From assembly GCA_937864535.1 (NCBI GenBank), contig CALMJS010000019.1:248001-312000 (forward strand): a stretch of 64,000 nucleotides of DNA, read 5' to 3'. The notes beneath the pieces were generated by a model. It was not told where the DNA came from. It made no database searches and saw only the letters and a program-made list of their open reading frames with translations. This document shows, piece after piece, positions 1-64,000 of the stretch; position 1 is the first letter of the stretch; every line of letters starts with the position of its first letter. The stretch comes from an uncultured Paracoccaceae bacterium (GTDB taxonomy: Bacteria; Pseudomonadota; Alphaproteobacteria; Rhodobacterales; Rhodobacteraceae). The translations under genes and the position numbers were made by a program.

Positions 1-318
1 CTTGACCCGCGCCTGTTTCGCCAGCCCGCCCCAATGGGTTTCACCGACGCCCCAGCCATTCAGGATCACCCGGTCACCGGGGGCATAGTCGGCATGGCTG
101 CTCTCGATCACCACCCCGACAAAGTCGATCCCCGGCACCATCGGGAAACTGCGCACCACCGGCGCCGCGCCGGTCATCGCCAGCGCGTCCTTGTAATTCA
201 GGGTCGAATAGCCCACCTGCACCAGCACATCACCAGCGGGCAACTGGTCAGGCGACACTTGGGTTCTGGTCACGGTCTGGGTATCGCCGTCTTTGGCGAT
301 TACGATAGCATCGAACAT
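1..318 (-). CDS. acuI: AcuI-like acrylyl-CoA reductase, MDR family (3' part cut by window edge)
   Basis: The reverse strand reads open from an ATG at 316-318 to the left edge, giving the first 106 residues. They match the N-terminal GroES-like fold of medium-chain dehydrogenase/reductases of the YhdH/AcuI type: an STLNYKD segment, a [10 protein letters not shown] segment and an [12 protein letters not shown] segment. In the family these enzymes reduce acrylyl-CoA to propionyl-CoA with NADPH in the cytoplasm, in propionate, 3-hydroxypropionate or DMSP metabolism. The nucleotide-binding domain and the C-terminus lie outside the window. A general quinone-reductase-like MDR protein is the alternative, but the local motifs favour AcuI. 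Confidence 0.8.
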
Positions 319-406
319 GGGGCCTCTCCTCTTTGACCCGCAGGTTCAGAGACCCCGCAGCGTAATGCAAGCCCCCCGAACCCATTCCAATCGCATAGAC
401 GCCACG

Positions 407-2071
407 TCAGGCCTGCCAGATCACCGCGCCGTCACACAGGGTCATCGCAGCCCGCGCCGTGCCCAGTTGATCGACCGGCATATCGTGCAGCCGGTGATCC
501 ATCACCACGATATCGGCCATCATGCCGGGGATCAGACTGCCCAGCCGGTGTTCGTCGAACCCGGCATAGGCCCCGCCGCGCGTGTAATACTCCAGCGCCT
601 GATCCAGCGTCACGCGGTTGTCGGGGCCGTCTTCGGTGAACTTGGGCCGCGTCATCGCCGCCTGAACCCCGCGCATCGGGTTGATATCCGCCACCGGCCA
701 GTCCGAGGCAAAGGCGATCGGCACCCCCGCCTCGCGCAGCGCCGCCACCGGAAACGCCCCGTCCCAGCGGGCCGCGCCGACACGCTTGCGCCACGGGTCC
801 CACGGGAAATCCATCGCCGCGGGCGGGTGCGACGGCTGCATCGACGCCACCACGCCCAAGTCCCTGATCCGTGGCAGGTCGTCGGGGTGCAGCACCTCGA
901 TATGTTCGATGCGGTGGCGGCTGTCGCGGGGTCCGTTCGCCTCGCGCGCGGTCTGATAGCCGTCCAGCACGCGGCGCACGGCGGCATCGCCGATGGCATG
1001 CACGCTGATCTGTAGCCCGCGCCGATCCGCCTCTATGGCGATTTCGTTGAACCGCTCGACACTATGCAGCGCATCGCCGCGCAAACCCGGCTCGTCGGCG
1101 TAATCCTCCAGGAAAAACGCGGTGCCACTGTCCACAACACCGTCCATGAACAGCTTGACCCGACCGGACCGCAGCTTGTCACTGTTGAACTGCCGCTGCA
1201 TCAGCGACGCCTCTTTCAGCGAAGAGACAGGTTTCTCCGGCGTCAGGTGGAACGGGACTTCGGTGCGGCAGATCAGATCGCCACCGGCCTCCAGTTCGGC
1301 CAGCAGGTCGAGTTGATAGAAATTCCCGTCCATATTGTGCAAGGAGGTAAAGCCGAACGACGCGCAATAGGCCAGCCCGCTGCGCATCAGGTCCAGATCG
1401 AACGCCCGCTCGGCCGGTGTGACATCCCGCGCGGGTTCCGATCCGGTAAAGCCCAGATCTTCGCGCCCGCCGGTGCTGCGCAGGGCCAGAACCGCCGTAT
1501 AGGCATAAAATTCCAGCAATTCCCCCGTCGCCAGCCCGTCCGGCCCCATGACGATCTCATTGCCAATCGGCATCTCGCGGCCATGCAGAACCCCGGCGCG
1601 GTCCAGCGCGATGGTATTGGCCCATGCCGTATGGTGATCGCCCGCAATCAGGATGACCGGACGGTCGGGCAGCGCCTGATCCAGATCGTGCCGCGTCACC
1701 GATTGCCCCGGCCCCATCAGGTTGTAATCCGCCGCCTTGCAGATCAGCAGGGTTTCGCGCGGATTGTCCGCCGCATATTGGCGCAGCAGCGGGGTAAGTT
1801 GCTCTAGCCCCTGCACACCATCCAGTTGCAACAGTTGCAGACCCATCGCACCGGAAAACAGATGCAAATGCGCCTCGACAAAGCCGGGCAGCACGGTGTT
1901 GCCCTGCGCATCGATCCTCCGTGTCTGCGGCCCGACCAGCGCGGCAATCTCGGCGTTCGATCCCACGGCCATGATGGATCGACCCGCGATCGCCACCGCC
2001 TCGGCCCGTGGCTGATCGGGGTTCATCGTCACAACATCGGCGTTTTCGATCACAGTATCTGCGAAAATCAT
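407..2071 (-). CDS. Amidohydrolase family protein (YtcJ/Amidohydro_3 type)
   Basis: A 554-residue metal-dependent hydrolase. The N-terminus has the beta-sandwich pattern of exoenzyme amidohydrolases, followed by the metal-binding HLH motif (FVEAHLHLF, about residue 65-75). Histidines in VHAIGDAAV and RIEHIEV and the aspartate in ASDWPV complete the usual metal site. Family members hydrolyse amide or imide bonds of small molecules; the substrate is not predictable here. I chose the ATG at 2069-2071 because it overlaps the stop of the upstream TetR gene as ATGA, which implies translational coupling, and because the homologous N-terminus begins there. The reading frame runs further upstream, but only inside the regulator gene. 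The regulator probably controls this enzyme. Confidence 0.8.
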   Translation of the reverse strand: MIFADTVIENADVVTMNPDQPRAEAVAIAGRSIMAVGSNAEIAALVGPQTRRIDAQGNTVLPGFVEAHLHLFSGAMGLQLLQLDGVQGLEQLTPLLRQYAADNPRETLLICKAADYNLMGPGQSVTRHDLDQALPDRPVILIAGDHHTAWANTIALDRAGVLHGREMPIGNEIVMGPDGLATGELLEFYAYTAVLALRSTGGREDLGFTGSEPARDVTPAERAFDLDLMRSGLAYCASFGFTSLHNMDGNFYQLDLLAELEAGGDLICRTEVPFHLTPEKPVSSLKEASLMQRQFNSDKLRSGRVKLFMDGVVDSGTAFFLEDYADEPGLRGDALHSVERFNEIAIEADRRGLQISVHAIGDAAVRRVLDGYQTAREANGPRDSRHRIEHIEVLHPDDLPRIRDLGVVASMQPSHPPAAMDFPWDPWRKRVGAARWDGAFPVAALREAGVPIAFASDWPVADINPMRGVQAAMTRPKFTEDGPDNRVTLDQALEYYTRGGAYAGFDEHRLGSLIPGMMADIVVMDHRLHDMPVDQLGTARAAMTLCDGAVIWQA

Positions 2072-2751
2072 GGGCGGCCCTTTAGCTGCGGAGAGGTCAA
2101 AAAATCGGGGGCAAAGATCATCCGGCACAGCGGCGCGAACCGGGCTGTCAGGTCGTCGCAATGATCGGCAAGCGTGGGCGTATCGCCCCGGACATGGGCC
2201 AGAAACGCGAGGTTCCATAAATCATGGAACAGCCCGATGATCTCGGACACGTCCGGTTCGGCACCATTGGTCAACCGGATATCATAGACCGCCAGATGGT
2301 CGCGCAGCACCGATTTCAGCCGATGTTCGGCCAGCCGGTATTCCCGCGCCAGATCGGTCTGCGGATGGCGGATCACATTCGCCTCGGCGTAGCGCCAGAT
2401 ACGGCGCGGCGCGATCCGCAGCGTGCCTTGGGTGATAAAGGCAAAGAGATTGACCAAAATCGTGCAGAAATCGCCGTCTTCGCCGTGGCGCGGCAGAATC
2501 AGATCCTGCGCATAGGCGTCATCGATACCCTCGGCGATGATCGCGACGAGGATCGCATCCTTGGACCCGAAATAGTTGAACACCGTCGGCGCAGAGACAC
2601 CGGCGGCCCGCGCAATATCGGCCATCGTACTGGCCGCGATACCGCGCGTGTCGAACAAATCCTTGGCCACCGCCAGAATTTCCTGTCGCCGCTGCGCCTT
2701 TTTGCGATCGCGCAGCCCGGGGGCGGCGGTGGTCACGTTTTGATCATCCAT
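2068..2751 (-). CDS. TetR/AcrR family transcriptional regulator
   Basis: A protein of about 227 residues with a TetR-type helix-turn-helix at about residues 15-60 (IARAAGVSAPTVFNYFGSKD) and a divergent C-terminal ligand-binding half. It probably represses its own operon (with the amidohydrolase, joined by an ATGA overlap) and perhaps the divergent ABC transporter operon. The short intergenic region between the two units carries two dyad-symmetric elements. The ATG at 2749-2751 is preferred; a TTG at 2764-2766 in the same frame would add five residues. The inducer is unknown, although a polyamine or amine compound is plausible from the neighbours. Confidence 0.82.
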   Translation of the reverse strand: MDDQNVTTAAPGLRDRKKAQRRQEILAVAKDLFDTRGIAASTMADIARAAGVSAPTVFNYFGSKDAILVAIIAEGIDDAYAQDLILPRHGEDGDFCTILVNLFAFITQGTLRIAPRRIWRYAEANVIRHPQTDLAREYRLAEHRLKSVLRDHLAVYDIRLTNGAEPDVSEIIGLFHDLWNLAFLAHVRGDTPTLADHCDDLTARFAPLCRMIFAPDFLTSPQLKGRP

Positions 2752-2781
2752 TGTGCGGGGAGCCAAAAATTTCTTTACTCG

Positions 2782-2817
2782 ATAAAAATTTTTATTGACT
2801 AAAACTTATCTGTCAAT
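2782..2817. promoter_or_regulatory. Divergent operator/promoter region between tetR and the polyamine-type ABC operon
   Basis: Two dyads lie side by side. A perfect 14-base palindrome, ATAAAAATTTTTAT, occupies 2782-2795. Right after it ATTGAC (2794-2799) and GTCAAT (2812-2817) form an inverted repeat with a 12-base spacer, a spacing usual for TetR operators. The TTGACT at 2796-2801 could also serve as a -35 element toward the transporter. Binding by the adjacent TetR protein is inferred from position only. Confidence 0.5.
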
Positions 2818-2856
2818 AGCGTTTGATCAAATTCGGGGCAAATTGGGACAGCGACC

Positions 2857-3936
2857 TTGATCGACTTACACCAGATCCGCAAAACCTACGGAGTGGGCGC
2901 TTTGGCTGTCACAGCCTTGCACGACGTCAATTTTTCCATCGCAGAGAACGAATTTTTCACCCTGCTCGGCCCCAGCGGATGCGGGAAAACCACCCTGCTG
3001 CGGGTGATCGCCGGATTCGAGGCCCCCAGCGGCGGCGCGATCCTCCTCGACGGGCGGGACATCGCCCCCCTGCCCCCGAACAAACGCCCCGTGAACACCG
3101 TGTTCCAGAACTACGCGCTGTTTCCGCATATGACCGTGGCGCAGAACATCGCCTTTGGGCTGGAATGTCTGGGCAAACCCTGCGCAGAGGTCCGCGACAC
3201 CGTCGAACGGATGCTGGATCTGGTGCAGATGGCGCATCTGGCCGCGCGGCGTGTGTCGGCCCTGTCGGGCGGGCAGCAACAGCGGGTTGCGCTGGCGCGG
3301 GCGCTGGCCCCCGGACCGCGGATTTTGCTGCTGGACGAACCGCTGTCGGCGCTGGACATGAAACTGCGCAAGGACATGCAGCTCGAACTCAAGCGCCTGC
3401 AAAAGAACACCGGCATCACCTTTATCTTTGTCACCCACGACCAGGAAGAGGCGATGGCCATGTCCGACCGCATCGCCGTCATGAGCAACGGCCGCGTCCA
3501 CCAGATCGCCGCGCCGCGCGACCTCTATGACCGGCCCGCCGACCGTTTCGTCGGCTCGTTCATTGGCGAGAGTAATTTTCTCCCCGCGCAGATCACGGCA
3601 CAGTCCGGTGGCGTCGCTCAGGTCGATCTGGGACCCATCGGGCAGGCGCAGGTGGCCAGCGACCTGCCGCAGGGCGCAGCGGTCTCGGCACTGATCCGGC
3701 CCGAACATATCCAGTTGGGCACCGCCCCCGGCCTGCCCGCCCTGTCTGGCCGCGTCGAAACCGCCGTGTTCCTCGGGACCGACACGCAATTGCACGTCGT
3801 CACCGATCAGGGCCTGCCGATCATGGTCCGCGTACAAAATGGCATCGACCTTGGCCCCGTTCCGGCGCAGGGCGAACGGATTACCCTGTCGCTGCCCCCC
3901 GCCGCGATCCGGCTGGTGACGGGTGCCGCGGCATGA
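2857..3936 (+). CDS. Polyamine-type ABC transporter ATP-binding protein (PotA family)
   Basis: A 359-residue ATPase of the spermidine/putrescine importer class. It has Walker A GPSGCGKT (residues 38-45), a Q-loop, the LSGGQQQR signature, Walker B ILLLDEP, and a C-terminal TOBE-like domain from about residue 240 that ends the protein. It powers import through the two following permeases from the inner face of the membrane. The start codon is a TTG, with a purine-rich GGGACAG upstream. The stop overlaps the next gene (GCATGA). With the downstream binding protein and agmatine deiminase, the likely cargo is agmatine, putrescine or a relative; the exact substrate is inference. Confidence 0.88.
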   Translation: MIDLHQIRKTYGVGALAVTALHDVNFSIAENEFFTLLGPSGCGKTTLLRVIAGFEAPSGGAILLDGRDIAPLPPNKRPVNTVFQNYALFPHMTVAQNIAFGLECLGKPCAEVRDTVERMLDLVQMAHLAARRVSALSGGQQQRVALARALAPGPRILLLDEPLSALDMKLRKDMQLELKRLQKNTGITFIFVTHDQEEAMAMSDRIAVMSNGRVHQIAAPRDLYDRPADRFVGSFIGESNFLPAQITAQSGGVAQVDLGPIGQAQVASDLPQGAAVSALIRPEHIQLGTAPGLPALSGRVETAVFLGTDTQLHVVTDQGLPIMVRVQNGIDLGPVPAQGERITLSLPPAAIRLVTGAAA

Positions 3937-4844
3937 CCAGCGCAGCCGAGGCCGCCCGCGACCGTCAGGACAGCCGCAACCGCTGGGCGCTGGCCAGTCC
4001 GGCGCTGATCCTGATCGGCCTGTTTTCACTGGCCCCGATGGCGGTGGTGATCCTCTATTCCTTCCTCGAACCGGGCCGCTATGGCAACGTCGTCTGGGCG
4101 TTTTCCACCGACGCCTGGGTCTCGGTGATGCTAGAGCGGGACATTTTCGACGACACGCTGGGACTGGCCGACGCGCATGTCGCGATTTTCTGGCGGTCGA
4201 TTAAACTGGCGGCGGCGACCACCCTGCTGACGGCGGCCTTTGGCGTGCCCTTGGCCTATTTCGTCGCGACCCGCACCGCGAAATGGCGCAACCTGCTGCT
4301 GTTCCTGATCACCGTGCCGTTCTGGACCAACCTCTTGGTGCGCACCCTCGCGATCCAGGAGGTGATCCGCAAGGACGGTCTGATCAACACGGTGCTGCTG
4401 AAACTGCACCTGATCGACGCGCCGCTACAGATGCTGTTCACCGATTTCGCCGTCGGCTTTGGCATGACCTATGTCTACCTGCCGCTGATGGTTCTGCCCG
4501 TCTATGCCGCGGTCGAGCGTATCGATTTCCGTCTGGTCGAGGCTGCCTATGACCTCTACGCCACCCGCTGGACCTGCCTGCGGCGGGTGATTTTCCCGGT
4601 GATCCGCCCCGGTCTGGTGGCCGGTTCCATCCTCGTGTTCATCCCGTCGCTGGGGGCCTATGTGACCCCGCGCGTACTGGGCGGCGGCAAATCCCTGATG
4701 CTCGGCAACCTGATCGAGCTGCAATTTGGTCAGGGCCGCAACTGGCCGCTGGGGGCCGCGCTGTCGGTGACACTCCTGATCCTGATCGTCGCGGTGCTGA
4801 TCGTGCAAACGCGCCTCACCCGCAAGGAGACCGGCCATGCGTAA
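3933..4844 (+). CDS. ABC transporter permease (PotB-like)
   Basis: A 303-residue inner-membrane permease with about six hydrophobic segments. The binding-protein-dependent transport loop lies around residues 205-225 (EAAYDLYATRWTCLRRVIFPVI), where the ATPase docks. The N-terminal half has the long periplasmic loop typical of PotB-type proteins. The gene overlaps the ATPase gene by four bases and the next permease by eight, so the three are translated as a unit. It forms the import channel together with the PotC-like subunit. Confidence 0.87.
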   Translation: MTSAAEAARDRQDSRNRWALASPALILIGLFSLAPMAVVILYSFLEPGRYGNVVWAFSTDAWVSVMLERDIFDDTLGLADAHVAIFWRSIKLAAATTLLTAAFGVPLAYFVATRTAKWRNLLLFLITVPFWTNLLVRTLAIQEVIRKDGLINTVLLKLHLIDAPLQMLFTDFAVGFGMTYVYLPLMVLPVYAAVERIDFRLVEAAYDLYATRWTCLRRVIFPVIRPGLVAGSILVFIPSLGAYVTPRVLGGGKSLMLGNLIELQFGQGRNWPLGAALSVTLLILIVAVLIVQTRLTRKETGHA

Positions 4845-5646
4845 CCGTCCCTTTGATGTCCGCCATGTCCCCGGCTTTGCCGCGATCGCAATCGCCGGAT
4901 TTATCGTGCTCTATGTGCCGATGCTGGTGCTCTCGGCCTATTCGTTCAACAGCGGCGACACGATCGGCCAGTGGGAGGGGTTTTCCCTGCGCTGGTACTT
5001 TGCCGCATTCCAGAACGACGACATCCAGCGCGCCGCGCTGCTGTCGGTCTGGGTGGCCACCATTGCCGGGGTGATCGCCACCGCCAGCGCCACCGCCGCC
5101 GCGCTGGCCACCTCGCGCGGGGCCGGATTTCGCGGTCAGACGCTGGTGATGGTCGTGGTGAACCAGCCGCTGATGGTGCCGGAAATCGTGATGGCCGTCG
5201 CGCTGCTGATCCTCTTTGCCGGGATCAAGGTCGCCACGGGCTATACCGGCGGCGCCTATCTGATCGCCGCCCATACCGCGTTCTGCATCCCCTTTGCCTA
5301 TATGCCGATCCGCGCCCGTCTGGACAGCATGGACCACAACCTCGAAAACGCGGCTGCCGACCTCTATGCCGGGCCGTGGACCGCGTTCCGCCGCGTGACC
5401 CTGCCGCTGCTGTGGCCCGGTATTCTGGCCGGTTTCATGCTGGCCTTTGTGATTTCGCTCGATGACGTCGTGATTTCCGAATTTGTCAAATCAGCCGGTC
5501 AGGAAACCCTGCCGACCTATATGCTGGGACAATTGCGGCGCGGCGTCTCGGCGGATGTTTACGCCGTTTCAACGCTGTTGCTGGCGATCAGCATCGCGAT
5601 TGTGGCGGTCTTTTTCACCATCAACAAATCCGGTCGCACCGGGTGA
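4837..5646 (+). CDS. ABC transporter permease (PotC-like)
   Basis: A 269-residue second permease with six predicted membrane spans and the conserved cytoplasmic loop ENAAADLYAGPWTAFRRVTLP. The segment ISLDDVVISEFV near residue 210 is characteristic of PotC/PotI proteins. The start ATG at 4837 has a good AAGGAGA ribosome site inside the preceding gene. It pairs with the PotB-like subunit to form the translocation pore for the polyamine-type substrate captured by the next gene product. Confidence 0.87.
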   Translation: MRNRPFDVRHVPGFAAIAIAGFIVLYVPMLVLSAYSFNSGDTIGQWEGFSLRWYFAAFQNDDIQRAALLSVWVATIAGVIATASATAAALATSRGAGFRGQTLVMVVVNQPLMVPEIVMAVALLILFAGIKVATGYTGGAYLIAAHTAFCIPFAYMPIRARLDSMDHNLENAAADLYAGPWTAFRRVTLPLLWPGILAGFMLAFVISLDDVVISEFVKSAGQETLPTYMLGQLRRGVSADVYAVSTLLLAISIAIVAVFFTINKSGRTG

Positions 5647-5666
5647 TTTCACTGACAGGAGAGACG

Positions 5667-6692
5667 ATGAAACACGTGACCCCGCTTACGCTCGGCATGG
5701 CCCTCTTGGGGTCGACCGCGATGGCCGAAGGCCAGCTGAACATCTTTAACTGGGGCAATTACACCAGCCCCGAGTTGATCGCCAAATTCGAACAGACCTA
5801 TGACGTCAAGGTGACCATCACCGAATACGATAGCAACGATACCGCATTGGCCAAGGTGCAGGCGGGCGGTCACGGGTTCGACATCGTCGTGCCGACCAAC
5901 AGCTATGTGCCGATCTGGGTCGAACTGGGCCTCTTGCTGGAAACCCGGCCCGACCAGATGGAAAACTTTGGCAATATCGACCCGGCATGGGTCGACGTGG
6001 CATGGGATCAGGGCCGCCGCTACACCGTGCCGTGGCAATGGGGGTCCACCGGCGTCATCGTCAACACCGAGGCCTATAGCGGCGACATCAACACCTCGTC
6101 GATTTTCCTCGAGGTGCCACCGGAACTGGACGGGCTGATCAACGTCGTGCCGGAGATGCAGGACGTGATGAACCTCGCCATCTATTACTACGGCGGCACC
6201 CCCTGCACCGACGATCTGACCGTGCTCAAGGCCGTGGCCGACGGTCTGGCCGCCGCCAAACCGCATTGGAGCGGCATCGACTACCCCGAGAACAGCAAAT
6301 TCGTGAACGAAGACCTCTTGGCCGGCGTCTACTGGAACGGGGCCTCGGCCAAGGTGCGGCTGGAAAACGCCAAATACGCCTATGGCTACCCGCAAGAGGG
6401 CTTCCCCCTGTGGATGGACAGCGTCGCGGTGCTGGCCGATGCGCAGAACGTCGAGAACGCGAAACTGTTCCAGAACTTTATCATGCTGCCGGAAAACGCC
6501 GCGCTGATTTCGAACTATGCGAAATATGCCAACGGTATTGTCGGCTCCGAGGCCTATATGGACGCGGAACTGCTGGACGCGCCGGAAATCGTCGTTCCTG
6601 ATGAACTCAAGGCCGCTGGCAAATTCAACGACGTTTGCCCGCAGGCAACGCAGGACCTGTATACGAAAATCTGGACCTCGATCCAGAAATAA
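5667..6692 (+). CDS. Polyamine-type ABC transporter periplasmic substrate-binding protein (PotD/PotF family)
   Basis: A 341-residue secreted binding protein. The first 20 residues form a signal peptide ending in AMA before the mature start EGQLNIFNWGNYT, the typical PotD/PotF opening. Family landmarks include the FDIVVPTNSYV segment, the VPWQWGSTGVIVN segment, and a C-terminal lobe with the FPLWMDSVAVLADA region. The ATG at 5667 was chosen because of the AGGAGAG site at 5657-5663 and the signal peptide; an in-frame start upstream lies within the preceding stop region. It delivers substrate to the upstream permeases. Substrate identity is inferred only from the following agmatine deiminase. 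Confidence 0.88.
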   Translation: MKHVTPLTLGMALLGSTAMAEGQLNIFNWGNYTSPELIAKFEQTYDVKVTITEYDSNDTALAKVQAGGHGFDIVVPTNSYVPIWVELGLLLETRPDQMENFGNIDPAWVDVAWDQGRRYTVPWQWGSTGVIVNTEAYSGDINTSSIFLEVPPELDGLINVVPEMQDVMNLAIYYYGGTPCTDDLTVLKAVADGLAAAKPHWSGIDYPENSKFVNEDLLAGVYWNGASAKVRLENAKYAYGYPQEGFPLWMDSVAVLADAQNVENAKLFQNFIMLPENAALISNYAKYANGIVGSEAYMDAELLDAPEIVVPDELKAAGKFNDVCPQATQDLYTKIWTSIQK

Positions 6693-6747
6693 CCACCACT
6701 CCCCCGCTGGCCCTGCTGGCGGGGGGACCGACCAAAGGAACACCGAC

Positions 6748-7785
6748 GTGACGACGACCCACTGGCTGATGCCCTCCGAATCCGCGCCGCAGGACCGCAT
6801 CTGGATGTCCTTCCCGCGCGAAGGGGCCACTCTTGGCAGCACACCGGCCGAAAAGGACGCGGGCTATGCCGCCTGGGCCAGCGTCGCCAATACGATTGCC
6901 AGCCGACAACCCCTGTCGATGATCGTCGATCCCAGCGAACGGACGCGGGCGCGGGCGATGCTGGACGGATCGATCGACATTTACGACCGGGTGATCGACG
7001 ATTTCTGGCTGCGTGACAGCGGCCCGACCTTTGTCCATGCGGCGGATGGATCGCTGGCGGCAGTGGACTGGATTTTCAACGGCTGGGGCGGCAACGACTG
7101 GACCAGCGCGACCAACGACCGCGACCTCGCGCGGTTCATCGCCGGCATCGTCGGCGCGCCCGTGATCCCCTCGCTGCTGGTCAACGAAGGCGGCGGCATC
7201 CACGTGGACGGCGCTGGCACCGTGCTGATCACCGAAACCGTCCAGCTCGACCCCGGTCGCAACCCCCATGCCGACAAACAGCGGGTCGAGGAGGAACTCT
7301 GCCGCACACTGGGCACCACGCAGGCGATCTGGCTGCCGCGCGGCCTGACCCGCGATTATGAAACCTATGGCACACGCGGCCATGTCGATATCGTGGCGAC
7401 CATCCCGTCAGACGGCGTGATCCTGCTGCACGAACAGCGCGACAGCAGCCACCCCGACCATGCGGTGATGCGCGATATCCGCGCGTTGTTGCAGCTGGCC
7501 ACCGATGCGCAGGGGCGGTCCTTTGACATCATCGACGTGCCCGCGCCGGACTGTATCAGCGATGGCCACGGTCCGGTCGATTACAGCTATATCAACCACT
7601 TGGTGATCAACGGCGCGGTGATTGCCTGCGGCTTTGGCGAGGAAATCGCCGACGCCCGTGCCCGCGACATCCTCGCCGCCGCCTATCCCGGGCGCGAGGT
7701 GGTCACCCTAGACGCGCGCGAGTTGTTTGCGCGGGGCGGCGGGATCCACTGCATCACCCAGCAACAGCCCTCTGCCCGCCCATGA
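6748..7785 (+). CDS. aguA: Agmatine deiminase
   Basis: A 345-residue enzyme of the porphyromonas-type peptidylarginine deiminase superfamily, which converts agmatine to N-carbamoylputrescine and ammonia. Visible family motifs are WLRDSGPTF, NGWGG, NEGGGIHVDG, the TRGHVD segment with the catalytic histidine, and the nucleophilic cysteine in GGGIHC (C335). The GTG at 6748 was chosen because AAAGGA stands seven bases upstream and the protein then begins where homologues do. The gene sits 55 bases after the transport binding-protein gene and overlaps the amidase gene as ATGA. This placement supports a cytosolic pathway for imported agmatine. Confidence 0.87.
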   Translation: MTTTHWLMPSESAPQDRIWMSFPREGATLGSTPAEKDAGYAAWASVANTIASRQPLSMIVDPSERTRARAMLDGSIDIYDRVIDDFWLRDSGPTFVHAADGSLAAVDWIFNGWGGNDWTSATNDRDLARFIAGIVGAPVIPSLLVNEGGGIHVDGAGTVLITETVQLDPGRNPHADKQRVEEELCRTLGTTQAIWLPRGLTRDYETYGTRGHVDIVATIPSDGVILLHEQRDSSHPDHAVMRDIRALLQLATDAQGRSFDIIDVPAPDCISDGHGPVDYSYINHLVINGAVIACGFGEEIADARARDILAAAYPGREVVTLDARELFARGGGIHCITQQQPSARP

Positions 7786-9455
7786 TCGTCGAGGCGACCC
7801 TTGCAGACCTCTCCTCGGCCTTGGCCGAGGGGCGGATCACCGCCACCGCGCTGACGCAGGCCTATCTGGACCGGATCGCCGCGCTCGATCCGGTGCTGAA
7901 CGCCGTGCCGGTGCTCAACCCCGCCGCGCTGGCAGAGGCCCGCGCCGCCGATGACCGGCGGGCGGCGGGGCAGACGCTCGGGCCGCTGGACGGCATCCCC
8001 TACACCGCCAAAAACAGCTACAAGGCACGTGGCCTCACCGTCGCCTGCGGATCGCCCGCCTTTGCCGATCTGGTGGCGACCGACGACGCCTTTGCCATTG
8101 CCCGCCTGCGGGCGGCCGGGGCGGTGCTGCTGGGCCTGACGAATATGCCGCCGATGGCCAATGGCGGGATGCAGCGCGGTCTCTATGGTCGGGCAGAGAG
8201 CCCCTATAACCCCGCCTATCTCACCGCCGCCTTTGCCTCCGGATCGTCCAACGGTTCTGGCACCGCCACCGCCGCCAGCCTCTGCGCCTTTGGTCTGGGC
8301 GAAGAAACATGGAGCAGCGGCCGCGCCCCCGCCGCCAACAACGGGCTATGCGCCTATACCCCGTCGCGCGGCGTGATTTCGGTGCGCGGCAACTGGCCAT
8401 TGGTGCCGACGATGGATGTGGTCGTGCCGCATACGCGCAGCATGGCGGACCTGCTGGAGGTGCTGGACGTGATCGTCGCCGACGACCCCGACACGCGCGG
8501 CGATCTGTGGCGCAGCCAGCCTTGGGTTCCGATCCCCGCCGCCAGCGCCCACCGCCCCGCCAGCTATCCCGCCCTCGCGGATACCGCGACCCTGCGGGGC
8601 AAACGCATCGGCATTCCGGCGATGTATATCAACGCCGACCCCGATGCCGGCACCCATCCGCAGGGCGGCATCGGCGGGCCGACGGGTCAGCGGATCGACA
8701 CGCGCCCCTCGATGATTGCGCTCTGGCAACAGGCCCGCACCGCGCTGGAAACCGCCGGAGCCACCGTGGTCGTCACCGATTTTCCGGTGGTCAGCCGCTA
8801 CGAGGCCGACCGCCCCGGCATGCCCAGCCTCAAAACCCGCGGGCTGGTGTCAGAGGCCTATCTGAAACGCGAAATCGTCGATCTCTCGGCTTGGGCGTGG
8901 GACGATTTCCTGCGGACGAACAACGACCCGCACCTCAATCGGCTGGCCGATGTGGACGGCGCGCGGATCTTCCCCGCGCCCCCCGGTGCGCTGCCCGACC
9001 GCTATACCGGCTTTGACGACGATATCGCCACCTACCCCGCCCATGTCCGCGCCCATCCTGTGGCCGATTTCCGCGACATTCCGCATCTGGAGGCAGGGTT
9101 TCGCGGGCTGGAGGAAACCCGCCGCATCGACCTCGAGGCATGGATGGACGATCTGGGCCTCGATGCGGTGGTGTTTCCCGCCGTTGCCGATATCGCCCCC
9201 GCCGATGCCGATGTGACCCCTGCCAGCGCCGATCTGGCGTGGCGCAACGGCACATGGATCGCCAACGGCAATCTGGCGATCCGGCATCTGGGGATACCGA
9301 CCGTCACCGTCCCGATGGGCATGCTCGCGGATATCGGCATGCCCGCCGGTCTGACCTTTGCCGGGCGGGGCTGGGATGATCTGGCGCTGCTGCAACTGGC
9401 CTGCGCCTTTGAACGCACAGGACCATACCGCCGCGCCCCTAGCCTACCACGATGA
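7782..9455 (+). CDS. Amidase signature family hydrolase
   Basis: A 557-residue amidase. The Ser-cisSer-Lys triad can be placed at K77 (TAKNS), the serine cluster GSSNGSG near 154-160, and S179 in WSSGRAPA. The usual GTDTGGSIR segment is replaced by GEETWSSGR, so this is a divergent subgroup. It overlaps the agmatine deiminase gene by four bases, so a role on N-carbamoylputrescine or a related amide is tempting. That step, however, is normally done by a nitrilase-type AguB, so the assignment is inference. The last 17 bases overlap the end of the convergent PAS-LuxR gene. Confidence 0.8.
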
Positions 9456-9987
9456 ACCGCGACACCAGTTCCGCCGTGTTCCGCGCGCCCAGCTTCTTCA
9501 TCAGGCGGGCGCGGTGGACTTCGACGGTGCGATGCGAAATTCCCAGCGACAGGCCGATTTCCTTGCAGGTGCGGCCATTGACGACCTCGCGGGCGATTTC
9601 CTGTTCGCGGTCCGTCAGGTCGATCGACCGGCTGGGTTTATCCGCGATCAGCTCGAACGCCCAGACCGTCAGGTCAAAGGGCACCTCGGGCGTCAGCGTC
9701 ACCCCCCGCGCCCGCATCCAGCAGATCGTGCCATCCGCCTGCCGCATGAACCGCTGGTCCTCATAGCTGCCTGCGGCGGCCAGCCCCGCCTCGGCCCTTG
9801 CGCCGATGTCGGAAAAGTCTCCCGTCGTCGGATAGAGCAGCCGGATGGACTGCCCGACCATTTCCCCCTCGGCATAGCCGAACAGCACATGGGCGGCGCG
9901 GTTCGCGGTCCGGATCGACCGATGCGCCAGCACCATCTGCGCCACCGGAGAGGCCTCGAACGCGGTCTCTTGCAGGGATTGCGGCAT
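9439..9987 (-). CDS. PAS domain-containing LuxR-type transcriptional regulator
   Basis: A 182-residue regulator. An N-terminal PAS domain (residues about 8-115, with the [19 protein letters not shown] helix pattern) is followed by a LuxR/FixJ-type helix-turn-helix ([25 protein letters not shown], then [17 protein letters not shown]) at about 122-178. It lacks a receiver domain, so the PAS fold itself probably senses a small ligand, redox state or a partner. The ATG at 9985-9987 has a clear GTAGGAGT site. It is divergent from the CoA-transferase genes and likely regulates them through the TACGTA repeats in between. Confidence 0.83.
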
Positions 9988-9996
9988 GGGGACTCC

Positions 9997-10032
9997 TACG
10001 TAGTTGGATACGTAGTAACACGCATACGTAGT
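9997..10032. promoter_or_regulatory. Three TACGTA-core sites between the PAS-LuxR gene and scoA
   Basis: The hexamer TACGTA, each copy followed by GT, occurs at 9997-10002, 10009-10014 and 10025-10030, with centres 12 and 16 bases apart. The last copy continues as GTAGTTTCCCC, reminiscent of sites bound by FixJ/NarL-type helix-turn-helix proteins. The cluster lies 10 to 43 bases upstream of the regulator start and about 90 to 120 bases upstream of scoA. It is therefore placed for autoregulation and for control of the CoA-transferase operon. Binding is inferred. Confidence 0.5.
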
Positions 10033-10116
10033 TTCCCCAATATCCCCCGTTTTGCAGATGAGGCATTGTGCGCCAATATCAAATTCTCGAACGGGAATTT
10101 CAACAGGAGGAACATC

Positions 10117-10821
10117 ATGTCCAAGATCTACGACAGCGCGACTTCGGCGCTGGACGGTCTGATGGTTGACGGGATGCTGATCGCGGCGGGCGGGTTTGGC
10201 CTGTGCGGCATCCCCGAACTGCTGATCGACGCCATCCGGGCGAGCGGGGCCAAGGACCTGACCTTTGCGTCCAACAACGCAGGGGTTGACGGCTTTGGTC
10301 TGGGCAAGCTCTTGGAAACCAGGCAGGTGAAAAAGATGATCTCGTCCTACGTGGGCGAGAACGCGGAATTCATGCGCCAGTATCTGAGCGGAGAGCTGGA
10401 GCTGGAATTCAACCCCCAAGGCACCTTGGCCGAGCGGATGCGCGCTGGCGGCGCTGGCATTCCGGGGTTCTACACCGCGACCGGCGTCGGCACCGTGATT
10501 GCCGAGGGCAAAGAGGTCAAATCCTTTGGCGGCAAGGACTACATCCTTGAAACCGGAATCGTGGCCGACCTGTCGATCATCAAGGCATGGAAGGCCGACA
10601 CCACCGGCAACCTGATTTTCCGCAAAACCGCGCGGAACTTTAACGTGCCCGCCGGCATGTGCGGCAAAATCTGCGTCGCCGAGGTCGAGGAAATCGTTCC
10701 CGCCGGCACGCTGGACCCCGATCACATCCACCTGCCCGGTATCTACGTGCATCGCCTGATCGAGGGCGCGCATGAAAAACGCATCGAACAGCGCACCGTG
10801 CGCAAGCGGGAGGAGGCATAA
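10117..10821 (+). CDS. scoA: 3-oxoacid CoA-transferase subunit A
   Basis: A 234-residue alpha subunit of succinyl-CoA:3-ketoacid CoA-transferase. The [10 protein letters not shown] glycine loop near residue 24 and the [12 protein letters not shown] segment are family hallmarks. With subunit B it transfers CoA from succinyl-CoA to acetoacetate or a related oxoacid in the cytoplasm. The ATG at 10117 has a perfect AGGAGG site at 10105-10110; the longer open frame upstream runs antisense to the regulator and is not coding. The stop codon is directly followed by the ATG of subunit B. Confidence 0.92.
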
Positions 10822-11463
10822 ATGGCCGAAGTCAAGGGCTGGGACCGCAACCAGATGGCGGCACGCGCCGCTCAGGAATTGCAGGACGGATGGTACGTGA
10901 ACCTCGGTATCGGGATTCCGACGCTGGTGTCGAACTACATCCCCGACGGCATGACCGTGACCCTGCAATCCGAAAACGGCATGCTGGGCATGGGGCCGTT
11001 CCCCTATGAGGGCGATGAAGACGCCGACCTGATCAACGCGGGCAAGCAGACGATCACCGAACTGCCGCACACCGCCTATTTCGACAGCGCGACCAGCTTT
11101 GCGATGATCCGCGGCGGCAAAATCGCGATGGCCATTCTGGGCGCGATGGAGGTTGCCGAAAACGGCGATCTGGCGAACTGGATGATCCCGGGCAAGCTGG
11201 TCAAGGGCATGGGCGGCGCGATGGATCTGGTCGCCGGCGTTGGCCGCGTGGTCGTCGTGATGGATCACGCCAACAAACATGGCGAATCCAAGGTGCTGAA
11301 ATCCTGCACCCTGCCGCTGACCGGCAAGGGCGTGGTGGACCGGATCATCACCAACCTCGGCGTGCTGGACGTCGTCGAGGGCGGGCTAAAGATCGTCGAA
11401 CTGGCCACCGGCGTAACCGAAGCCGAGTTCCGCGCCGCCACCGAGGCCACGCTGGTCAACTAG
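10822..11463 (+). CDS. scoB: 3-oxoacid CoA-transferase subunit B
   Basis: A 213-residue beta subunit. The catalytic glutamate lies in the [10 protein letters not shown] motif near residue 52, which forms the glutamyl-CoA thioester in this family. GIGIPTLV and the [10 protein letters not shown] segment are also typical. Translation starts immediately after the scoA stop (TAAATG) and ends shortly before a strong hairpin terminator. The pair allows ketone-body or acetoacetyl use. The PAS-LuxR protein upstream is the likely regulator. Confidence 0.92.
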
Positions 11464-11502
11464 GCCGGAACTGTCGCCTGACATTTCGTGACGCAGACAC
11501 AC

Positions 11503-11538
11503 AAAGAGGGGCGCCAATGGTGCCCCTCTTTCTATTTG
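11503..11538. terminator. Bidirectional terminator between scoB and the Sel1-repeat gene
   Basis: AAAGAGGGGC at 11503-11512 pairs with GCCCCTCTTT at 11522-11531. The stem extends inward by three more pairs, including one G-T, leaving a loop of about three bases. The A-run before and T-run after the stem let it end transcription of scoAB on the plus strand and of the Sel1 gene on the minus strand. Confidence 0.85.
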
Positions 11539-11585
11539 TCTCTCGCTCGTCAGCACGATCCCGGCGTTGCAGCCGGATCGCCGCC

Positions 11586-12341
11586 TCAGCCCCCGAGCCG
11601 GATCAGGGCTGCCTGCGCGGTCGTATTTCCCAGCGCGGCGGCCTGCTCGTAGAGCGCGGTCGCCTTGTCTAGGTCGATATCCACACCCAGCCCGTTCTCG
11701 TAGAGACCGGCCATGCCGACCATCCCGTCCGAGGCGATGAGGTCGCCGCGTTCGGCGGATTTGGCATACCACGCCATCGCTTGCCCGTAATCCTGCGCCA
11801 CGCCCGCGCCACGCTCGTAGGCCTGACCGAGGTAGAATTGCGAGGTGATATCGCCGCGTTCGGCGGCAATCGCATACCACTCCGCAGCAGCCGCAGGGTC
11901 ACCCTGCCCGGTCGCGATCAGGCCAAGGTAGCGCGCCGCCTTGCGGTCGCCCGCGTCATTGGCCTGCGCGAAATAACCGGCCGCCTTGGCGGGATCGACC
12001 TCGACCCCCAAACCCTCCATCCAGATTTTACCCAGATAGAGCAGCCCGCGGCTGTCGCCCGCCTCGGCGGCTGTCGTCGCCCACTCGAGGGCGAGGGCGT
12101 AATCCGGCACGACACCCGCCCCACCCTCGAGATAAATCCGGGCAAGTTCCGAGGCGCCGCCGGTCACACCCTGCGCGGCGGCCTGCTCGTATAGCACGAT
12201 GGCACCGGCGAGGTCCCCGGCATCCGTCGCGGCCTTGGCCGCGGCGAGCGTCGGATCAGTGTCGGACATCCCCTGCGCCAGAGCAACGGCAGGGAGGGCC
12301 AGCGCAAGAGCGCCAGCCATCAGAAGTGTGCGAAACGTCAT
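11586..12341 (-). CDS. Secreted Sel1-repeat (TPR-like) protein
   Basis: A 251-residue protein with a signal peptide (first 22 residues, ending ALA before QGMSD) followed by five to six Sel1-like repeats of about 36 residues. Repeat cores such as GKIWMEGLGVEVDPAKAAGY and GQAYERGAGVAQDYGQAMAW are evident, with the AERGD spacer repeated. Such repeats form alpha-solenoids used for protein-protein contact. The ATG at 12339-12341 is set by the signal peptide. It follows the exported esterase with a gap of seven bases, so the two are probably co-transcribed and both act outside the cytoplasm. No enzymatic function can be named. Confidence 0.8.
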   Translation of the reverse strand: MTFRTLLMAGALALALPAVALAQGMSDTDPTLAAAKAATDAGDLAGAIVLYEQAAAQGVTGGASELARIYLEGGAGVVPDYALALEWATTAAEAGDSRGLLYLGKIWMEGLGVEVDPAKAAGYFAQANDAGDRKAARYLGLIATGQGDPAAAAEWYAIAAERGDITSQFYLGQAYERGAGVAQDYGQAMAWYAKSAERGDLIASDGMVGMAGLYENGLGVDIDLDKATALYEQAAALGNTTAQAALIRLGG

Positions 12342-12348
12342 CACAGCC

Positions 12349-13665
12349 TCACAGGTTCGTCCGCAAGATCCAGTCGCGGATCGGTTCGATCGTATAGGCC
12401 ACCCGCCACGTGTTCTGGTGGCCGCTGGCCCCCTCCGTGCTGGCCCCCGCCGGGAAAACCGTGCCCGCCGCAAAGGCCACGAAATTCACCCGCGCACCCT
12501 CGGCAATCAGGTCGTCAAAGGCGGTCTGGTACTGCTCGGCGTCCCATGTCGCATCCCAAGTGGCGCGGGCCACGCTGGCGCCCGCGGCCTCCAGCGCATC
12601 GGTGATCGCGGTCTGCCCCGGAAAGGCCTTGCTGTCATCCTCGCTCACCACGATGAAGATCCGGTTTCCGGCCATCGGCGCCACCAGCGCCGCATCCCAT
12701 TGGCACGCCACGAGGAACGTCGCGGCAAAGAAGTCCGGATATTTGATGTTCATCGCAATCGACAGCATCCCGCCGCCCGACTGGCCCGTGGTATACAGCC
12801 GCGCCGGATCGATCGAGAATTCCTGGGTGAGCGCGGTAATCAGGTTCACCACAGTATCCAGCATGGACGAGGCATTGCTGTTGTCGTCGGCGACGATCTC
12901 GGCGAATTGCGGCGCCAGCACAAAGGCGGGGCGGGCTGCCTGATCGGTCGGCGAGGCCCAGGAAATCGCGCCCAGCCCCTGTTTGAGGGTAAAGGTCGGG
13001 TCCTCGGAACAGGCCCCCGCGTCATGCATGAAATTGACCAGCGGATAGCTCTGCGCCGGGTCATAGTTGGCCGGGATAAACAGGTTGTAGGCCAGCGTAT
13101 CGCCGGTTACGGGGTCATTCCAGACCCGCTGTTCAAAGCCGTCAACCACGAGGTTGGCGACCGCGCTGGTCGTGACCTCGGCCTCGGGCGTCACCACCGT
13201 CGCGGCAGGCTCGGTCCATGTGGTGCCCGACACGTTGGGGTCGCCCGCGCTCCAGCTTGGCCCGCCCGATCCGCCCGCAGCCGCTCCGCCGGTCGTGCTG
13301 GCTCCGGCGGGCGGCGCGCCGCGCTCGGGTTCGCTCTTGAGCACGGCAGCGGCGTCCGCGTCCGACAACTCGACAATCACAAACGGCCCGCTCTCTGCCT
13401 TGTCTGCCGGGTCCGCCGAGGTTGACGGATAGACGCCGGTTACAGTCCGCCCTTCGACGGCATAGGCGCCCGCGTCGAGCTCGCCCGCCGCCACGTCGCC
13501 GTCATAGGCCAGCGCGACGGCGACAAAACGCAGCCCGTCGCCATAGACTCGGGTGACAGCGGTCGCACCGGTCGGCGTGGCCGCGATGGCAAGCACGGGC
13601 ACGGTCAGCGTCGCGGCAGCGCCAAGCGCACCAAGGCCAATAAGGAAATTGCGGCGGGAGGTCAT
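12349..13665 (-). CDS. Exported alpha/beta hydrolase, PHB-depolymerase/esterase-like
   Basis: A 438-residue protein. It begins with a twin-arginine-type signal (TSRRNFLIGLGALGAAATL) and an Ala-rich region. A Gly/Ala/Pro/Ser linker around residues 120-150 precedes an alpha/beta hydrolase domain. The nucleophile elbow is TTGQSGGGM, close to the GxSxG form of extracellular poly(3-hydroxybutyrate) depolymerases and feruloyl-type esterases. A histidine in GASGHQNTW near the end could complete the triad. The N-terminal half (residues about 35-115) resembles no domain I can name. The ATG at 13665 has a good AAAGGACG site. Confidence 0.72.
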   Translation of the reverse strand: MTSRRNFLIGLGALGAAATLTVPVLAIAATPTGATAVTRVYGDGLRFVAVALAYDGDVAAGELDAGAYAVEGRTVTGVYPSTSADPADKAESGPFVIVELSDADAAAVLKSEPERGAPPAGASTTGGAAAGGSGGPSWSAGDPNVSGTTWTEPAATVVTPEAEVTTSAVANLVVDGFEQRVWNDPVTGDTLAYNLFIPANYDPAQSYPLVNFMHDAGACSEDPTFTLKQGLGAISWASPTDQAARPAFVLAPQFAEIVADDNSNASSMLDTVVNLITALTQEFSIDPARLYTTGQSGGGMLSIAMNIKYPDFFAATFLVACQWDAALVAPMAGNRIFIVVSEDDSKAFPGQTAITDALEAAGASVARATWDATWDAEQYQTAFDDLIAEGARVNFVAFAAGTVFPAGASTEGASGHQNTWRVAYTIEPIRDWILRTNL

Positions 13666-13784
13666 AATTCGTCCTTTCGTCTGAACCACAGGCAGGTTCG
13701 TCATAGTTACAGACGTCTTACGCAGGCCCCGCGCTTTTCCGTCGCAACATTCGACAGGACGACACCGCACTTCGGCGGTGTGGC

Positions 13785-16700
13785 TCAGGTCGATCGGAAC
13801 ACAAACTCTGGCAGAACCGTCTCCCACTCTGCGCGCTTGATATAGCTCTGGAAATGCTCGTCATTGTCCGATTTGCGCCAGCGAACCACAGCTCCGACCT
13901 TGCCCTCGACCAACCTTGTCCCTGACGGCGGTGACCAGTTTGCTGCCATTCGGCCGATGACGCAGTCGCTTCGGTCGAGGATGATCCACCTGCCCTCTCT
14001 GCGCTCGAGGTGAACCGGATCATTCACTCTCGCGCGCGAAATGGCTGCAAGCGTCGGACTCGTATCGAATAGCCGTCCGGCGAATGACAGGTCGACCGAC
14101 GACAGCTCTGGCAGCTGATAGTGGTCGGGGCTGGGCAGATCGCTGTTGCGGGGGCGCTCGATCCTGCGCAGAAGTTCGCTCTCGCTGTCTGCCAGGACAA
14201 AGGGATGTTCGCCGCTGACGACCACGGCCAGACTTTTGCGGGCGCGCGTCATGGCGACATAGAACAGACGTCGGGGGGCCTCTCCGTCTTCTCCACGCGA
14301 CAACGCCTTCCATCCGCCGTTGAGAATGACAACGTGGTCGAATTCCAATCCCTTGGAACGGTGCGCGGTCAGCAATAGCAGGCCTCGCTGGGCACTGCGG
14401 ATGTCTTGGGACCATTCGGCCAACCACTCGATGGCATCGGGAACCGGAATGGTCTTTTTGCCCAGCTCGCGTGCAAGATCGGCAAGCCCCTCTGCAATCA
14501 GGTTGACCCAGCGGTTTGAAGGCTGGCGGTTCAGGACCAATAGAATATCCTGAATATTGAGCATCGCGGACGGGTCTTGGCGGAGGTCCGAGACAAGCTG
14601 CTGCATCTCTCTCAGACGCCAGATGCTCGGCAGTTTCTCGTTCGCCATTTCGACCGGCAGGCCCAGCTTTTCGGCATAGGCGCGGACCGGTTCCAAACGT
14701 TTCCAGTCACGAGAAATGATCGCTGTCCGCGCCCAGTGAAAGTCGGGGTCAAGGCGCGAAATCCGCACCAACTCGTCAACGGCGGACATTGCCTGAAGAA
14801 TGTCGTCATCCGCCACATCGAGGAACTGAACGCGCCCTTTGCCAACCGGATCATGGGTGGCCATGATGCCCCCGCCCGGCTCGAGGCCGCGCACCTTGTC
14901 CACAGTGATGGCATGGCCATCCTTCATCCGGCCGCGCGCAGGTTCGATCACCTGATTGGCCGCATCGATGATATAGCGCGTGGAACGGTAATTCTCGGTC
15001 AGGAATTTTGGTTTCGCGCGATAGTCTTCTTCGAACTTGCGGATAAAGGAAATCGACGCGCCGGCAAAGGCATAGATATTCTGGTCGTCATCCCCCACCG
15101 CAAAGAGGCTCAGACGCTGATCGGGATCTTCGAGGGATCTGCCTGCGACGGCGGAAATCAGCGCGTATTCCTCGGGGCCGATGTCCTGATATTCATCGAC
15201 CAGAATCCAGCGATACCCCTGAATGAGGATCTCCCTCTGGGCCTCGGCCTCGGATTTGCTCAGCCCGTCGCCGTTTAGCTGGCGGACGGCATCCCGGATA
15301 ATGCCATCAAAGTCACGTGTTTCCTTGGCAACGCCGTCAAACCTCGCGCCGACCAGCCTCATGGCCAGGGCATGGCAGGTCGAGATCGTCACCGACGCGG
15401 CATGCTCGCCCACCAGATGCCGCAGCCTTGCGCGGATTTCGGCGGCGGCATGGCGATTGTAGGTCAGGACAAGTATGCCCCTCGGGTCCTCCCGCTTGAC
15501 ACGCAGGAGATAGGCGATCCGATGCACCAGAACCCGGGTCTTGCCGGAACCGGGCCCCGCAAGCACAAGCACGTTGGTTTCTTCGCGGTCATCGGCAACG
15601 ATGTCTTTCTGCACCGGATTGCCCAAATCCTCGACAATCTGCTTCCACGCCTTGCCCGTCGTCTGACGACGAATTTCCACGCCGCGACCGGGCATCCATG
15701 TCTTGAGAAAGCGGTCCTGATCCATCGCGAAATAGTCTTCCGACATCCGCACGGCATCCCGGATTCTTTCCAGTCCCCGTTCCGCGTATTCGGCCATAAC
15801 ATGGGTCTGAAGGGTTTGTTCGCGGTAATGGTCCTCTAGCGGAAGGAAGTCTTTCTTTGTGAAATTCCCCTTCCCGCCCTTGAGATAGATGGTCATGGCA
15901 GACCGAAAGACCGTCAGACCTTTGCCCAGCGTCAGCACCTTTTGCTCGTGAAGCCAGAGCAGCGTCCGCTCCATCAGCTTGGTCAGGTCTTTGACCCCCG
16001 CGCTCTTGATCAGGGCGTCACCGGACAGGCACTCCATCAGCTTGCCGTGGGTGGTCTCGACCTGGACATCCTTGCCGCGCGATCCCGCAGGCGCCGCCGC
16101 CACCAAGAAATCCAACAGCCGCACCGCCGCGGTCCACCGCAAATTGGCAGTCTGCTCCACCACGCGCCACGTCCGCTGCAAGGTGACTTCTACGGTCTTG
16201 TTCGACAGCTTTCGCAGGCGGATGTTGCCGCGCTCGCCGGCGCCATCACGGCCATCGCGTTCGATACTCCGCAAAATCCGGTCAATCAGATGGGGGATCG
16301 CATCCTCGTTGCCGTTATTTCGCAAAAACTGACTCGCTTCGGCAAGGTCGAGCACCGTCGGATGTCCCGAATCCGCGTCTGGGTCCAGTTCCCTCAGTCG
16401 CGACAGCAGCGCACGCTCCAGCTCGACAGCGTGTTTCAGCCGTTGGCGCGAGTGGTTTTCCACCCCGATATGCACAGCCACAGTGATGGCAATATCATTT
16501 CTAGCAATCCCCAGACTTTCCAGATCCGCCATCGCCTTTGACAGCGCCCGATGTGACAGGCCACTCACGCCGGTCAATTCGTCGGTCGAGATGCCTTTGT
16601 CGGCAGGCGCGTTCATCACGTGTTCAACAATCGCAAGCAGCTCGCTTCGCCGCGTTTGTGTGATCTCCGCCTTTTGCAAACGCGTTCGCGCTTCGTCGAT

Positions 16701-18920
16701 TGTCCGCACCAACAGGGATGCGGCAAAGACCTGAACGCGGTTCTCCTCCCGCGAAATCAGGTTCGCTTCCTCCAGCCAGGATACGGCCGTCTTGACGCGC
16801 GTGTCGTCTGTCGCGCTGTCACGGACGAATTCGCGGTCCTTTTCTTGCTGCACGATTTCGCCAGCCGTGGCCACAACCGTTCCGCTGTTTCGGGTGTGTT
16901 CGTCGAGGCGGCGCAGCGACTTGAAAATCGCGCTGATCTCGTGCTGCTGGAGCCGCGATCTTGCCGAAAGGGTGAACTGCCGTTCGACGTCATCGGAATG
17001 ATAGAGCAGGACACAACTTGCTGGCGCACGATCTCGTCCTGCACGTCCGGCTTCTTGCAGGTAGTTCTCCAAGGACCCGGGAATGTCGGCATGGACCACT
17101 AGCCGAATATCGGGCTTATCAATGCCCATCCCAAAGGCGTTCGTTGCGGCGATGACACGCAGAGTACCAACCCGGAAACTCTCCTGAACCACATGCTTTG
17201 CTTCCGCACTCAGCCCGGCATGAAAATGCTCGACCGCCAATCCTTGCGCCTTGAGAAACGATGCGACGCGCTCGGTCTCGCTTCTGGTTGCGCAGTACAC
17301 GACCGCCCCCGACCGCTCGTCCTTCGGCAATTGTTCCGAAATGACCGTCAGGAGGTCACCCAGTTTGGTTTCCTTTCGCGTCGGCAGCACCGAAAAGGTC
17401 AGGTTCGTGCGCGTCGCCCCGCCGTCGAACAAGACCAGATCGACGCCAAGTCGTTCGCGGAAATGCTCGGTAATCTCGCGCACGACCTCTGGCTTGGCCG
17501 TCGCTGTCAGGCAAAGTACCGGCGCTGCTCCGTTCTGCTGGCCGGAATACTCGCGGATGAAACGTCCGATATAGCGATAGTCGGGCCTGAAATCGTGGCC
17601 CCATTTCGAAACACAATGGGCCTCGTCAAGCACCCACAGACCGACCTCCCTTTGCGCCAGTACAGAGCGGACAGATACGCTTCGCAACTGTTCCGGCGAG
17701 ATCAGCAAAATGGCCGCACTGCCCAACCGGACGCGGTCAAGGGCATCTTGCCGCTCGGGCATCGACAGCATGCCGTTAATCGTGACGGCGGACGTTATTC
17801 CCGTGCGCTCCATCCCCTGCACCTGATCCGCCATCAATGCGACCAGAGGCGAGATCACGACGGTCAACGCTCCCGTTTTTTCGTAGAGACTGAGTGCAGG
17901 GACCTGATAGCAAACGGATTTACCGGTACCAGTCGGCAAGATTCCAAGGACATTTCCATGCCGCATGGCCTCCGCCACAATAACCTGTTGGAGGGGTCGG
18001 CCCTCGCTGTCCACGGGGGCCGGGCGATAGCCATCGAACCCGAACCACCGCTTTAACGCACCGACCGGGTCGTTCTTTTCAGAACACCACGGACAGGTCG
18101 GGCCACCGCAGTTCGTATCCCGCAGCATTCGGACGATCTGGCCCGACTGCGGGAAGGTGGCTCTCACCCAAGGCGGCATCACCGACTCTCCGCCAGCCAC
18201 CGAAATCCACGCCAGCGCATAGGCAAAGGGCCAACCGGACTGGGCTTCGGACAGCAAATCCAGCGCCGGCTGAATTTGCGCCTCGCAGACCCGCCCCGTC
18301 AGCCAATCCCCGATCGCCGTTCGTGCGGTCTGACGATCCGGCCTCGCGGCATTTCGCACATCGGCAAACACGGCCTCAAAACCGTCCGAACGATCCTGCA
18401 TGGTCGTCAGATAGTGGTAGGCAATCAGGGATGCCGGTGACGTCTGCCCGATCTCTCTGAGGGCGTTGATCTGGTTTTCCAGCACCTGAAACACAAGTTT
18501 CGCGTCGAGAACCGGGTCGTTGACATGGCCCGCCTGCAACCGCCCGTCATGATAGTGTTTCACCAGATGATGGTAGGGGTTGCGTGGAAAGGCCAAGGGG
18601 TTCAGCCAGAGCGTATCGATGGGGGCCGCCATCTTGGCGATCAAACGCGGGCGGGTCGCCAAGAGATGTTCGATGTCATGCCGCAAAACGTTGTGGCCAA
18701 TGACATGGGAAACCTTCGCGAGAGCCTTCTCGAGCTGGTCGAGACTGGTCTTGATCTTGCCCTTGCCCGCAATGATCGGTTGCGCATCGCCATAGACCAC
18801 TGCCGCCAGATCAAAGATCTCGGCGGTCTTCGGGTTCACTTCAAGATCGATGGAAAGGCAGCGCTCGAGGAGCGGTCGTCTATCTTCGGTCTTTGATCTC
18901 AGAAAATTCAGAAACGCCAT
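13785..18920 (-). CDS. Giant fused exonuclease-like / RecQ / UvrD DNA helicase
   Basis: One open frame of about 1711 residues. Residues about 22-150 look like a DEDD 3'-5' exonuclease (SIDLEVN with D and E, then GHNVLRHD). A CxxxxCPWC knuckle follows near 270-280. The RecQ core runs from Walker A LPTGTGKS (about 328-335) through DEAH (about 432) to QEAGRAGRD (about 625). A middle region of roughly 450 residues has winged-helix-like pieces. A complete superfamily-1 UvrD/PcrA helicase starts at AGPGSGKT (about 1121-1128), with VDEYQDI, DDDQNIYAFAG, AHRSKGLEF and YVAMTRARK. The ATG at 18920 is used; a TTG 33 bases upstream is possible. It likely acts in DNA repair or anti-invader defence. It stands alone between two unrelated loci. 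Confidence 0.85.
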   Translation of the reverse strand: MAFLNFLRSKTEDRRPLLERCLSIDLEVNPKTAEIFDLAAVVYGDAQPIIAGKGKIKTSLDQLEKALAKVSHVIGHNVLRHDIEHLLATRPRLIAKMAAPIDTLWLNPLAFPRNPYHHLVKHYHDGRLQAGHVNDPVLDAKLVFQVLENQINALREIGQTSPASLIAYHYLTTMQDRSDGFEAVFADVRNAARPDRQTARTAIGDWLTGRVCEAQIQPALDLLSEAQSGWPFAYALAWISVAGGESVMPPWVRATFPQSGQIVRMLRDTNCGGPTCPWCSEKNDPVGALKRWFGFDGYRPAPVDSEGRPLQQVIVAEAMRHGNVLGILPTGTGKSVCYQVPALSLYEKTGALTVVISPLVALMADQVQGMERTGITSAVTINGMLSMPERQDALDRVRLGSAAILLISPEQLRSVSVRSVLAQREVGLWVLDEAHCVSKWGHDFRPDYRYIGRFIREYSGQQNGAAPVLCLTATAKPEVVREITEHFRERLGVDLVLFDGGATRTNLTFSVLPTRKETKLGDLLTVISEQLPKDERSGAVVYCATRSETERVASFLKAQGLAVEHFHAGLSAEAKHVVQESFRVGTLRVIAATNAFGMGIDKPDIRLVVHADIPGSLENYLQEAGRAGRDRAPASCVLLYHSDDVERQFTLSARSRLQQHEISAIFKSLRRLDEHTRNSGTVVATAGEIVQQEKDREFVRDSATDDTRVKTAVSWLEEANLISREENRVQVFAASLLVRTIDEARTRLQKAEITQTRRSELLAIVEHVMNAPADKGISTDELTGVSGLSHRALSKAMADLESLGIARNDIAITVAVHIGVENHSRQRLKHAVELERALLSRLRELDPDADSGHPTVLDLAEASQFLRNNGNEDAIPHLIDRILRSIERDGRDGAGERGNIRLRKLSNKTVEVTLQRTWRVVEQTANLRWTAAVRLLDFLVAAAPAGSRGKDVQVETTHGKLMECLSGDALIKSAGVKDLTKLMERTLLWLHEQKVLTLGKGLTVFRSAMTIYLKGGKGNFTKKDFLPLEDHYREQTLQTHVMAEYAERGLERIRDAVRMSEDYFAMDQDRFLKTWMPGRGVEIRRQTTGKAWKQIVEDLGNPVQKDIVADDREETNVLVLAGPGSGKTRVLVHRIAYLLRVKREDPRGILVLTYNRHAAAEIRARLRHLVGEHAASVTISTCHALAMRLVGARFDGVAKETRDFDGIIRDAVRQLNGDGLSKSEAEAQREILIQGYRWILVDEYQDIGPEEYALISAVAGRSLEDPDQRLSLFAVGDDDQNIYAFAGASISFIRKFEEDYRAKPKFLTENYRSTRYIIDAANQVIEPARGRMKDGHAITVDKVRGLEPGGGIMATHDPVGKGRVQFLDVADDDILQAMSAVDELVRISRLDPDFHWARTAIISRDWKRLEPVRAYAEKLGLPVEMANEKLPSIWRLREMQQLVSDLRQDPSAMLNIQDILLVLNRQPSNRWVNLIAEGLADLARELGKKTIPVPDAIEWLAEWSQDIRSAQRGLLLLTAHRSKGLEFDHVVILNGGWKALSRGEDGEAPRRLFYVAMTRARKSLAVVVSGEHPFVLADSESELLRRIERPRNSDLPSPDHYQLPELSSVDLSFAGRLFDTSPTLAAISRARVNDPVHLERREGRWIILDRSDCVIGRMAANWSPPSGTRLVEGKVGAVVRWRKSDNDEHFQSYIKRAEWETVLPEFVFRST

Positions 18921-19146
18921 AAAGACTGAAACGACAGTAAAGTTCGGACTCAATCATATGGCGCATAGAGGGACGCCGGAACAAGGCAAAAGTGACGACC
19001 GCAGACCCGCCCGACGAGGGCGCGACTGACCTGCGGCAGGTTATCCGCCAGCAGCGCGAGGCCCGTGATGGGCTACACCACGGATAGGGAAACCATCGCA
19101 AACAGGGTTGCGCCGCCGAAATGCCGCCGCACCCCCCGCTCGGACA

Positions 19147-20286
19147 TCACCCGACGCGGTTTCCCTTGACCCAGACGCCGCGTACCACGCCGGTGCCGCC
19201 CACGCGCTTGACGCGGATCACATCCGCGCGCTTTCCGATCTCGAGCACGCCGCGGTCATGGAGGGCCGTTGCCTTTGCCGGCGCCTCGGTGACGGTGCGG
19301 ATACCGCGCGCGACATCGCCCCACAGATCCCCGAGCAGAAGCGCAGACGACAAGAGCGCGGCAGGCACATAGTCGGACGATACGATGTCCAGCAAATCCA
19401 TCTCGGCCAGTTGATGTGCAGCAACATTGCCAGAATGCGACCCGCCACGGATCAGGTTCGGCGCACCCATCATCACCGCGATGCCATGATCATGGCAACT
19501 GCGGGCGGCTTCGATCGTCGTCGGGAACTCGGCAAAGGTCACGCCATTGCGCTTGGAAGTGACGACATGCTCGACCGTCGTATCATCATGGCTGGCCAAC
19601 ACCGCCCCGAGACGTTTTGCACCCTCGACCGAGGCCCGCTCGTGCTCGGCACCAAAGCGGTCCTTGATGGCCAGTTGCGCCGCCACATGCCCCTCAAAGT
19701 CGCGGTCCGACATTCCATGCTTGCCCTGATAATATTCCTTGAGCTTGTCGAGGTTGCGGAATTGCCGCGCGCCCGGCGTATGGTCCATCAGGCTGACAAT
19801 CCCCACGCGATCCTCGACGGTAAAGCTTGCCAGTTCGGACACCAGCGTTTCGGAACAGGTTTCCGCGCGCAGATGGATATAGTGGGAAATCCGCAGACCC
19901 GCGCGCGCGCGCAGATCGAGGATTTCGCTCGCGACTTCGCGGGCGTATTGTTTGTATTCACCGGTCTTCTTGGTGACCGAGCCGACGCGCAACGCATCGA
20001 ACACCGTGGTAATGCCGACCCCGCACAGTTCGGCGTCATGGGCGATAATCGCGGCTGCATGCGGCCAGTCCACTTTCGGACGGGGCTCTAGGTGGCGTTC
20101 CAGATTGTCGGTGTGCAGTTCGACCAAACCCGGCATCACCAGATCGCCTTCGCAATTGACCGCACCGGCAGGCACCGAACGGCCATCGGCGATATCGACA
20201 ATTTCTCCATCGCGCAGCGTGATGCTGCCAGCAATCACAGAGTCGGAAAGAACGACAGTCGCGTTCGCGAGGATCGTTTCGGTCAT
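19147..20286 (-). CDS. phnM: Alpha-D-ribose 1-methylphosphonate 5-triphosphate diphosphatase
   Basis: A 379-residue amidohydrolase-fold enzyme of the C-P lyase pathway. It releases diphosphate from ribose 1-alkylphosphonate 5-triphosphate to give the PhnJ substrate. The VMPGLVELHTDNLERH segment near residue 50-66 holds the metal-binding HxD in place of the usual HxH, a PhnM feature. The segments GITTVFDALRVGS and MGAPNLIRGGSHSGN are also diagnostic. The gene is separated from phnG-N by the oppositely oriented DUF1045 gene and probably has its own promoter next to the 20342-20359 dyad. Confidence 0.93.
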   Translation of the reverse strand: MTETILANATVVLSDSVIAGSITLRDGEIVDIADGRSVPAGAVNCEGDLVMPGLVELHTDNLERHLEPRPKVDWPHAAAIIAHDAELCGVGITTVFDALRVGSVTKKTGEYKQYAREVASEILDLRARAGLRISHYIHLRAETCSETLVSELASFTVEDRVGIVSLMDHTPGARQFRNLDKLKEYYQGKHGMSDRDFEGHVAAQLAIKDRFGAEHERASVEGAKRLGAVLASHDDTTVEHVVTSKRNGVTFAEFPTTIEAARSCHDHGIAVMMGAPNLIRGGSHSGNVAAHQLAEMDLLDIVSSDYVPAALLSSALLLGDLWGDVARGIRTVTEAPAKATALHDRGVLEIGKRADVIRVKRVGGTGVVRGVWVKGNRVG

Positions 20287-20341
20287 GGGTAGATTTCCTG
20301 CCTTGAGTTGAACAGTTCTGAAGTGTCGAAACGCATTCGAC

Positions 20342-20359
20342 TGTCACAAGCGTGTGACA
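20342..20359. promoter_or_regulatory. Dyad/Pho-box-like element between phnM and the DUF1045 gene
   Basis: TGTCACA (20342-20348) and TGTGACA (20353-20359) form a perfect inverted repeat around AGCG. Read as CTGTCACAAGC followed by GTGTGACAATT, the same sequence also gives two 11-base units like those of PhoB sites (CTGTCAT..). It lies between the divergent starts of phnM (55 bases away) and the DUF1045 gene (22 bases away), so one protein bound here could control both. Confidence 0.5.
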
Positions 20360-20381
20360 ATTTTGGTCTAATTTCCTGAAA

Positions 20382-21071
20382 ATGAAGAAAATTAACCGAT
20401 ATGCCGTTTATTACGCACCCCGTGACGGAGCCTTTGCGACAGCTGCTGCCGCTTGGCTTGGCTGGGATGTCGTACAGGGATGCGCCGTGCCGCAACCCGC
20501 CCCGGCGGGCTTGCCCGCGCCGCTCGCAGAGCTGACCAAAGCCCCCAGAAAATACGGCTTTCATGGCACGATCCGCGCGCCGTTTCGTCTGGACGCGGGC
20601 CTCGGTCCGGCGGACGCGCAGGCCTGTGTCGCAAACCTCGCCCGATCCCAGAGGCCGGTTGTCTTTCCGGCCCTCCGGATCGAAAACCTGCATGGCTTTC
20701 TTGCTTTCACGCCCGAAGGCGACACCACGGATCTGCTCCGGCTCGGGGCAGAGGTTGTGCGCGGCACCAATCATTTGCGTGCGCCCTTGAACCAGGCAGA
20801 GCTGGCCAAGCGCCAACCGGACAGGCTCACGCCGCGGCAGCGCGACCTGTTGGACGAATTCGGCTATCCTTGGGTGATGGAGGAATTCCGGTTCCACCTG
20901 ACCCTGAGCGACCAGTTCTCGCCGGACCACATGGCGGGCATGACCGCCGCCGCCCGTGACCACTTTGCAGATGCCTTGCCGCAGCCCTTTGTCATCGAGG
21001 ACCTTTGTCTCTTTGGCGAGGACAATGACGGGACCTTTCACCTGATCCACCGTTACGCTCTCTCGGGCTGA
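20382..21071 (+). CDS. DUF1045 phosphonate-metabolism protein, 2H phosphoesterase superfamily
   Basis: A 229-residue cytosolic protein of the TIGR03223 type found in C-P lyase loci. Two H-x-T motifs, FHGT near residue 57 and FHLT near residue 170, are the paired catalytic histidines of 2H phosphodiesterases. The gene is divergent from phnM, and its last 19 bases overlap the convergent phnN gene. No PhnP is encoded in this locus. A role in opening the cyclic ribose phosphate made by C-P lyase, the job of PhnP, is therefore attractive but unproven. Confidence 0.87.
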   Translation: MKKINRYAVYYAPRDGAFATAAAAWLGWDVVQGCAVPQPAPAGLPAPLAELTKAPRKYGFHGTIRAPFRLDAGLGPADAQACVANLARSQRPVVFPALRIENLHGFLAFTPEGDTTDLLRLGAEVVRGTNHLRAPLNQAELAKRQPDRLTPRQRDLLDEFGYPWVMEEFRFHLTLSDQFSPDHMAGMTAAARDHFADALPQPFVIEDLCLFGEDNDGTFHLIHRYALSG

Positions 21072-21574
21072 AGCGCGGCGATCATCCGTTCGATCCCTTG
21101 CGCCTCGGAACCATCGTTCACCACGGTGGTGACGCACAGCCCGTCGGGTAACTTGAATCCTGCGCGTTCGAGCCGCTTTTCAATGTCCGCCGCGGTCTCC
21201 CGTCCACGCGCGGCCAGACGCGCAGCCAGCACTGCGTCCGGTGCCGTGACCAGGATCACCTGCAAATCCGGGAAAATCGCCCGCGCCTGTCTCAGGATCG
21301 ACCGCGACCCGTTAAACAGAACGCGCGGACCCAGAGTTTCCGACTTGGGGAGTCCATAGGACAGCCCGTGCGCTTGCCAGTCCAGAATGAACTCGCCTGC
21401 GGCCTTGCGGGCGGCAAAGTCCTCGGATGTGACCCCTTCGAAATCCTCGCCCCCCGCTTCGGTCGGACGGGTGATGACCCGCTTCGCAATATGGAGATCG
21501 GGCAACGCCGCCTTTGCCCCCGCGAGCAAGGTATCCTTGCCCGCACCGGACGGCCCGACGACAGCAAAGATCAT
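21053..21574 (-). CDS. phnN: Ribose 1,5-bisphosphate phosphokinase
   Basis: A 173-residue P-loop kinase. Walker A is VGPSGAGKDT at residues 5-14, in the guanylate-kinase-like arrangement of PhnN. The enzyme phosphorylates ribose 1,5-bisphosphate to phosphoribosyl diphosphate, returning the C-P lyase product to nucleotide metabolism. Its ATG overlaps the phnL stop (ATGA at 21571-21574), making it the last gene of the phnGHIJKLN unit. Its 3' end runs 19 bases into the convergent DUF1045 gene. Confidence 0.92.
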   Translation of the reverse strand: MIFAVVGPSGAGKDTLLAGAKAALPDLHIAKRVITRPTEAGGEDFEGVTSEDFAARKAAGEFILDWQAHGLSYGLPKSETLGPRVLFNGSRSILRQARAIFPDLQVILVTAPDAVLAARLAARGRETAADIEKRLERAGFKLPDGLCVTTVVNDGSEAQGIERMIAALQPERA

Positions 21575-22260
21575 GCGGCGACTCCGGGAGTAAACACCGT
21601 CACATCGACCTCGCGCGTGCAGACACGCTCGCGTGCGCCCTCGTCGTGGAAAATACCCACAATCGCCGCACCGCGCTCTTTGGCGGCTTTGATCAGACCC
21701 AGAACCACGTCACGGTTCCGGGCGTCCAGACTCGCTGTCGGCTCGTCCAGCAACAGCGCCGGATACGCATGCGCAAACCCGCGTGCGATGTTCACACGCT
21801 GCTGTTCGCCACCCGAAAACGTTGTGGGCGAAAGTGACCAGAGCCGTTCGGGGATATTGAGCAACGACAGCAACTCTTCGGCGCGGTTATGCGCCGTCTC
21901 TTGCGGCATCCCGAGCGCAAGCAGAGGTTCGGCGACCACCGTCCGCGAGGGAACACGCGGCACGACCCGCAGGAACTGGCTCACATACCCCAAGATCTCG
22001 CGGCGCAACCGGATAATGTCGCGCGGCGTTGCCGCCGCAACATCAACACCGCCGACGAGGATAGAACCGGACGCCGCAAGGTAATTTCCGTAAATCATCC
22101 GCATCAGCGTCGATTTACCCGCACCCGATTGCCCCGTCAGGGCAACGCATTCGCCCGGCGCGACCTTGAGATGCGCACCCGCCATGACCGGAATGACCGC
22201 CCCGCCCTGATTGTGCAGCGTAAAGCTCTTTGAAAGGTTCTGGATCTCGATCATGGTCAA
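21571..22260 (-). CDS. phnL: C-P lyase ABC-type protein PhnL
   Basis: A 229-residue ATP-binding cassette protein with Walker A TGQSGAGKS, signature FSGGEQQRVNIARGF and Walker B ALLLDEP. PhnL is required together with PhnG, H and I for forming the ribose-triphosphate alkylphosphonate intermediate; despite its ABC fold it is not a transporter subunit. The start overlaps the phnK stop and the end overlaps phnN, both by ATGA. Confidence 0.92.
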   Translation of the reverse strand: MTMIEIQNLSKSFTLHNQGGAVIPVMAGAHLKVAPGECVALTGQSGAGKSTLMRMIYGNYLAASGSILVGGVDVAAATPRDIIRLRREILGYVSQFLRVVPRVPSRTVVAEPLLALGMPQETAHNRAEELLSLLNIPERLWSLSPTTFSGGEQQRVNIARGFAHAYPALLLDEPTASLDARNRDVVLGLIKAAKERGAAIVGIFHDEGARERVCTREVDVTVFTPGVAA

Positions 22261-23036
22261 ACCTGCAGGACAGACGAAACAAGGAGTTGGGTATAGGCGG
22301 CCTGCGGATCGTCGAGCACCTGATCGGTCAGCCCGTGTTCGATCACCCGGCCGTCCTTCATCACCATCAGGCGGTCCGCCAAGAGCCGTGTCACCGCGAG
22401 GTCATGCGTCACGATAATCACCGAGAGCCCCATGTCCCGCACCAGCCCGCGCAAGAGGTCCAGCAGACGCGCCTGCACAGACACGTCGAGACCACCCGTC
22501 GGCTCGTCCATGAACACCAGCCGCGGCGAGGTGACGAGGTTGCGCGCGATCTGCAAACGCTGCTGCATCCCGCCCGAGAACTGGCGCGGACGGTCGTCGA
22601 TGCGTTCGCCGGAAATCTCGACACGACCCAGCCAGTCGATTGCGGTCTCGCGGATGTCGCCGTAATGGCGCGCCCCGATCGCCATCAGGCGTTCACCGAC
22701 GTTGCCGCCGGCAGAAACCCCCATGCGCAATCCGTCACGCGGGTTCTGGTGGACAAAGGCCCATTCGGTACGCGACAGCACACGACGTTCCGGCTCGGGC
22801 ATGGTCAGCGTATTGCGCCCTCGGTAGAGGATCTTTCCCTCGTCCGCCTGCATATGACCCGCCAGACATCCCAAGAGCGTCGATTTGCCCGATCCGGACT
22901 CTCCGACGATGCCGAGCACCTCACCCGGCCACAGGTCGAAACTCACATCGGCACATCCGATCCGCTGGCCATAGCGTTTGGTCAGACCTTCGACACGGAA
23001 CAGCGGTTGATCGAGCGAGACATCATGCAAGGTCAT
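22257..23036 (-). CDS. phnK: C-P lyase ABC-type protein PhnK
   Basis: A 259-residue ABC ATPase that binds the PhnGHIJ core complex in the known system. Visible are Walker A GESGSGKST, the signature FSGGMQQRLQIARNL and Walker B LVFMDEPTGGLD. The ATG at 23034-23036 was chosen because it overlaps the phnJ stop as ATGA and gives the PhnK N-terminus; the longer open frame is antisense-like sequence inside phnJ. It is co-translated with phnJ and phnL. Confidence 0.92.
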   Translation of the reverse strand: MTLHDVSLDQPLFRVEGLTKRYGQRIGCADVSFDLWPGEVLGIVGESGSGKSTLLGCLAGHMQADEGKILYRGRNTLTMPEPERRVLSRTEWAFVHQNPRDGLRMGVSAGGNVGERLMAIGARHYGDIRETAIDWLGRVEISGERIDDRPRQFSGGMQQRLQIARNLVTSPRLVFMDEPTGGLDVSVQARLLDLLRGLVRDMGLSVIIVTHDLAVTRLLADRLMVMKDGRVIEHGLTDQVLDDPQAAYTQLLVSSVLQV

Positions 23037-23905
23037 GCCGCTTCTCCTTTGGGCGACAGGCGGCCGGTGTGCCCCTCGGCCTGTCGGGTGGTGCAATAGC
23101 TGGTGTCGGAACACACAAACATCCGGCTGCCGGTGTCGTCGGTAATCACCTCGTCGAGGTAACTCGCCCCGGACCCGCACAGATCGCAGGCATGATCGGC
23201 CTTGCTCGGGTCAAAGGGGTGATCCTCGAAATCGAGGCTCACCACATCGGTGTAGGGTGGCAGCGCATAGATACGTTGTTCACGCCCGGCCCCGAACAAC
23301 TGGATCGCGGCATTCCCGCCCAGCTTGGGGTTGTCGAATTTGGGAATAGGCGACGGGTCCATGACATAGCGGCCTTCGACCTTGACCGGATAGGCATAAG
23401 AGGTCGCAATGGCACCGTGGCGGGCGATATCCTCGTACAGCTTGACGTGCATCAGCCCGTATTCCTCAAGCGCATGCATCCGCCGTGTTTCGCTTTCCCT
23501 CGGCTCAAGGAACCGGAGCGGCTCTGGAATCGGCACCTGATAGACGAGGATTTGCCCTTGGGTCAGGGCCACTTCCGGAATCCGGTGGCGGGTCTGGATG
23601 ACCGTCGCCTCTGCCGTGGTTTCCGTGGTCCGGACCTGCGCTGTCCGTTCAAAGAACTTGCGGATCGACACCGCGTTCGTCGTATCGTCCGCCCCTTGGT
23701 CAATGACCTTGAGCGTATCCCCGGGCGTCAGGCACGCCGCGGTGACCTGAACGCCGCCCGTGCCCCATCCGTAGGGCATCGGCATTTCGCGGCTGGCGAA
23801 CGGCACCTGATAGCCGGGGATCGCCAACCCCTTGAGCAGGGCACGGCGGATCATCCGCTTGGTCGCCTCGTCCAGATAGGCAAAGTTATACGCCTGCTCG
23901 GTCAT
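23033..23905 (-). CDS. phnJ: Carbon-phosphorus lyase radical SAM subunit
   Basis: A 290-residue catalytic subunit. It cleaves the C-P bond of ribose 1-alkylphosphonate 5-phosphate by radical SAM chemistry, releasing the alkane (methane from methylphosphonate) and a cyclic ribose phosphate. The cysteine pattern CDLC, 21 residues, then CSDTSYC matches the [4Fe-4S] ligands and the thiyl-radical cysteine of characterised PhnJ. The ATG at 23903-23905 overlaps the phnI stop (ATGA). All residues expected for activity appear intact. Confidence 0.95.
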   Translation of the reverse strand: MTEQAYNFAYLDEATKRMIRRALLKGLAIPGYQVPFASREMPMPYGWGTGGVQVTAACLTPGDTLKVIDQGADDTTNAVSIRKFFERTAQVRTTETTAEATVIQTRHRIPEVALTQGQILVYQVPIPEPLRFLEPRESETRRMHALEEYGLMHVKLYEDIARHGAIATSYAYPVKVEGRYVMDPSPIPKFDNPKLGGNAAIQLFGAGREQRIYALPPYTDVVSLDFEDHPFDPSKADHACDLCGSGASYLDEVITDDTGSRMFVCSDTSYCTTRQAEGHTGRLSPKGEAA

Positions 23906-24990
23906 TCTGCGGCCTCCTTGACCTCGGCACCCGCAGCGGCGCGGCGGAGTTTGCGGATGAGTTCCAGTTCGGACTGGAAATCGACGTAATGCGGCAGCTT
24001 GATATGTTCGAGAAAGCCCGTCGCCTGAATGTTGTCGCAGTGATAGAGCACGAATTCCGCGTCCTGGGCGGGCGCCCCGACATAGTCTTCGCCCAGTTCC
24101 TCCCAGCGGAGCGCACGGTCCACGAGGCTCATCGAGATCGCCTTGCGTTCCGATTGCCCCATCACCAGACCATAGCCCCGCGTGAACTGTGGCGGCTCGG
24201 ACTTGGACCCTGTGAACTGGTTTACCGTCTCGCATTCGGTCAGTTCGATCTCGCCGATCTCGACGGCAAAGCCCAGTTCGGGGATCTCCATCTCGACCGC
24301 ACAGGTCCCGATCCGCAATTCCCCGACAAAGGCGTGCGTGCGCCCGTAGCCACGCTGGGTCGAATAGGCCATCGACAGGACAAACCCCTCGTCCCCCCGC
24401 GCCAGAGCCTGCAACCGCAGCGGCCGATCCGCCGGCATTTCCAGCGGCTCGCGGGTGAGGTCAGGCGGGGTTTCGGCCCCCTCGGACAGGGGCTCCATCA
24501 GACCGTCCCGATCCAGAAGTTGCAGGATATGCGGCGCGGCGACAGCCTCCGCCTCCTTGCGCAGCGCCTCGGGTGCCGCGCCATCCGCCATCAGTTTGAA
24601 ATCCAGCAAACGGTGCGTGTAATCGAACGTCGGCCCGAGGATCTGACCCCCCGGCGCATCCTTGAACGTCGCCGAAATCCTGCGGATGATGTCCATACGA
24701 TCCGTCTCGACCGGAATGGACGCCCCGAACCGCGGCAGGGTCGTGCGGTAGGCGCGGATGAGGAACACCGCTTCGATCAGATCGCCCCGCGCCTGTTTGA
24801 TCGCCAGTGCGGCGAGGTCAGGATCATAAAGCGAGCCTTCGGCCATCACACGGTTCACGGCCAGCGCCATCTGTTCGCGGATCTGGGCGACACCGAGTTC
24901 GGGAACCGAACGATCCCCACGGCGTTCATCGGCCAGCCACTGGTGCGCGGCGTCGATCGCGCGTTCACCGCCTTTGGTCGCGACATACAT
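23902..24990 (-). CDS. phnI: C-P lyase core subunit PhnI
   Basis: A 362-residue subunit that, with PhnG, H and L, couples the phosphonate to the ribose of ATP with loss of adenine. The N-terminus MYVATKGGERAIDAAH and the segment GPTFDYTHRLLDFKLMA are diagnostic. The ATG at 24988-24990 is fixed by the one-base overlap with the phnH stop (TAATG). Its end overlaps phnJ by four bases. Confidence 0.93.
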   Translation of the reverse strand: MYVATKGGERAIDAAHQWLADERRGDRSVPELGVAQIREQMALAVNRVMAEGSLYDPDLAALAIKQARGDLIEAVFLIRAYRTTLPRFGASIPVETDRMDIIRRISATFKDAPGGQILGPTFDYTHRLLDFKLMADGAAPEALRKEAEAVAAPHILQLLDRDGLMEPLSEGAETPPDLTREPLEMPADRPLRLQALARGDEGFVLSMAYSTQRGYGRTHAFVGELRIGTCAVEMEIPELGFAVEIGEIELTECETVNQFTGSKSEPPQFTRGYGLVMGQSERKAISMSLVDRALRWEELGEDYVGAPAQDAEFVLYHCDNIQATGFLEHIKLPHYVDFQSELELIRKLRRAAAGAEVKEAAE

Positions 24991-25562
24991 TACAGAGCCT
25001 CCACCTTGGTACTCCGCGGCAGGGCAGAGACCTGCCCGCCCGAGGTAAAGTAGCAATCAACGCCCAACGGGAATTGCGCATGATTGGCGCCAAAGGCGTC
25101 AATGGCAGGCAGATAGGCCGGTTGCTTCGTCTCGATTCCGGGACCGGACAACAGGGCTGTCGGTTCCGACAAATCCTCGCAGTCGATGATCAGCGTCGCG
25201 GACCGGTCCGGATAATCTGCGGTCCCGATGGCGAACTGCGACAGCGGCTGCAACGCGTCCCATGTGCCGATCGCGAAATCGGCCTCGCCCGCCGCCACGA
25301 CCGGAGCCGAACAGTGAAACGCGATCCATTTGCGGACGGCTTCTGTGTCGTGGCTTTCCGCCAGAAAAATCGGTGTCGTCGCATCGACGAGTGTCAGCAG
25401 GATCGCGCCAGCGGCGGGCGATACGGGCGCGGGCGGGGTTGCGCCCGTGATCGGCTGGATGCGTCCCGGTCGCGCCATCGCCTCTAGGCAGGCGCGAAAG
25501 GCGCGGGCGCTTTCATGCGCGGGGTTGGAAAATCCGCCAGATAGAACCTCGGCTTCGAACAT
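24990..25562 (-). CDS. phnH: C-P lyase core subunit PhnH
   Basis: A 190-residue PLP-transferase-fold subunit without PLP, part of the PhnGHIJ core. The opening SGGFSNPAHESARAFRACLEAMARPG is characteristic in length and sequence, and the FPLGVDCYFTSGG stretch closes the fold near the C-terminus. Start and stop overlap the neighbouring genes by one base on each side, consistent with fixed stoichiometry. Confidence 0.93.
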   Translation of the reverse strand: MFEAEVLSGGFSNPAHESARAFRACLEAMARPGRIQPITGATPPAPVSPAAGAILLTLVDATTPIFLAESHDTEAVRKWIAFHCSAPVVAAGEADFAIGTWDALQPLSQFAIGTADYPDRSATLIIDCEDLSEPTALLSGPGIETKQPAYLPAIDAFGANHAQFPLGVDCYFTSGGQVSALPRSTKVEAL

Positions 25563-26002
25563 CAGTCTTCTCCCCGTACCATCGTAAAGAATTCGACCTT
25601 GGTCGCGGCGGCCTTCTCTGCCCGAGAGTTGCGCGTTGCCGCCTCCTCCGCACGGAGCGGCGCGAGGATGGTCGCATCGACCTGAACCGCGGCGTCCGAC
25701 TGCATCAGGGCATCGACAATGGCCGCGCGGGTCGCGTGTCCCTGATCGCGCCCCTGCACATAGGCGTGTCCGACTGTGCCATCCGTCAGCCTGAGCGCGC
25801 AGCGCGTCACCGTCATTTCACCAAGGTTGAACGGCGCCCCCGTCGCACCGATCCGGCCGCGCACCATCGTTGTGCCGATCACGGGACGGCGCAGCCAATC
25901 GTGCGCAGGCAGGTCGGGCAACAACTGTTCGAGCCGCTGCGGGCGGGCACGCGCCAAAAGGCCCATGTATGTCTTGCGGGTCTGTGTGGCCAGTGTGGAC
26001 AT
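25562..26002 (-). CDS. phnG: C-P lyase core subunit PhnG
   Basis: A 146-residue first subunit of the core complex. The N-terminal helix QTRKTYMGLLARA, the RPVIGTTMVRGRIG segment and the FNLGEMTVTRCALRL segment fit the family. As the first gene of phnGHIJKLN it lies divergent to phnF, 77 bases away, with an inverted-repeat operator between them. Expression is probably repressed by PhnF in addition to any phosphate control. Confidence 0.93.
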   Translation of the reverse strand: MSTLATQTRKTYMGLLARARPQRLEQLLPDLPAHDWLRRPVIGTTMVRGRIGATGAPFNLGEMTVTRCALRLTDGTVGHAYVQGRDQGHATRAAIVDALMQSDAAVQVDATILAPLRAEEAATRNSRAEKAAATKVEFFTMVRGED

Positions 26003-26011
26003 CTTGACGAC

Positions 26012-26039
26012 TTGTCTATGTATCTATACAACTAGACAA
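26012..26039. promoter_or_regulatory. Probable PhnF operator between phnG and phnF
   Basis: Nested dyads lie here. TTGTCTA (26012-26018) and TAGACAA (26033-26039) form a perfect outer inverted repeat, and TGTAT with ATACA (26019-26030) form an inner one. GntR/HutC-type regulators such as PhnF bind repeats of this GT..TA..AC style, so the adjacent PhnF protein is the obvious candidate. The site overlaps the expected promoter of phnG. Confidence 0.62.
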
Positions 26040-26079
26040 ATATTGCCGGATTCGCCGCCGTTTCGCAAATGAAGGTTTC

Positions 26080-26793
26080 ATGACACGCAAAAATCCCGTG
26101 TGGCTGTCGATCGCCCAAACTCTCAGAGACGAAATCAGCCAGGGGCTTTATCCGGCCGGAACCAAACTCCCGACCGAGGCGCAGCTATCGGCGCGCTTCG
26201 GGGTCAACCGTCATACCGTTCGCCATGCGCTCGCGTCGCTGAACGCAGACGGGATTGCGGTGTCCCAGCGGGGATCGGGCGTATTCGTCGCCTCCAGCCC
26301 GCCTGCGGACTATCAACTCGGCGCTCGCGTCCGGTTCCACCAGAACATCGCGGCGACGGGACGCGCCCCGTCGCGGCAGGTGCTCCGCATCGAAACGCGC
26401 CCCGCCAAGCCAGAGGAACGCGACGCCCTCGGCGTCGATATGGTCCATGTCGTCGAGGGGATCTCGTCCGGCGATGCCCTGCCGATCTGTCACTTTATCT
26501 CGGCCCTGCCCGCCCGACGGTTTGCAGACCTCCCGCAGATCATGCAGACCGAACGCTCGATTTCCACGGCGCTCGAACGGCTCGGGGTGGCAGATTACAC
26601 CCGCCACTCGACCCGCATCACCGCGACCATCGCCAGAGGGCCGCGCGCTGGCATGTTAAAGGTCAGCGAAGGCGCCGCGCTCTTGCGCACAGAGGCGATC
26701 AACATCGACCACCATGGTACGCCGATCGAATACGGGCTGAGCTGGTTCGTCGGCGATCGCGTGGCCCTGACGGTTGCGAACGACGCGCCCTAG
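26080..26793 (+). CDS. phnF: GntR/HutC-family phosphonate regulator
   Basis: A 237-residue regulator with an N-terminal GntR winged helix (residues about 5-70, with [21 protein letters not shown]) and a C-terminal UTRA ligand-binding domain. PhnF homologues repress C-P lyase or phosphate-uptake genes. It is divergent from phnG. Its stop overlaps, by four bases, the end of the convergent acetyltransferase gene, so the C-P lyase unit and the transporter unit flank it on both sides. Confidence 0.9.
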
Positions 26794-27407
26794 CACTCGT
26801 ACCGTTCGAGGAACTCTTCCGCCCGCAACCGGCGAAACGCGTCCAATGCGTCCCTGAGCCGGTCATGCGGCCAGTCCCACCATGCCAGCGCCTGCAGCCG
26901 ATCCGCAACGGACTGGTCAAACCGCATTTTCACAGGCTTGGCGGGCACCCCCGCCACGATCATGAACGGCGATACGTCCTTGGTCACGACGGCGCCCGAT
27001 GCGACCACCGCGCCGATACCGATGGTGACCTCCGGCTTGATGATCGCCCCGTGTCCGATCCAGCAATCCGCGCCGAGCGTGCTACGCCGCGACGCGCGAT
27101 GCTCAAAGAACGCCGGATCGTCCTGCACCCCGTCGAAATAGTAGGACGACCGATACAGGAAATGATGCTGCGCCGCGTTCCGGTAGGGATGATCGGTCGG
27201 CCCGATCCGCGTAAAGGCCGCGATATTCGCGAATTTGCCGACCGTCGTATTCGCCACGTCGGCGTAGCGGTCACAGTAGGCATAATCCTCGAACGTCGAA
27301 TTCAGAATGCGGCTGCCTTTCCCGATCTCGACATAGCTGCCGAATGTCGCGTTACCGATCTCGCAGTCAGGATGGATATACGGTTCGGTCGCGGAAAGTT
27401 TCGGCAT
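26790..27407 (-). CDS. Hexapeptide-repeat acetyltransferase of phosphonate loci (TIGR03308-like)
   Basis: A 205-residue left-handed beta-helix acyltransferase with isoleucine-rich hexapeptide repeats ([19 protein letters not shown]; later [19 protein letters not shown]) and the histidine-containing FEHRAS and GHG segments of the xenobiotic acetyltransferase group. This subgroup occurs within phn operons and may acetylate aminoalkylphosphonates, as the unrelated PhnO does; that function is inferred. It follows phnE2 by two bases and is the last gene of the phnCDEE transcript. Confidence 0.85.
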
Positions 27408-27409
27408 GA

Positions 27410-28762
27410 TTACCCTTTGATGAATTTCTTACGGACCCAGCCCGAGATCGTATCGATGATCATAACCGTCAGAACGACGAGGACCATGTAATAGCACACC
27501 TCTTCCCAGTCCTTTTGCGTGATGATCGCCTGCGTCAGCAACAGACCGATACCGCCGCCGACCAGCGCACCAATGACGGTGGCCGAACGGGTGTTCGATT
27601 CAAAGTAATACAGCAGTTGCGACAGGATCAGCGGCAGCACCTGCGGGATCACGCCAAAGCGCATCCGCTGGATCACGGTCGCGCCGGTGGACTGGATGCC
27701 TTCGACCTGCTTGGTATCGATGTTTTCCAGCGCCTCGGAAAAGGTTTTGCCGAAGGTGCCCGTATCCGTCATCAGGATCGCGAGGGCGCCCGTCATCGGC
27801 CCCGGACCAAAGGCCCGCGACAGGATCACCGTCCAGATCAGCCCGTCCACCCCGCGCAGGAAATCGAACAAACGGCGGCAGGTGAGGCGCAGCCAGACCG
27901 CTGGCGCGAAATTCGATGCCGCGAGAAAGGCCAGCGGCAACGCGATCATCCCTGCCCCCATCGTGCCGATGAATGCCATCAGGACCGTCTCGCCCATGGC
28001 CCAGACCACATCGCCATGCCGCCACATCTTGTTGGTCCAGACATCGTTGACCATCGCGACGATATTGGAATGCTCGGGCGAAACGCGCGGCTCCCACAGG
28101 CCGAGCGCGACCAGTTCGCCAATGGATTTGCCGTGGAACGGACTGTCGAGCGTAAAGAAGAACAGCTCCCAGCCCGCCTGATACCGGAACACTTCGGTCC
28201 GTGCAGGGGTCATCGAGAACCGCCAGTTGCCTTGGTCGATGGACACGCGGTTGCGCGACACGCTCATCCAGTCGGGAATGTCCTTGCCCTCTGGCAGGGT
28301 CAGCGTCACGGCGCGACCATCGACCTGCGTGGTGACACGGCCAAAGTCGGGCACATCGATCACAGCCCGGTTTTCGGTAGCAAAGCGCGCCGTCGCCCCG
28401 CCATAGAGCGACATCACGGTCTCATCCCCCGGCGTGACCCAGTCGGGGCCTTCGCCTGCGGGATAGGTGCCCTTGCGTTCACCCTCAAAGGCGGTGACGA
28501 CCTCGCCCGAACGGTTATCGCGGGTGACGTGGATTTTGTAGGACCAGAAATCGCCCAGCAGGATCGCCGCGTTCTCCGGACGGGCCCTTGACGCAACGCC
28601 CATCACATCAAAGGCGACAAAGGCATAGGCAAGGTAGCCGAGGATCGCGAGAGGCACACCGATGTTGCGCCACTTGCGGAACCGGAACATGCGCTCCAGC
28701 GACGTCTTGATCGCACCCGTATCAAAGTTTTCGGAGACTGCGTTTTCGGAGACTGCGGTCAT
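27410..28762 (-). CDS. phnE: Phosphonate ABC transporter permease PhnE2 (long form)
   Basis: A 450-residue permease, much longer than the usual 270. After the first membrane span (about residues 35-55) there is an insertion of about 170 mostly polar residues, predicted periplasmic. The normal permease domain then has the EAL docking loop ([21 protein letters not shown]). The ATG at 28760-28762 overlaps the stop of phnE1. With PhnE1 it forms the membrane channel for phosphonates. The large insertion could contact PhnD or the cell wall. Confidence 0.88.
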
Positions 28763-29613
28763 GCGGGTTTTCCCCCTTTGACCAGACGTTCGCGGGCCCG
28801 GTCCGAGATATGGTCGACAATCATGATCGTCAGGAAAAGAATGGCGAAAATAGCGACCACCTGATCGTATTTCCCCTGCCCCCACTGGAGCGCGGTCTTG
28901 AGATCATAGCCCAGCCCGCCCGCGCCGACGAACCCCAGAATGGCCGAGGCGCGGATGTTGATTTCAAAGCGCAACAGCGCATAGGACGACCAGTTCGGCG
29001 CGACCTGCGGCAGAACGCCGAACCAGATACGCTGGAACCAGTTGCCCCCGACCGAGGCCAGACCTTCAACCGGTTTGAGGTCCACGTTCTCGGCCGCTTC
29101 GGAAAACAGCTTGCCCAGAGCGCCGGCAGTGTGGAACGCGATGGCGATCATCGCCGGAATAGGGCCGCCCCCCAGCAGGAAAATCAGCACCAGCGCGATC
29201 ACGATTTCGGGGATGGCGCGCATGATGTCCATCATCCGTCGGAACACCGGCGTCAGTCGCGGCCAGAGAGCCAGACCACGGGTAGACAGAAACGCCAGAC
29301 CCATCCCGACCAGCCCGCCGAACAGGGTCGCGATCGCTGCGATGTTCAGGGTCTCGATCAGGGACGGAACTGCGGCCACGAACAGCCGCGGCAGGTTCCG
29401 CCAGTTCGCGAATGCCTCGGAAAAAATCTCTTTCGGGAAATCGAAAATGCGGTGCAAACCGTCCAGAAACCCGCCTGCGTTGCGGTTTTCGGCAACACTG
29501 AACCCGCTCGCAAACAGCACAACAAAGAGCGCGAACAGTATGGCCCCATAGAGCCGGCGGCGGCGAACCAGAGCCAGATACTCTGCCGTGCCAGATACGG
29601 TATGTGCCGTCAT
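28759..29613 (-). CDS. phnE: Phosphonate ABC transporter permease PhnE1
   Basis: A 284-residue inner-membrane permease with about six spans. The cytoplasmic docking loop reads FSEAAENVDLKPVEGLASVG, closely parallel to PhnE2, so the pair arose by duplication. It lies 63 bases after phnD, and the gap holds an attenuator-like hairpin, so it is probably made in lower amounts than the binding protein. It overlaps phnE2 by ATGA. Confidence 0.9.
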   Translation of the reverse strand: MTAHTVSGTAEYLALVRRRRLYGAILFALFVVLFASGFSVAENRNAGGFLDGLHRIFDFPKEIFSEAFANWRNLPRLFVAAVPSLIETLNIAAIATLFGGLVGMGLAFLSTRGLALWPRLTPVFRRMMDIMRAIPEIVIALVLIFLLGGGPIPAMIAIAFHTAGALGKLFSEAAENVDLKPVEGLASVGGNWFQRIWFGVLPQVAPNWSSYALLRFEINIRASAILGFVGAGGLGYDLKTALQWGQGKYDQVVAIFAILFLTIMIVDHISDRARERLVKGGKPA

Positions 29614-29628
29614 GAGGATATCCCGGAT

Positions 29629-29665
29629 AAAAAACTCCGAAGGCAGCCGGATGCCGCCTTCGGAG
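29629..29665 (-). terminator. Attenuator-like hairpin between phnD and phnE1
   Basis: On the transcribed minus strand CTCCGAAGGC (29665-29656) pairs with GCCTTCGGAG (29644-29635) around an 11-base loop that itself can pair further. The stem is followed at once by a run of six T at 29634-29629. This is a textbook intrinsic terminator placed inside the operon, expected to let only part of the transcription reach phnE1. Confidence 0.8.
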
Positions 29666-29676
29666 CGATGATGTGA

Positions 29677-30588
29677 TTAGGAACCGTTAGCGATCTGCTG
29701 ACGACGCACTTCGATGATCGACTCATAGTAATCGTGGGTAATCGGCACAAAGCCCGAGGTGTCACCGGCAGCAACGCCATAGGCACAATCCGGGTCCGCG
29801 GCGTGCAGGCCTTCTACCAGCGCGGTCATCTTTGCCTTGACGTCGTCCGGCAGGGCATTGCGCAGAACGACAGGGCCTTCCGGGATCGGCTTGGACATCC
29901 AGATCTGGACGAGGTCGTTCATATCGACGAGGCCGGCATCGACGGCCTTGCGCAGCGCGCCCGAGTTGTAGCCGTCTTCCCAGTTGCCCTGACCGTCGGC
30001 CCAGGTCACGCCTGCATCGATGTCACCGTTGGCAACAGCAACGATGGTTTGCTCGTGGCCGCCGGTAAAGCGCACTTCGCCAAAGTAGTCGCCAGACTCC
30101 ATCGAGTGGCCGGTTTCCAGCGGGATTTCGACCGACGGGACCAGATAGCCCGAGGTCGAGTTCGGATCACCAAAGCCGAATACCTTGCCCTGTACGCCCT
30201 CGAGCGAGGTGATCCCGCTGTCAACACGCGCGATCCCGATCGAGTGGTAGGTATAGGACCCGTCGAGGTTCGCTTTGACCAGAACCGGCGAAACCGCCTC
30301 GGGATCGGTCAGATAGACCTTTGCATAGGCCGAAGCCCCCAGCCAAGCCATGTCGATGGTGCCGCCCAAGAGCCCCTGGATAACACCGTCGTAGTCCGCC
30401 GGAGCAAAGAGTTTCACTTCAACACCCAGAGCCTCGGACGCATAGGTCTGAAGGCAGGCGTAAGAGTTCATACGGTCCTGCGCGTTTTCGCCGCCGAGAA
30501 TACCGATATTGAACTGCGTGATGTCCTGAGCAGCCGCAGCGCCAGCCAGAACGGTCGTTGCCAGAGCAACGGAAAGGATCTTTTTCAT
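29677..30588 (-). CDS. phnD: Phosphonate ABC transporter substrate-binding protein
   Basis: A 303-residue periplasmic protein. A signal peptide of about 21 residues (KKILSVALATTVLAGAAAA) precedes the mature start QDITQFNIGILGGENAQDR. The family segments YDGVIQGLLGGTIDMAWLGASAY and FGFGDPNSTSGYLVP mark the phosphonate-binding PhnD fold. A GGAGA ribosome site precedes the ATG at 30588. It captures alkylphosphonates for PhnE1/E2/C. Its own terminator-like hairpin downstream suggests high expression. Confidence 0.93.
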   Translation of the reverse strand: MKKILSVALATTVLAGAAAAQDITQFNIGILGGENAQDRMNSYACLQTYASEALGVEVKLFAPADYDGVIQGLLGGTIDMAWLGASAYAKVYLTDPEAVSPVLVKANLDGSYTYHSIGIARVDSGITSLEGVQGKVFGFGDPNSTSGYLVPSVEIPLETGHSMESGDYFGEVRFTGGHEQTIVAVANGDIDAGVTWADGQGNWEDGYNSGALRKAVDAGLVDMNDLVQIWMSKPIPEGPVVLRNALPDDVKAKMTALVEGLHAADPDCAYGVAAGDTSGFVPITHDYYESIIEVRRQQIANGS

Positions 30589-30656
30589 GGTCGTCTCCAA
30601 AGGGAAGATATCATTCGGATCGGCGCGGCCATCGGACGGCCTGTGCCTGTGGCTAC

Positions 30657-31478
30657 TCAGTCGCTCATCAACGCGGCTGCGTATTGGGTTTCAGGAGCGA
30701 GCGCCCCGATCTCGGTCGAGGTCGCGCTCTCGGAAAAGGAGGCATCCGCGCCATAGATGTCGCGCGCAACACCCTGCGTCAGCTGATCGGGGCGGCCATC
30801 GAACACGATACGGCCATCGCGCATCCCGATCACACGGTCGCAATAGCGCCGCGCCGTATCAAGGGTATGCAGGTTCGCCATCACCATGCGGCCGTCCTCG
30901 ACGTTGATCCGCTTGAGCGTGTCCATCACGATCTGCGCATTCATCGGGTCGAGCGAGGCAATCGGCTCGTCGGCGAGGATGATCTTGGGGTCCTGCATCA
31001 GCGCACGCGCGATCGCGACGCGCTGCTGTTGCCCGCCCGAGAGTGCCTCGGCCCGCTTTGCCGCCTGCTCGGCGATGCCAAGACGGTCCAGAATTTCCAG
31101 AGCGCGCGTGATATCCTCGCTCGACCAAAGGTTCAGCACGCTGGTCAGCGTGGACCGGCGCCCGAGAAGGCCGTGCAACACGTTCGAAACGACATCCAGA
31201 CGCGGCACAAGGTTGAACTGCTGGAAAACCATCGCGCATTGGCTCTGCCAGTCGCGCATGTCTTTCCCGCGCAGCGCCAGCACATCAACGCCGTCGACGA
31301 CGATCTGACCCTCGGTCGCATCGGTCAGGCGGTTCATCATCCGCAGATAGGTCGATTTACCCGCACCAGAGCGACCGATGATCCCAACGAACTGCGCACC
31401 TTCCACCGAGAACGAAATCGAGTCGACGGCCGCCTTGTCACCGAAGCGCTTGGTCACGCTGTTTACATCGAGTTTCAT
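30657..31478 (-). CDS. phnC: Phosphonate ABC transporter ATP-binding protein
   Basis: A 273-residue ATPase. Walker A is GRSGAGKS near residue 35-42, the signature is [15 protein letters not shown], and Walker B is [13 protein letters not shown], all typical of PhnC. It heads the phnCDE1E2-acetyltransferase operon. Upstream, at 31516-31581, stands a phased array of Pho-box-like repeats, which implies induction by phosphate limitation through PhoB. Confidence 0.93.
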
Positions 31479-31515
31479 AAGATCCCCTGCATTGATCGGT
31501 CAGGGGATACCCACG

Positions 31516-31581
31516 GTTTATGACAGGAAGTTTTCACCTTTATGAGGTTTTAGCGACAGTAAAGATTCAACTTTACGACAG
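31516..31581 (-). promoter_or_regulatory. Pho-box array upstream of phnC
   Basis: Three copies of the PhoB half-site appear on the minus strand: CTGTCGTAAAG (31581-31571), CTGTCGCTAAA (31559-31549) and CTGTCATAAAC (31526-31516). A weaker ACCTCATAAAG lies at 31548-31538. The starts are spaced 22, 11 and 22 bases apart, all multiples of the 11-base repeat recognised by PhoB, so they fall on one helix face. They lie 38 to 103 bases upstream of the phnC start. Confidence 0.72.
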
Positions 31582-31667
31582 ATCTGGCGCTCTGCTGCAC
31601 TGTCCCCTGTGCGCGGGTCATCGCCTGAAACCGGCGGTATCGCTGACCGATGCGGGGGCCGCCGTTC

Positions 31668-32267
31668 CTATCGCGCTGTGGTCACAACCCCTGCATCCGC
31701 CAACTGCTCGCGGTCCGGCAAATCGTGCAGACTCTCCAACCCGAAGGCGACCAGAAACTGCTCTGTGGTGACGAAGGTATAGGGCGCCCCGCGTCGGGGC
31801 GAGCGTGGCCCAGTCCCGATCAGGTCGTGCGCATGCAGCCGACCGATCAGGTCACGGTTGATTTCCTTGCCGAAGATATCCTTGAGCCCGTCGCGGGTGA
31901 TCGGCTGGTGATAGGCGATGGCGGCCAGCACGGCGACGTCGAACTCGCTCAGGTCCAGCCGCTGCATTCCCACGTCGGCGGCCGCACGTATCGCAGGCGC
32001 ATAGGCAGGCCGCGTCCGGAACGTCCAGCCGCCGGCGACGCGGGCAATCTCGAACGCGCGCCCCTCCAGATCGGCGGCCAGATCCTCGACCAGCATCTCG
32101 ACCGAGGCCCCCTGCCCCACGATCCGCGCCAGATCCTCGCGCGGGACCGGAGAGGCAGAGGCGAAGAGCACCGCCTCGATCCGGCGCATCCATTCCCGCC
32201 AGCGCAGCTCGGGCGGCAGGTCCGGCAAATCGCGGTCAAGCTCCGGTTCGGGGCGATCCTTCGCCAT
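31668..32267 (-). CDS. scpB: SMC-Scp complex subunit ScpB
   Basis: A 199-residue protein with the two winged-helix domains of ScpB: an N-terminal segment LRWREWMRRIEAVLFASASPV and a central LSEFDVAVLAAIAYHQPITR segment are the family's conserved parts. ScpB is a kleisin-associated subunit of the SMC condensin. No scpA or smc gene accompanies it here, so this is a replicon-borne extra copy, as seen on alphaproteobacterial plasmids next to DUF1403 genes. It starts two bases after the DUF1403 stop. Confidence 0.88.
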   Translation of the reverse strand: MAKDRPEPELDRDLPDLPPELRWREWMRRIEAVLFASASPVPREDLARIVGQGASVEMLVEDLAADLEGRAFEIARVAGGWTFRTRPAYAPAIRAAADVGMQRLDLSEFDVAVLAAIAYHQPITRDGLKDIFGKEINRDLIGRLHAHDLIGTGPRSPRRGAPYTFVTTEQFLVAFGLESLHDLPDREQLADAGVVTTAR

Positions 32268-32269
32268 CC

Positions 32270-33154
32270 CTACACCCCGTAGAGCCGGAAGGTATCCCGC
32301 CCGGTCAACTCGCGCACCGCGCCGAGCTCGACCAGACGGTCACACAGCCGCCGCGCGGCGCGATCGGGCATGGGCAGCGCCGAGGGCGCGACCGCATCAC
32401 GGGTCAGGAACATCGCGACTGCATCCGCCGCACCCTTGGCCCGCAGCTTGGGCGCAACCGCGTGCAAATGCGCCACCCGCCGAACAAGGTCGGCCGCCAG
32501 ACGTGTCGCCTCGACCGCCGAGGCGACCAGCGCCCGATGGCAGGCCAGCCGCAGGTCATCCTCGCGTTTGCGCAGGTCGGCGCGTTTCAACCCCGCCGCC
32601 AACAGCGGCACCGGACGTTCCCAGCCCAGCGATTGCGCCACCACCGCATCCGCGAGGATCAGCGCCGCGACCTCGGCGCGGGGGGCGTCGGTCAGCACCG
32701 CCTCCAAAACATAGGCTGCCCGCGTCGCTGGTGTCCCCGGCCCCGCATCCAGCCACGCGGCGATCCGGTCCGTCGCGACGGCTGGCAGGGCCCGCGCCAG
32801 CGCCTTGACCGACACAGGCCGCTCTGTCGCGCGTCGCCACGCCAGATAGGTTTCTCCGGCCGGACCGGGCAAATCACCGGCCCGCATCAACTGCACCGCA
32901 TCGCGCAGGTCCCTTACCCTCTCTGGGCGTCCCGAAACCGCCACACAGGCCTCGGCCGCCCCAAGCGCCAGCCGATCCCGCAACAACGACTGGGGGAGGT
33001 CCGCGCGGCTCACCACCAGATGCAGATGGCCTAGGGCCGCGCCTGACAAAAACGCAACATCCTCGGGGGTTTCTCCGCGCCGGGACGCGACCCACGCGGG
33101 CATCATCGGTACAGAGTCCGAGTCGTTAGAGGGGTCCGATAGGGCAAATTCCAT
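32270..33154 (-). CDS. DUF1403 family protein
   Basis: A 294-residue soluble protein of unknown function, rich in Ala, Arg and Leu, predicted all-helical. The N-terminal ALSDPSNDS and PAWVASRRGETPEDVAFLSGAALGHLHLV stretches are typical of DUF1403 proteins, which recur with scpB and a tyrosine recombinase on alphaproteobacterial plasmids. That association suggests a role in plasmid maintenance. Its start codon overlaps, in the opposite direction, the earliest possible start of the recombinase gene. Confidence 0.82.
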   Translation of the reverse strand: MEFALSDPSNDSDSVPMMPAWVASRRGETPEDVAFLSGAALGHLHLVVSRADLPQSLLRDRLALGAAEACVAVSGRPERVRDLRDAVQLMRAGDLPGPAGETYLAWRRATERPVSVKALARALPAVATDRIAAWLDAGPGTPATRAAYVLEAVLTDAPRAEVAALILADAVVAQSLGWERPVPLLAAGLKRADLRKREDDLRLACHRALVASAVEATRLAADLVRRVAHLHAVAPKLRAKGAADAVAMFLTRDAVAPSALPMPDRAARRLCDRLVELGAVRELTGRDTFRLYGV

Positions 33155-33194
33155 GTCCCGAGCCTACCTCGCTACGGCGCTTTATGCCAGAAAA

Positions 33195-33259
33195 TTGCGA
33201 TATAACCGCCGCGCCTTGTATAATCGCGTTATGTCCAATAATTCTATGTATTCGGACAT
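33195..33259 (+). promoter_or_regulatory. Promoter and dyad at the recombinase start
   Basis: TTGCGA at 33195-33200 and a perfect TATAAT at 33219-33224 are spaced by 18 bases, a strong sigma70-type promoter. Transcription would begin near 33231, which is itself an ATG. Just there ATGTCC (33231-33236) and GGACAT (33254-33259) form an inverted repeat, a possible operator over the start site. Confidence 0.6.
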
Positions 33260-34156
33260 CAACGGCACATCGGGCAATATGGCGGAACACTCACGGAAAT
33301 CGCGCTCGGGACCGCCAGACGGGTCTGCCGCGCCCTCGGACAACACGTCGCAAGCCTATGCGGCGGACTGGGCGCATTTCAACCGCTGGTGCCGGATCAA
33401 GGGTGCCGATCCCCTGCCGCCCTCGCCCGAAATAATCGCCCTCTATCTCGCCGATCTGGCGTCCGGCTCTGGCCGCTCCCCTGCCCTATCGGTCAGCACG
33501 ATGAACCGCCGCCTCTCGGGCCTTGGCTGGAATTATGCCCGCCGCGGCTTTGCCCTCGACCGCGAGGACCAGCACATCGCCTCGGTTCTAACCGCCATCC
33601 GGCGCCAGAACGCGCGTCCACCGCGCCAAAAGTCGGCTGTCGAGGCCGCAGACATCCACGCAATGGTGGCCACCCTGCCCCACGACCTGCGCGGCCTGCG
33701 GGATCGGGCGATCCTGCTGATCGGCTATGCAGGGGCTCTGCGCCGCTCGGAAATCGTCAGCCTCGACCTCCACAGGGCCGACACGCCGGACCCGGGCGGC
33801 TGGATCGAGGTTTTCGACACAGGCGCCCTCGTGACACTAAAATCCAGAACCGGCTGGCGCGAGGTCGACATCGGCCGCGGCTCCAGCGATCAGACCTGCC
33901 CCGTGCATGCGCTGGAACAGTGGCTGCACTTTGCCAAAATCGACGCTGGGCCAGTATTTGTCGGCACCACCCGCGACGGCAAACGCGCCACGCAGGTGCG
34001 GCTGAACGATAAACACATCGCCCGCCTGATCAAACGCACCGTTCTGGACGCCGGTCTCCGCTCTGACCTGCCCGAAAAGGACCGCCTCGCGCTGTTTTCC
34101 GGCCACTCCCTGCGCGCCGGTCACGCCACCCCCTGACAAAGGCCGCCAACCTCTGA
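33231..34156 (+). pseudogene. Tyrosine recombinase/integrase inactivated by an internal deletion
   Basis: The frame keeps the N-terminal SAM-like core-binding domain and most of the catalytic domain: the first active-site arginine in GALRRSEIV and the HxLR box in FSGHSLRAGHAT. It then hits a stop at 34134-34136. The second His/Trp and the nucleophilic tyrosine are missing. Directly after the break, in another frame, the bases at 34133-34156 encode LTKAANL and a stop, the usual end of this family. About 40 codons around the tyrosine have therefore been lost. The start at 33231 is suggested by the strong promoter; an ATG at 33153 is also in frame. The protein could still bind DNA but should not recombine it. 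Confidence 0.78.
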
Positions 34157-34287
34157 CTCCAGACCCTATCTGGTCGCTCGCCCCCGGCTGTACTAGCATC
34201 CGCGCGGACGCTGCGCCGGAACCGACCGGAATTTCCCATCGTCCCCACGCGATAGTTTAACGGTTTGTGTCATAAAAAGAGGGGCTT

Positions 34288-35421
34288 ATGCGAATTCTAC
34301 ACACCGCCGACCTGCATTTGGGGCGGCAATTCATGGGACTCTCTCTCGACCCTGATTTTGACGCCATTCTCGATCAGATCGTCGCCGCGATCCTCTCGGA
34401 GCACATCGACGTGCTGCTGATCGCTGGCGATGTCTTTGACCGCGCCTCGCCGCCCAATAGCGCGATCCGGCAGGTGAACCGCTTTCTCAGGCGGGTGATC
34501 GACGACACGCAGGCCGCCGTGGTGATGATCTCTGGCAACCACGACTCCGGCGACCGGATCGAGGCGATGTCGATCTTTTCCACTCCCTCGCGGGTCCTCG
34601 TGCGCGGGATCGCCGACGCCCATGAACCGCCGCTGATCCTGCACGACGCCCACGGCGCGGTGGCCTTTAGCGCCCTGCCCTTTTCCTATGAATATGCCGC
34701 GCGCGAGGCGTTCGACACCGAAGCCATCAGCACCCCCGCCGATGTCATCACCGCACAGATCGCCGCCGCCCGTCCGCATGTGCCCGCAGGGGCGCGCTGG
34801 GTCGTCCTTGCCCATGCCTTTGTCGCGGGCGGCGCAGTGGGTGATACCGAACGCGCGCTGACGCGGGTCGGCGGCATTGAAACCGTGCCCGCGCAGGTGT
34901 TCGACGGGGCCGATTACGTCGCGCTGGGGCATCTGCACAAACCGCAGCAGGTCGGCGCCCCCCACATCCGCTATTCCGGCGCGCCTCTCGCCTTTGGCTT
35001 TGACGAGGCGGGCAGCGAAAAATCCATGACAATCATTGACCTAGCCGAAAATACGCCAGTGATCCGCACCCTGCCGTTTCACCCGCTGCGTCAGGTGCGC
35101 AGGTTGACCGGGGCGCTGACCGACCTCTTGGCCGGGCCGCCCAGTGACGATTTCATCCAGATCGTCCTGACCGATGACACCCCGCAAATCGACCCGATGC
35201 AGCGGCTTCGGACGCCCTATCCGAACGTCTGTCACCTCTCCTACGCCCGTCAGACCCGTGCACCCGAAACCAAATCGCTGGGGGTCGCAGCCGCCGCCCT
35301 GACCCCGTTGGATATGGTAAGCCAGTTCATCGCGCTGGTCGATGCCCGCGACCCGAACGCCGACGAACTCGCCCTCCTCGCCGATCAGTTCCACACCCTC
35401 GCCACGCAGGACCGGACATGA
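34288..35421 (+). CDS. sbcD: DNA double-strand break nuclease subunit SbcD
   Basis: A 377-residue Mre11-type metallophosphoesterase. The metal-binding motifs are HTADLHLG at the N-terminus, AGDVFDRA near residue 48 and SGNHDSGD near residue 80, with further histidines in GHLHKPQ. It forms the SbcCD complex, which opens hairpins and trims DNA ends in the cytoplasm. The stop overlaps the sbcC start (ATGA at 35418). The gene lies between the broken integrase and the replication module. Confidence 0.92.
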   Translation: MRILHTADLHLGRQFMGLSLDPDFDAILDQIVAAILSEHIDVLLIAGDVFDRASPPNSAIRQVNRFLRRVIDDTQAAVVMISGNHDSGDRIEAMSIFSTPSRVLVRGIADAHEPPLILHDAHGAVAFSALPFSYEYAAREAFDTEAISTPADVITAQIAAARPHVPAGARWVVLAHAFVAGGAVGDTERALTRVGGIETVPAQVFDGADYVALGHLHKPQQVGAPHIRYSGAPLAFGFDEAGSEKSMTIIDLAENTPVIRTLPFHPLRQVRRLTGALTDLLAGPPSDDFIQIVLTDDTPQIDPMQRLRTPYPNVCHLSYARQTRAPETKSLGVAAAALTPLDMVSQFIALVDARDPNADELALLADQFHTLATQDRT

Positions 35422-38400
35422 GACCTCTCCGCCTCACCCTTCAGGCCTTTGGCCCCTTTGCCACCACGCAGGTTGTCGATTTCCGCGCCGCGCTCGAGGC
35501 CGGACTCTTTGGCATTTACGGCCAGACCGGCGCGGGCAAATCCACGCTGTTTTCCGCAATGTCCTTTGCGCTGTTTGGTACGCCCGCGAAATCCGAACAG
35601 GAACCGCGCTCGCTGCGGTCGGACCACGCCGCGCCCGATCTGCCGACCGAGGTCGAGTTCATCTTTGACCTCGGGCCGAAAACCTATCTGATCCGTCGCC
35701 GCCCCGCGCAGGACCGGCCCAAATCCCGTGGCACCGGCACCACCGAAACCGCGGCCGAGGCGTCGCTGTTTGACGTCACAGGCATCGCGCTCGACAGTCT
35801 CGGACCCGGTCAGTCGGGCCGCGTCATCGCCGAGAAAAAGGTCTCTCTCGTCGGTCAACAGGTCGAGGCGCTCTTGGGCTATGGCGCCGATCAGTTCCGC
35901 CAGATCGTCCTCTTGCCTCAGGGGCGGTTTGAAACCTTCCTTGCCGCGAAAACCGAGGCCCGCGTTGAAATCCTGCGTGATCTTTTCGACGTCAAACTCT
36001 ATCGCGACCTCGCCGCGCGACTGCGTGATCAGGCCGCCGAGGCCGAACGGACCCTGCGTGATCAACGCGCGCTCTATAGCGCACGTCTGACCGAACGCGG
36101 TTTTGACAACGCCCAGAGCTTGACCGACGGCATCGCCGCCGCCGCCGTCAGGGTGCAACAGATACAGACACTTCAGGCCGCAGCAGAAACCGCTGTTCAG
36201 ACCGCACAGCAGCGCCTGACAGAGGCCGAACAGATCGAAACCGCCTTTGCCGCAGCAGAAACCGCGCAACAAACCCTGTTGAAACTAGAGGAACGAACCG
36301 CCGAAATAGACGCGCTGGCCACGCGGGTTCAGGCCGTACAGAACGCAAAACAGGGCAGGGACCTAGAGGCCAATTGGCAGGACGCGATCCAGCAGACCCA
36401 GGACGCCGCGCAGTCAGTGACCAAGGCCAGAACCGATCTGGCCACCGCGACCGCAGCCAAAGAAACCGCCGCCAGCCGCCTGAAACAGGCGCAATCCAAT
36501 GACGGTCGGCGGCAACAGATTCAGGCCGATCTTACGCGGCTAGAGGGGATCGCCGCGCAGGTCGCACAGGCGGCAACGCTGCAAACCGCGCTGGATCTCG
36601 CGACCACGCAGGACGGGCAGGCACAGACAGCATTGGCCACCGCGACCGCGACCTTGGACGCGCTGAAATCCCGCCGCGATGCGGCCGAACTTGGCCTTGA
36701 TCAGGCCCGCAGGTCAGAGGCAGAGCGGGGGAAACTGACCGCCGATCTGTCACAGGCAAATCGCGATCTGATAGCGGCGCAAACATACGCCCGCGCCGTC
36801 GCCGCCGTCGCTCAGGCCGAACGGGACCTTAATGCCGCCGCAACCGATCTGGCCTATAAAACAGACGCGGCGCAAACCGCAGATACCACACTGACAGAGG
36901 CAGAGGCACGGCTCACCCGGACGCAGGCCATTATTCTGGCCGAGAAACTCAACGATGACAGCCCATGTCCGGTGTGCGGGTCGCACGACCATCCGAACCC
37001 CGCGCATGGCACGTCCGAACACTCTGGCCTGACCGAGGCTTTCCGCGCCGCCCAACGCCAGGCGCAAACAGCGGCAGAGGCGAGAGTCAGAGCAGAGAGC
37101 GAGCTTGGCAATTGTCAGGCGCGACTAGAGGACAGAAACCGGACACTGGCCGAGCTGGACCAGCCCGAACAGCCGATTGAGCAGATATCGCAAACTGTCG
37201 CCGACCTCGGCCGCGCGATTGCAAACTTGGGGCAGGAGCGTGACCTGAACCAACTGGCCAATGACTTTGACGCGCTCCGCCAGCAGGTCACGACGGCAGA
37301 GCAGGGGGCCACGACCGCCCGCACCATCGCCGCGGAGGCCAGCACCGCTCTGGCCGCCGCCCGCGCGACCTATGACACCGTCGTGGCCGCCTTGCCCGAC
37401 GATTTACGCAGCCCGCAGGCGGTCACCGCCCGCCGGTCAACATTGGAACGAGACCAACAGCAACTGACGGAGGCCCTCGACACAGCAACTCGGGCAGATC
37501 TAGCCGCCACCGAAGCCTTGACCCGCACCCAAGAGCAACTGAACGCCGCGCACCAAATGCACGCCGCTCAGGCTCTGCGCCAAACCAAGGCCGAGTCAGT
37601 TTTTCACGCTCGGCTGACCCAAGTCGGTCTGGATGTCGCGGGCTATCAGGCCCTTCAGGTCCATTTTGCAACGTTGGACGCCGATCAGCGGACCGTGACC
37701 GCACACCGCGACGGTCTGATCGCCGCCCGGACGACTTGGCAAAACGCGGCCGCCGCCTGCGCGGATCAAACCCGGCCGGACCTGCCGCCGCTGCGGGATG
37801 CGCTGGCCGAGGCAACCGCAACCTTGGCAGCGGCCAACGAGGAGCTTGCGTCGGCAAAAACAGAGATCGCGTCGCTGACCCGGTTTCAGGCCTCTTTGGC
37901 AGACGCACTGGCCGAGACCGAACGGCTGGAGACAGAGACGGGATCCTTGCGGGCCGTGGCGGACCTGACGAACGGCAAGAACGACTGCAAGATGACGCTC
38001 GAAACCTTTGCGATCGGCGCGATGTTCGATCAGGTGTTAGAGGCCGCGAATATGCGGCTCGACCCGATGACACGGGGCCGCTACCGTCTGACCCGCGAGA
38101 GCGAGGCCGGGGCAGGGCGTGGCAAGCGCGGGCTCGAGATTGCGGTCCACGACATCAACACCGGCAAGGCAAGACCGACCGCCACGCTCTCTGGCGGCGA
38201 GACGTTCATTTCGGCCCTGGCCCTCGCGCTGGGTTTGGCCGACGTGGTCGAGAGCCTGTCGGGCAAAATCCGGATGGACACGATTTTCATCGACGAAGGC
38301 TTTGGCAGTCTGGACAGCGAAAACGGGGCAGGGACGCTGGATCAGGTGATCCAGGTTCTGGCCGACCTGACACAAGGCAGCCGAGCCGTCGGTCTGATTT

Positions 38401-38498
38401 CGCACGTCGGTCTGGTCCAAGACGCAATCCCCCAAGGGTTCTATGTTCGGTCCACCCCGACCGGTAGTCAGGTCGAGGAGCGGCGGGGGTTGGCGTGA
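35418..38498 (+). CDS. sbcC: DNA double-strand break ATPase subunit SbcC
   Basis: A 1026-residue Rad50-like ATPase. It has Walker A YGQTGAGKST near residue 34-43, a long Ala/Gln/Thr-rich coiled coil split by the zinc hook CPVC at 517-520, a second coil, then the LSGGET signature and Walker B DTIFIDEGFGSLD near the C-terminus. With SbcD it tethers and processes DNA ends, especially hairpins at palindromes. The coding ends 22 bases before the first parS-like palindrome of the replicon. Confidence 0.92.
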   Translation: MRPLRLTLQAFGPFATTQVVDFRAALEAGLFGIYGQTGAGKSTLFSAMSFALFGTPAKSEQEPRSLRSDHAAPDLPTEVEFIFDLGPKTYLIRRRPAQDRPKSRGTGTTETAAEASLFDVTGIALDSLGPGQSGRVIAEKKVSLVGQQVEALLGYGADQFRQIVLLPQGRFETFLAAKTEARVEILRDLFDVKLYRDLAARLRDQAAEAERTLRDQRALYSARLTERGFDNAQSLTDGIAAAAVRVQQIQTLQAAAETAVQTAQQRLTEAEQIETAFAAAETAQQTLLKLEERTAEIDALATRVQAVQNAKQGRDLEANWQDAIQQTQDAAQSVTKARTDLATATAAKETAASRLKQAQSNDGRRQQIQADLTRLEGIAAQVAQAATLQTALDLATTQDGQAQTALATATATLDALKSRRDAAELGLDQARRSEAERGKLTADLSQANRDLIAAQTYARAVAAVAQAERDLNAAATDLAYKTDAAQTADTTLTEAEARLTRTQAIILAEKLNDDSPCPVCGSHDHPNPAHGTSEHSGLTEAFRAAQRQAQTAAEARVRAESELGNCQARLEDRNRTLAELDQPEQPIEQISQTVADLGRAIANLGQERDLNQLANDFDALRQQVTTAEQGATTARTIAAEASTALAAARATYDTVVAALPDDLRSPQAVTARRSTLERDQQQLTEALDTATRADLAATEALTRTQEQLNAAHQMHAAQALRQTKAESVFHARLTQVGLDVAGYQALQVHFATLDADQRTVTAHRDGLIAARTTWQNAAAACADQTRPDLPPLRDALAEATATLAAANEELASAKTEIASLTRFQASLADALAETERLETETGSLRAVADLTNGKNDCKMTLETFAIGAMFDQVLEAANMRLDPMTRGRYRLTRESEAGAGRGKRGLEIAVHDINTGKARPTATLSGGETFISALALALGLADVVESLSGKIRMDTIFIDEGFGSLDSENGAGTLDQVIQVLADLTQGSRAVGLISHVGLVQDAIPQGFYVRSTPTGSQVEERRGLA

Positions 38499-38519
38499 TC
38501 CGCCAATCCGGAGGGCCAA

Positions 38520-38571
38520 GTTCACAGTTGTGAACCGAAGGCCGGACAGGGGAGTTCACAATTGTGAACTC
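38520..38571. repeat. Two parS-like palindromes at the end of repC
   Basis: GTTCACAGTTGTGAAC (38520-38535, one mismatch) and the perfect 20-base palindrome GAGTTCACAATTGTGAACTC (38552-38571) are 16 bases apart. The second includes the first two bases of the repC stop triplet. Paired GTTCAC...GTGAAC palindromes next to repABC are the expected centromere sites for RepB. No other function is evident. Confidence 0.72.
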
Positions 38572-39790
38572 AGGCCGCGGTTTTCCGCATCAAGGCCATG
38601 ACCATCGGTCCGCAGGAGAAGGCTCCGGTTGCGGCTTTGTCGGTCAGGCTGCGCAGATATCCGCCCGCAGAGCGGATCGACGCAAAGTTCTCGAGCATCG
38701 CCGCCACGACGACGGCGGCCTCTTCGGGGCCCATGGCCAGTTTGGCGTCGTCCCAAGCCGAGGGCGAAATCCCCATCATCGGACGAACGGTATCGGCGGC
38801 ACGGACCAGTTGGTGCCAATGCCGGATCGGACCCTCTGCATAGCCGAGGATTTCGGTACAAGCCGCCAGCACCAGACCCAGCGGTATATTCGGCAGTTTA
38901 CGATCATCGGTTAAAGGATCGCTGACCCCATCGGACGATAGGGCAGGGGGCTGTTCATCCGGGTGCGCCGGTTCGGCCCCTCCATTTTCAATGGAAGGTT
39001 CAAGATCATAAGAGTCTGATATTGAATTCTGATAGTGCTGCTCAGATAGAGACTCATTGGTGCTCATATCTGTTGTTTCGGAGGGTTCGAGGATGGCGCG
39101 TGCGCAGTCGAGGGCACCGCTAAGGGCCTGTTCTGCCTGCTGCAAGTCGTCAATCGTCAGTTTGCGGCGCAGGTCGCGAGCCACCAGTCGCGCAAGGTCC
39201 GAGAGGCTATCCCACAGCGCAAGATCGGGCCGTGCAGAGGCACCGAAGTCGGCCAGACCTGCCAGATCGCGGCGCATCAGGCTGACGGTTTCACGCAGGC
39301 GTTTATAGCCGTCCTCTGCGGCGCGGATGGCCTCGGCAGCGGCGCAGAATTCGGCGAACCGATAGGCCAGCGGAGCGAGGTCAAAGCCAAAGGCGATCTT
39401 TTCCTCGCCATAGCGACGGGCATAGCGTTTGCCGTTCGGGCTATCGCGGCGCAGGATCACGCCCGCATCGACCAGATGCGATAAATGCCGCCGCATGGTC
39501 GAACCGGGCATACCGTTCAGACGCTCGCAAATCGCCACATTCGACGGATGGACCACCAGATCGGTCTGGTTCCCGCCCAAGACCGTCGCAGGGTAGAAGC
39601 TGACCAGCGCCTGAAGCACGGTCATGTCCCGATCCGATAGGCCGAACTGCATCCGACCGACCGAAAGTTCGCGAAGTGATTCCCATTTGTTGACGCCCTG
39701 CGGCGGCAAAGCGGTGTCAGAGGCCGACTGATGTGCCAAACGGACAGCATCCATCGGTCGCCGGAACGACGTTACGGGCTGATAACTCAT
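38570..39790 (-). CDS. repC: RepABC replication initiator RepC
   Basis: A 406-residue initiator. The N-terminal part (LSVGRMQFGLSDRDMTVLQALVSFYP and HPSNVAICERLNGMPGSTMRRHLSHLVDAG) holds the winged-helix DNA-binding domain of RepC. A polar linker near residues 240-300 leads to a conserved C-terminal domain (LGLVLAACTEI, then MGISPSAWDDA). In repABC replicons the origin lies inside repC. It is separated from repB by 175 bases that carry the countertranscript RNA. No good ribosome site is visible, as expected for a strongly restrained initiator. Confidence 0.93.
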   Translation of the reverse strand: MSYQPVTSFRRPMDAVRLAHQSASDTALPPQGVNKWESLRELSVGRMQFGLSDRDMTVLQALVSFYPATVLGGNQTDLVVHPSNVAICERLNGMPGSTMRRHLSHLVDAGVILRRDSPNGKRYARRYGEEKIAFGFDLAPLAYRFAEFCAAAEAIRAAEDGYKRLRETVSLMRRDLAGLADFGASARPDLALWDSLSDLARLVARDLRRKLTIDDLQQAEQALSGALDCARAILEPSETTDMSTNESLSEQHYQNSISDSYDLEPSIENGGAEPAHPDEQPPALSSDGVSDPLTDDRKLPNIPLGLVLAACTEILGYAEGPIRHWHQLVRAADTVRPMMGISPSAWDDAKLAMGPEEAAVVVAAMLENFASIRSAGGYLRSLTDKAATGAFSCGPMVMALMRKTAA

Positions 39791-39874
39791 ATTTTATCAC
39801 GAAGACAAAAGATTCCCTGTCCTGCGAATCACTTTGGACTTGCAGGTGCGTACGCGGAGGACTACCTTGGGAGT

Positions 39875-39926
39875 GCAAAACACAAGGGGGTCTCGTGGAG
39901 CGATGCTTTACGGGGCCTTTCTTTTT
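39875..39926 (+). ncRNA. Probable countertranscript RNA (incompatibility RNA) in the repB-repC gap
   Basis: On the strand opposite repC an RNA of about 50 bases can be drawn. A weak promoter, TTGCAG (39840-39845) with TACCTT 17 bases on, precedes a stem formed by AAGG (39884-39887) and TCTCG (39891-39895) with CGGGG (39911-39915) and CCTT (39916-39919). A TCTTTTT tail (39920-39926) follows. This location and the stem-loop with GGAGCGATGC in the loop are those of the antisense RNA that limits RepC synthesis. The 5' end is approximate. Confidence 0.5.
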
Positions 39927-39965
39927 GCCTGTTACGTGCCTCCTGTCCTAGGGTTTCTGCTCTTG

Positions 39966-40970
39966 TTATTGGTCTTCGCGGCGCGACAGATACCGCGCGT
40001 GAAGGTCGGCGATGACATCGGGCGCCTCGGCCTCTAGCCAATCGGCAAAGCGTTTGTCATCCAGATCCAGTTTCAATCCCCGCCCTGTGCGCGTCACCTG
40101 ACCGAGCGTGCGGCCCTGCGCCATGATCGGCAGCCCCTTGGGCGGTTTCGGGGTGAGTTTCACCTTGGCCACCGGAGCGGCGGCCGGCCGCAGCGCATTT
40201 TCCACCGCCTCGAACGCAGCCAGCGACGGATCGGGGCCAACCTGACCAGTCAGGGCAGGGGCGGCCTGTGCCATCGCGCGGGTCCGGTGGGCAATTTCGA
40301 CAAGCGGCTCAACGGCTTGGCCAGTTTCGGCAAGGGTTTTCCCCAGCGCCTCCCATCGGGGGCGACCGACACCATGGGCGGGGCCGATGGCGTCGATCAG
40401 GTCAACGCCGACCATATCCACCACCGCCAGGGCCATCGAAACCGACGATTTCGTCACGGTCAAAACCTCAGCCACCTGGTTCTGGTTGCCGTAGCCGGAA
40501 TCGACTAACTCTCTGGCAAACAGCGCCTTTTCAATGAACGACAGGTCGCGGCGCGCCATGTTTTCGGAGATCTGCGCCGTAACCGCGCCCTGATCGTCCA
40601 GATTGGCCACCAGAGCGCGGATCTTTTTCACCTTATCGGATGAACGAATCGCTTCGAGACGGCGCGCCCCGTAAACCAAGAGGTAACGATCAGCCTCGGT
40701 CGGGTGGCGGCGCACCAGAATCGGCACGGTCTGGCCGTTCGCCTCGATCGCGTCGCGCAGATCGACGATGTCATTCAGGTCGAGACGATCGCGCAGTCGG
40801 TCGTCGATGATCTGCGCGGGGTCGAGTTCCCAGACATGATGGTTGTCCACCGCGTCACGGGCCGAACGCAGCGCGCGGTTCGAGGCCATCATCGAGGGCG
40901 GCGGCATCGCGGCCCCGGCACTGGCGAGGCTGTCCAGAAGGCTCATGCGGCTGCGTTTCTTATCGGTCAT
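39966..40970 (-). CDS. repB: RepABC partition protein RepB (ParB-type)
   Basis: A 334-residue centromere-binding protein. A ParB N-terminal domain (VPILVRRHPTEADRYLLVYGARRLEAI) is followed by a helix-turn-helix (NQVAEVLTVTKSSVSMALAVVDM) and a C-terminal dimerisation part. It should bind the palindromes beside repC and load RepA. The ATG at 40968-40970 overlaps the repA stop as ATGA. Confidence 0.93.
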   Translation of the reverse strand: MTDKKRSRMSLLDSLASAGAAMPPPSMMASNRALRSARDAVDNHHVWELDPAQIIDDRLRDRLDLNDIVDLRDAIEANGQTVPILVRRHPTEADRYLLVYGARRLEAIRSSDKVKKIRALVANLDDQGAVTAQISENMARRDLSFIEKALFARELVDSGYGNQNQVAEVLTVTKSSVSMALAVVDMVGVDLIDAIGPAHGVGRPRWEALGKTLAETGQAVEPLVEIAHRTRAMAQAAPALTGQVGPDPSLAAFEAVENALRPAAAPVAKVKLTPKPPKGLPIMAQGRTLGQVTRTGRGLKLDLDDKRFADWLEAEAPDVIADLHARYLSRREDQ

Positions 40971-42154
40971 TCCCGCCCCCATGTTTTCTGGATCAAGGCC
41001 GAGATTTCGTCGTTGACGGCGTTCACGCTCTCTATCGCGCGGTCAAAGGTTGACCGGGTAAAGGCTGATCTTTCAACCTCGTAGAGGGTTTGTTTGGTCA
41101 GGCCCGCGTCGGAAATCGCGGTGGATTTGAGCATGGGCGCGTTCAGCACCTTGTCACCGTACATCGTGCGCAAAAACGCGGTGATCCGGTTTTGCGGCGC
41201 GTCGGTGGGCTCGTACCGGGTCAGCAGATAGCGCATCCAGTCGTGCGACATATCGGCCCCGGATTCGGCGATCACATCCATCAGGTCGGCAGTCATCCGC
41301 AGGAACTGCGACATCGACATCACGTCCAGCATTTCCGGGTGGATGGTCACCAGAACGCCCGTCGCCGCAGAGAGGGCCGACATGGTCAGGAAGCCGAGCT
41401 GCGGCGGACAGTCGATCACCACCACGTCGTAGCGGTCATCGACCTGCGACAGCGCCTCGCGCACACGGAAGAAGAACAGGCCGGCGTTGCCCTGCGCCAA
41501 GGCGCGGGGGGTGTCGTGTTCAAACTCCATCAGTTCGAGGTTGCCGGGGATCAGGTCGAGGTTCGGGATATAGGTGGGGCGGATCACATCGGTGATCGGG
41601 CAGGGGTCGTCATAGCGGATCGCGTCATAGAGCGTGCCGCCATCGAGCAGGTCGTATTCCGGCTGGACGCCATGCAGCGCCGTCAGAGAGGCCTGCGGGT
41701 CGAGGTCGATGGCCAGCACGCGATAGCCGAGCAGCGCCAGACGCTGGGCCAGATGGGCGGAGGTGGTGGTTTTGCCCGATCCGCCCTTGAAATTCATCAC
41801 GCCGATGATCTGCAGATGATCGCCGTCGCGGCGGCCGGGCAGATAGTCACCGGGTTTGCGGGCGGTCTGTTCCAGCAGATGCCGCAGATCGAGGATATCC
41901 TGCGCAGAATAGAGCCGGCGGTTGCCGCTGGTCAGCTCGGGCGAGGGGCCCTTGCCGTCGAGATGCAGCTTGCGCAGGTAGCTGTCGTTGACGCCCAGCA
42001 TCGCCGCGGCCTCGCCCGAGGTGAATTTGCGCATTTCCTTGTGGGCATCGGGCGGAAAGAGGCTCTCTCGCTGCGCATGAAGCTGCGCGGCAAGGGCTTC
42101 GGACTGTTGACGGATGACCGCGTTCAGGTCTTCCTGTGGGTGCTTGGCCTGCAT
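40967..42154 (-). CDS. repA: RepABC partition ATPase RepA (ParA-type)
   Basis: A 395-residue ParA family ATPase. An N-terminal helix-turn-helix (SGEAAAMLGVNDSYLRKL, near residue 46-63) precedes the deviant Walker A FKGGSGKTTT (near residue 120) and the VVIDCPPQLGFL Walker B. It segregates the replicon together with RepB and represses its own operon. Upstream, at 42197-42232, a 9-base inverted repeat is a likely operator. Confidence 0.94.
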   Translation of the reverse strand: MQAKHPQEDLNAVIRQQSEALAAQLHAQRESLFPPDAHKEMRKFTSGEAAAMLGVNDSYLRKLHLDGKGPSPELTSGNRRLYSAQDILDLRHLLEQTARKPGDYLPGRRDGDHLQIIGVMNFKGGSGKTTTSAHLAQRLALLGYRVLAIDLDPQASLTALHGVQPEYDLLDGGTLYDAIRYDDPCPITDVIRPTYIPNLDLIPGNLELMEFEHDTPRALAQGNAGLFFFRVREALSQVDDRYDVVVIDCPPQLGFLTMSALSAATGVLVTIHPEMLDVMSMSQFLRMTADLMDVIAESGADMSHDWMRYLLTRYEPTDAPQNRITAFLRTMYGDKVLNAPMLKSTAISDAGLTKQTLYEVERSAFTRSTFDRAIESVNAVNDEISALIQKTWGRE

Positions 42155-42196
42155 AGTGCCCTCTGATCCGGCGCCCGACTGCTCGTCGAAACGTGT

Positions 42197-42232
42197 TCAC
42201 GGAAATCGACGTTTTACCGTCTGTTTCCGTGA
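42197..42232. promoter_or_regulatory. Inverted repeat upstream of repA
   Basis: TCACGGAAA (42197-42205) and TTTCCGTGA (42224-42232) are perfectly complementary around an 18-base spacer, centred about 60 bases before the repA start. RepA, with its N-terminal DNA-binding domain, is known in repABC plasmids to repress this promoter, so this is a likely operator. It differs in sequence from the parS-like palindromes beside repC. Confidence 0.6.
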
Positions 42233-42314
42233 CTATTTAGCCAAGAGTAAGATTCGTGCAAGGTTTTTCTAAATCTGGGGGATCGAAACCCCGAAGGCAC
42301 AAGTCCAGCCCGCG

Positions 42315-43553
42315 TCAGGCGACGCGCAGGCCAGTGGGCGCGGGACGGCGCATCGGGGCACGGGTCACGTCGCGCAGGTGGTCCAGAAAATCGGCATGGG
42401 CGCGGGTCGGGAGCCAGTCGGTGCGGGTGGTCACGCCCTTTTTCAGCACATTTTCCAAAAACGGGCAGGGCAGGTCGATCAGGGTGCCGGACTCCAGATC
42501 ATGCGCGACCTCGGAGCGGGTCATCAGCGTGAGCGTCTCGGAGCTGACAAGGAAAGCCCGGCTCATGGTCAGGGACGAGGTTTCCAACTGGAACCGCGGC
42601 TTTTGCGGGCTGTTCTCAAAAATCTGTTCGATCCGGTCGCGGCGCGGCGTGCCCTTGGACGGGACGATCCAGTCAAACCCGGCCAGATCCTGCGGCGTCA
42701 CGGTTTTGCGGCTGGCCAAGGGATGGCCGGGGCGGGCAACCATGCAATAGCTGTCGTGGAACAGCACCTCTTCGCAGACATCATCGGCCCAGTCGGGTTT
42801 GCGCAACATGCCGAAAATCAGGTCGATCCGGCTGTTTGACAGGTCGGCCAAGAGTTTGTGGTATTCGCCCAGCATCACGCGCACCTTGACCGCGGGATGA
42901 TCGGCCATGAACCGGCGGGTCGCCAGCGCCAGTTCGGTAGAACCGGCCATGGGCAGGGTCCCGATGATCAGTTCCAGACTCTCGTTGCCCTGCGCGCTGA
43001 GGATTTCGCCCCGCGCCATTTCGATTTCGCGCACGGCACGGCGGAACTCTCGCGCGAGAAAGAGCGCGGTTTTGTTCGGGATCGGACCCTGTGCGGTTTT
43101 GTCGAACAGCGGTTTGCCGAGCACGCGTTCCAGCGAACGGGCCGAGCGGAACAGCGACGCCGGCGACAGCCCCAGCGAGGTGGCGATTTCGGCAACGCGG
43201 CCAACCTCGCAGGTCACCATCAGGGCCCGCAACTGGGTGCCGGTCATCAGCCGGTCCACCTGCTGCGCGGTCCGGTCAGCAGGCATCACCTGCGCGATGG
43301 TCCGGTCGAGGATGTCCAGAAACCGGTCGATCCGCTGCAAGTAGATTTTGCCGATCGCGGTGGGGTAGGTGCCGGTCGCACAGCGTTCGAACACCGGCGC
43401 GCCGATATCGGCCTCGATATTGGCGACGGCCTGCGTGACGGCGGGCTGCGAGGTGCTGAGATAGCGCGACGCGCTGCTGACGCCCCCCACCTGTCCGATC
43501 ACCTGAATCATACGCATGTGCCGCAGGTTGGGCACCTCGGAAAATTGATACAT
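42315..43553 (-). CDS. LysR-type regulator with two tandem helix-turn-helix domains
   Basis: A 412-residue regulator, about 100 residues longer than ordinary LysR proteins. Two HTH regions are visible. The first is at about residues 8-75 (VGGVSSASRYLSTSQPAVTQAVANIEADIG). The second is at about 105-170 (VGRVAEIATSLGLSPASLFRSARSLERVLG), each followed by a linker helix. The effector domain begins near residue 190. This double-HTH arrangement is an uncommon LysR subgroup. The ATG at 43551-43553 has a good GGAGGGG site. It is divergent from the MFS gene and likely controls nearby catabolic genes. Confidence 0.85.
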   Translation of the reverse strand: MYQFSEVPNLRHMRMIQVIGQVGGVSSASRYLSTSQPAVTQAVANIEADIGAPVFERCATGTYPTAIGKIYLQRIDRFLDILDRTIAQVMPADRTAQQVDRLMTGTQLRALMVTCEVGRVAEIATSLGLSPASLFRSARSLERVLGKPLFDKTAQGPIPNKTALFLAREFRRAVREIEMARGEILSAQGNESLELIIGTLPMAGSTELALATRRFMADHPAVKVRVMLGEYHKLLADLSNSRIDLIFGMLRKPDWADDVCEEVLFHDSYCMVARPGHPLASRKTVTPQDLAGFDWIVPSKGTPRRDRIEQIFENSPQKPRFQLETSSLTMSRAFLVSSETLTLMTRSEVAHDLESGTLIDLPCPFLENVLKKGVTTRTDWLPTRAHADFLDHLRDVTRAPMRRPAPTGLRVA

Positions 43554-43883
43554 CGCGTCCCCTCCGGTCGATTGGCCATCCCCCATGGCCGCCCTGACAT
43601 GGCTAGCCGCAAGAGAGGCGGGATGCCAAATAAGAAAGCGGTCCGAGCCATCACTTTTTTGCCGAGGCGGGCGAAAACCTGATGGCTAAATATTAGTATT
43701 ACCAATTAAAATCAATGTGTTATTACGATATTGGCTATTACCTGTCCGCCGCACCTGTCGGGCGACGACAGGCCCCGCCCCCCGACAGGCCAGCGCGGAA
43801 ATTATGACCGAGGCGGTTTTCCGATTGGTTCCCCGCCACAGAACACGGTTTATCGCAGGGGACAGCATCCAAAGGATCGGGAC
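43554..43883. other. 330-base divergent intergenic region
   Basis: No gene is supported here. The stretch 43680-43740 is clearly AT-rich, unlike its surroundings, and probably holds the divergent promoters of the double-HTH LysR gene and the MFS gene. TTTTCCGATTGG at 43817-43828 matches a motif found upstream of other catabolic genes in this window. An open frame extending the MFS gene upstream through this region is not considered coding. Confidence 0.5.
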
Positions 43884-45104
43884 ATGACCAGCCTCAACCG
43901 CCATTGGCCGATTTTGCGCAATACCGGCTATGGCAGCTTTCTCTCGGCGCTGTTTTGCAACGGGCTGGCGATGCAGATCCAGACGGTGGCGGTGGGATGG
44001 CAGCTCTATGAGATGACCGGAGATCCGATGGATCTGGGCTATATCGGCCTGTCGCAATTCGCCCCCGCCTTTGCCCTGTTTCTGGTCACCGGCGCGGCGG
44101 CGGACAGGTTTCCGCGACGGGTGTTGATGGCGGGCTGTCTGGCCGTGATGGGGATCGTGTCGGCCTGTTTTCTGGCGCTGACGTGGTCGGGGTATCTCAC
44201 GCCCTGCTATGTGTTTGTCCTGTCGGGCATTTTTGGCCTGACACGGGCGTTCTACAACCCGGTGCGGCAATCGCTGGCGACGAATATGGTGGTCGCCGCC
44301 GACCTGCCCAAGGCGATGGCGATCAATTCCTCGTCGTTCAAGATCGCGATGGTTCTGGGGCCGGTGCTGGGCGGGGTGCTGTTCGGCATCAGCGCCGAGA
44401 GCGCCTATGGCGTGGCGGCGGGCTGTTCGCTGATGGGGGCGGGGCTGCTGCTGCGGATTCCGCGCCCCGCAGAACGGGCCAAGGTCGGCAAGCAGGACTG
44501 GCAGGCGATGACGGCGGGGCTGCGCTATATGTGGCGCAATCCGGTGGTTCTGGGGGCGACGACGCTGGATCTGTTCGTCGGGCTGTTTGGCGGGGCCATC
44601 GCGCTGTTGCCGGTCTATGCGAGCGACATTCTAGAGACCGACGCCACGGGTCTGGGCGTGCTGCGGGCCGCGCCTGCGGTGGGCGGGGTGCTGATCGGGC
44701 TGTGGCTGATGCGCGCGCCGATCCAGCGCAAGGCTGGCCGGACGATGTTCGTCACGGTGGCGATTTTCGCGCTGGCCACGCTGGTGTTCGCGTTTTCGTC
44801 GTCTCTGTGGCTGTCCGTGGTCTGTCTGGCGGTGATCGGCGGGTCGGACATGATCAGCGTGGTGATCCGCCAGACGATGGTGCAACTGAACACCCCCGAC
44901 GAGGTGCGCGGACGGGTCAACGCGGTGAACGTGATGTTCATCGGGGCGTCGAACGAACTCGGGGCGTTCCGGGCGGGGACCATGGCGGCCTTTGTCGGGC
45001 CGGTGGCGGCGGTGGCAGGCGGCGCGGTGGCGGCTCTGATTGTCTGCGGGGTCTGGGTCAGGCTGTTTCCGCAGTTGCGGCAGATGGACAGCCTGCAGGA
45101 CTAG
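43884..45104 (+). CDS. MFS transporter (multidrug/enterobactin-exporter-like, MFS_3 type)
   Basis: A 406-residue membrane protein with 12 predicted spans. The loop between spans 2 and 3 reads AAADRFPRRVLMAG, the MFS signature, and the QTVAVGWQLYEMTGDPMDLGYIGL start is typical of EntS/MFS_3 proteins. The ATG at 43884 has AAAGGATC upstream; the frame runs further 5' but without homologous residues. The substrate is unknown. Its position beside the double-HTH regulator suggests a role in handling the compound degraded by this island, or its export. Confidence 0.85.
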   Translation: MTSLNRHWPILRNTGYGSFLSALFCNGLAMQIQTVAVGWQLYEMTGDPMDLGYIGLSQFAPAFALFLVTGAAADRFPRRVLMAGCLAVMGIVSACFLALTWSGYLTPCYVFVLSGIFGLTRAFYNPVRQSLATNMVVAADLPKAMAINSSSFKIAMVLGPVLGGVLFGISAESAYGVAAGCSLMGAGLLLRIPRPAERAKVGKQDWQAMTAGLRYMWRNPVVLGATTLDLFVGLFGGAIALLPVYASDILETDATGLGVLRAAPAVGGVLIGLWLMRAPIQRKAGRTMFVTVAIFALATLVFAFSSSLWLSVVCLAVIGGSDMISVVIRQTMVQLNTPDEVRGRVNAVNVMFIGASNELGAFRAGTMAAFVGPVAAVAGGAVAALIVCGVWVRLFPQLRQMDSLQD

Positions 45105-45121
45105 GGGGCCCGAAGGCCCCC
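45104..45121. terminator. Hairpin between convergent MFS and decarboxylase-like genes
   Basis: GGGGGCC (45104-45110) and GGCCCCC (45115-45121) pair around CGAA, a stable tetraloop hairpin located between two convergent stop codons. There is no T-run on either side, so it may act as a weak or factor-assisted terminator or as an RNA 3'-end stabiliser. Confidence 0.45.
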
Positions 45122-45128
45122 CGCCGGA

Positions 45129-46049
45129 TTATCGCGCGATGTCGCGGATCAGCGGATGGAACAGGTCGTCGACGGCGACCGGACAGGAAATCATCCGCTG
45201 CTGGGTCGCATAGAGGATGGCGTTTTCCAGCGCGGTGCGGTTCGCCTCTATCCCGTAGGGGGTGGCGTTGATCGCATCGCCATAGCCCGCCGCGTCCCGG
45301 CTGGCGCAGAGCATGGACCAGAGCGCACGCACCACGTCGGGGCGCTGATCGCAGAGCGCGTTGGGCACCATCAGGTAATGGTTCGGCGGCACAAAGCCCA
45401 CGCGGTCATACCACGCCAGCGCGGCCACAGCGGGATCGGGGATCAGGGTCCTGATCCGCGGGTCCTTGGGCATGTTCATCCCCAGCACCGCCGCGTCCAG
45501 TTCGCCGTCCAGCAGCATGTTCACCGGGTCCTTGGCGGGATCGCCCCAGATCACACAGTCGGCGGGATCGGTATATTCCTCGAGGTGCGGCTGGTCAAAG
45601 CACAGCCATGTCACCGACTGCGGATCGACGCCATAGTCGTTCTGCAAAATCCCGCGCACCCACAGACCGGTGGTCTGGGTATAGGACCGCACGCCAACGG
45701 TTTTGCCAGCCAGATCGGCCGGGCTCATCTGCGGGTGCACATCGGTGTTATAGCCGATGCAATGGTGCTGGAACCGGCCCAGCACCACAAACGGGATCAG
45801 CGAGAACGGCTTGCCATAGCTATGCGCCTGCAGGAACGTGGCAATCGCCATTTCCGAGATGTCATAGCGATTGCGGCGCAGCATGTCCTTGAATCCGGCA
45901 TGGGCGTTTTTCAGCCCCGCAAAGTCGAGCGACACGAGGTCCGAGGTCACCGCCCCGTCCAAGAGCGCCTGCGTCGGCGGAAAAGCGGTGATATTGGCCG
46001 AGAGCGTCAGCGGGCCAGCGGCGGAGTAGTGTTTGTCAACAAAGGTCAT
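45129..46049 (-). CDS. 4,5-dihydroxyphthalate decarboxylase-like / periplasmic-binding-fold protein
   Basis: A 306-residue protein of the family annotated as 4,5-dihydroxyphthalate decarboxylase, which has a substrate-binding-protein-like two-lobe fold. The YDISEMAIATFLQAHSYGKPFSLIPFVVLGRF and TVGVRSYTQTTGLWVRGILQNDYGVD segments are the family's conserved blocks. There is no signal peptide, which favours a cytosolic enzyme. A paralogue lies at 52292-53266. It overlaps the upstream amidohydrolase gene by ATGA, so both act in one pathway. The true substrate may be another hydroxylated aromatic or pyrone carboxylate. Confidence 0.7.
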   Translation of the reverse strand: MTFVDKHYSAAGPLTLSANITAFPPTQALLDGAVTSDLVSLDFAGLKNAHAGFKDMLRRNRYDISEMAIATFLQAHSYGKPFSLIPFVVLGRFQHHCIGYNTDVHPQMSPADLAGKTVGVRSYTQTTGLWVRGILQNDYGVDPQSVTWLCFDQPHLEEYTDPADCVIWGDPAKDPVNMLLDGELDAAVLGMNMPKDPRIRTLIPDPAVAALAWYDRVGFVPPNHYLMVPNALCDQRPDVVRALWSMLCASRDAAGYGDAINATPYGIEANRTALENAILYATQQRMISCPVAVDDLFHPLIRDIAR

Positions 46050-46924
46050 TGGGCAGCCTGCGGCATAGAAGGGGCGAGGAGTTGCGGATAGAGCTTTTCG
46101 GCAGTTCCGGCCCAGATCATCGCGCGGTCGGCGTCGGACAGGTCGGCGAAACAGCGGTGGCCCTGGGTCACCAGATCGAGGAGCGAGCCGTTGTTGGCGG
46201 GGAAATTCGACCCCCATGCCAGACGATCCGCCCCGTATTCCGCCACCAGTTTTGCGAAAAAGCTCTGCGGTGTGGCGGGCGCCTTTTCCGAGAGGTCAAA
46301 GGTGCGCGGAGTGATTTTGTGATAGAGGTTGGGATAACGCGCCATCGACCACAGACGGGCGGCCTTGGCATAGGGGGCGCCGTCGGTGAGGTCGGGCCGG
46401 CCGAGGTGATCGAGGATCACCGTCACATCGGGGTAGGTCTGCAAGATGCGCTCGACAGTATCCATCCCGATAGAGGTGGTCTGGATCGCAACCGTCATGC
46501 CGATCTGGGCCATATGATCCCAGACCGCGCGGGTTTCGGGCGCGATCATCCATGCGCCATCGGTCTGCACCGTCGATCCGGCCCCGAACAGCCGCAATCC
46601 GGCCATGCCGCGGGCGCGGTGCGCCTCGATGGTGGCGACGGCATCGGGGGCGCCGATGTCAAAGGAATAGATCCCGACCAGACGGTCCGGATAGGCCACG
46701 ACGCTATCCGCGCAATAGCTGTTGTCATGGCCGTAGGTGGTCGAGGAATGCACCATCGCGGCCTGCGACACGCCTGCGGCCTGCATTTCGATCAGATATT
46801 GTTCGACGGGGAAGGGGCGTTCTTCGGACCAGTCAGACCGTTTGCCGCCCAAGGGCGCGTGCGGATACCGGACGGTGTCGCCGGAAATGATATGGGGATG
46901 GATGTCGATGATCTTTGGGGTCAT
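46046..46924 (-). CDS. Amidohydrolase-2 family hydrolase (LigI-like)
   Basis: A 292-residue TIM-barrel hydrolase with the N-terminal DIHPHI metal-binding motif (H8, H10), a VILDHLGRPD block and a C-terminal WGSNFP block with the active-site aspartate region. These features place it with 2-pyrone-4,6-dicarboxylate lactonase and related amidohydrolase-2 enzymes. The ATG at 46922-46924 follows an AAGGAAC site. It is translationally coupled to the decarboxylase-like gene. Lactonase function in aromatic meta-cleavage is plausible, given LigJ at 55.9-56.9 kb, but not certain. Confidence 0.72.
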   Translation of the reverse strand: MTPKIIDIHPHIISGDTVRYPHAPLGGKRSDWSEERPFPVEQYLIEMQAAGVSQAAMVHSSTTYGHDNSYCADSVVAYPDRLVGIYSFDIGAPDAVATIEAHRARGMAGLRLFGAGSTVQTDGAWMIAPETRAVWDHMAQIGMTVAIQTTSIGMDTVERILQTYPDVTVILDHLGRPDLTDGAPYAKAARLWSMARYPNLYHKITPRTFDLSEKAPATPQSFFAKLVAEYGADRLAWGSNFPANNGSLLDLVTQGHRCFADLSDADRAMIWAGTAEKLYPQLLAPSMPQAAQ

Positions 46925-47238
46925 GACGGTTCCTTGGTTAGGGATTGCGACCAACAGCGGTCAGGCTGTGCGGCGCAGCGCGCTGCGAGAGCGATGCAGG
47001 GCTGCACCGCCGATCTAAACAGGGGCCCCGCCCGGCAGGAACATCAGGGACGGCATTTGTGATGGCGCCGCACCGAAATGCGATATCCCGCTGGTCAATC
47101 GGGGGCTGCCACGACTAAATCCTATGGAATTTCGCCCGGATTGAATTGGCGAGCGGACGGCAAATGCGGGCAAGAAGGGGCATCACGTCACACCCGCGCT
47201 GCGGCGGGCAAGACGACCTGACTCAAGGGAGGACCCTC
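46925..47238. other. 314-base divergent intergenic region
   Basis: No gene is supported. The region separates the amidohydrolase gene from the TctA leader. AAATCCTATGG at 47117-47127 resembles the motif shared by other promoters of the island. ATGCGGGCAA at 47164-47173 recurs exactly at 52198-52207, upstream of the decarboxylase-like gene there. A strong AAGGGAGGA ribosome site at 47225-47233 introduces the short leader reading frame. Confidence 0.45.
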
Positions 47239-47307
47239 ATGAAACCACGATTTGCGGTCGGCGCTGGATGTCCGACAGGCCTGCTATTCCTGCGGGGCCA
47301 TTCCTGA
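47239..47307 (+). CDS. 22-residue leader peptide coupled to the TctA-TctB gene
   Basis: An ATG eight bases or so after an excellent AAGGGAGGA site opens a frame of 22 codons (MKPRFAVGAGC, then PTGLLFLRGHS) whose stop overlaps the transporter ATG as TGATG at 47305-47309. The transporter start itself lacks a good ribosome site, so ribosomes probably arrive by termination-reinitiation. The peptide has no recognisable function. It may be a regulatory leader, or the remains of a separate small permease gene. Confidence 0.55.
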   Translation: MKPRFAVGAGCPTGLLFLRGHS

Positions 47308-49355
47308 TGGAGGGCCTCGATTTCGGCTTTATGCTGGACGCGGCGCAGACCGCGTTCGGCACGATGATGTCATTCGAGCGCATCCTGTTTCTGGTGTTCG
47401 GGGTGCTGGTCGGGCTGGCCATCGGCCTGTTGCCGGGGATCGGCGGGATGACCGGCTTTGCGCTGTTGGTGCCGTTTACCTATACGATGGACCCCTATGC
47501 GGCCTTTGCGATGCTGCTGGGGATGCATTCGGTGACCTCGACCTCGGACACGATTCCGGCGGTGCTGTTCGGCGTGCCGGGCACGGCGGCGGCGCAGGCG
47601 ACGGTGCTGGACGGGCTGCCGATGACCCGCCGCGGCGAAGCGGGACGGGCGCTGAGCGCGTCCTATGCGTCATCGCTGCTGGGCGGGATCTTTGGCGCGC
47701 TGGTTCTGGCGATCTCGGTGCCGGTGATCCGTCCGTTCGTCTTGGCGGTGGGAACGCCCGAAATGCTGGCGCTGACGTTCTTTGGCATCGCCATGGTGTC
47801 GGCCCTGTCCGGCAGCGCCCCGCTGCGCGGCGTGACGGCGGCCTGTTTCGGCATTCTGATCAGCATGATCGGCACCGACAGCCAGACCGGCACGATCCGC
47901 TGGGCGGGCAATATCCTGTATCTTTGGGATGGCGTCCCGATGCTGCCGCTGCTGCTGGGGCTGTTTGCCCTGCCGGAACTGTGTGATCTGGTGATCAAGC
48001 GCGAGGCGCTGACCGACAATCTGAAAATGTCGGTGACCAAGGGCATGATCACCGGGATCAAGGATGTTTTGCAGAACTGGTTTCTCGTGCTGCGCTGTTC
48101 GGCGCTGGGGTCGCTCCTCGGTCTGATCCCCGGCATCACCGGCGCGGTCACCGACTGGCTGGCCTATGGCCACGCGCTGCGCACCGCCAAGGGCGCCAAG
48201 GATACCTTTGGCAAGGGCGACGTGCGCGGCATCATTGCCCCCGATTCCGCCGCCAACGCCAAGGAGGGCGGGAGCCTCGTGCCGACCATCGCCTTTGGCG
48301 TGCCGGGATCGGCGGCGCAGGCGATTTTGCTGGGTGCGCTGATGGTGCACGGCTTTGTCCCCGGGCCAGAGATGCTGACGACCAACCTGCATGTGACCTA
48401 TAGTCTGGTCTGGTCGATCGCGCTGGCCAATATCTTTGGCGCGGGGCTGTGTTTCCTGCTGTCGGGCCAATTCGCCAAGATTTCGACCCTGCGCTATACG
48501 CTGGTTCTGCCGGGGATCATCGTGCTGGTGTTCATCGGCGCCTTTCAGGGGTCGGGCAACTGGGGCGATCTCTATGCGCTGATCCTGTTCGGCATTCTGG
48601 GCTGGGTGATGAAGCGTCTGGGCTGGCCGCGTCCGCCGCTGATCCTCGGGTTGGTGTTGGGTGCGCTGATCGAACGCTACATGTCGATTTCGTTCCAGCG
48701 CTACGGCTTTGACTGGATGCTGCGTCCGGCGGTGATGGTGATTTTCGCGCTGGCCTTTGCGGTGATGTTCCGCCCGATCCTGACCGAGTTGCGGGCGGTG
48801 GGCCTGCGGGCCTTTGTGCCGCGCGGCCGGTTTTCCCTGCGGGCGAGCGATCTGCTCTACGTGTTTTTCTTGGGCATCGGCGGCTGGATGGTCGTTCAGG
48901 CGCTGGACTGGGAATTCGGCGCGCGGATCGGGCCGGTCACGGTGGGCACGGGGCTGTTGATCTGCGGCTCGATCAGCCTGATCTATCAGCTGTTTTCCGG
49001 ACGCGGTAGCGCCGTGGCCGAGGACGTGTCGCACCGCGGCATCCACATGGACCTGACTGCCGACGACGCCTTGCCGCCGATGCAGGTGGTCTGGCGGGGG
49101 GCGGCGTTCTTTGGCTGGTTCGTGCTGTTCGTGATCCTGATGAAGCTGGTGGGGATCATTCTGGCCATTCCGGTGATCGTCATCGGGTTCATGCGCAGCG
49201 AAGGGCGCGAACGCTGGCTGGTGACGCTGATCTATGCCGCGGTCGTGACGGCGGGGGTCTATGTGGTGTTCGATCAGGTGATCCACGTCCCATGGCCCAA
49301 TACCGTGCTGGGCGATCTGGTGCCGGCCTTGGCCAAGAGCGTGCCGGGGATGTAA
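47307..49355 (+). CDS. Tripartite tricarboxylate transporter permease, TctA-TctB fusion
   Basis: A 682-residue membrane protein. Residues 1 to about 500 are a TctA large permease (GLLPGIGGMTGFALLVPFTY, then the second repeat GLIPGITGAVTDWLAYG and the FGVPGSAAQAILLGALMVHG block). The remaining 170 residues, with four more spans starting at DLLYVFFLGIGGW, correspond to the small permease TctB, which is usually a separate gene. It imports a carboxylate using ion gradients and the periplasmic TctC protein encoded at 50974-52014. The ATG at 47307 is set by the leader overlap. The substrate is probably a di- or tricarboxylate or an aromatic acid. Confidence 0.87.
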   Translation: MEGLDFGFMLDAAQTAFGTMMSFERILFLVFGVLVGLAIGLLPGIGGMTGFALLVPFTYTMDPYAAFAMLLGMHSVTSTSDTIPAVLFGVPGTAAAQATVLDGLPMTRRGEAGRALSASYASSLLGGIFGALVLAISVPVIRPFVLAVGTPEMLALTFFGIAMVSALSGSAPLRGVTAACFGILISMIGTDSQTGTIRWAGNILYLWDGVPMLPLLLGLFALPELCDLVIKREALTDNLKMSVTKGMITGIKDVLQNWFLVLRCSALGSLLGLIPGITGAVTDWLAYGHALRTAKGAKDTFGKGDVRGIIAPDSAANAKEGGSLVPTIAFGVPGSAAQAILLGALMVHGFVPGPEMLTTNLHVTYSLVWSIALANIFGAGLCFLLSGQFAKISTLRYTLVLPGIIVLVFIGAFQGSGNWGDLYALILFGILGWVMKRLGWPRPPLILGLVLGALIERYMSISFQRYGFDWMLRPAVMVIFALAFAVMFRPILTELRAVGLRAFVPRGRFSLRASDLLYVFFLGIGGWMVVQALDWEFGARIGPVTVGTGLLICGSISLIYQLFSGRGSAVAEDVSHRGIHMDLTADDALPPMQVVWRGAAFFGWFVLFVILMKLVGIILAIPVIVIGFMRSEGRERWLVTLIYAAVVTAGVYVVFDQVIHVPWPNTVLGDLVPALAKSVPGM

Positions 49356-49361
49356 CACAAA

Positions 49362-49436
49362 GGCCCGCGCAGCAAACCGCGCGGGCCGTTCGATCCAAAA
49401 CAAAACCCCCCGTATCGGCGCGATACGGGGGGTTTT
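49362..49436. terminator. Double terminator after the TctA-TctB gene
   Basis: Two hairpins stand in a row. GGCCCGCGC (49362-49370) pairs with GCGCGGGCC (49379-49387). A perfect 16-base stem, 49402-49417 with 49421-49436, has a GCG loop; it starts with AAAACCCCCC and ends GGGGGGTTTT. The second works in both directions and separates the transporter gene from the convergent DUF3500 gene. Confidence 0.88.
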
Positions 49437-49440
49437 CCTG

Positions 49441-50772
49441 TCAGTGGTCGTGTTTGCCGTCGCCATGTCCGTGACTGTGGACCGTGCCATCGGCATGGAC
49501 ATGCATATGCCCGAAGGCAGGACCGGCGGGGTGGCGGTGATGTTTGTGGTGATCGGCGTTTTCATAGTGCTGACGCAGCAGGTCGGCACCATAATCGTTG
49601 CCGTTGGGCGTGCGGATCAGCGTGTGGATATGGAAACGCTCGGGCTGTTGATTGTTCAGCACCACGCCCTGATGGTGGTCGAATTCGATCATCGCGACCG
49701 GGCTCTGGATGCGATAGTAGAACACGCTGTGCTCCTCTAGCCCGCCCGCCCAGCAGAACCGGGTTTCGGCGCGGTGGCGGTCCAGATCGTCCATTTTCGC
49801 CAAGAGAGGCCCGGCGGGCAGGGTCCGCAGATAGCTGCGCGACAGGTCCATCAACGCGGTCCATTGCGCCCCGGTCAGATCGGCGCCGGTGATGCCCTCG
49901 TAGGGGACGACGACGTTATCGCAGTAGGCGTTGCCGCGGTTCATACCATTGAGGAAATGGTGGCGGCCTTCGGGCAGGTCCTGCGGCAGGATGGAATTAT
50001 AGATCACCGCCTTGGACTGCTGGTCGGCGCTCAGGCTCTGGGCGAATTTCAGACCGGCGGCCTCTTCGTCGTGAAACACGGTGGTGCCCGCGAATTGGCC
50101 GTCGGGGGCGGTGTTGGGTTCGACGCCAAAGAAGATCGGCGTATGCACCATCTGGTCGCCCAGCATAAAGCAGGTCATGCACAGGTGATGGCCCGCGAAT
50201 TGCCAGCCCCACGGTTCGGTGGTCGAGGGCGTACCCCAGAAATGGATGCGATAGCACCATTCACCCAACAGGCGCGGCGCCCCGACCAGATCGCCCAGAT
50301 AGCCGTTCAGGCGCATCACATCGCGCACACGGGCATAGCCCGCCGGAGCCAGCGCGGCCCGCAAAATGCCCATCGCCGCATCGCGGACGTTCAGGCTGCA
50401 TTGATCCAGACGCACGCCTTGGGTTTCGTAATCGGGGATGCCGTTCTGCCAGCGGTTTTTCTGTTGCGAATCGAGCGGTTGCAGGACGCCGCTGCGCTGG
50501 TCCGGCGTCAGGAGCCCCAGAAAATAGGTTGCCGCCTCGACCACTGTTTCGATCGGCGCGCCTTCGGAGCGGATGGAAAACAGGCCGGGCACGACGGTGC
50601 CGTCGGTGGTGATGCCGCGAAAATTCTCGGGCGTGATCTGCGCAACCTCGGCGGCGCGGCGGGTCCAGCGCCGTTCCGGCATCGTGTCGAGAAAGTCCTG
50701 CGGGCCCATCCCGAACAGCCGATGGCTGCCCATCGGTTCTACAAAATCACGAAAGGTCTTTTTCTGTGTCAT
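49441..50772 (-). CDS. DUF3500 domain-containing protein with His-rich C-terminus
   Basis: A 443-residue protein whose bulk is a DUF3500 domain (GEWCYRIHFWGTPSTTEPWGWQFAGHHL, FYYRIQSPVAMIEFDHHQGV). The ends are notable: the last 50 residues carry about 17 histidines in HH and HxH groups, ending HSHGHGDGKHDH, which could bind metal ions. DUF3500 proteins have no established activity; many conserved His, Trp and Asp residues suggest a metal-dependent enzyme. The ATG at 50770-50772 has an AAAGGACG site. It has no signal peptide. Its position between TctA and TctC genes suggests a role in using the imported compound. Confidence 0.78.
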   Translation of the reverse strand: MTQKKTFRDFVEPMGSHRLFGMGPQDFLDTMPERRWTRRAAEVAQITPENFRGITTDGTVVPGLFSIRSEGAPIETVVEAATYFLGLLTPDQRSGVLQPLDSQQKNRWQNGIPDYETQGVRLDQCSLNVRDAAMGILRAALAPAGYARVRDVMRLNGYLGDLVGAPRLLGEWCYRIHFWGTPSTTEPWGWQFAGHHLCMTCFMLGDQMVHTPIFFGVEPNTAPDGQFAGTTVFHDEEAAGLKFAQSLSADQQSKAVIYNSILPQDLPEGRHHFLNGMNRGNAYCDNVVVPYEGITGADLTGAQWTALMDLSRSYLRTLPAGPLLAKMDDLDRHRAETRFCWAGGLEEHSVFYYRIQSPVAMIEFDHHQGVVLNNQQPERFHIHTLIRTPNGNDYGADLLRQHYENADHHKHHRHPAGPAFGHMHVHADGTVHSHGHGDGKHDH

Positions 50773-50973
50773 AGGCCGTCCTTTGCCCTGCGCCGAGGGG
50801 CGCGGTTTCGATACTCCCCGAGGGGACGTGAAAACCGGCGATCGACAAACGGGCTCGACGGACCCTACCCTGAGACGGGCGTCCGGAACTACGACATTCG
50901 CGATCGGAAAATGCGACGGAGGCACAAGGCCCCGAAAGGACCGGCCCGGTTTTTCCGGGCCGGTCGGGTCCGG

Positions 50974-52014
50974 TTACTGGACCATAAAGCTGCGCACGGT
51001 CTCCAGAACTTCGGGCTTGGCGCTATAGAAACCGTCGATCATCCCGGCGATTTCGACGTGGTCGATTTTCACCACCACCGGCGTGTGCAGAATCTCTTGC
51101 ATCGCGGCGACGGTGTCGGGGTTGTCGAGCGTGGCGGCAAAGGCGGCGCGGATCGCGTCCACACGGTCGGCGGGGACCTCGGCGGGAACGGCGATCGGAC
51201 GCCCTGCGGCGCTGGAGGACATCAGGAATTCCGCGACGGATTTCTGCGCCGGATCGGTCAGCAGATCGCCCAGAACCGGCAGATCCGGCCAACGCGGATC
51301 GGTTTCGGTCGCCATCAGCGCCAAGGGCTTGAGCGTGCCGTCAGCGATCATCTGGCCGGCCTTGTTGGTCGGGTTGACGATCGCGTGCGAGCCCTCCATC
51401 CAGGCCTGGACCTCGCCGCGTTCGAGCGCGAGATAGACCTCGCCCGAGCCCTTGTAGCCGGCAACGATGTCGATCTGGGTGCCCAGATCCTGATTCATCA
51501 GCGCCGGAAACACGCGGTTATAGTTGGTGAACGAGGTCGCGCCCAGAACCAATTTTTGCGACAGCAACTGATCAAAGCTGTCGATCCCCGCGTCGGTTTT
51601 CACGTAGAGCGCATAGGGATAATCGCCGTTTTCGATCGAGCCGATCCACTGGACCTTGTGCGGGTCGAACTGGTCCTCCTTGCCGGTAACCAGCGGCGTC
51701 GTCAGCACGTTGCCCAGCAAGAACCCGATGGTGGTGCCGTCCTTGGCTTCGGTGTTTTGCAACTGCGCGGCGGCGACCAGCCCGCCAGCGCCGGGTTTAT
51801 TGACGACGACGAATTCGGGGTTGCCGGGGAAATTTTTTGCCAGTTCGGTGACAAAGGTCCGGGCGATGGTATCGGCAAACCCGCCTGCCTCGGCGGCGAC
51901 GACCAGCGTGACGACCTTGCCGGTATAAAATTCTTCGGCGGTTTCCGCCCGAACCAGCCCCGTCGAGGCCAAGAGTGCAAACACGACGGACGTGCCCAGT
52001 TTTGAGAAAGTCAT
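50974..52014 (-). CDS. Tripartite tricarboxylate transporter substrate-binding protein (TctC family)
   Basis: A 346-residue periplasmic binding protein. The signal peptide (about 23 residues, ending VRA) precedes a mature protein with the Bug/TctC pattern: VTLVVAAEAGGFADTIARTFVTEL, then VVNKPGAGGLVAAAQL. The start has a GGGAGGATT site. It should serve the TctA-TctB permease at 47.3 kb although the two genes are in opposite orientation. It is divergent from the decarboxylase-like gene at 52292, with a 277-base gap that holds the shared motif GGAATCCAATTGG. Confidence 0.87.
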   Translation of the reverse strand: MTFSKLGTSVVFALLASTGLVRAETAEEFYTGKVVTLVVAAEAGGFADTIARTFVTELAKNFPGNPEFVVVNKPGAGGLVAAAQLQNTEAKDGTTIGFLLGNVLTTPLVTGKEDQFDPHKVQWIGSIENGDYPYALYVKTDAGIDSFDQLLSQKLVLGATSFTNYNRVFPALMNQDLGTQIDIVAGYKGSGEVYLALERGEVQAWMEGSHAIVNPTNKAGQMIADGTLKPLALMATETDPRWPDLPVLGDLLTDPAQKSVAEFLMSSSAAGRPIAVPAEVPADRVDAIRAAFAATLDNPDTVAAMQEILHTPVVVKIDHVEIAGMIDGFYSAKPEVLETVRSFMVQ

Positions 52015-52291
52015 GAAATCCTCCCTGTTTCATGGAGTGCAAAGGCAAAGCTGCCTCTGCGCTGGGGACAGACTGGCATTTCGGGCGGACCCTAAACCAA
52101 TTGGATTCCATTCGGAACCGATAGAAAAGCGGGCCAACCGCCGCGCCGGTCAGGGACCGCGACCCCGGCGGGCGCGGCCACGCGGGAAAGTTATGGCATG
52201 CGGGCAAAGTCCTATTTTCGCCCGCCGTGCCCGCCCGATTAGGTGAGGTCACACCGCCCCGTGCGGACCAAACCAGCAGAAGGAACACCCT

Positions 52292-53266
52292 TTGACCCTG
52301 CCCACGCTCAAGGTCGCGCTCCGCACCTATCCCTATACAGAGGCGCTGAAAACCGGCGCGATCCAGCCCAAACTGGCCAATCTGGACTTTGTCGATGTCA
52401 AACCGCATATCGCCGCCTTTCGCCGGATGGTGCGGGATCTGGAATTCGATGCCTGCGAGATCGCGCCGACAACCTATATGATTGCCCGTGCCTATGGCGT
52501 GCCGATTGTCGCGCTGCCGGTATTTTTCGTGCGCCGGTTCCATCATGACGGGCTGGTCGTGCGCCCCGAAGCCGGGATCACCTCGCCCAAGGATCTGGAG
52601 GGCAAGAACTTTGGCGTGCGCGCCTATTCGGTGACGACGGGCGTGTGGAAACGCGGGCTGCTGCAAAACGAATATGGCGTCGACATCGACAAGGTGAACT
52701 GGTTCGTCGACGACGAGGAGCATGTGGCGGAACTGACCCTGCCGGGCAATGTGCATCACGTCCCCGAGGACAGTTCGCTGGTGGCGATGATGGCCGAAGG
52801 CAAGCTGGACGCCGCCTGCACCGGCGACGCGGGGATCGGCCGCGCCGGAAAGCCGGGCGAGGGCTGGCACGACGCCGGACCCGCGCTGCCGGACACGCTG
52901 CGCGAATTGTTCGCCGATCCGGCACGTCTGGATGCCGAGGTCTTTGCCAAGGATGGCGTGTTCCCGATCCACGGCACGCTGGCGATCAAGCAAAGCGTTC
53001 TGGACGCCAACCCCGGTCTGGCCGCCGATCTCTACGAGGCGTTTGTTGCCGCCAAGGCCCCCTATCTGGCGGCGCTACGCGACGGCACCGCCACCGGCAA
53101 AGAGGCCAGCAAGGATCGCAAGCATATGGCGATCGTGGGCGATGACCCGCTGCCCTACGGGCTGGAGGCCAATCGCGCCTCGATCGAGGCGCTGATCCGA
53201 TACGGCCATCAGCAGGGGCTGATCCCGCGCCTGTTTGCCGCCGAAGACATGTTCCTGCCGTTCTGA
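52292..53266 (+). CDS. 4,5-dihydroxyphthalate decarboxylase-like protein (second paralogue)
   Basis: A 324-residue protein of the same two-lobe family as 45129-46049, with parallel blocks FDACEIAPTTYMIARAYGVPIVALPVFFVRRF and NFGVRAYSVTTGVWKRGLLQNEYGVD. It starts with TTG at 52292, preceded by AGAAGGAAC; no signal peptide is seen. The aldolase gene follows 11 bases after the stop. It may decarboxylate a hydroxylated aromatic dicarboxylate, or act as a cytosolic binding protein. The sequences of the two paralogues have diverged enough to suggest different substrates. Confidence 0.72.
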   Translation: MTLPTLKVALRTYPYTEALKTGAIQPKLANLDFVDVKPHIAAFRRMVRDLEFDACEIAPTTYMIARAYGVPIVALPVFFVRRFHHDGLVVRPEAGITSPKDLEGKNFGVRAYSVTTGVWKRGLLQNEYGVDIDKVNWFVDDEEHVAELTLPGNVHHVPEDSSLVAMMAEGKLDAACTGDAGIGRAGKPGEGWHDAGPALPDTLRELFADPARLDAEVFAKDGVFPIHGTLAIKQSVLDANPGLAADLYEAFVAAKAPYLAALRDGTATGKEASKDRKHMAIVGDDPLPYGLEANRASIEALIRYGHQQGLIPRLFAAEDMFLPF

Positions 53267-53277
53267 GGAGACGCGAA

Positions 53278-54129
53278 ATGACCAAAACCAACCGCCTGAA
53301 CGGGATTATCGCCGCCCTCGAAGAGGGGCGCCCGGCCACCATGGCCTTTGTGCGGGCCGAACGCGAAGAGGCGATCCAGTACGGGCTGTCGCAGCTGGAC
53401 GGCGTGCTGTTCGAGATGGAGCACACGCCCTATTCCGCCTCGGAGCTGCGCGATGCGATGCAATTCCTGATGAACCGCCGCCGGATGATCCAAGGCGGCA
53501 GCCTCAGGCCGCAGGTGACGCCCTTTGTCCGGATTCCGGCGAATGGCGCAGAGATGAACACATGGATGGCCAAGCAGGTGCTGGATCAGGGCGTCTACGG
53601 TGTGGTGTTTCCGCACATCGCCACCGCCGAACAGGCCCGCAATGCGGTCTCGGCCTGTCGCTATGCCCGTCCGGCGGGGGCCGCCCTGTCCGAGCCGAAG
53701 GGCCTGCGCGGCGATGCGCCCAATGCGGCGGCGCGGTACTGGGGTTTGACGGTGCCCGAGTATTACGCCCAAGCGGACGTCTGGCCATTGGACCCGAACG
53801 GCGAAATTATGGTCGTGCTGATGATCGAGAGCGTCGAGGCGATGGAGAATCTCGACGAGATCCTCGCTGTGCCGGGGATCGGCGCGATCATGATCGGCGA
53901 AGGCGACCTGAGCCAGCAACTTGGTTATCCGCGTCAATACGAACATCCCGTGGTGGCCGAGGCCAAGCAGGCGATCCTGACCAAGGCAAAGGCCGCAGGT
54001 ATCCGCGTCGCCTATCCCCATGCCACCGCCGAAAACGCGCAAAAGGTACTGGAGGCGGGTTATGACATTCTGTTCTGCACCCCGTCGCGCAGTTATGCGA
54101 CGCTGGACAAGGTGAAATCACTGGCCTGA
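53278..54129 (+). CDS. HpcH/HpaI-family aldolase/citrate lyase-type protein
   Basis: A 283-residue class II (metal-dependent) aldolase-fold protein. Family elements are GVLFEMEHTPYS near the metal site, the VYGVVFPHIATAEQARNAV block, and MIESVEAMENLDEILAVPGIGAIMIGEGDLS with the conserved glutamate and aspartate ligands. Such enzymes split 4-hydroxy-2-oxo acids to pyruvate and an aldehyde or oxo acid, a typical last step of aromatic meta-cleavage. AGGAGA precedes the ATG. A terminator follows the gene. Confidence 0.82.
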   Translation: MTKTNRLNGIIAALEEGRPATMAFVRAEREEAIQYGLSQLDGVLFEMEHTPYSASELRDAMQFLMNRRRMIQGGSLRPQVTPFVRIPANGAEMNTWMAKQVLDQGVYGVVFPHIATAEQARNAVSACRYARPAGAALSEPKGLRGDAPNAAARYWGLTVPEYYAQADVWPLDPNGEIMVVLMIESVEAMENLDEILAVPGIGAIMIGEGDLSQQLGYPRQYEHPVVAEAKQAILTKAKAAGIRVAYPHATAENAQKVLEAGYDILFCTPSRSYATLDKVKSLA

Positions 54130-54147
54130 GGGTCGGGCCTGACAAAC

Positions 54148-54180
54148 AAAACGGGCGGCCTGATCAGGGCCGCCCGTTTT
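54148..54180. terminator. Bidirectional terminator after the aldolase gene
   Basis: AAAACGGGCGGCC (54148-54160) pairs perfectly with GGCCGCCCGTTTT (54168-54180) around TGATCAG. The A and T flanks make it work for the aldolase transcript and for the convergent TPP-enzyme transcript. Confidence 0.9.
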
Positions 54181-54233
54181 CATATGTCCGGATGAGCGAC
54201 AGGAAAACGCCGACCGATCGGTCGGCGGTCCCA

Positions 54234-55910
54234 TTAGCCCAGTGCGGCCTGACGGATCTGCGACAGGCTCTGCGCGGGGGTCAACGCCTCCGGGTCGATC
54301 ATGATTTCCAGAACCGCCGGCCCGTCATGCGCATCGGCGCGGGCAAAGGCCGGAGCAAACTCCTCGGTCCGGGTCACCCGTTCGCCATAGGCGCCATAGG
54401 ATTTGGCAAAGGCGGTGAAATCGGGATTTCCCGCCATCAGATCGGTCCCGGCCACCCGGCCCGGATAGTGGCGTTCCTGATGCATGCGGATGGTGCCCAG
54501 CATGCCGTTGTTCAGGATCAGAATCCGGATTTTCAGACCGTGCGCCACCGCAGTCGCCAGTTCGGTTCCGGTCATCTGGAAATCACCGTCCCCGGCGATA
54601 CAGATCGCGGTGGCCCGAGGGCGGGCGAATTTCGCCGCCAGCACCGCAGGCACGCCATAGCCCATCGACCCGCAGATCGGCGCGATCTGGGTGCCAAAGT
54701 CGCGGTATTTGTGGAACCGGTGCAGCCAGACGGTAAAGTTGCCCGCTCCATTGGTATAAATGGTGTCATCGGGCAAATGGTCGTCCAGCCACGCCATGAT
54801 CTGGCACATCTGGATGGCGCCGGGGCTGACCCTCGGCGCGGTCCATGCGTCGTAATCGCCACGCGCGGCGCGGCACAGGGCCGCACGGTCCGCGCGGTGG
54901 CTGTCGCCGAGATCGCCGCCCGCCGCCAGCGCCAGCACGAATTCCGAGGCCGAAGACACCACGGCCAGATCGGGCTGATACACTCGCCCGATGTCATCGG
55001 GACCGGGGTAGATGTGGATGAGCTGCTGGGCGGGGCAGGGGCTGTCCATGATGGTATAGCCGTTGGTGCCGATTTCGCCCAGCCGCGCCCCGATCACCAC
55101 GATCAGGTCGGCATTCCCGACGGTGGCCGCCAGCTTCGGGTTCACGCCCAGACCGATTTCACCGATGTAGCAGGGGCTGCGATTGTCCAGAACATCCTGC
55201 CGCCGGAACGTGGCGCAGACCGGAATGTGCGCGGTTTCGACAAAATCGCGCAGGGCCGCCACCGAGTCCGGCGTCCAGCCGGTGCCGCCGACCATGATCA
55301 CCGGACGCTGCGCCTGCGACAGTGCCGCCCGCACCGCCGCCACCGCCGCAGGGGTGGGGCCATTCTGTGCGGCGACGGCGGGTCTGCCATTGCCGGGGCC
55401 GACCGGACAGGTCAGCGCATCCTCGGGCAGGGGCATCACCACCGGGCCGGGCCGACCGGAGATCGCGAGCTGGAAGGCCCGCGTCACCTGTTCGACCACC
55501 CGGGCGGGATCGTCGAGCTGGATCACCGCCTTGGACTGAGAGCCAAAGGCGAGCCGGTAATCGACCTCCTGGAAGCCTTCGCGGGTCAGCACGTCGCGCG
55601 GATTTTGCCCGATGAACATGATCATCGGCGTGCTGTCCTGAAACGCCACATGCAGCCCCGAAGAGGCATTGGTCGCCCCCGGGCCGCGCGAACAGAACAC
55701 GATGCCGGGACGTCCGGTCAGCTTGCCATAGGCTTCGGCCATCATGGCGGCGCCGCCTTCGTGGCGACAGGTGACCAATTCGATCTGCGGCGTGTCGTGC
55801 AGCGCGTCGAGCACGGCGAGAAAGCTCTCGCCGGGGACGCAGAACACCCGGTCAATGCCCTGAAGCACCAATTGGTCTACAAGGGCGCGGGCAGCGGTCC
55901 GCGTGGTCAT
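54234..55910 (-). CDS. Thiamine-diphosphate-dependent enzyme, acetolactate-synthase-like
   Basis: A 558-residue enzyme with three domains: the N-terminal pyrimidine-binding domain with the catalytic glutamate (CRHEGGAAMMAEAYG, near residue 50), a central domain, and a C-terminal diphosphate-binding domain with GDGDFQMTGTELATA and the downstream NN of the TPP motif. It resembles the large subunit of acetolactate synthase, but no regulatory subunit is nearby. Members with such neighbours often decarboxylate or carboligate 2-oxo acids. Its start overlaps the ligJ stop (ATGA), so it probably acts on a product of that pathway. Confidence 0.83.
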   Translation of the reverse strand: MTTRTAARALVDQLVLQGIDRVFCVPGESFLAVLDALHDTPQIELVTCRHEGGAAMMAEAYGKLTGRPGIVFCSRGPGATNASSGLHVAFQDSTPMIMFIGQNPRDVLTREGFQEVDYRLAFGSQSKAVIQLDDPARVVEQVTRAFQLAISGRPGPVVMPLPEDALTCPVGPGNGRPAVAAQNGPTPAAVAAVRAALSQAQRPVIMVGGTGWTPDSVAALRDFVETAHIPVCATFRRQDVLDNRSPCYIGEIGLGVNPKLAATVGNADLIVVIGARLGEIGTNGYTIMDSPCPAQQLIHIYPGPDDIGRVYQPDLAVVSSASEFVLALAAGGDLGDSHRADRAALCRAARGDYDAWTAPRVSPGAIQMCQIMAWLDDHLPDDTIYTNGAGNFTVWLHRFHKYRDFGTQIAPICGSMGYGVPAVLAAKFARPRATAICIAGDGDFQMTGTELATAVAHGLKIRILILNNGMLGTIRMHQERHYPGRVAGTDLMAGNPDFTAFAKSYGAYGERVTRTEEFAPAFARADAHDGPAVLEIMIDPEALTPAQSLSQIRQAALG

Positions 55911-56938
55911 GCCGCGATCCCCAGCGATTTCAGACGGGCATCGAGGCGCGGATAGACGCGGCGCACGTTGCCTTCGAAGATCGCGAATTTATCCTGTTCG
56001 GACAGGGTCAGCGCGTCGATATAGCGTTTGGTGTCGTCAAAGTAATGGCCGGTCTGCGGGTCGATCGAGCGTACCGCCCCCACCATTTCCGAGCCGAACA
56101 GCACGTTCTTGACCGGGATCACCTCGGCGAGGAGGTCGATGCCGGGCTGGTGATAGACGCAGGTATCAAAAAAGACATTGTCCATCAGCGCCTCGGCCAG
56201 CGGCGGGCGGCCAAGGTCCTGCGCCAGACCGCGATAGCGACCCCAGTGATAGGGCACCGCGCCGCCGCCATGCGGGATCACCATGCGCAGGGTCGGGAAA
56301 TCCTTGAACAGGTCGGACATCAGGAGTTGCATGAACACCGAGGTGTCGCCGTTCAGGTAATGCGCGCCGGTGCCGTGGAAATTGGCGTTGCACGACCCCG
56401 AGACGTGGATCATCGCGGGCACGTCCAGATCGCACAGCGCCTCGTACAGCGGATACCAGAACCGGTCGGTGACCGGCAGGCCGGACCAATGACCATCCGA
56501 CGGATCGGGGTTCAGGTTGCAGGCGACAAAGCCCAGCTCCTCGACGCAGCGGCGCAGTTCGGGAATACAGCCCGCCGGATCGGCACCCGGCGATTGCGGC
56601 AACTGGCAAACAGGGGCAAAGCGGTCGGGGTACATGGTCGCGACACGGTGGATCAGGTCGTTACAGGTCCGCGTCCAGTGTTGCGACAGCGCCTCGTTCC
56701 CGTGATGGTGGCCCATCAGGCCGGCAATCGGGGAGAACAGCGTCATGTCGATGCCGCGTTCCTTTTGCAGGCGGATCTGGTTCGCCTCGAGGCCGTCGCG
56801 CAGTTCCTGATCCGAAATATGCGGGGCGGGCGTGAAATCCGAGGTCTTGCCGGCCTTGTAATCGGCAATCTGTTTGGTGCGGTAGTCGCGGAAATAGCCG
56901 GGGACGGTGGTGAAATGCCCGTGGCAGTCGATAATCAT
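55907..56938 (-). CDS. ligJ: 4-oxalomesaconate hydratase-like amidohydrolase
   Basis: A 343-residue amidohydrolase-2 protein very close in layout to LigJ of sphingomonads: IIDCHGHFTT at the start (metal ligands H6 and H8), LPQSPGADPAGCIPELRRCVEELGF, NLNPDPSDGHWSGLPVTDR, FKDFPTLRMVIPHGGGAVPYHWGR and FDTCVYHQPGIDLL. LigJ hydrates 4-oxalomesaconate in the protocatechuate 4,5-cleavage and gallate pathways. The ATG at 56936-56938 has an AAAGG site. It heads a two-gene unit with the TPP enzyme. The shared motif AAATCCGATTGG lies 70 bases upstream. Confidence 0.8.
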   Translation of the reverse strand: MIIDCHGHFTTVPGYFRDYRTKQIADYKAGKTSDFTPAPHISDQELRDGLEANQIRLQKERGIDMTLFSPIAGLMGHHHGNEALSQHWTRTCNDLIHRVATMYPDRFAPVCQLPQSPGADPAGCIPELRRCVEELGFVACNLNPDPSDGHWSGLPVTDRFWYPLYEALCDLDVPAMIHVSGSCNANFHGTGAHYLNGDTSVFMQLLMSDLFKDFPTLRMVIPHGGGAVPYHWGRYRGLAQDLGRPPLAEALMDNVFFDTCVYHQPGIDLLAEVIPVKNVLFGSEMVGAVRSIDPQTGHYFDDTKRYIDALTLSEQDKFAIFEGNVRRVYPRLDARLKSLGIAA

Positions 56939-57056
56939 GGGATGACCTTTCTTTGGCTGGCCACAGGGGCCGATCATCCCTGCGTACCGTTTGCCATCTA
57001 AGACGGGCCAATCGGATTTCAGGCGCGGAACATAGAGTTTGAGTGGCGCGCCCCGA

Positions 57057-58043
57057 TCAGAGGTCGGCCGCGACACGAAAGCCGCAGTTTGCCATCGAAC
57101 TGTCGGGGTCGGTCGCGGTGCGCGAATGGACGTGGTATCGGTCGCAATAGCTGTCGTGGCAGAGGAACGATCCGCCGCGCTGGATGCGGGCGCTGCCGGT
57201 TACGGGGCCGGTCGGGTCCGATAGCGGCTGATCGCCCGCGGGGCGGGGGCCGTAATAGTCCGCGACCCATTCCCAGACATTGCCGGTCATATTGTAGAGC
57301 CCGTAGCCATTGGGCGCAAAGGCATCGACCGGACAGGTGCCGATATAGCCATCCTCGGCGCTGTTGGTGCGGGGAAAGTCGCCCTGCCAAACGTTCATCG
57401 CATGGCCGCCCGCAGGCACCAGCGCATTGCCCCACGGGAATTTCATGTGTTTGAGGCCACCGCGCGCGGCGCGTTCCCACTCGGCCTCGGTCGGGAGGCG
57501 CAGCCCCGCCCAAGTGGCATAGGCCAGCGCATCGTACCACGCGATATGGACGGCGGGATGGCCCGGGGTATCGGACCAGTGGCTACCGGGGCCAGCGGGC
57601 GCGGCCCAAGAGGCGCCGAACACCTGACGCCACCACGGCAGGCGCGGCGGATGGGTCGGATGGTCGGCGGGATTGGCCAAGAGCAAGTGGAAGACATAGC
57701 TCCAGCCCTCGACCTCGGCCACGGAGCGATAGCCGGTGGCGGCGACAAAGGCCGCATAATCGGCGGCGGTGACGGTGACCGGAGAGAGCAGAAACCCCGT
57801 GACCTTGACCCGCCGGCGGGGGGCATCGAGGTCGGCGGCATAGGTCGATTTACGCGTCCCCATGTCGAAAAACCCGCCGGGAATCGGCACCAGCCGCCCG
57901 CGCAACGCGGCCTGCTGGCCCGGGGTGGCGCGGGCAACGGCCAAGGCGCGGATCAGATAGTCCGCCTGCGTCGGCGGGACCTGCAACGATGGCGCGCGCG
58001 TTGCGCCGGAACAGCAGCTCTGGGGTTTGTCGGTCAGGTCCAT
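57057..58043 (-). CDS. Formylglycine-generating enzyme
   Basis: A 328-residue FGE-sulfatase fold protein. It keeps the two active-site cysteines of genuine FGEs, C295 and C300, in GGSFLCHDSYCDRYH, with the LPTEAEWERAARGG, PWGN and TGNVWEWVAD blocks. It therefore should oxidise the cysteine of the C-x-P-x-R motif in sulfatases to formylglycine, using copper and oxygen. Its N-terminus carries a CC pair. The only sulfatase in the window, with CTPSR, is 2 kb away. The ATG at 58043 is set by the N-terminal homology. It is divergent from the TauE gene, which shares its promoter region. Confidence 0.87.
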   Translation of the reverse strand: MDLTDKPQSCCSGATRAPSLQVPPTQADYLIRALAVARATPGQQAALRGRLVPIPGGFFDMGTRKSTYAADLDAPRRRVKVTGFLLSPVTVTAADYAAFVAATGYRSVAEVEGWSYVFHLLLANPADHPTHPPRLPWWRQVFGASWAAPAGPGSHWSDTPGHPAVHIAWYDALAYATWAGLRLPTEAEWERAARGGLKHMKFPWGNALVPAGGHAMNVWQGDFPRTNSAEDGYIGTCPVDAFAPNGYGLYNMTGNVWEWVADYYGPRPAGDQPLSDPTGPVTGSARIQRGGSFLCHDSYCDRYHVHSRTATDPDSSMANCGFRVAADL

Positions 58044-58126
58044 CGGTCTTCCTCTGTCGCGGGGAACCTTAGCCGAGCCGGACCGCGCGAGGTATTGCCA
58101 AGTTTGCGCCCCGTGATGCAGATTGG

Positions 58127-58180
58127 TTATCACCACGGGGCATGTTTGCATTTCTAACGTAGCGGCGCCTTGGGTAGGCA
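58127..58180 (+). promoter_or_regulatory. Sulfatase-regulon promoter module 1 (upstream of tauE-like gene)
   Basis: TTATCAC (58127-58133), 11 bases, TTTGCAT (58145-58151), 23 bases, TAGGCA (58175-58180). The same elements with identical spacing occur at 59870-59923 and 62598-62651. The order and distance suit a LysR recognition site, an activation site near -35 and a weak -10. The site lies in the divergent gap between the formylglycine-generating enzyme and the exporter gene. Confidence 0.72.
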
Positions 58181-58210
58181 AGGGCGACACTTGCCGCGCG
58201 AAATCCTCTC

Positions 58211-59110
58211 ATGACCGTTTACCTCCCGATCGCGGGCATGCCTGTCGATCCGTTTCTCATTATCGCACTGGGCGCTCTGGTCGGCGCGATGTCCGGCCTG
58301 TTCGGGGTCGGCGGCGGGTTCATCCTGACGCCGCTGCTGTTTTTCATCGGCATCCCGCCCGGTGTCGCGGTGTCCACGCAGGCGGCGCAGATCGTCGCCT
58401 CTTCGCTGTCGGGGGCGATCGCGCATTGGCGGCGGCGGACGCTGGACCTGCGGATGGGAGTCTATCTGCTGGTCGGCGGGCTGATCGGGTCGAGTCTGGG
58501 CGTGCAGGTATATGCCCGGCTCAGCGCCATCGGGCAGGTCGATCTGATGGTGCAACTGTTTTACGTGGTGTTTCTGGGCCTGATCGGCGGGATGATGTTC
58601 ATCGAGAGCCTCGCGGCGATCCGCCGCCAAGGCCCCGCCCGCCGCAAGCGTCACACATCGGTTCACCGCCTGCCGCTCAAGGTACGGTTCCGGACCTCCG
58701 GCCTGTATATCTCGGCGATCCCGCCCTTTGCCATCGGGCTGCTCTGCGGTGTTTTGGCGGCGGTGATGGGGGTCGGGGGCGGGTTCATCATGTTGCCCGC
58801 GATGATCTACCTGCTGAAAATGCCGACCAAGGTGGTCGTGGGCACGTCGCTGTTCCAGATCACCTTTACCGCGGCCTTTACCACGGTGATGCATGCAGGG
58901 ACCAACCAGTCGGTCGATGTGGTGCTGGCGATGCTGCTGATACTGGGCGGGGTGGTCGGCGCGCAGATCGGCACGCGGCTGGGGACCTCTTGGCGGCCGG
59001 AATACATGCGGATGGCGCTGGCCTCTCTGGTGCTGCTGGTCTGCGTCAAGGTCGCGCTGGACATCACCCTGCCGCCGACCGAGCCCTATTCGGTAGAGTT
59101 CACCGGATGA
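58211..59110 (+). CDS. TauE/SafE family sulfite/organosulfonate exporter
   Basis: A 299-residue membrane protein with eight or nine spans and the two GxGGGFIxxP repeats of the family: GLFGVGGGFILTPLLFF near residue 30 and AVMGVGGGFIMLPAMIY near residue 185. TauE/SafE proteins export sulfite, sulfoacetate or related anions. In this island it could remove sulfate or sulfite released by the sulfatase, or take up its substrate. The stop overlaps the next gene by ATGA. Confidence 0.85.
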   Translation: MTVYLPIAGMPVDPFLIIALGALVGAMSGLFGVGGGFILTPLLFFIGIPPGVAVSTQAAQIVASSLSGAIAHWRRRTLDLRMGVYLLVGGLIGSSLGVQVYARLSAIGQVDLMVQLFYVVFLGLIGGMMFIESLAAIRRQGPARRKRHTSVHRLPLKVRFRTSGLYISAIPPFAIGLLCGVLAAVMGVGGGFIMLPAMIYLLKMPTKVVVGTSLFQITFTAAFTTVMHAGTNQSVDVVLAMLLILGGVVGAQIGTRLGTSWRPEYMRMALASLVLLVCVKVALDITLPPTEPYSVEFTG

Positions 59111-59862
59111 TCCGGCTGCTGATCCTGTGGCTGGCGCTCTGGCCCGCCGCTGTGGGCGCGCAGACGGTGACGATGCGGCTCAGCCAGAACTTTGTCCCGA
59201 TTGACGCCAGTTTCGCCGGAGGGGAGATCCTCGCCTTTGGGGCGCTGATCCCCGGCGCGGGTCAGACCGCCCGCGATCTGGCGGATATCGACATCGTGGT
59301 CACCGTGGCCGGACCGCCACGCACCGTCACGGTACGGCACAAGACGCGGGCCTTGGGCATCTGGGTGAACACCGGCAGCACGACCATCGCGCAGGTGCCG
59401 TCGTTCTATGCCACAGCGGAAACCGCGCCGCTGCGGCGGATTCTGAACTGGACGGATGGGCATCTGCTGTCGGTAAACGACCGGCTGCGTGCCAGCCTCG
59501 GCCCCGGTGCCACCCGCGAGGATGTATCGTATTTTGCGGCTTTGCTGCGAATTGGCCGGGAAAAAGGGTTCTATGTCGATAGTGCCACGCCGGTCGATGT
59601 GCAGGATGACACGCTGTTTCGCACCCGCTTCACCCTGCCCGGAGACCTGCCGCCCGGCGGCTATGTGGTCACGGCCTATCTGCTGCGCGGGGGTACGGTC
59701 ATCGCCAGTCAGAGCCAATTGATCAATGTGGACCAGATCGGGCTGTCGCTGGTGCTGCGGCGGATGGCGATGGCCAATGGCTGGTTCTACGGGGGCATGA
59801 CGCTGATCCTCGCCCTCGGGGCGGGATGGGCGGCGGCGGCGATCACCGCGCGGGGGCGATAA
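59107..59862 (+). CDS. TIGR02186 family membrane-anchored protein
   Basis: A 251-residue protein with a signal peptide (first 19 residues, ending VGA before QTVTMRLSQNFVPID), a beta-rich periplasmic region, and one C-terminal span (WFYGGMTLILALGAGWAAAAI). The family is regularly found next to TauE/SafE genes in alphaproteobacteria and is thought to assist that transporter; no activity is known. The ATG at 59107 overlaps the exporter stop. Confidence 0.8.
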   Translation: MIRLLILWLALWPAAVGAQTVTMRLSQNFVPIDASFAGGEILAFGALIPGAGQTARDLADIDIVVTVAGPPRTVTVRHKTRALGIWVNTGSTTIAQVPSFYATAETAPLRRILNWTDGHLLSVNDRLRASLGPGATREDVSYFAALLRIGREKGFYVDSATPVDVQDDTLFRTRFTLPGDLPPGGYVVTAYLLRGGTVIASQSQLINVDQIGLSLVLRRMAMANGWFYGGMTLILALGAGWAAAAITARGR

Positions 59863-59869
59863 GTTTTCC

Positions 59870-59923
59870 GTATCACCAATGGCTGTCTTTGCATTTTTGC
59901 CGAATGCCAAGCACCGATAGGGT
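59870..59923 (+). promoter_or_regulatory. Sulfatase-regulon promoter module 2 (upstream of the sulfatase)
   Basis: GTATCAC (59870-59876), 11 bases, TTTGCAT (59888-59894), 23 bases, TAGGGT (59918-59923). Around the second element GCATT and AATGC (59891-59895 and 59903-59907) also form a small dyad. The module starts eight bases after the preceding stop codon and 169 bases before the sulfatase ATG, so the sulfatase has its own regulated promoter. Confidence 0.75.
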
Positions 59924-60038
59924 GACACGGACTGACGGGCCGTTTGGCCCCTGTCGAGGGAGGGCACTGCGGGTCTGGCAGGCGGCGAGCGCGCCGCCAC
60001 GGCTCTGCGTGACCACGCAGAGGAATAAGGACCACCAG

Positions 60039-61598
60039 ATGACCAAACGACCGAACATCATTTTTATCATGTCGGACGATCATGCCGCGCAGGCGATCTC
60101 TTGCTACGGGCACGGGCTGAACGAGACGCCGAACCTTGACCGGATCGCGCAGGGCGGGATGCGCCACGACGCGACCTATGTGACCAATTCGATCTGCACC
60201 CCCAGCCGCGCCGCGATCCTGACGGGGACCTATAACCATACCAACTGTGTCACCACGCTGGACACCCATATCGACAACCGCATGCCCAACGTCGCCAAGA
60301 CGCTGCGCGCGGGCGGCTATCGCACGGCGATTTTCGGCAAATGGCATCTGGGCGAAACGGCGGGCCATACGCCGACCGGGTTTGATGAGTGGTCGATCGT
60401 GCCGGGGCAGGGGGATTATTGGGACCCGGCCTTTATCAGCCCCGAAGGGCGCAAGCGTATCCCCGGCTATGCGACGGATATCATCACCGATCTGTCTATC
60501 GACTTTATGGAGCGCAGCATCGCCAGCGATCCCGACCAGCCGTTTTTCCTGATGTGCCATCACAAGGCGCCGCATCGCAACTGGCAGTACCATCCCCGCT
60601 ATAAACACCTCTGGGCGGATAAGGACGTGCCGCTGCCCGCGACGTTCCACGACGATTACCGCAATCGCGCCGCCGCTGCCGCCGCCGCCAAGATGCGGAT
60701 CAAGGAGGACATGCTCTACGAGGATATCGCGCTGGTCCAGCCCGAAGGCGGGGCCGATGTCGCGGGCGAAATGATGGTCGATCCGTGGCCGATGCGCAAA
60801 ATCCCAGAACTGATGCCGGGCGAGACGATCACCGTGATCTGTTCGGAGACCGGCACGAATTACACCTTTGACGATCCGGCCGAGTTCGCGGCGTTCAAAT
60901 TCCAGCGCTACATGAAGCGGTATTTCCGCACCATCGCCGCGATTGACGATGGCGTGGGCAAGATGCTGGACTGGCTGGAGGATAAGGGTCTGGCCGAGGA
61001 TACCATCGTGATCTACACCTCGGATCAGGGCTTTTTCCTTGGCGAGCATGGCTGGTTCGACAAACGGTTCATGTACCGCGAGAGCCACCAGATGCCCTTC
61101 CTCGTGCGCTATCCACGCGCCATCGCGGCAGGGTCGACCTCGGCCGATATTGCCTGCAACGTGGATTTCGCGCCGACGTTTCTGGATTATGCCGGACTTC
61201 AAATGCCGAACTATATGCAGGGCCGGTCGCTGCGCGGCGTCTGGGAGGAAAAGACCCCCGACGACTGGGAGCAGGTCGCCTATCACCGCTACTGGATGCA
61301 CAACGACATCATCCATAACGCTTGGGCGCATTATGGCGTGCGCGACGACCGCTATCTGCTGATCTACTGGTACAACGACGATCTGGGCCAGATCGGCGCG
61401 CGTCCGAACGATGCCCCGCCCGAGTGGGAGCTGTTCGACACGCAGGTCGATCCGAACGAGCTGAACAATGTCGCCGCCGATCCGGCCTATGCGGGGGTGT
61501 TCCGCGACATGCTGGCGAAACTGGACCGGCGGATGGCGCTGATCGGGGATATTCCCGAACATGACAGTGCAGTGGTTCTGGCCGGATTGGCCGCGTAA
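60039..61598 (+). CDS. Cys-type sulfatase
   Basis: A 519-residue type I sulfatase. The signature CTPSRAAILTG places the formylglycine precursor at C53 (C-x-P-S-R). Aspartates D13 and D14 in IMSDDH and the later TSDQGFFLGEHGWFDKR block provide the calcium site and catalytic groups. No signal peptide is present, so it acts in the cytosol, which means its substrate must be imported. The best candidate importer is the solute-binding protein system at 62.7 kb. The ATG follows an AGGAATAAGGA site. The long middle insert (residues 210-280) is subgroup-specific; the substrate is an unknown sulfate ester. Confidence 0.9.
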   Translation: MTKRPNIIFIMSDDHAAQAISCYGHGLNETPNLDRIAQGGMRHDATYVTNSICTPSRAAILTGTYNHTNCVTTLDTHIDNRMPNVAKTLRAGGYRTAIFGKWHLGETAGHTPTGFDEWSIVPGQGDYWDPAFISPEGRKRIPGYATDIITDLSIDFMERSIASDPDQPFFLMCHHKAPHRNWQYHPRYKHLWADKDVPLPATFHDDYRNRAAAAAAAKMRIKEDMLYEDIALVQPEGGADVAGEMMVDPWPMRKIPELMPGETITVICSETGTNYTFDDPAEFAAFKFQRYMKRYFRTIAAIDDGVGKMLDWLEDKGLAEDTIVIYTSDQGFFLGEHGWFDKRFMYRESHQMPFLVRYPRAIAAGSTSADIACNVDFAPTFLDYAGLQMPNYMQGRSLRGVWEEKTPDDWEQVAYHRYWMHNDIIHNAWAHYGVRDDRYLLIYWYNDDLGQIGARPNDAPPEWELFDTQVDPNELNNVAADPAYAGVFRDMLAKLDRRMALIGDIPEHDSAVVLAGLAA

Positions 61599-61602
61599 CC
61601 CG

Positions 61603-61627
61603 AGGGCGGCCAGCGTGCCGCCCTTTT
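61603..61627. terminator. Terminator between the sulfatase and LysR genes
   Basis: AGGGCGGC (61603-61610) pairs with GCCGCCCT (61617-61624) around CAGCGT, followed by a short T-run. It lies five bases after the sulfatase stop and 17 bases before the end of the convergent LysR gene. Confidence 0.8.
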
Positions 61628-61640
61628 GCTTTCGCTGGGG

Positions 61641-62582
61641 CTAGCGGGGGGTGCCCCACTCGGGCGCGTCATTGGCAAAATATTTCGTAGCGATATCGAG
61701 CAGACCGACCAGCGGCGGCCAGTCTGCCATTTCCGCGCGATACACCGCGCCCGACGGCACCACCCGTCCGGTCCAGGGCAGCGGCAGCGCCCGCAACTGC
61801 ATCTCTGGCGTCGCATGGACCGACGCTTCGGGCAGGATGCAAAGGTAATCGCTGCGCTGGAGCAGGCCCAAGACCGCCAAGAGGGATTCCGACCGGCACC
61901 GCACCAAGGGCGCCCGCCCCAGACGTTCGATCATCGCGTGCTGGGTCTGGAGTTCGTAGACGGAATCGCCGGTATAGACGATCCACGGATAGTCCAGCAG
62001 ATGCGGCGCGCGGACAAAGCCGTCCTGATCCAGATCCGCCAGCAGAGGGTGATCCCGCCGCGCGACGATCCGGTCGCGGACGGTCACAAATTCCCGCCGG
62101 ATCAGACGTTTATCCCGCTTGGCATCGATCTGCACCCCGCCAAAGGAAATGTCGCAATGGCCTTCGATCAGGTCTTCGAGAACGGGGCGGGGGCTGGCGT
62201 ATTCCAGCACAACATCGACACCGGGAAACTGCACCTGAAATTCCGGCAGGATCGAGGGCAGCACAACGGACCGCCACAGCGGCCCCGTCCTGAGCCGCAG
62301 CACGCCCGTGGTTTCGCGCCCGGTGCGCATCAGGTCCTCTTGGGCCAGTTCCCATTGCCGCGACATGCGATTGACGGTGGACAGCACCCGCAGGCCAAAG
62401 TCCGTGGGTTCGATGCCGCGGGTATGGCGCACCAGCAGGGGCCGACCAAAGATCGACTCCAACTGGGCAATCGAGCGTGACAGCGCGGGCTGGGTCAGAT
62501 TCAGACGCCCTGCGGCCTTGCGCATGCTGCCTTCTTCGATCACGGCACGCAGGCGAAACAGGTGGGTCATCTGGTCGATCAT
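61641..62582 (-). CDS. LysR-type regulator of the sulfatase island
   Basis: A 313-residue ordinary LysR protein: HTH at residues about 4-62 (GSMRKAAGRLNLTQPALSRSIAQLESIFGRPLL) and an effector domain from about 90. It is convergent to the sulfatase gene and divergent from the solute-binding protein gene. Module 3 of the shared promoter motif begins only 16 bases from its start codon, a position suited to negative autoregulation. It is the best candidate to recognise all three modules. The inducer could be the sulfate ester or its desulfated product. Confidence 0.88.
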   Translation of the reverse strand: MIDQMTHLFRLRAVIEEGSMRKAAGRLNLTQPALSRSIAQLESIFGRPLLVRHTRGIEPTDFGLRVLSTVNRMSRQWELAQEDLMRTGRETTGVLRLRTGPLWRSVVLPSILPEFQVQFPGVDVVLEYASPRPVLEDLIEGHCDISFGGVQIDAKRDKRLIRREFVTVRDRIVARRDHPLLADLDQDGFVRAPHLLDYPWIVYTGDSVYELQTQHAMIERLGRAPLVRCRSESLLAVLGLLQRSDYLCILPEASVHATPEMQLRALPLPWTGRVVPSGAVYRAEMADWPPLVGLLDIATKYFANDAPEWGTPR

Positions 62583-62597
62583 GGCGATACGTTTACC

Positions 62598-62651
62598 TTA
62601 TCACGGTGGTGCCTCTTTGCATTATCCGCGAATATCGCGAGGCGCTAAGGT
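62598..62651 (+). promoter_or_regulatory. Sulfatase-regulon promoter module 3 (upstream of the ABC solute-binding gene)
   Basis: TTATCAC (62598-62604), 11 bases, TTTGCAT (62616-62622), 23 bases, TAAGGT (62646-62651). CGAAT after the second element stands at the same offset as in module 2. The module lies between the divergent LysR and solute-binding protein genes and points toward the latter. Confidence 0.75.
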
Positions 62652-62706
62652 CGGTCAAGCAGCGTTTGGGCCCCAAGGGTTGGGCTGCGTGCATAAGGGA
62701 GGAACT

Positions 62707-64000
62707 ATGTCCAATACATTCAAAGGGACGCCGTCGCGGCGCGCCTTTCTCAAGATGAGTGCCGCAGCCGGTCTGGCGTCCTTCGCCGGTCCGCTGGCTG
62801 CCCTTGATGTCCCGACGGTTGCCGGTTTGCCTGCTGCGAACGGGCCGCTGCACTGGCTGGATTCAGGTGGCCAGAAGGGCGAGTTCATCAAGGCGACCCT
62901 GCCGGAATTCGGCAAGGTGAACGGGTTTGACGTGGTCTACGACGGCCTGCCGTGGAACGAGATCGGCACCATCCTGCCGCTGGGTATCCGTAACGGATCG
63001 GCGCCGGACACGTTCAACCTGCCCCAGGGCATGGAACCCTCTGTCGCGCTGGCCGAAGGCTGGATCCAGCCCTATGACGACTACTTTGCCGATATCGCCG
63101 CGTTCAAGGCCGCCTATCCGGCGGGGTCCTTTGTCGAGGGCGTGAACGTCTTTGGCGGCAAGACCTATGGCTTCCCCTTCTCGACAGAGCGGCGTTTCAA
63201 CAACGCGCTGCTGTTCGATCGCGCGAAACTGGCCGAGGCTGGTTATGACAAGATCGGCCCCGAACTGGCGCTGACCTATGACGAGATGCGCGATGCGGCG
63301 AAAAAGATCACCGAGAATTCGGGCGGTCGCAGCTTTGGCTTTATCATCGGCGGCAACCAACTGGGCCGTTGGGGCGATAGCGTGACGATGCTGGCGCAGC
63401 GGGCCGGGGCCAAGGTCGGCAACTCGGCGCTGATTCAGGGTCTGGATTTTGCGACGGGCGAATATGCCTTTGGCAGCGATGAATATGTGGCGGCGGTGGA
63501 ACTGCTGCTGGCGATGCGCGACGATGGGTCGGTGTTCCCCGGCGTGCTGACGATCAACGCCCCGCAGGCGCGGGAATTCATCACCCAAGGCGCGGCGGGC
63601 ATGATCATCCAAGGCCCGTGGAACGTCCCGATCTGGGAGGCCACCGCGCCGCAGTTCGACTTTGGCGTGTCGCCGGGGCCGGTGCCCACCGCCGACCAGC
63701 AGAACAACCCGGTCTATGTCGCGCAATTGCCGAACACCGGCAACATGATGTGGCTGAACAAGGCCGCCAAGAACCCCCATCAGGCCGCCGCCTATTTCGC
63801 GTGGCTGGGGTCGCTGGACGGTCAGGTCGCCTATGCCAACGTCGCCAGCTGTGCCGACCCGGCGATTTTCCCGGAAACCATCGCCTTGGCCGATCTGAGC
63901 GAGCGCGCGGTGCAGATGTTGAACATGGCGGAACGTCTGGTGCGGATTGCCCCGAACCCGATGATCGCCAACCCCGACCTGTCCAAGGTCGCCGCCGCCT
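62707..64000 (+). CDS. ABC transporter extracellular solute-binding protein, Tat-exported (3' end cut by window edge)
   Basis: The first 431 residues of a family-1-type (sugar/MalE-like) binding protein. It starts with a twin-arginine signal (SRRAFLKMSAAAGLASFAG) near residue 10. Later stretches such as YGFPFSTERRFNNALLFDRAKL and GAAGMIIQGPWNVPIWEA are characteristic of carbohydrate-type binding proteins. The ATG at 62707 follows AAGGGAGGA. Permeases are expected beyond the right edge. As it is preceded by promoter module 3, it probably imports the sulfate ester cut by the cytosolic sulfatase, perhaps a sulfated sugar or polyol. Confidence 0.85.
   Translation, partial: MSNTFKGTPSRRAFLKMSAAAGLASFAGPLAALDVPTVAGLPAANGPLHWLDSGGQKGEFIKATLPEFGKVNGFDVVYDGLPWNEIGTILPLGIRNGSAPDTFNLPQGMEPSVALAEGWIQPYDDYFADIAAFKAAYPAGSFVEGVNVFGGKTYGFPFSTERRFNNALLFDRAKLAEAGYDKIGPELALTYDEMRDAAKKITENSGGRSFGFIIGGNQLGRWGDSVTMLAQRAGAKVGNSALIQGLDFATGEYAFGSDEYVAAVELLLAMRDDGSVFPGVLTINAPQAREFITQGAAGMIIQGPWNVPIWEATAPQFDFGVSPGPVPTADQQNNPVYVAQLPNTGNMMWLNKAAKNPHQAAAYFAWLGSLDGQVAYANVASCADPAIFPETIALADLSERAVQMLNMAERLVRIAPNPMIANPDLSKVAAA

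Follow-up and report, generated by a model that had tools for sequence, protein, structure and literature searches.

A predicted LysR-type operator-promoter module repeated before sulfatase, importer and exporter genes of a Paracoccaceae bacterium

Soil and marine bacteria often carry clusters of sulfatase genes and, to our knowledge, the switch that controls them has seldom been worked out. The window analysed here, a stretch of 64,000 nucleotides from an uncultured Paracoccaceae bacterium, carries three similar elements in front of sulfatase and transport genes, and raises the question of what these elements are and which regulator reads them. A sequence-only reading had described them as TATCAC-N11-TTTGCAT-N23-TARGG and had proposed that one LysR-type regulator governs import, sulfatase maturation, desulfation and export. 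The gene assignments that it made for TauE, the sulfatase, LysR, the binding protein and the formylglycine-generating enzyme were confirmed. The features are as follows.

57057-58043, minus strand: formylglycine-generating enzyme (FGE); the start ATG was chosen here, and the open frame runs to 58190
58063-58131, minus strand: possible weak divergent half-module for FGE, with TTGGCAA at 58101-58095 and GCTAAG at 58073-58068
58115-58183, plus strand: module before TauE, with box GATG-N9-TATC at 58115-58131, TTTGCAT at 58145-58151 and proposed -10 GGTAGG at 58173-58178
58211-59110, plus strand: TauE/SafE-family anion exporter
59107-59862, plus strand: Alph_Pro_TM membrane protein, overlapping the end of TauE
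59858-59926, plus strand: module before the sulfatase, with box at 59858-59874, TTTGCAT at 59888-59894 and proposed -10 GATAGG at 59916-59921
60039-61598, plus strand: Sulf1, a formylglycine-type sulfatase
61641-62582, minus strand: LysR-type regulator
62586-62654, plus strand: module before the binding-protein operon, with box GATA-N9-TATC at 62586-62602, TTTGCAT at 62616-62622 and proposed -10 GCTAAG at 62644-62649
62707-64000, plus strand: ABC importer binding protein with a Tat signal match

The importer operon seems to run beyond the window, where two permeases, an ATPase and a second sulfatase are encoded (L005 4708-10694). The binding protein has no solved relative at E <=1e-10, and those of the second sulfatase are weak (best 78.5 bits). 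The Alph_Pro_TM protein is TIGR02186-like, its 138.4 bits lying under the model cut-off of 255.25; the stop codon of its gene is overlapped by the left half of the box of the sulfatase copy. Sequence inspection places a GntR-like regulator gene after the operon in L005.

The regulator is of the LysR type, with scores well above the gathering scores of both HTH_1 (67.8 vs 26.6 bits) and LysR_substrate (84.8 vs 28 bits). It resembles the choline-sulfate regulator TIGR03418 in being a LysR protein tied to a sulfatase, but its 58.6 bits fall short of the cut-off of 324.8, and it is not a member of that family. CysB-family regulators are likewise LysR-type and sulfur-linked; here the score against NF009327 is 55.7 bits vs 402, which places the protein outside that family also. 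Sulf1 is a type I formylglycine sulfatase: its domain scores 187.9 vs 25 bits, it contains CTPSR, in agreement with the C-X-P-S-R motif of this class, and an FGE gene adjoins. It reaches 148.6 of the choline-sulfatase cut-off of 433.45, and its nearest solved relative is the N-acetylglucosamine-6-sulfatase 5g2v (414 bits). The domain begins at residue 5, making a signal peptide unlikely.

The repeated element proved to be longer than first described. The full module, GATA-N9-TATC-N13-TTTGCAT-N21-NNTANN, is 69 bases long, and the earlier pattern covered its right-hand part alone. The extension comprises 13 bases to the left, where GATA or GATG stands 9 bases before each TATC. TATCAC had been regarded as a recognition site in its own right. 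This view is superseded by a palindromic box, GATA-N9-TATC, of which TATC is the second half and in which GAT-N11-ATC, a T-N11-A palindrome, is present in all three strong copies. TTTGCAT would be the proximal activation element. The usual distance between the -35 and -10 elements is about 17 bases; because 21 bases separate TTTGCAT from the -10-like element, its interpretation as a sigma-70 -35 element was dropped. If NNTANN is assumed to be the -10 element, an assumption on which both positions depend, the centre of the box falls near -62 and TTTGCAT lies at -40 to -34, at or adjoining -35, in the three strong copies. The recognition site near -65 and activation site near -35 expected from the sequence-only reading are thus well matched, given that -10.

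So predicted, the layout is the textbook LysR arrangement. According to the excerpts consulted of two papers on promoters of LysR-type transcriptional regulators (LTTRs), these share a T-N11-A box near -65, an activation element over -35 and an operator near the regulator's own start (PMC8407307, PMC5002191). The module box also agrees with the consensus CTATA-n9-TATAG given in one of these excerpts (PMC5002191). The module differs from LTTR promoters in general, as described there, in its own half-site GATA/TATC, its own TTTGCAT and its set of sulfatase, import and export genes. Just 3 bases separate the box and the LysR start codon, a closeness that suggests autoregulation.

Three copies in one window could have arisen by chance, through base composition or as a recently copied repeat. 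The original pattern occurs on the plus strand at 58128, 59871 and 62599 with 1, 0 and 0 mismatches; spacing and strand are as first reported, and the one departure is the TauE copy, which ends in TAGGC. A fourth match, on the minus strand at 58118-58067, has 3 mismatches and lies on the FGE side. At <=3 mismatches the chance expectation is 0.01 per window, four matches were reached in none of 100 shuffles, and the whole genome contains those four matches only, compared with 2 for a reversed control pattern. Searched across the genome, the 15-base pattern GATA-N9-TATC-N13-TTTGCAT matches the three copies with 0, 0 and 1 mismatch; it also matches three further places, each with 2, and its reversed control gives 1 match. 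Some support for chance comes from 22 other genomes of the family, which hold two-mismatch matches at 25 places, against 9 genomes for the reversed control. These matches were taken as chance because a LysR orthologue at E <=1e-50 exists only in G000 and G222 of 394 genomes. Weaker profile matches in G041, G190, G243 and G250 (E 0.003-0.04 per genome, with 394 genomes searched) were also taken as chance. When the three copies are compared with one another, identity is 94-100% in the fixed columns, 35-48% in the rest of the module and 18-30% in the 50-base flanks; flanks and free columns have diverged too far for a recent repeat. With the conservation at orthologous loci described below, this leaves an artefactual origin a negligible probability.

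The sequence-only reading had staked its proposal on such conservation, and all 13 loci with an orthologue of this LysR (42-49% identical) have the module at its start. They lie in other alphaproteobacteria, and loci of Neorhizobium, Shinella, Devosia and Roseinatronobacter are among them. The sites were located by eye, anchored with typed 15-mers; the first alignment of the 69-base sites had a 3-base spacer gap, and the gapless register set by box and TTTGCAT was used. The boxes are 3-6 bases from the LysR start. GAT-N11-ATC is exact in 11 of the 13 sites, the exceptions being L035 (GAA/ATA) and L044 (TAT/ATC), while TTTGCAT is exact in 3, TTGCAT in 8 and GCAT in 11. Of 25 aligned sites, 24 have TA at columns 61-62; the L042 site lacks it at the fixed position. 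Sulfatases are also encoded at 12 of the 13 loci, and that of L042 (L064) has no matching sulfatase within 19 kb.

A second copy precedes a sulfatase or binding-protein gene in 7 of the 13 loci. These copies were first found with a matrix that included those of the present genome, and the search was repeated with a profile that excluded them; among its sites were those on the LysR side of these loci. The weakest has a core score of 17.3. The L044 copy before a binding-protein gene reaches the annotated start codon, which would place the predicted transcription start inside the gene.

Four loci with a Sulf1 orthologue (64-74% identical) and no orthologue of this LysR served as controls. Sulf1 occurs in 14 plasmid records, of which 8 are those with the LysR and the controls are 4 of the other 6; two Sinorhizobium records were omitted as having the same listed identity as a third. 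None of the four contains a full module or a profile match at E <=1. In two of them, places away from Sulf1 have core scores of 18.3 and 19.6 and so exceed the weakest second copy; only the full module tells these apart.

The controls bear on whether the module might be a real operator for another regulator, such as the downstream GntR-like protein, with the LysR gene adjacent by accident. GntR-type genes are indeed annotated in L044, L045 and L050 as well as present after the operon in L005, and we infer, rather than observe, which regulator binds the module. Nevertheless, the box has the LysR form, agrees with the published LTTR consensus (PMC5002191, as excerpted) and lies beside the LysR start in all 13 loci; Sulf1 loci without this LysR are without the module; and the GntR-like protein has no match at E <=1e-5 in L033, L043 or L044. 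Control by another regulator is therefore quite improbable.

A matrix of 69 columns built from orthologue sites only ranks the three copies of the window first to third (31.0, 26.9 and 21.4, the TauE copy being second); the next position scores 0.5, and the peak over 200 column-permuted matrices is 12.3. A 48-nt profile (the first 48 columns of 12 of the 13 orthologue sites, L050 being omitted as a repeat of the L045 site) matches only the sulfatase and binding-protein copies in the organism's own genome. It misses the TauE copy at E <=10 in the genome and E <=1 in the window. The 37-column core alone gives this copy 19.6 and an AT-rich chance place 16.8, and the 13 orthologue loci contain no TauE match. 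The TauE copy and the FGE half might thus be decayed or without function, which would leave the module active at the LysR/transport promoter and before Sulf1 alone. We consider this unlikely, though less so than the preceding alternatives, as the TauE copy is a single mismatch from the original consensus and second by the full matrix. The divergent FGE direction uses the same palindromic box as the TauE copy, read the other way. The orthologue matrix gives this half -15.6. In a separate column contrast, with columns picked after seeing the alignment, a fraction 0.00045 of window positions reach its score, and control of FGE by the module is only suggestive.

Taken as a whole, the module is best explained as the operator-promoter of the LysR-type regulator at 61641-62582, to which we assign a probability of roughly 80%. 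Conservation, matrix ranking, second copies and the module-free control loci together indicate that import, desulfation and anion export are probably under this one regulator. The predicted regulon includes the transport and sulfatase genes, less firmly TauE, and FGE only tentatively, which narrows the single system first proposed.

A LysR dimer would occupy the palindromic box, and a second dimer would touch TTTGCAT and perhaps, a helical turn further downstream, a weaker repeat. LysR would thereby recruit polymerase to a poor promoter with NNTANN as its -10 and a start site shortly beyond, and it probably limits its own expression. The probable inducer is the sulfate ester that is imported, the presumed substrate, or its product. 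On induction the ester would be taken in by the ABC transporter; FGE would mature the sulfatases, the sulfate would be cleaved in the cytoplasm, and the anion would leave through TauE.

No paper on this regulon was found among the titles and abstract openings listed, in a search that covered few subscription journals. "Undescribed" is apt for the regulon to that extent, but not for LysR control of sulfate-ester use: to judge by a paper title, sulfate-ester metabolism in Pseudomonas putida is regulated by the LysR protein SftR. In the same class, Alphaproteobacteria, choline-O-sulfate catabolism is also a regulated sulfatase pathway, but its regulator is BetI, according to the part of the report seen (PMC12442346). 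The regulon appears new; its kind, a LysR-controlled promoter and a sulfate-ester LysR, is already known.

A broader interpretation, to which we give somewhat less than an even chance, is that this LysR lineage is a dedicated alphaproteobacterial sulfatase regulator. Its DNA-binding code and 69-base operator-promoter would stay constant, whereas ligand domain, transporter class (sugar- or peptide-type ABC) and targets would vary. Genes new to the regulon, for example one for an anion exporter, would join it by gaining a further complete copy of the module, and one palindromic box may serve two divergent promoters. Since the 69-base operator is searchable and tied to one regulator family, the regulon is directly testable, and the operator is of help in predicting the transporters and sulfatases that share one sulfate ester.

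The promoter module put forward in the sequence-only reading, a three-copy TATCAC-N11-TTTGCAT-N23-TA(G/A)GG, is confirmed and strengthened. The pattern (TARGG at its end) occurs on the plus strand at 58128 (one mismatch), 59871 and 62599 (none), before the genes for TauE, the sulfatase Sulf1 and the binding protein of an ABC importer, respectively. At up to three mismatches, where 0.01 matches are expected by chance, the 3.70 Mb genome contains these three copies, a weak minus-strand match at 58118-58067 and nothing else; the reversed control pattern gives 2 matches. The accompanying idea of a LysR-run sulfatase regulon is mostly right, but the operator had to be corrected, as its palindrome extends further to the left. 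Nine bases upstream of each TATC there is GATA (59858, 62586) or GATG (58115), and the resulting GATA-N9-TATC is palindromic and shows the T-N11-A signature known from LysR boxes. Searched genome-wide, the 15-base pattern GATA-N9-TATC-N13-TTTGCAT matches the three copies with 0, 0 and 1 mismatch; three further places have 2 mismatches, and its reversed control gives 1 match. The pairwise identity of the copies is 94-100% in the fixed columns and 35-48% in the remaining module columns. Because the fixed columns are so similar, whereas the flanks are only 18-30% identical, the copies point to shared function and not to recent duplication.

The LysR protein (61641-62582, minus strand) clears the LysR thresholds but falls far short of those for the choline-sulfate regulator and for the CysB family. 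Its orthologues, 42-49% identical over the match or best segment, were found at 13 loci: three from the genome collection, one other among 394 family genomes, one other among 385 class genomes, and eight in plasmid records. They cover Neorhizobium, Shinella, Devosia, Roseinatronobacter and two further genomes. Conservation at such loci, on which the sequence-only reading had staked its claim, is seen in all 13: visual inspection allowed a module to be placed at each, 3-6 bases from the match-implied LysR start codon and towards the divergent gene (in the two Shinella records the annotated LysR start is 12 bases later than the match-implied one). Exact counts over the 13 sites are 11 for GAT-N11-ATC, 3 for TTTGCAT, 8 for TTGCAT and 11 for GCAT. 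The TA at columns 61-62 is retained in 24 of 25 aligned sites (locus L042 is the exception), a set in which four sites are from this genome and eight are second copies, five of them near-identical. Within this LysR set alone, residues 1-66 are 56-74% identical to those of 10 orthologues and the effector domain is 33-45% identical, as would fit an operator that stays fixed while the ligand changes.

Relatives of Sulf1 or of Sulf2, a second sulfatase past the window's end, are present in 12 of the 13 loci. None was found in the 19 kb fetched for the exception, L064 from genome G613, where the LysR orthologue keeps its box (9230-12086). Since the genes divergent from it there are other ones, this regulator may have switched to different targets. 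The annotation of N. galegae VafX2 splits the orthologue into two overlapping frames (L047, 12001-12952), so the gene may be broken or misread there.

A 69-column matrix was built from the 13 orthologue sites alone, with near-duplicates down-weighted, and scanned over the window. The three copies took the top places, 59858 (31.0), 58115 (26.9) and 62586 (21.4), followed by a fourth place at 0.5; the best score from 200 column-permuted matrices was 12.3. With the first 37 columns only, the copies still lead (31.1, 25.8, 19.6) and the next place, which is AT-rich, scores 16.8. A 48-position profile based on 12 of these sites was searched against the whole genome at E≤10, with 150 of 540 candidates scored. 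It gave two matches, the sulfatase copy (E 8.9e-4) and the binding-protein copy (E 0.033), and not the TauE copy. Over the 394 family genomes, six had matches at E≤0.05. The two with the LysR orthologue, G222 and this genome, rank as the two best, G222's own LysR-side site being part of the profile.

Four control loci (two Martelella, Marinovum, Sinorhizobium; four of six such records) encode Sulf1 at 64-74% identity and have no LysR orthologue: three lack any match at E≤1e-5, and Martelella L052 has two partial LysR matches at 28-30%. Their best 69-column scores are 2.2, -3.8, -9.2 and 0.5, whereas this genome's copies score 51-59 and the second copies of relatives 25-39 (17.0 for the weak plus-strand one in L044), under a matrix built partly from this genome's copies and so favouring them. 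The independent 48-position profile had no match in these loci at E≤1. Two core-only matches (18.3, 19.6) are both more than 8 kb from Sulf1.

A second copy of the module is present in seven of the 13 orthologue loci, including a copy before Sulf1 in five Neorhizobium records (four N. galegae, one Neorhizobium sp.).

Second copies of the module in relatives
L043, 12950: example of a copy before Sulf1, whose match starts at 13092
L044 (N. petrolearium), 14657, minus strand: copy before the binding-protein gene
L044, 14676, plus strand: weaker copy facing the sulfatase gene at 14772
L063 (G222), 15839, minus strand: copy before a large open frame, 14218-15723, which points towards LysR on the other strand

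The G222 frame is taken for the binding protein from its position and sequence. The minus-strand copy in L044 reaches as far as the annotated start codon (14588), which means that either this codon or the predicted transcript start is wrong. In the same cluster the annotation puts an anaerobic sulfatase maturase next to a formylglycine-generating enzyme, FGE (19765-20976), and thus two sulfatase-maturation routes side by side. In Neorhizobium huautlense and Devosia, LysR is divergent from a single run of binding protein, two permeases, ATPase, Sulf1 and FGE, and a single module is enough. In the present genome the genes of the set stand apart, and three units each have a copy of their own. Such tracking of gene order is what a functional operator would predict.

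In published descriptions the LysR box lies near -65 and the activation site covers -35 and -10 (PMC8407307); an extended family consensus reads CTATA-n9-TATAG (PMC5002191). With NNTANN (columns 59-64) taken as the -10 element, the centre of the box would be at about -62 and TTTGCAT would lie at -40 to -34. TTTGCAT was rejected as an ordinary -35 element because it is 21 bases from the proposed -10. A second TGCAT follows exactly 11 bases downstream of the first in 7 of the 13 orthologue sites; this genome's copies have CGAAT, CGAAT and CGTAG there. The predicted transcript starts are 58185, 59928 and 62656, with leaders of about 26, 111 and 51 bases, respectively.

Since the box is palindromic, the TauE box also faces FGE, with TTGGCAA and GCTAAG at the right places when read in the opposite direction. 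The orthologue matrix scores this FGE-side module at -15.6, a value reached at 26 window positions, itself included. With the box fixed, 0.045% of window positions score at least as high as the part downstream of it, under a matrix to which this genome's three strong copies contributed. No module was found upstream of FGE in seven regions tested in relatives; in three of them (L031, L032, L033) FGE directly follows Sulf1. Control of FGE by the module is suggestive only.

The sulfatase domain of Sulf1 (CTPSR motif) begins at residue 5, which makes a signal peptide unlikely; its nearest solved relative is the N-acetylglucosamine-6-sulfatase 5g2v. A Tat signal match is present in the binding protein. 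Its operon goes on past the window's end with, as named from sequence, two permeases, an ATPase and the second sulfatase. After the latter (L005 10921-19760, about window 68920-77759), sequence inspection labels a GntR-like regulator, two SDR-like dehydrogenases, a class II aldolase-like protein, a second sugar-type ABC importer and a PfkB-like kinase. These genes may use the desulfated sugar; the matrix scan found no strong module before them. Adjoining the cluster on its other side (52292-57076) is a catabolic-looking group: an NMT1/phosphonate-binding-like protein, an HpcH/HpaI aldolase, a TPP enzyme and an Amidohydro_2 protein. TauE overlaps an Alph_Pro_TM membrane protein. None of the 13 orthologue loci has a match to TauE at E≤1e-10, so it seems to have been recruited locally. 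Import, desulfation in the cytoplasm and export of the released anion would make one coherent pathway. The predicted regulation describes a new LysR regulon with classical architecture and not a new kind of system.
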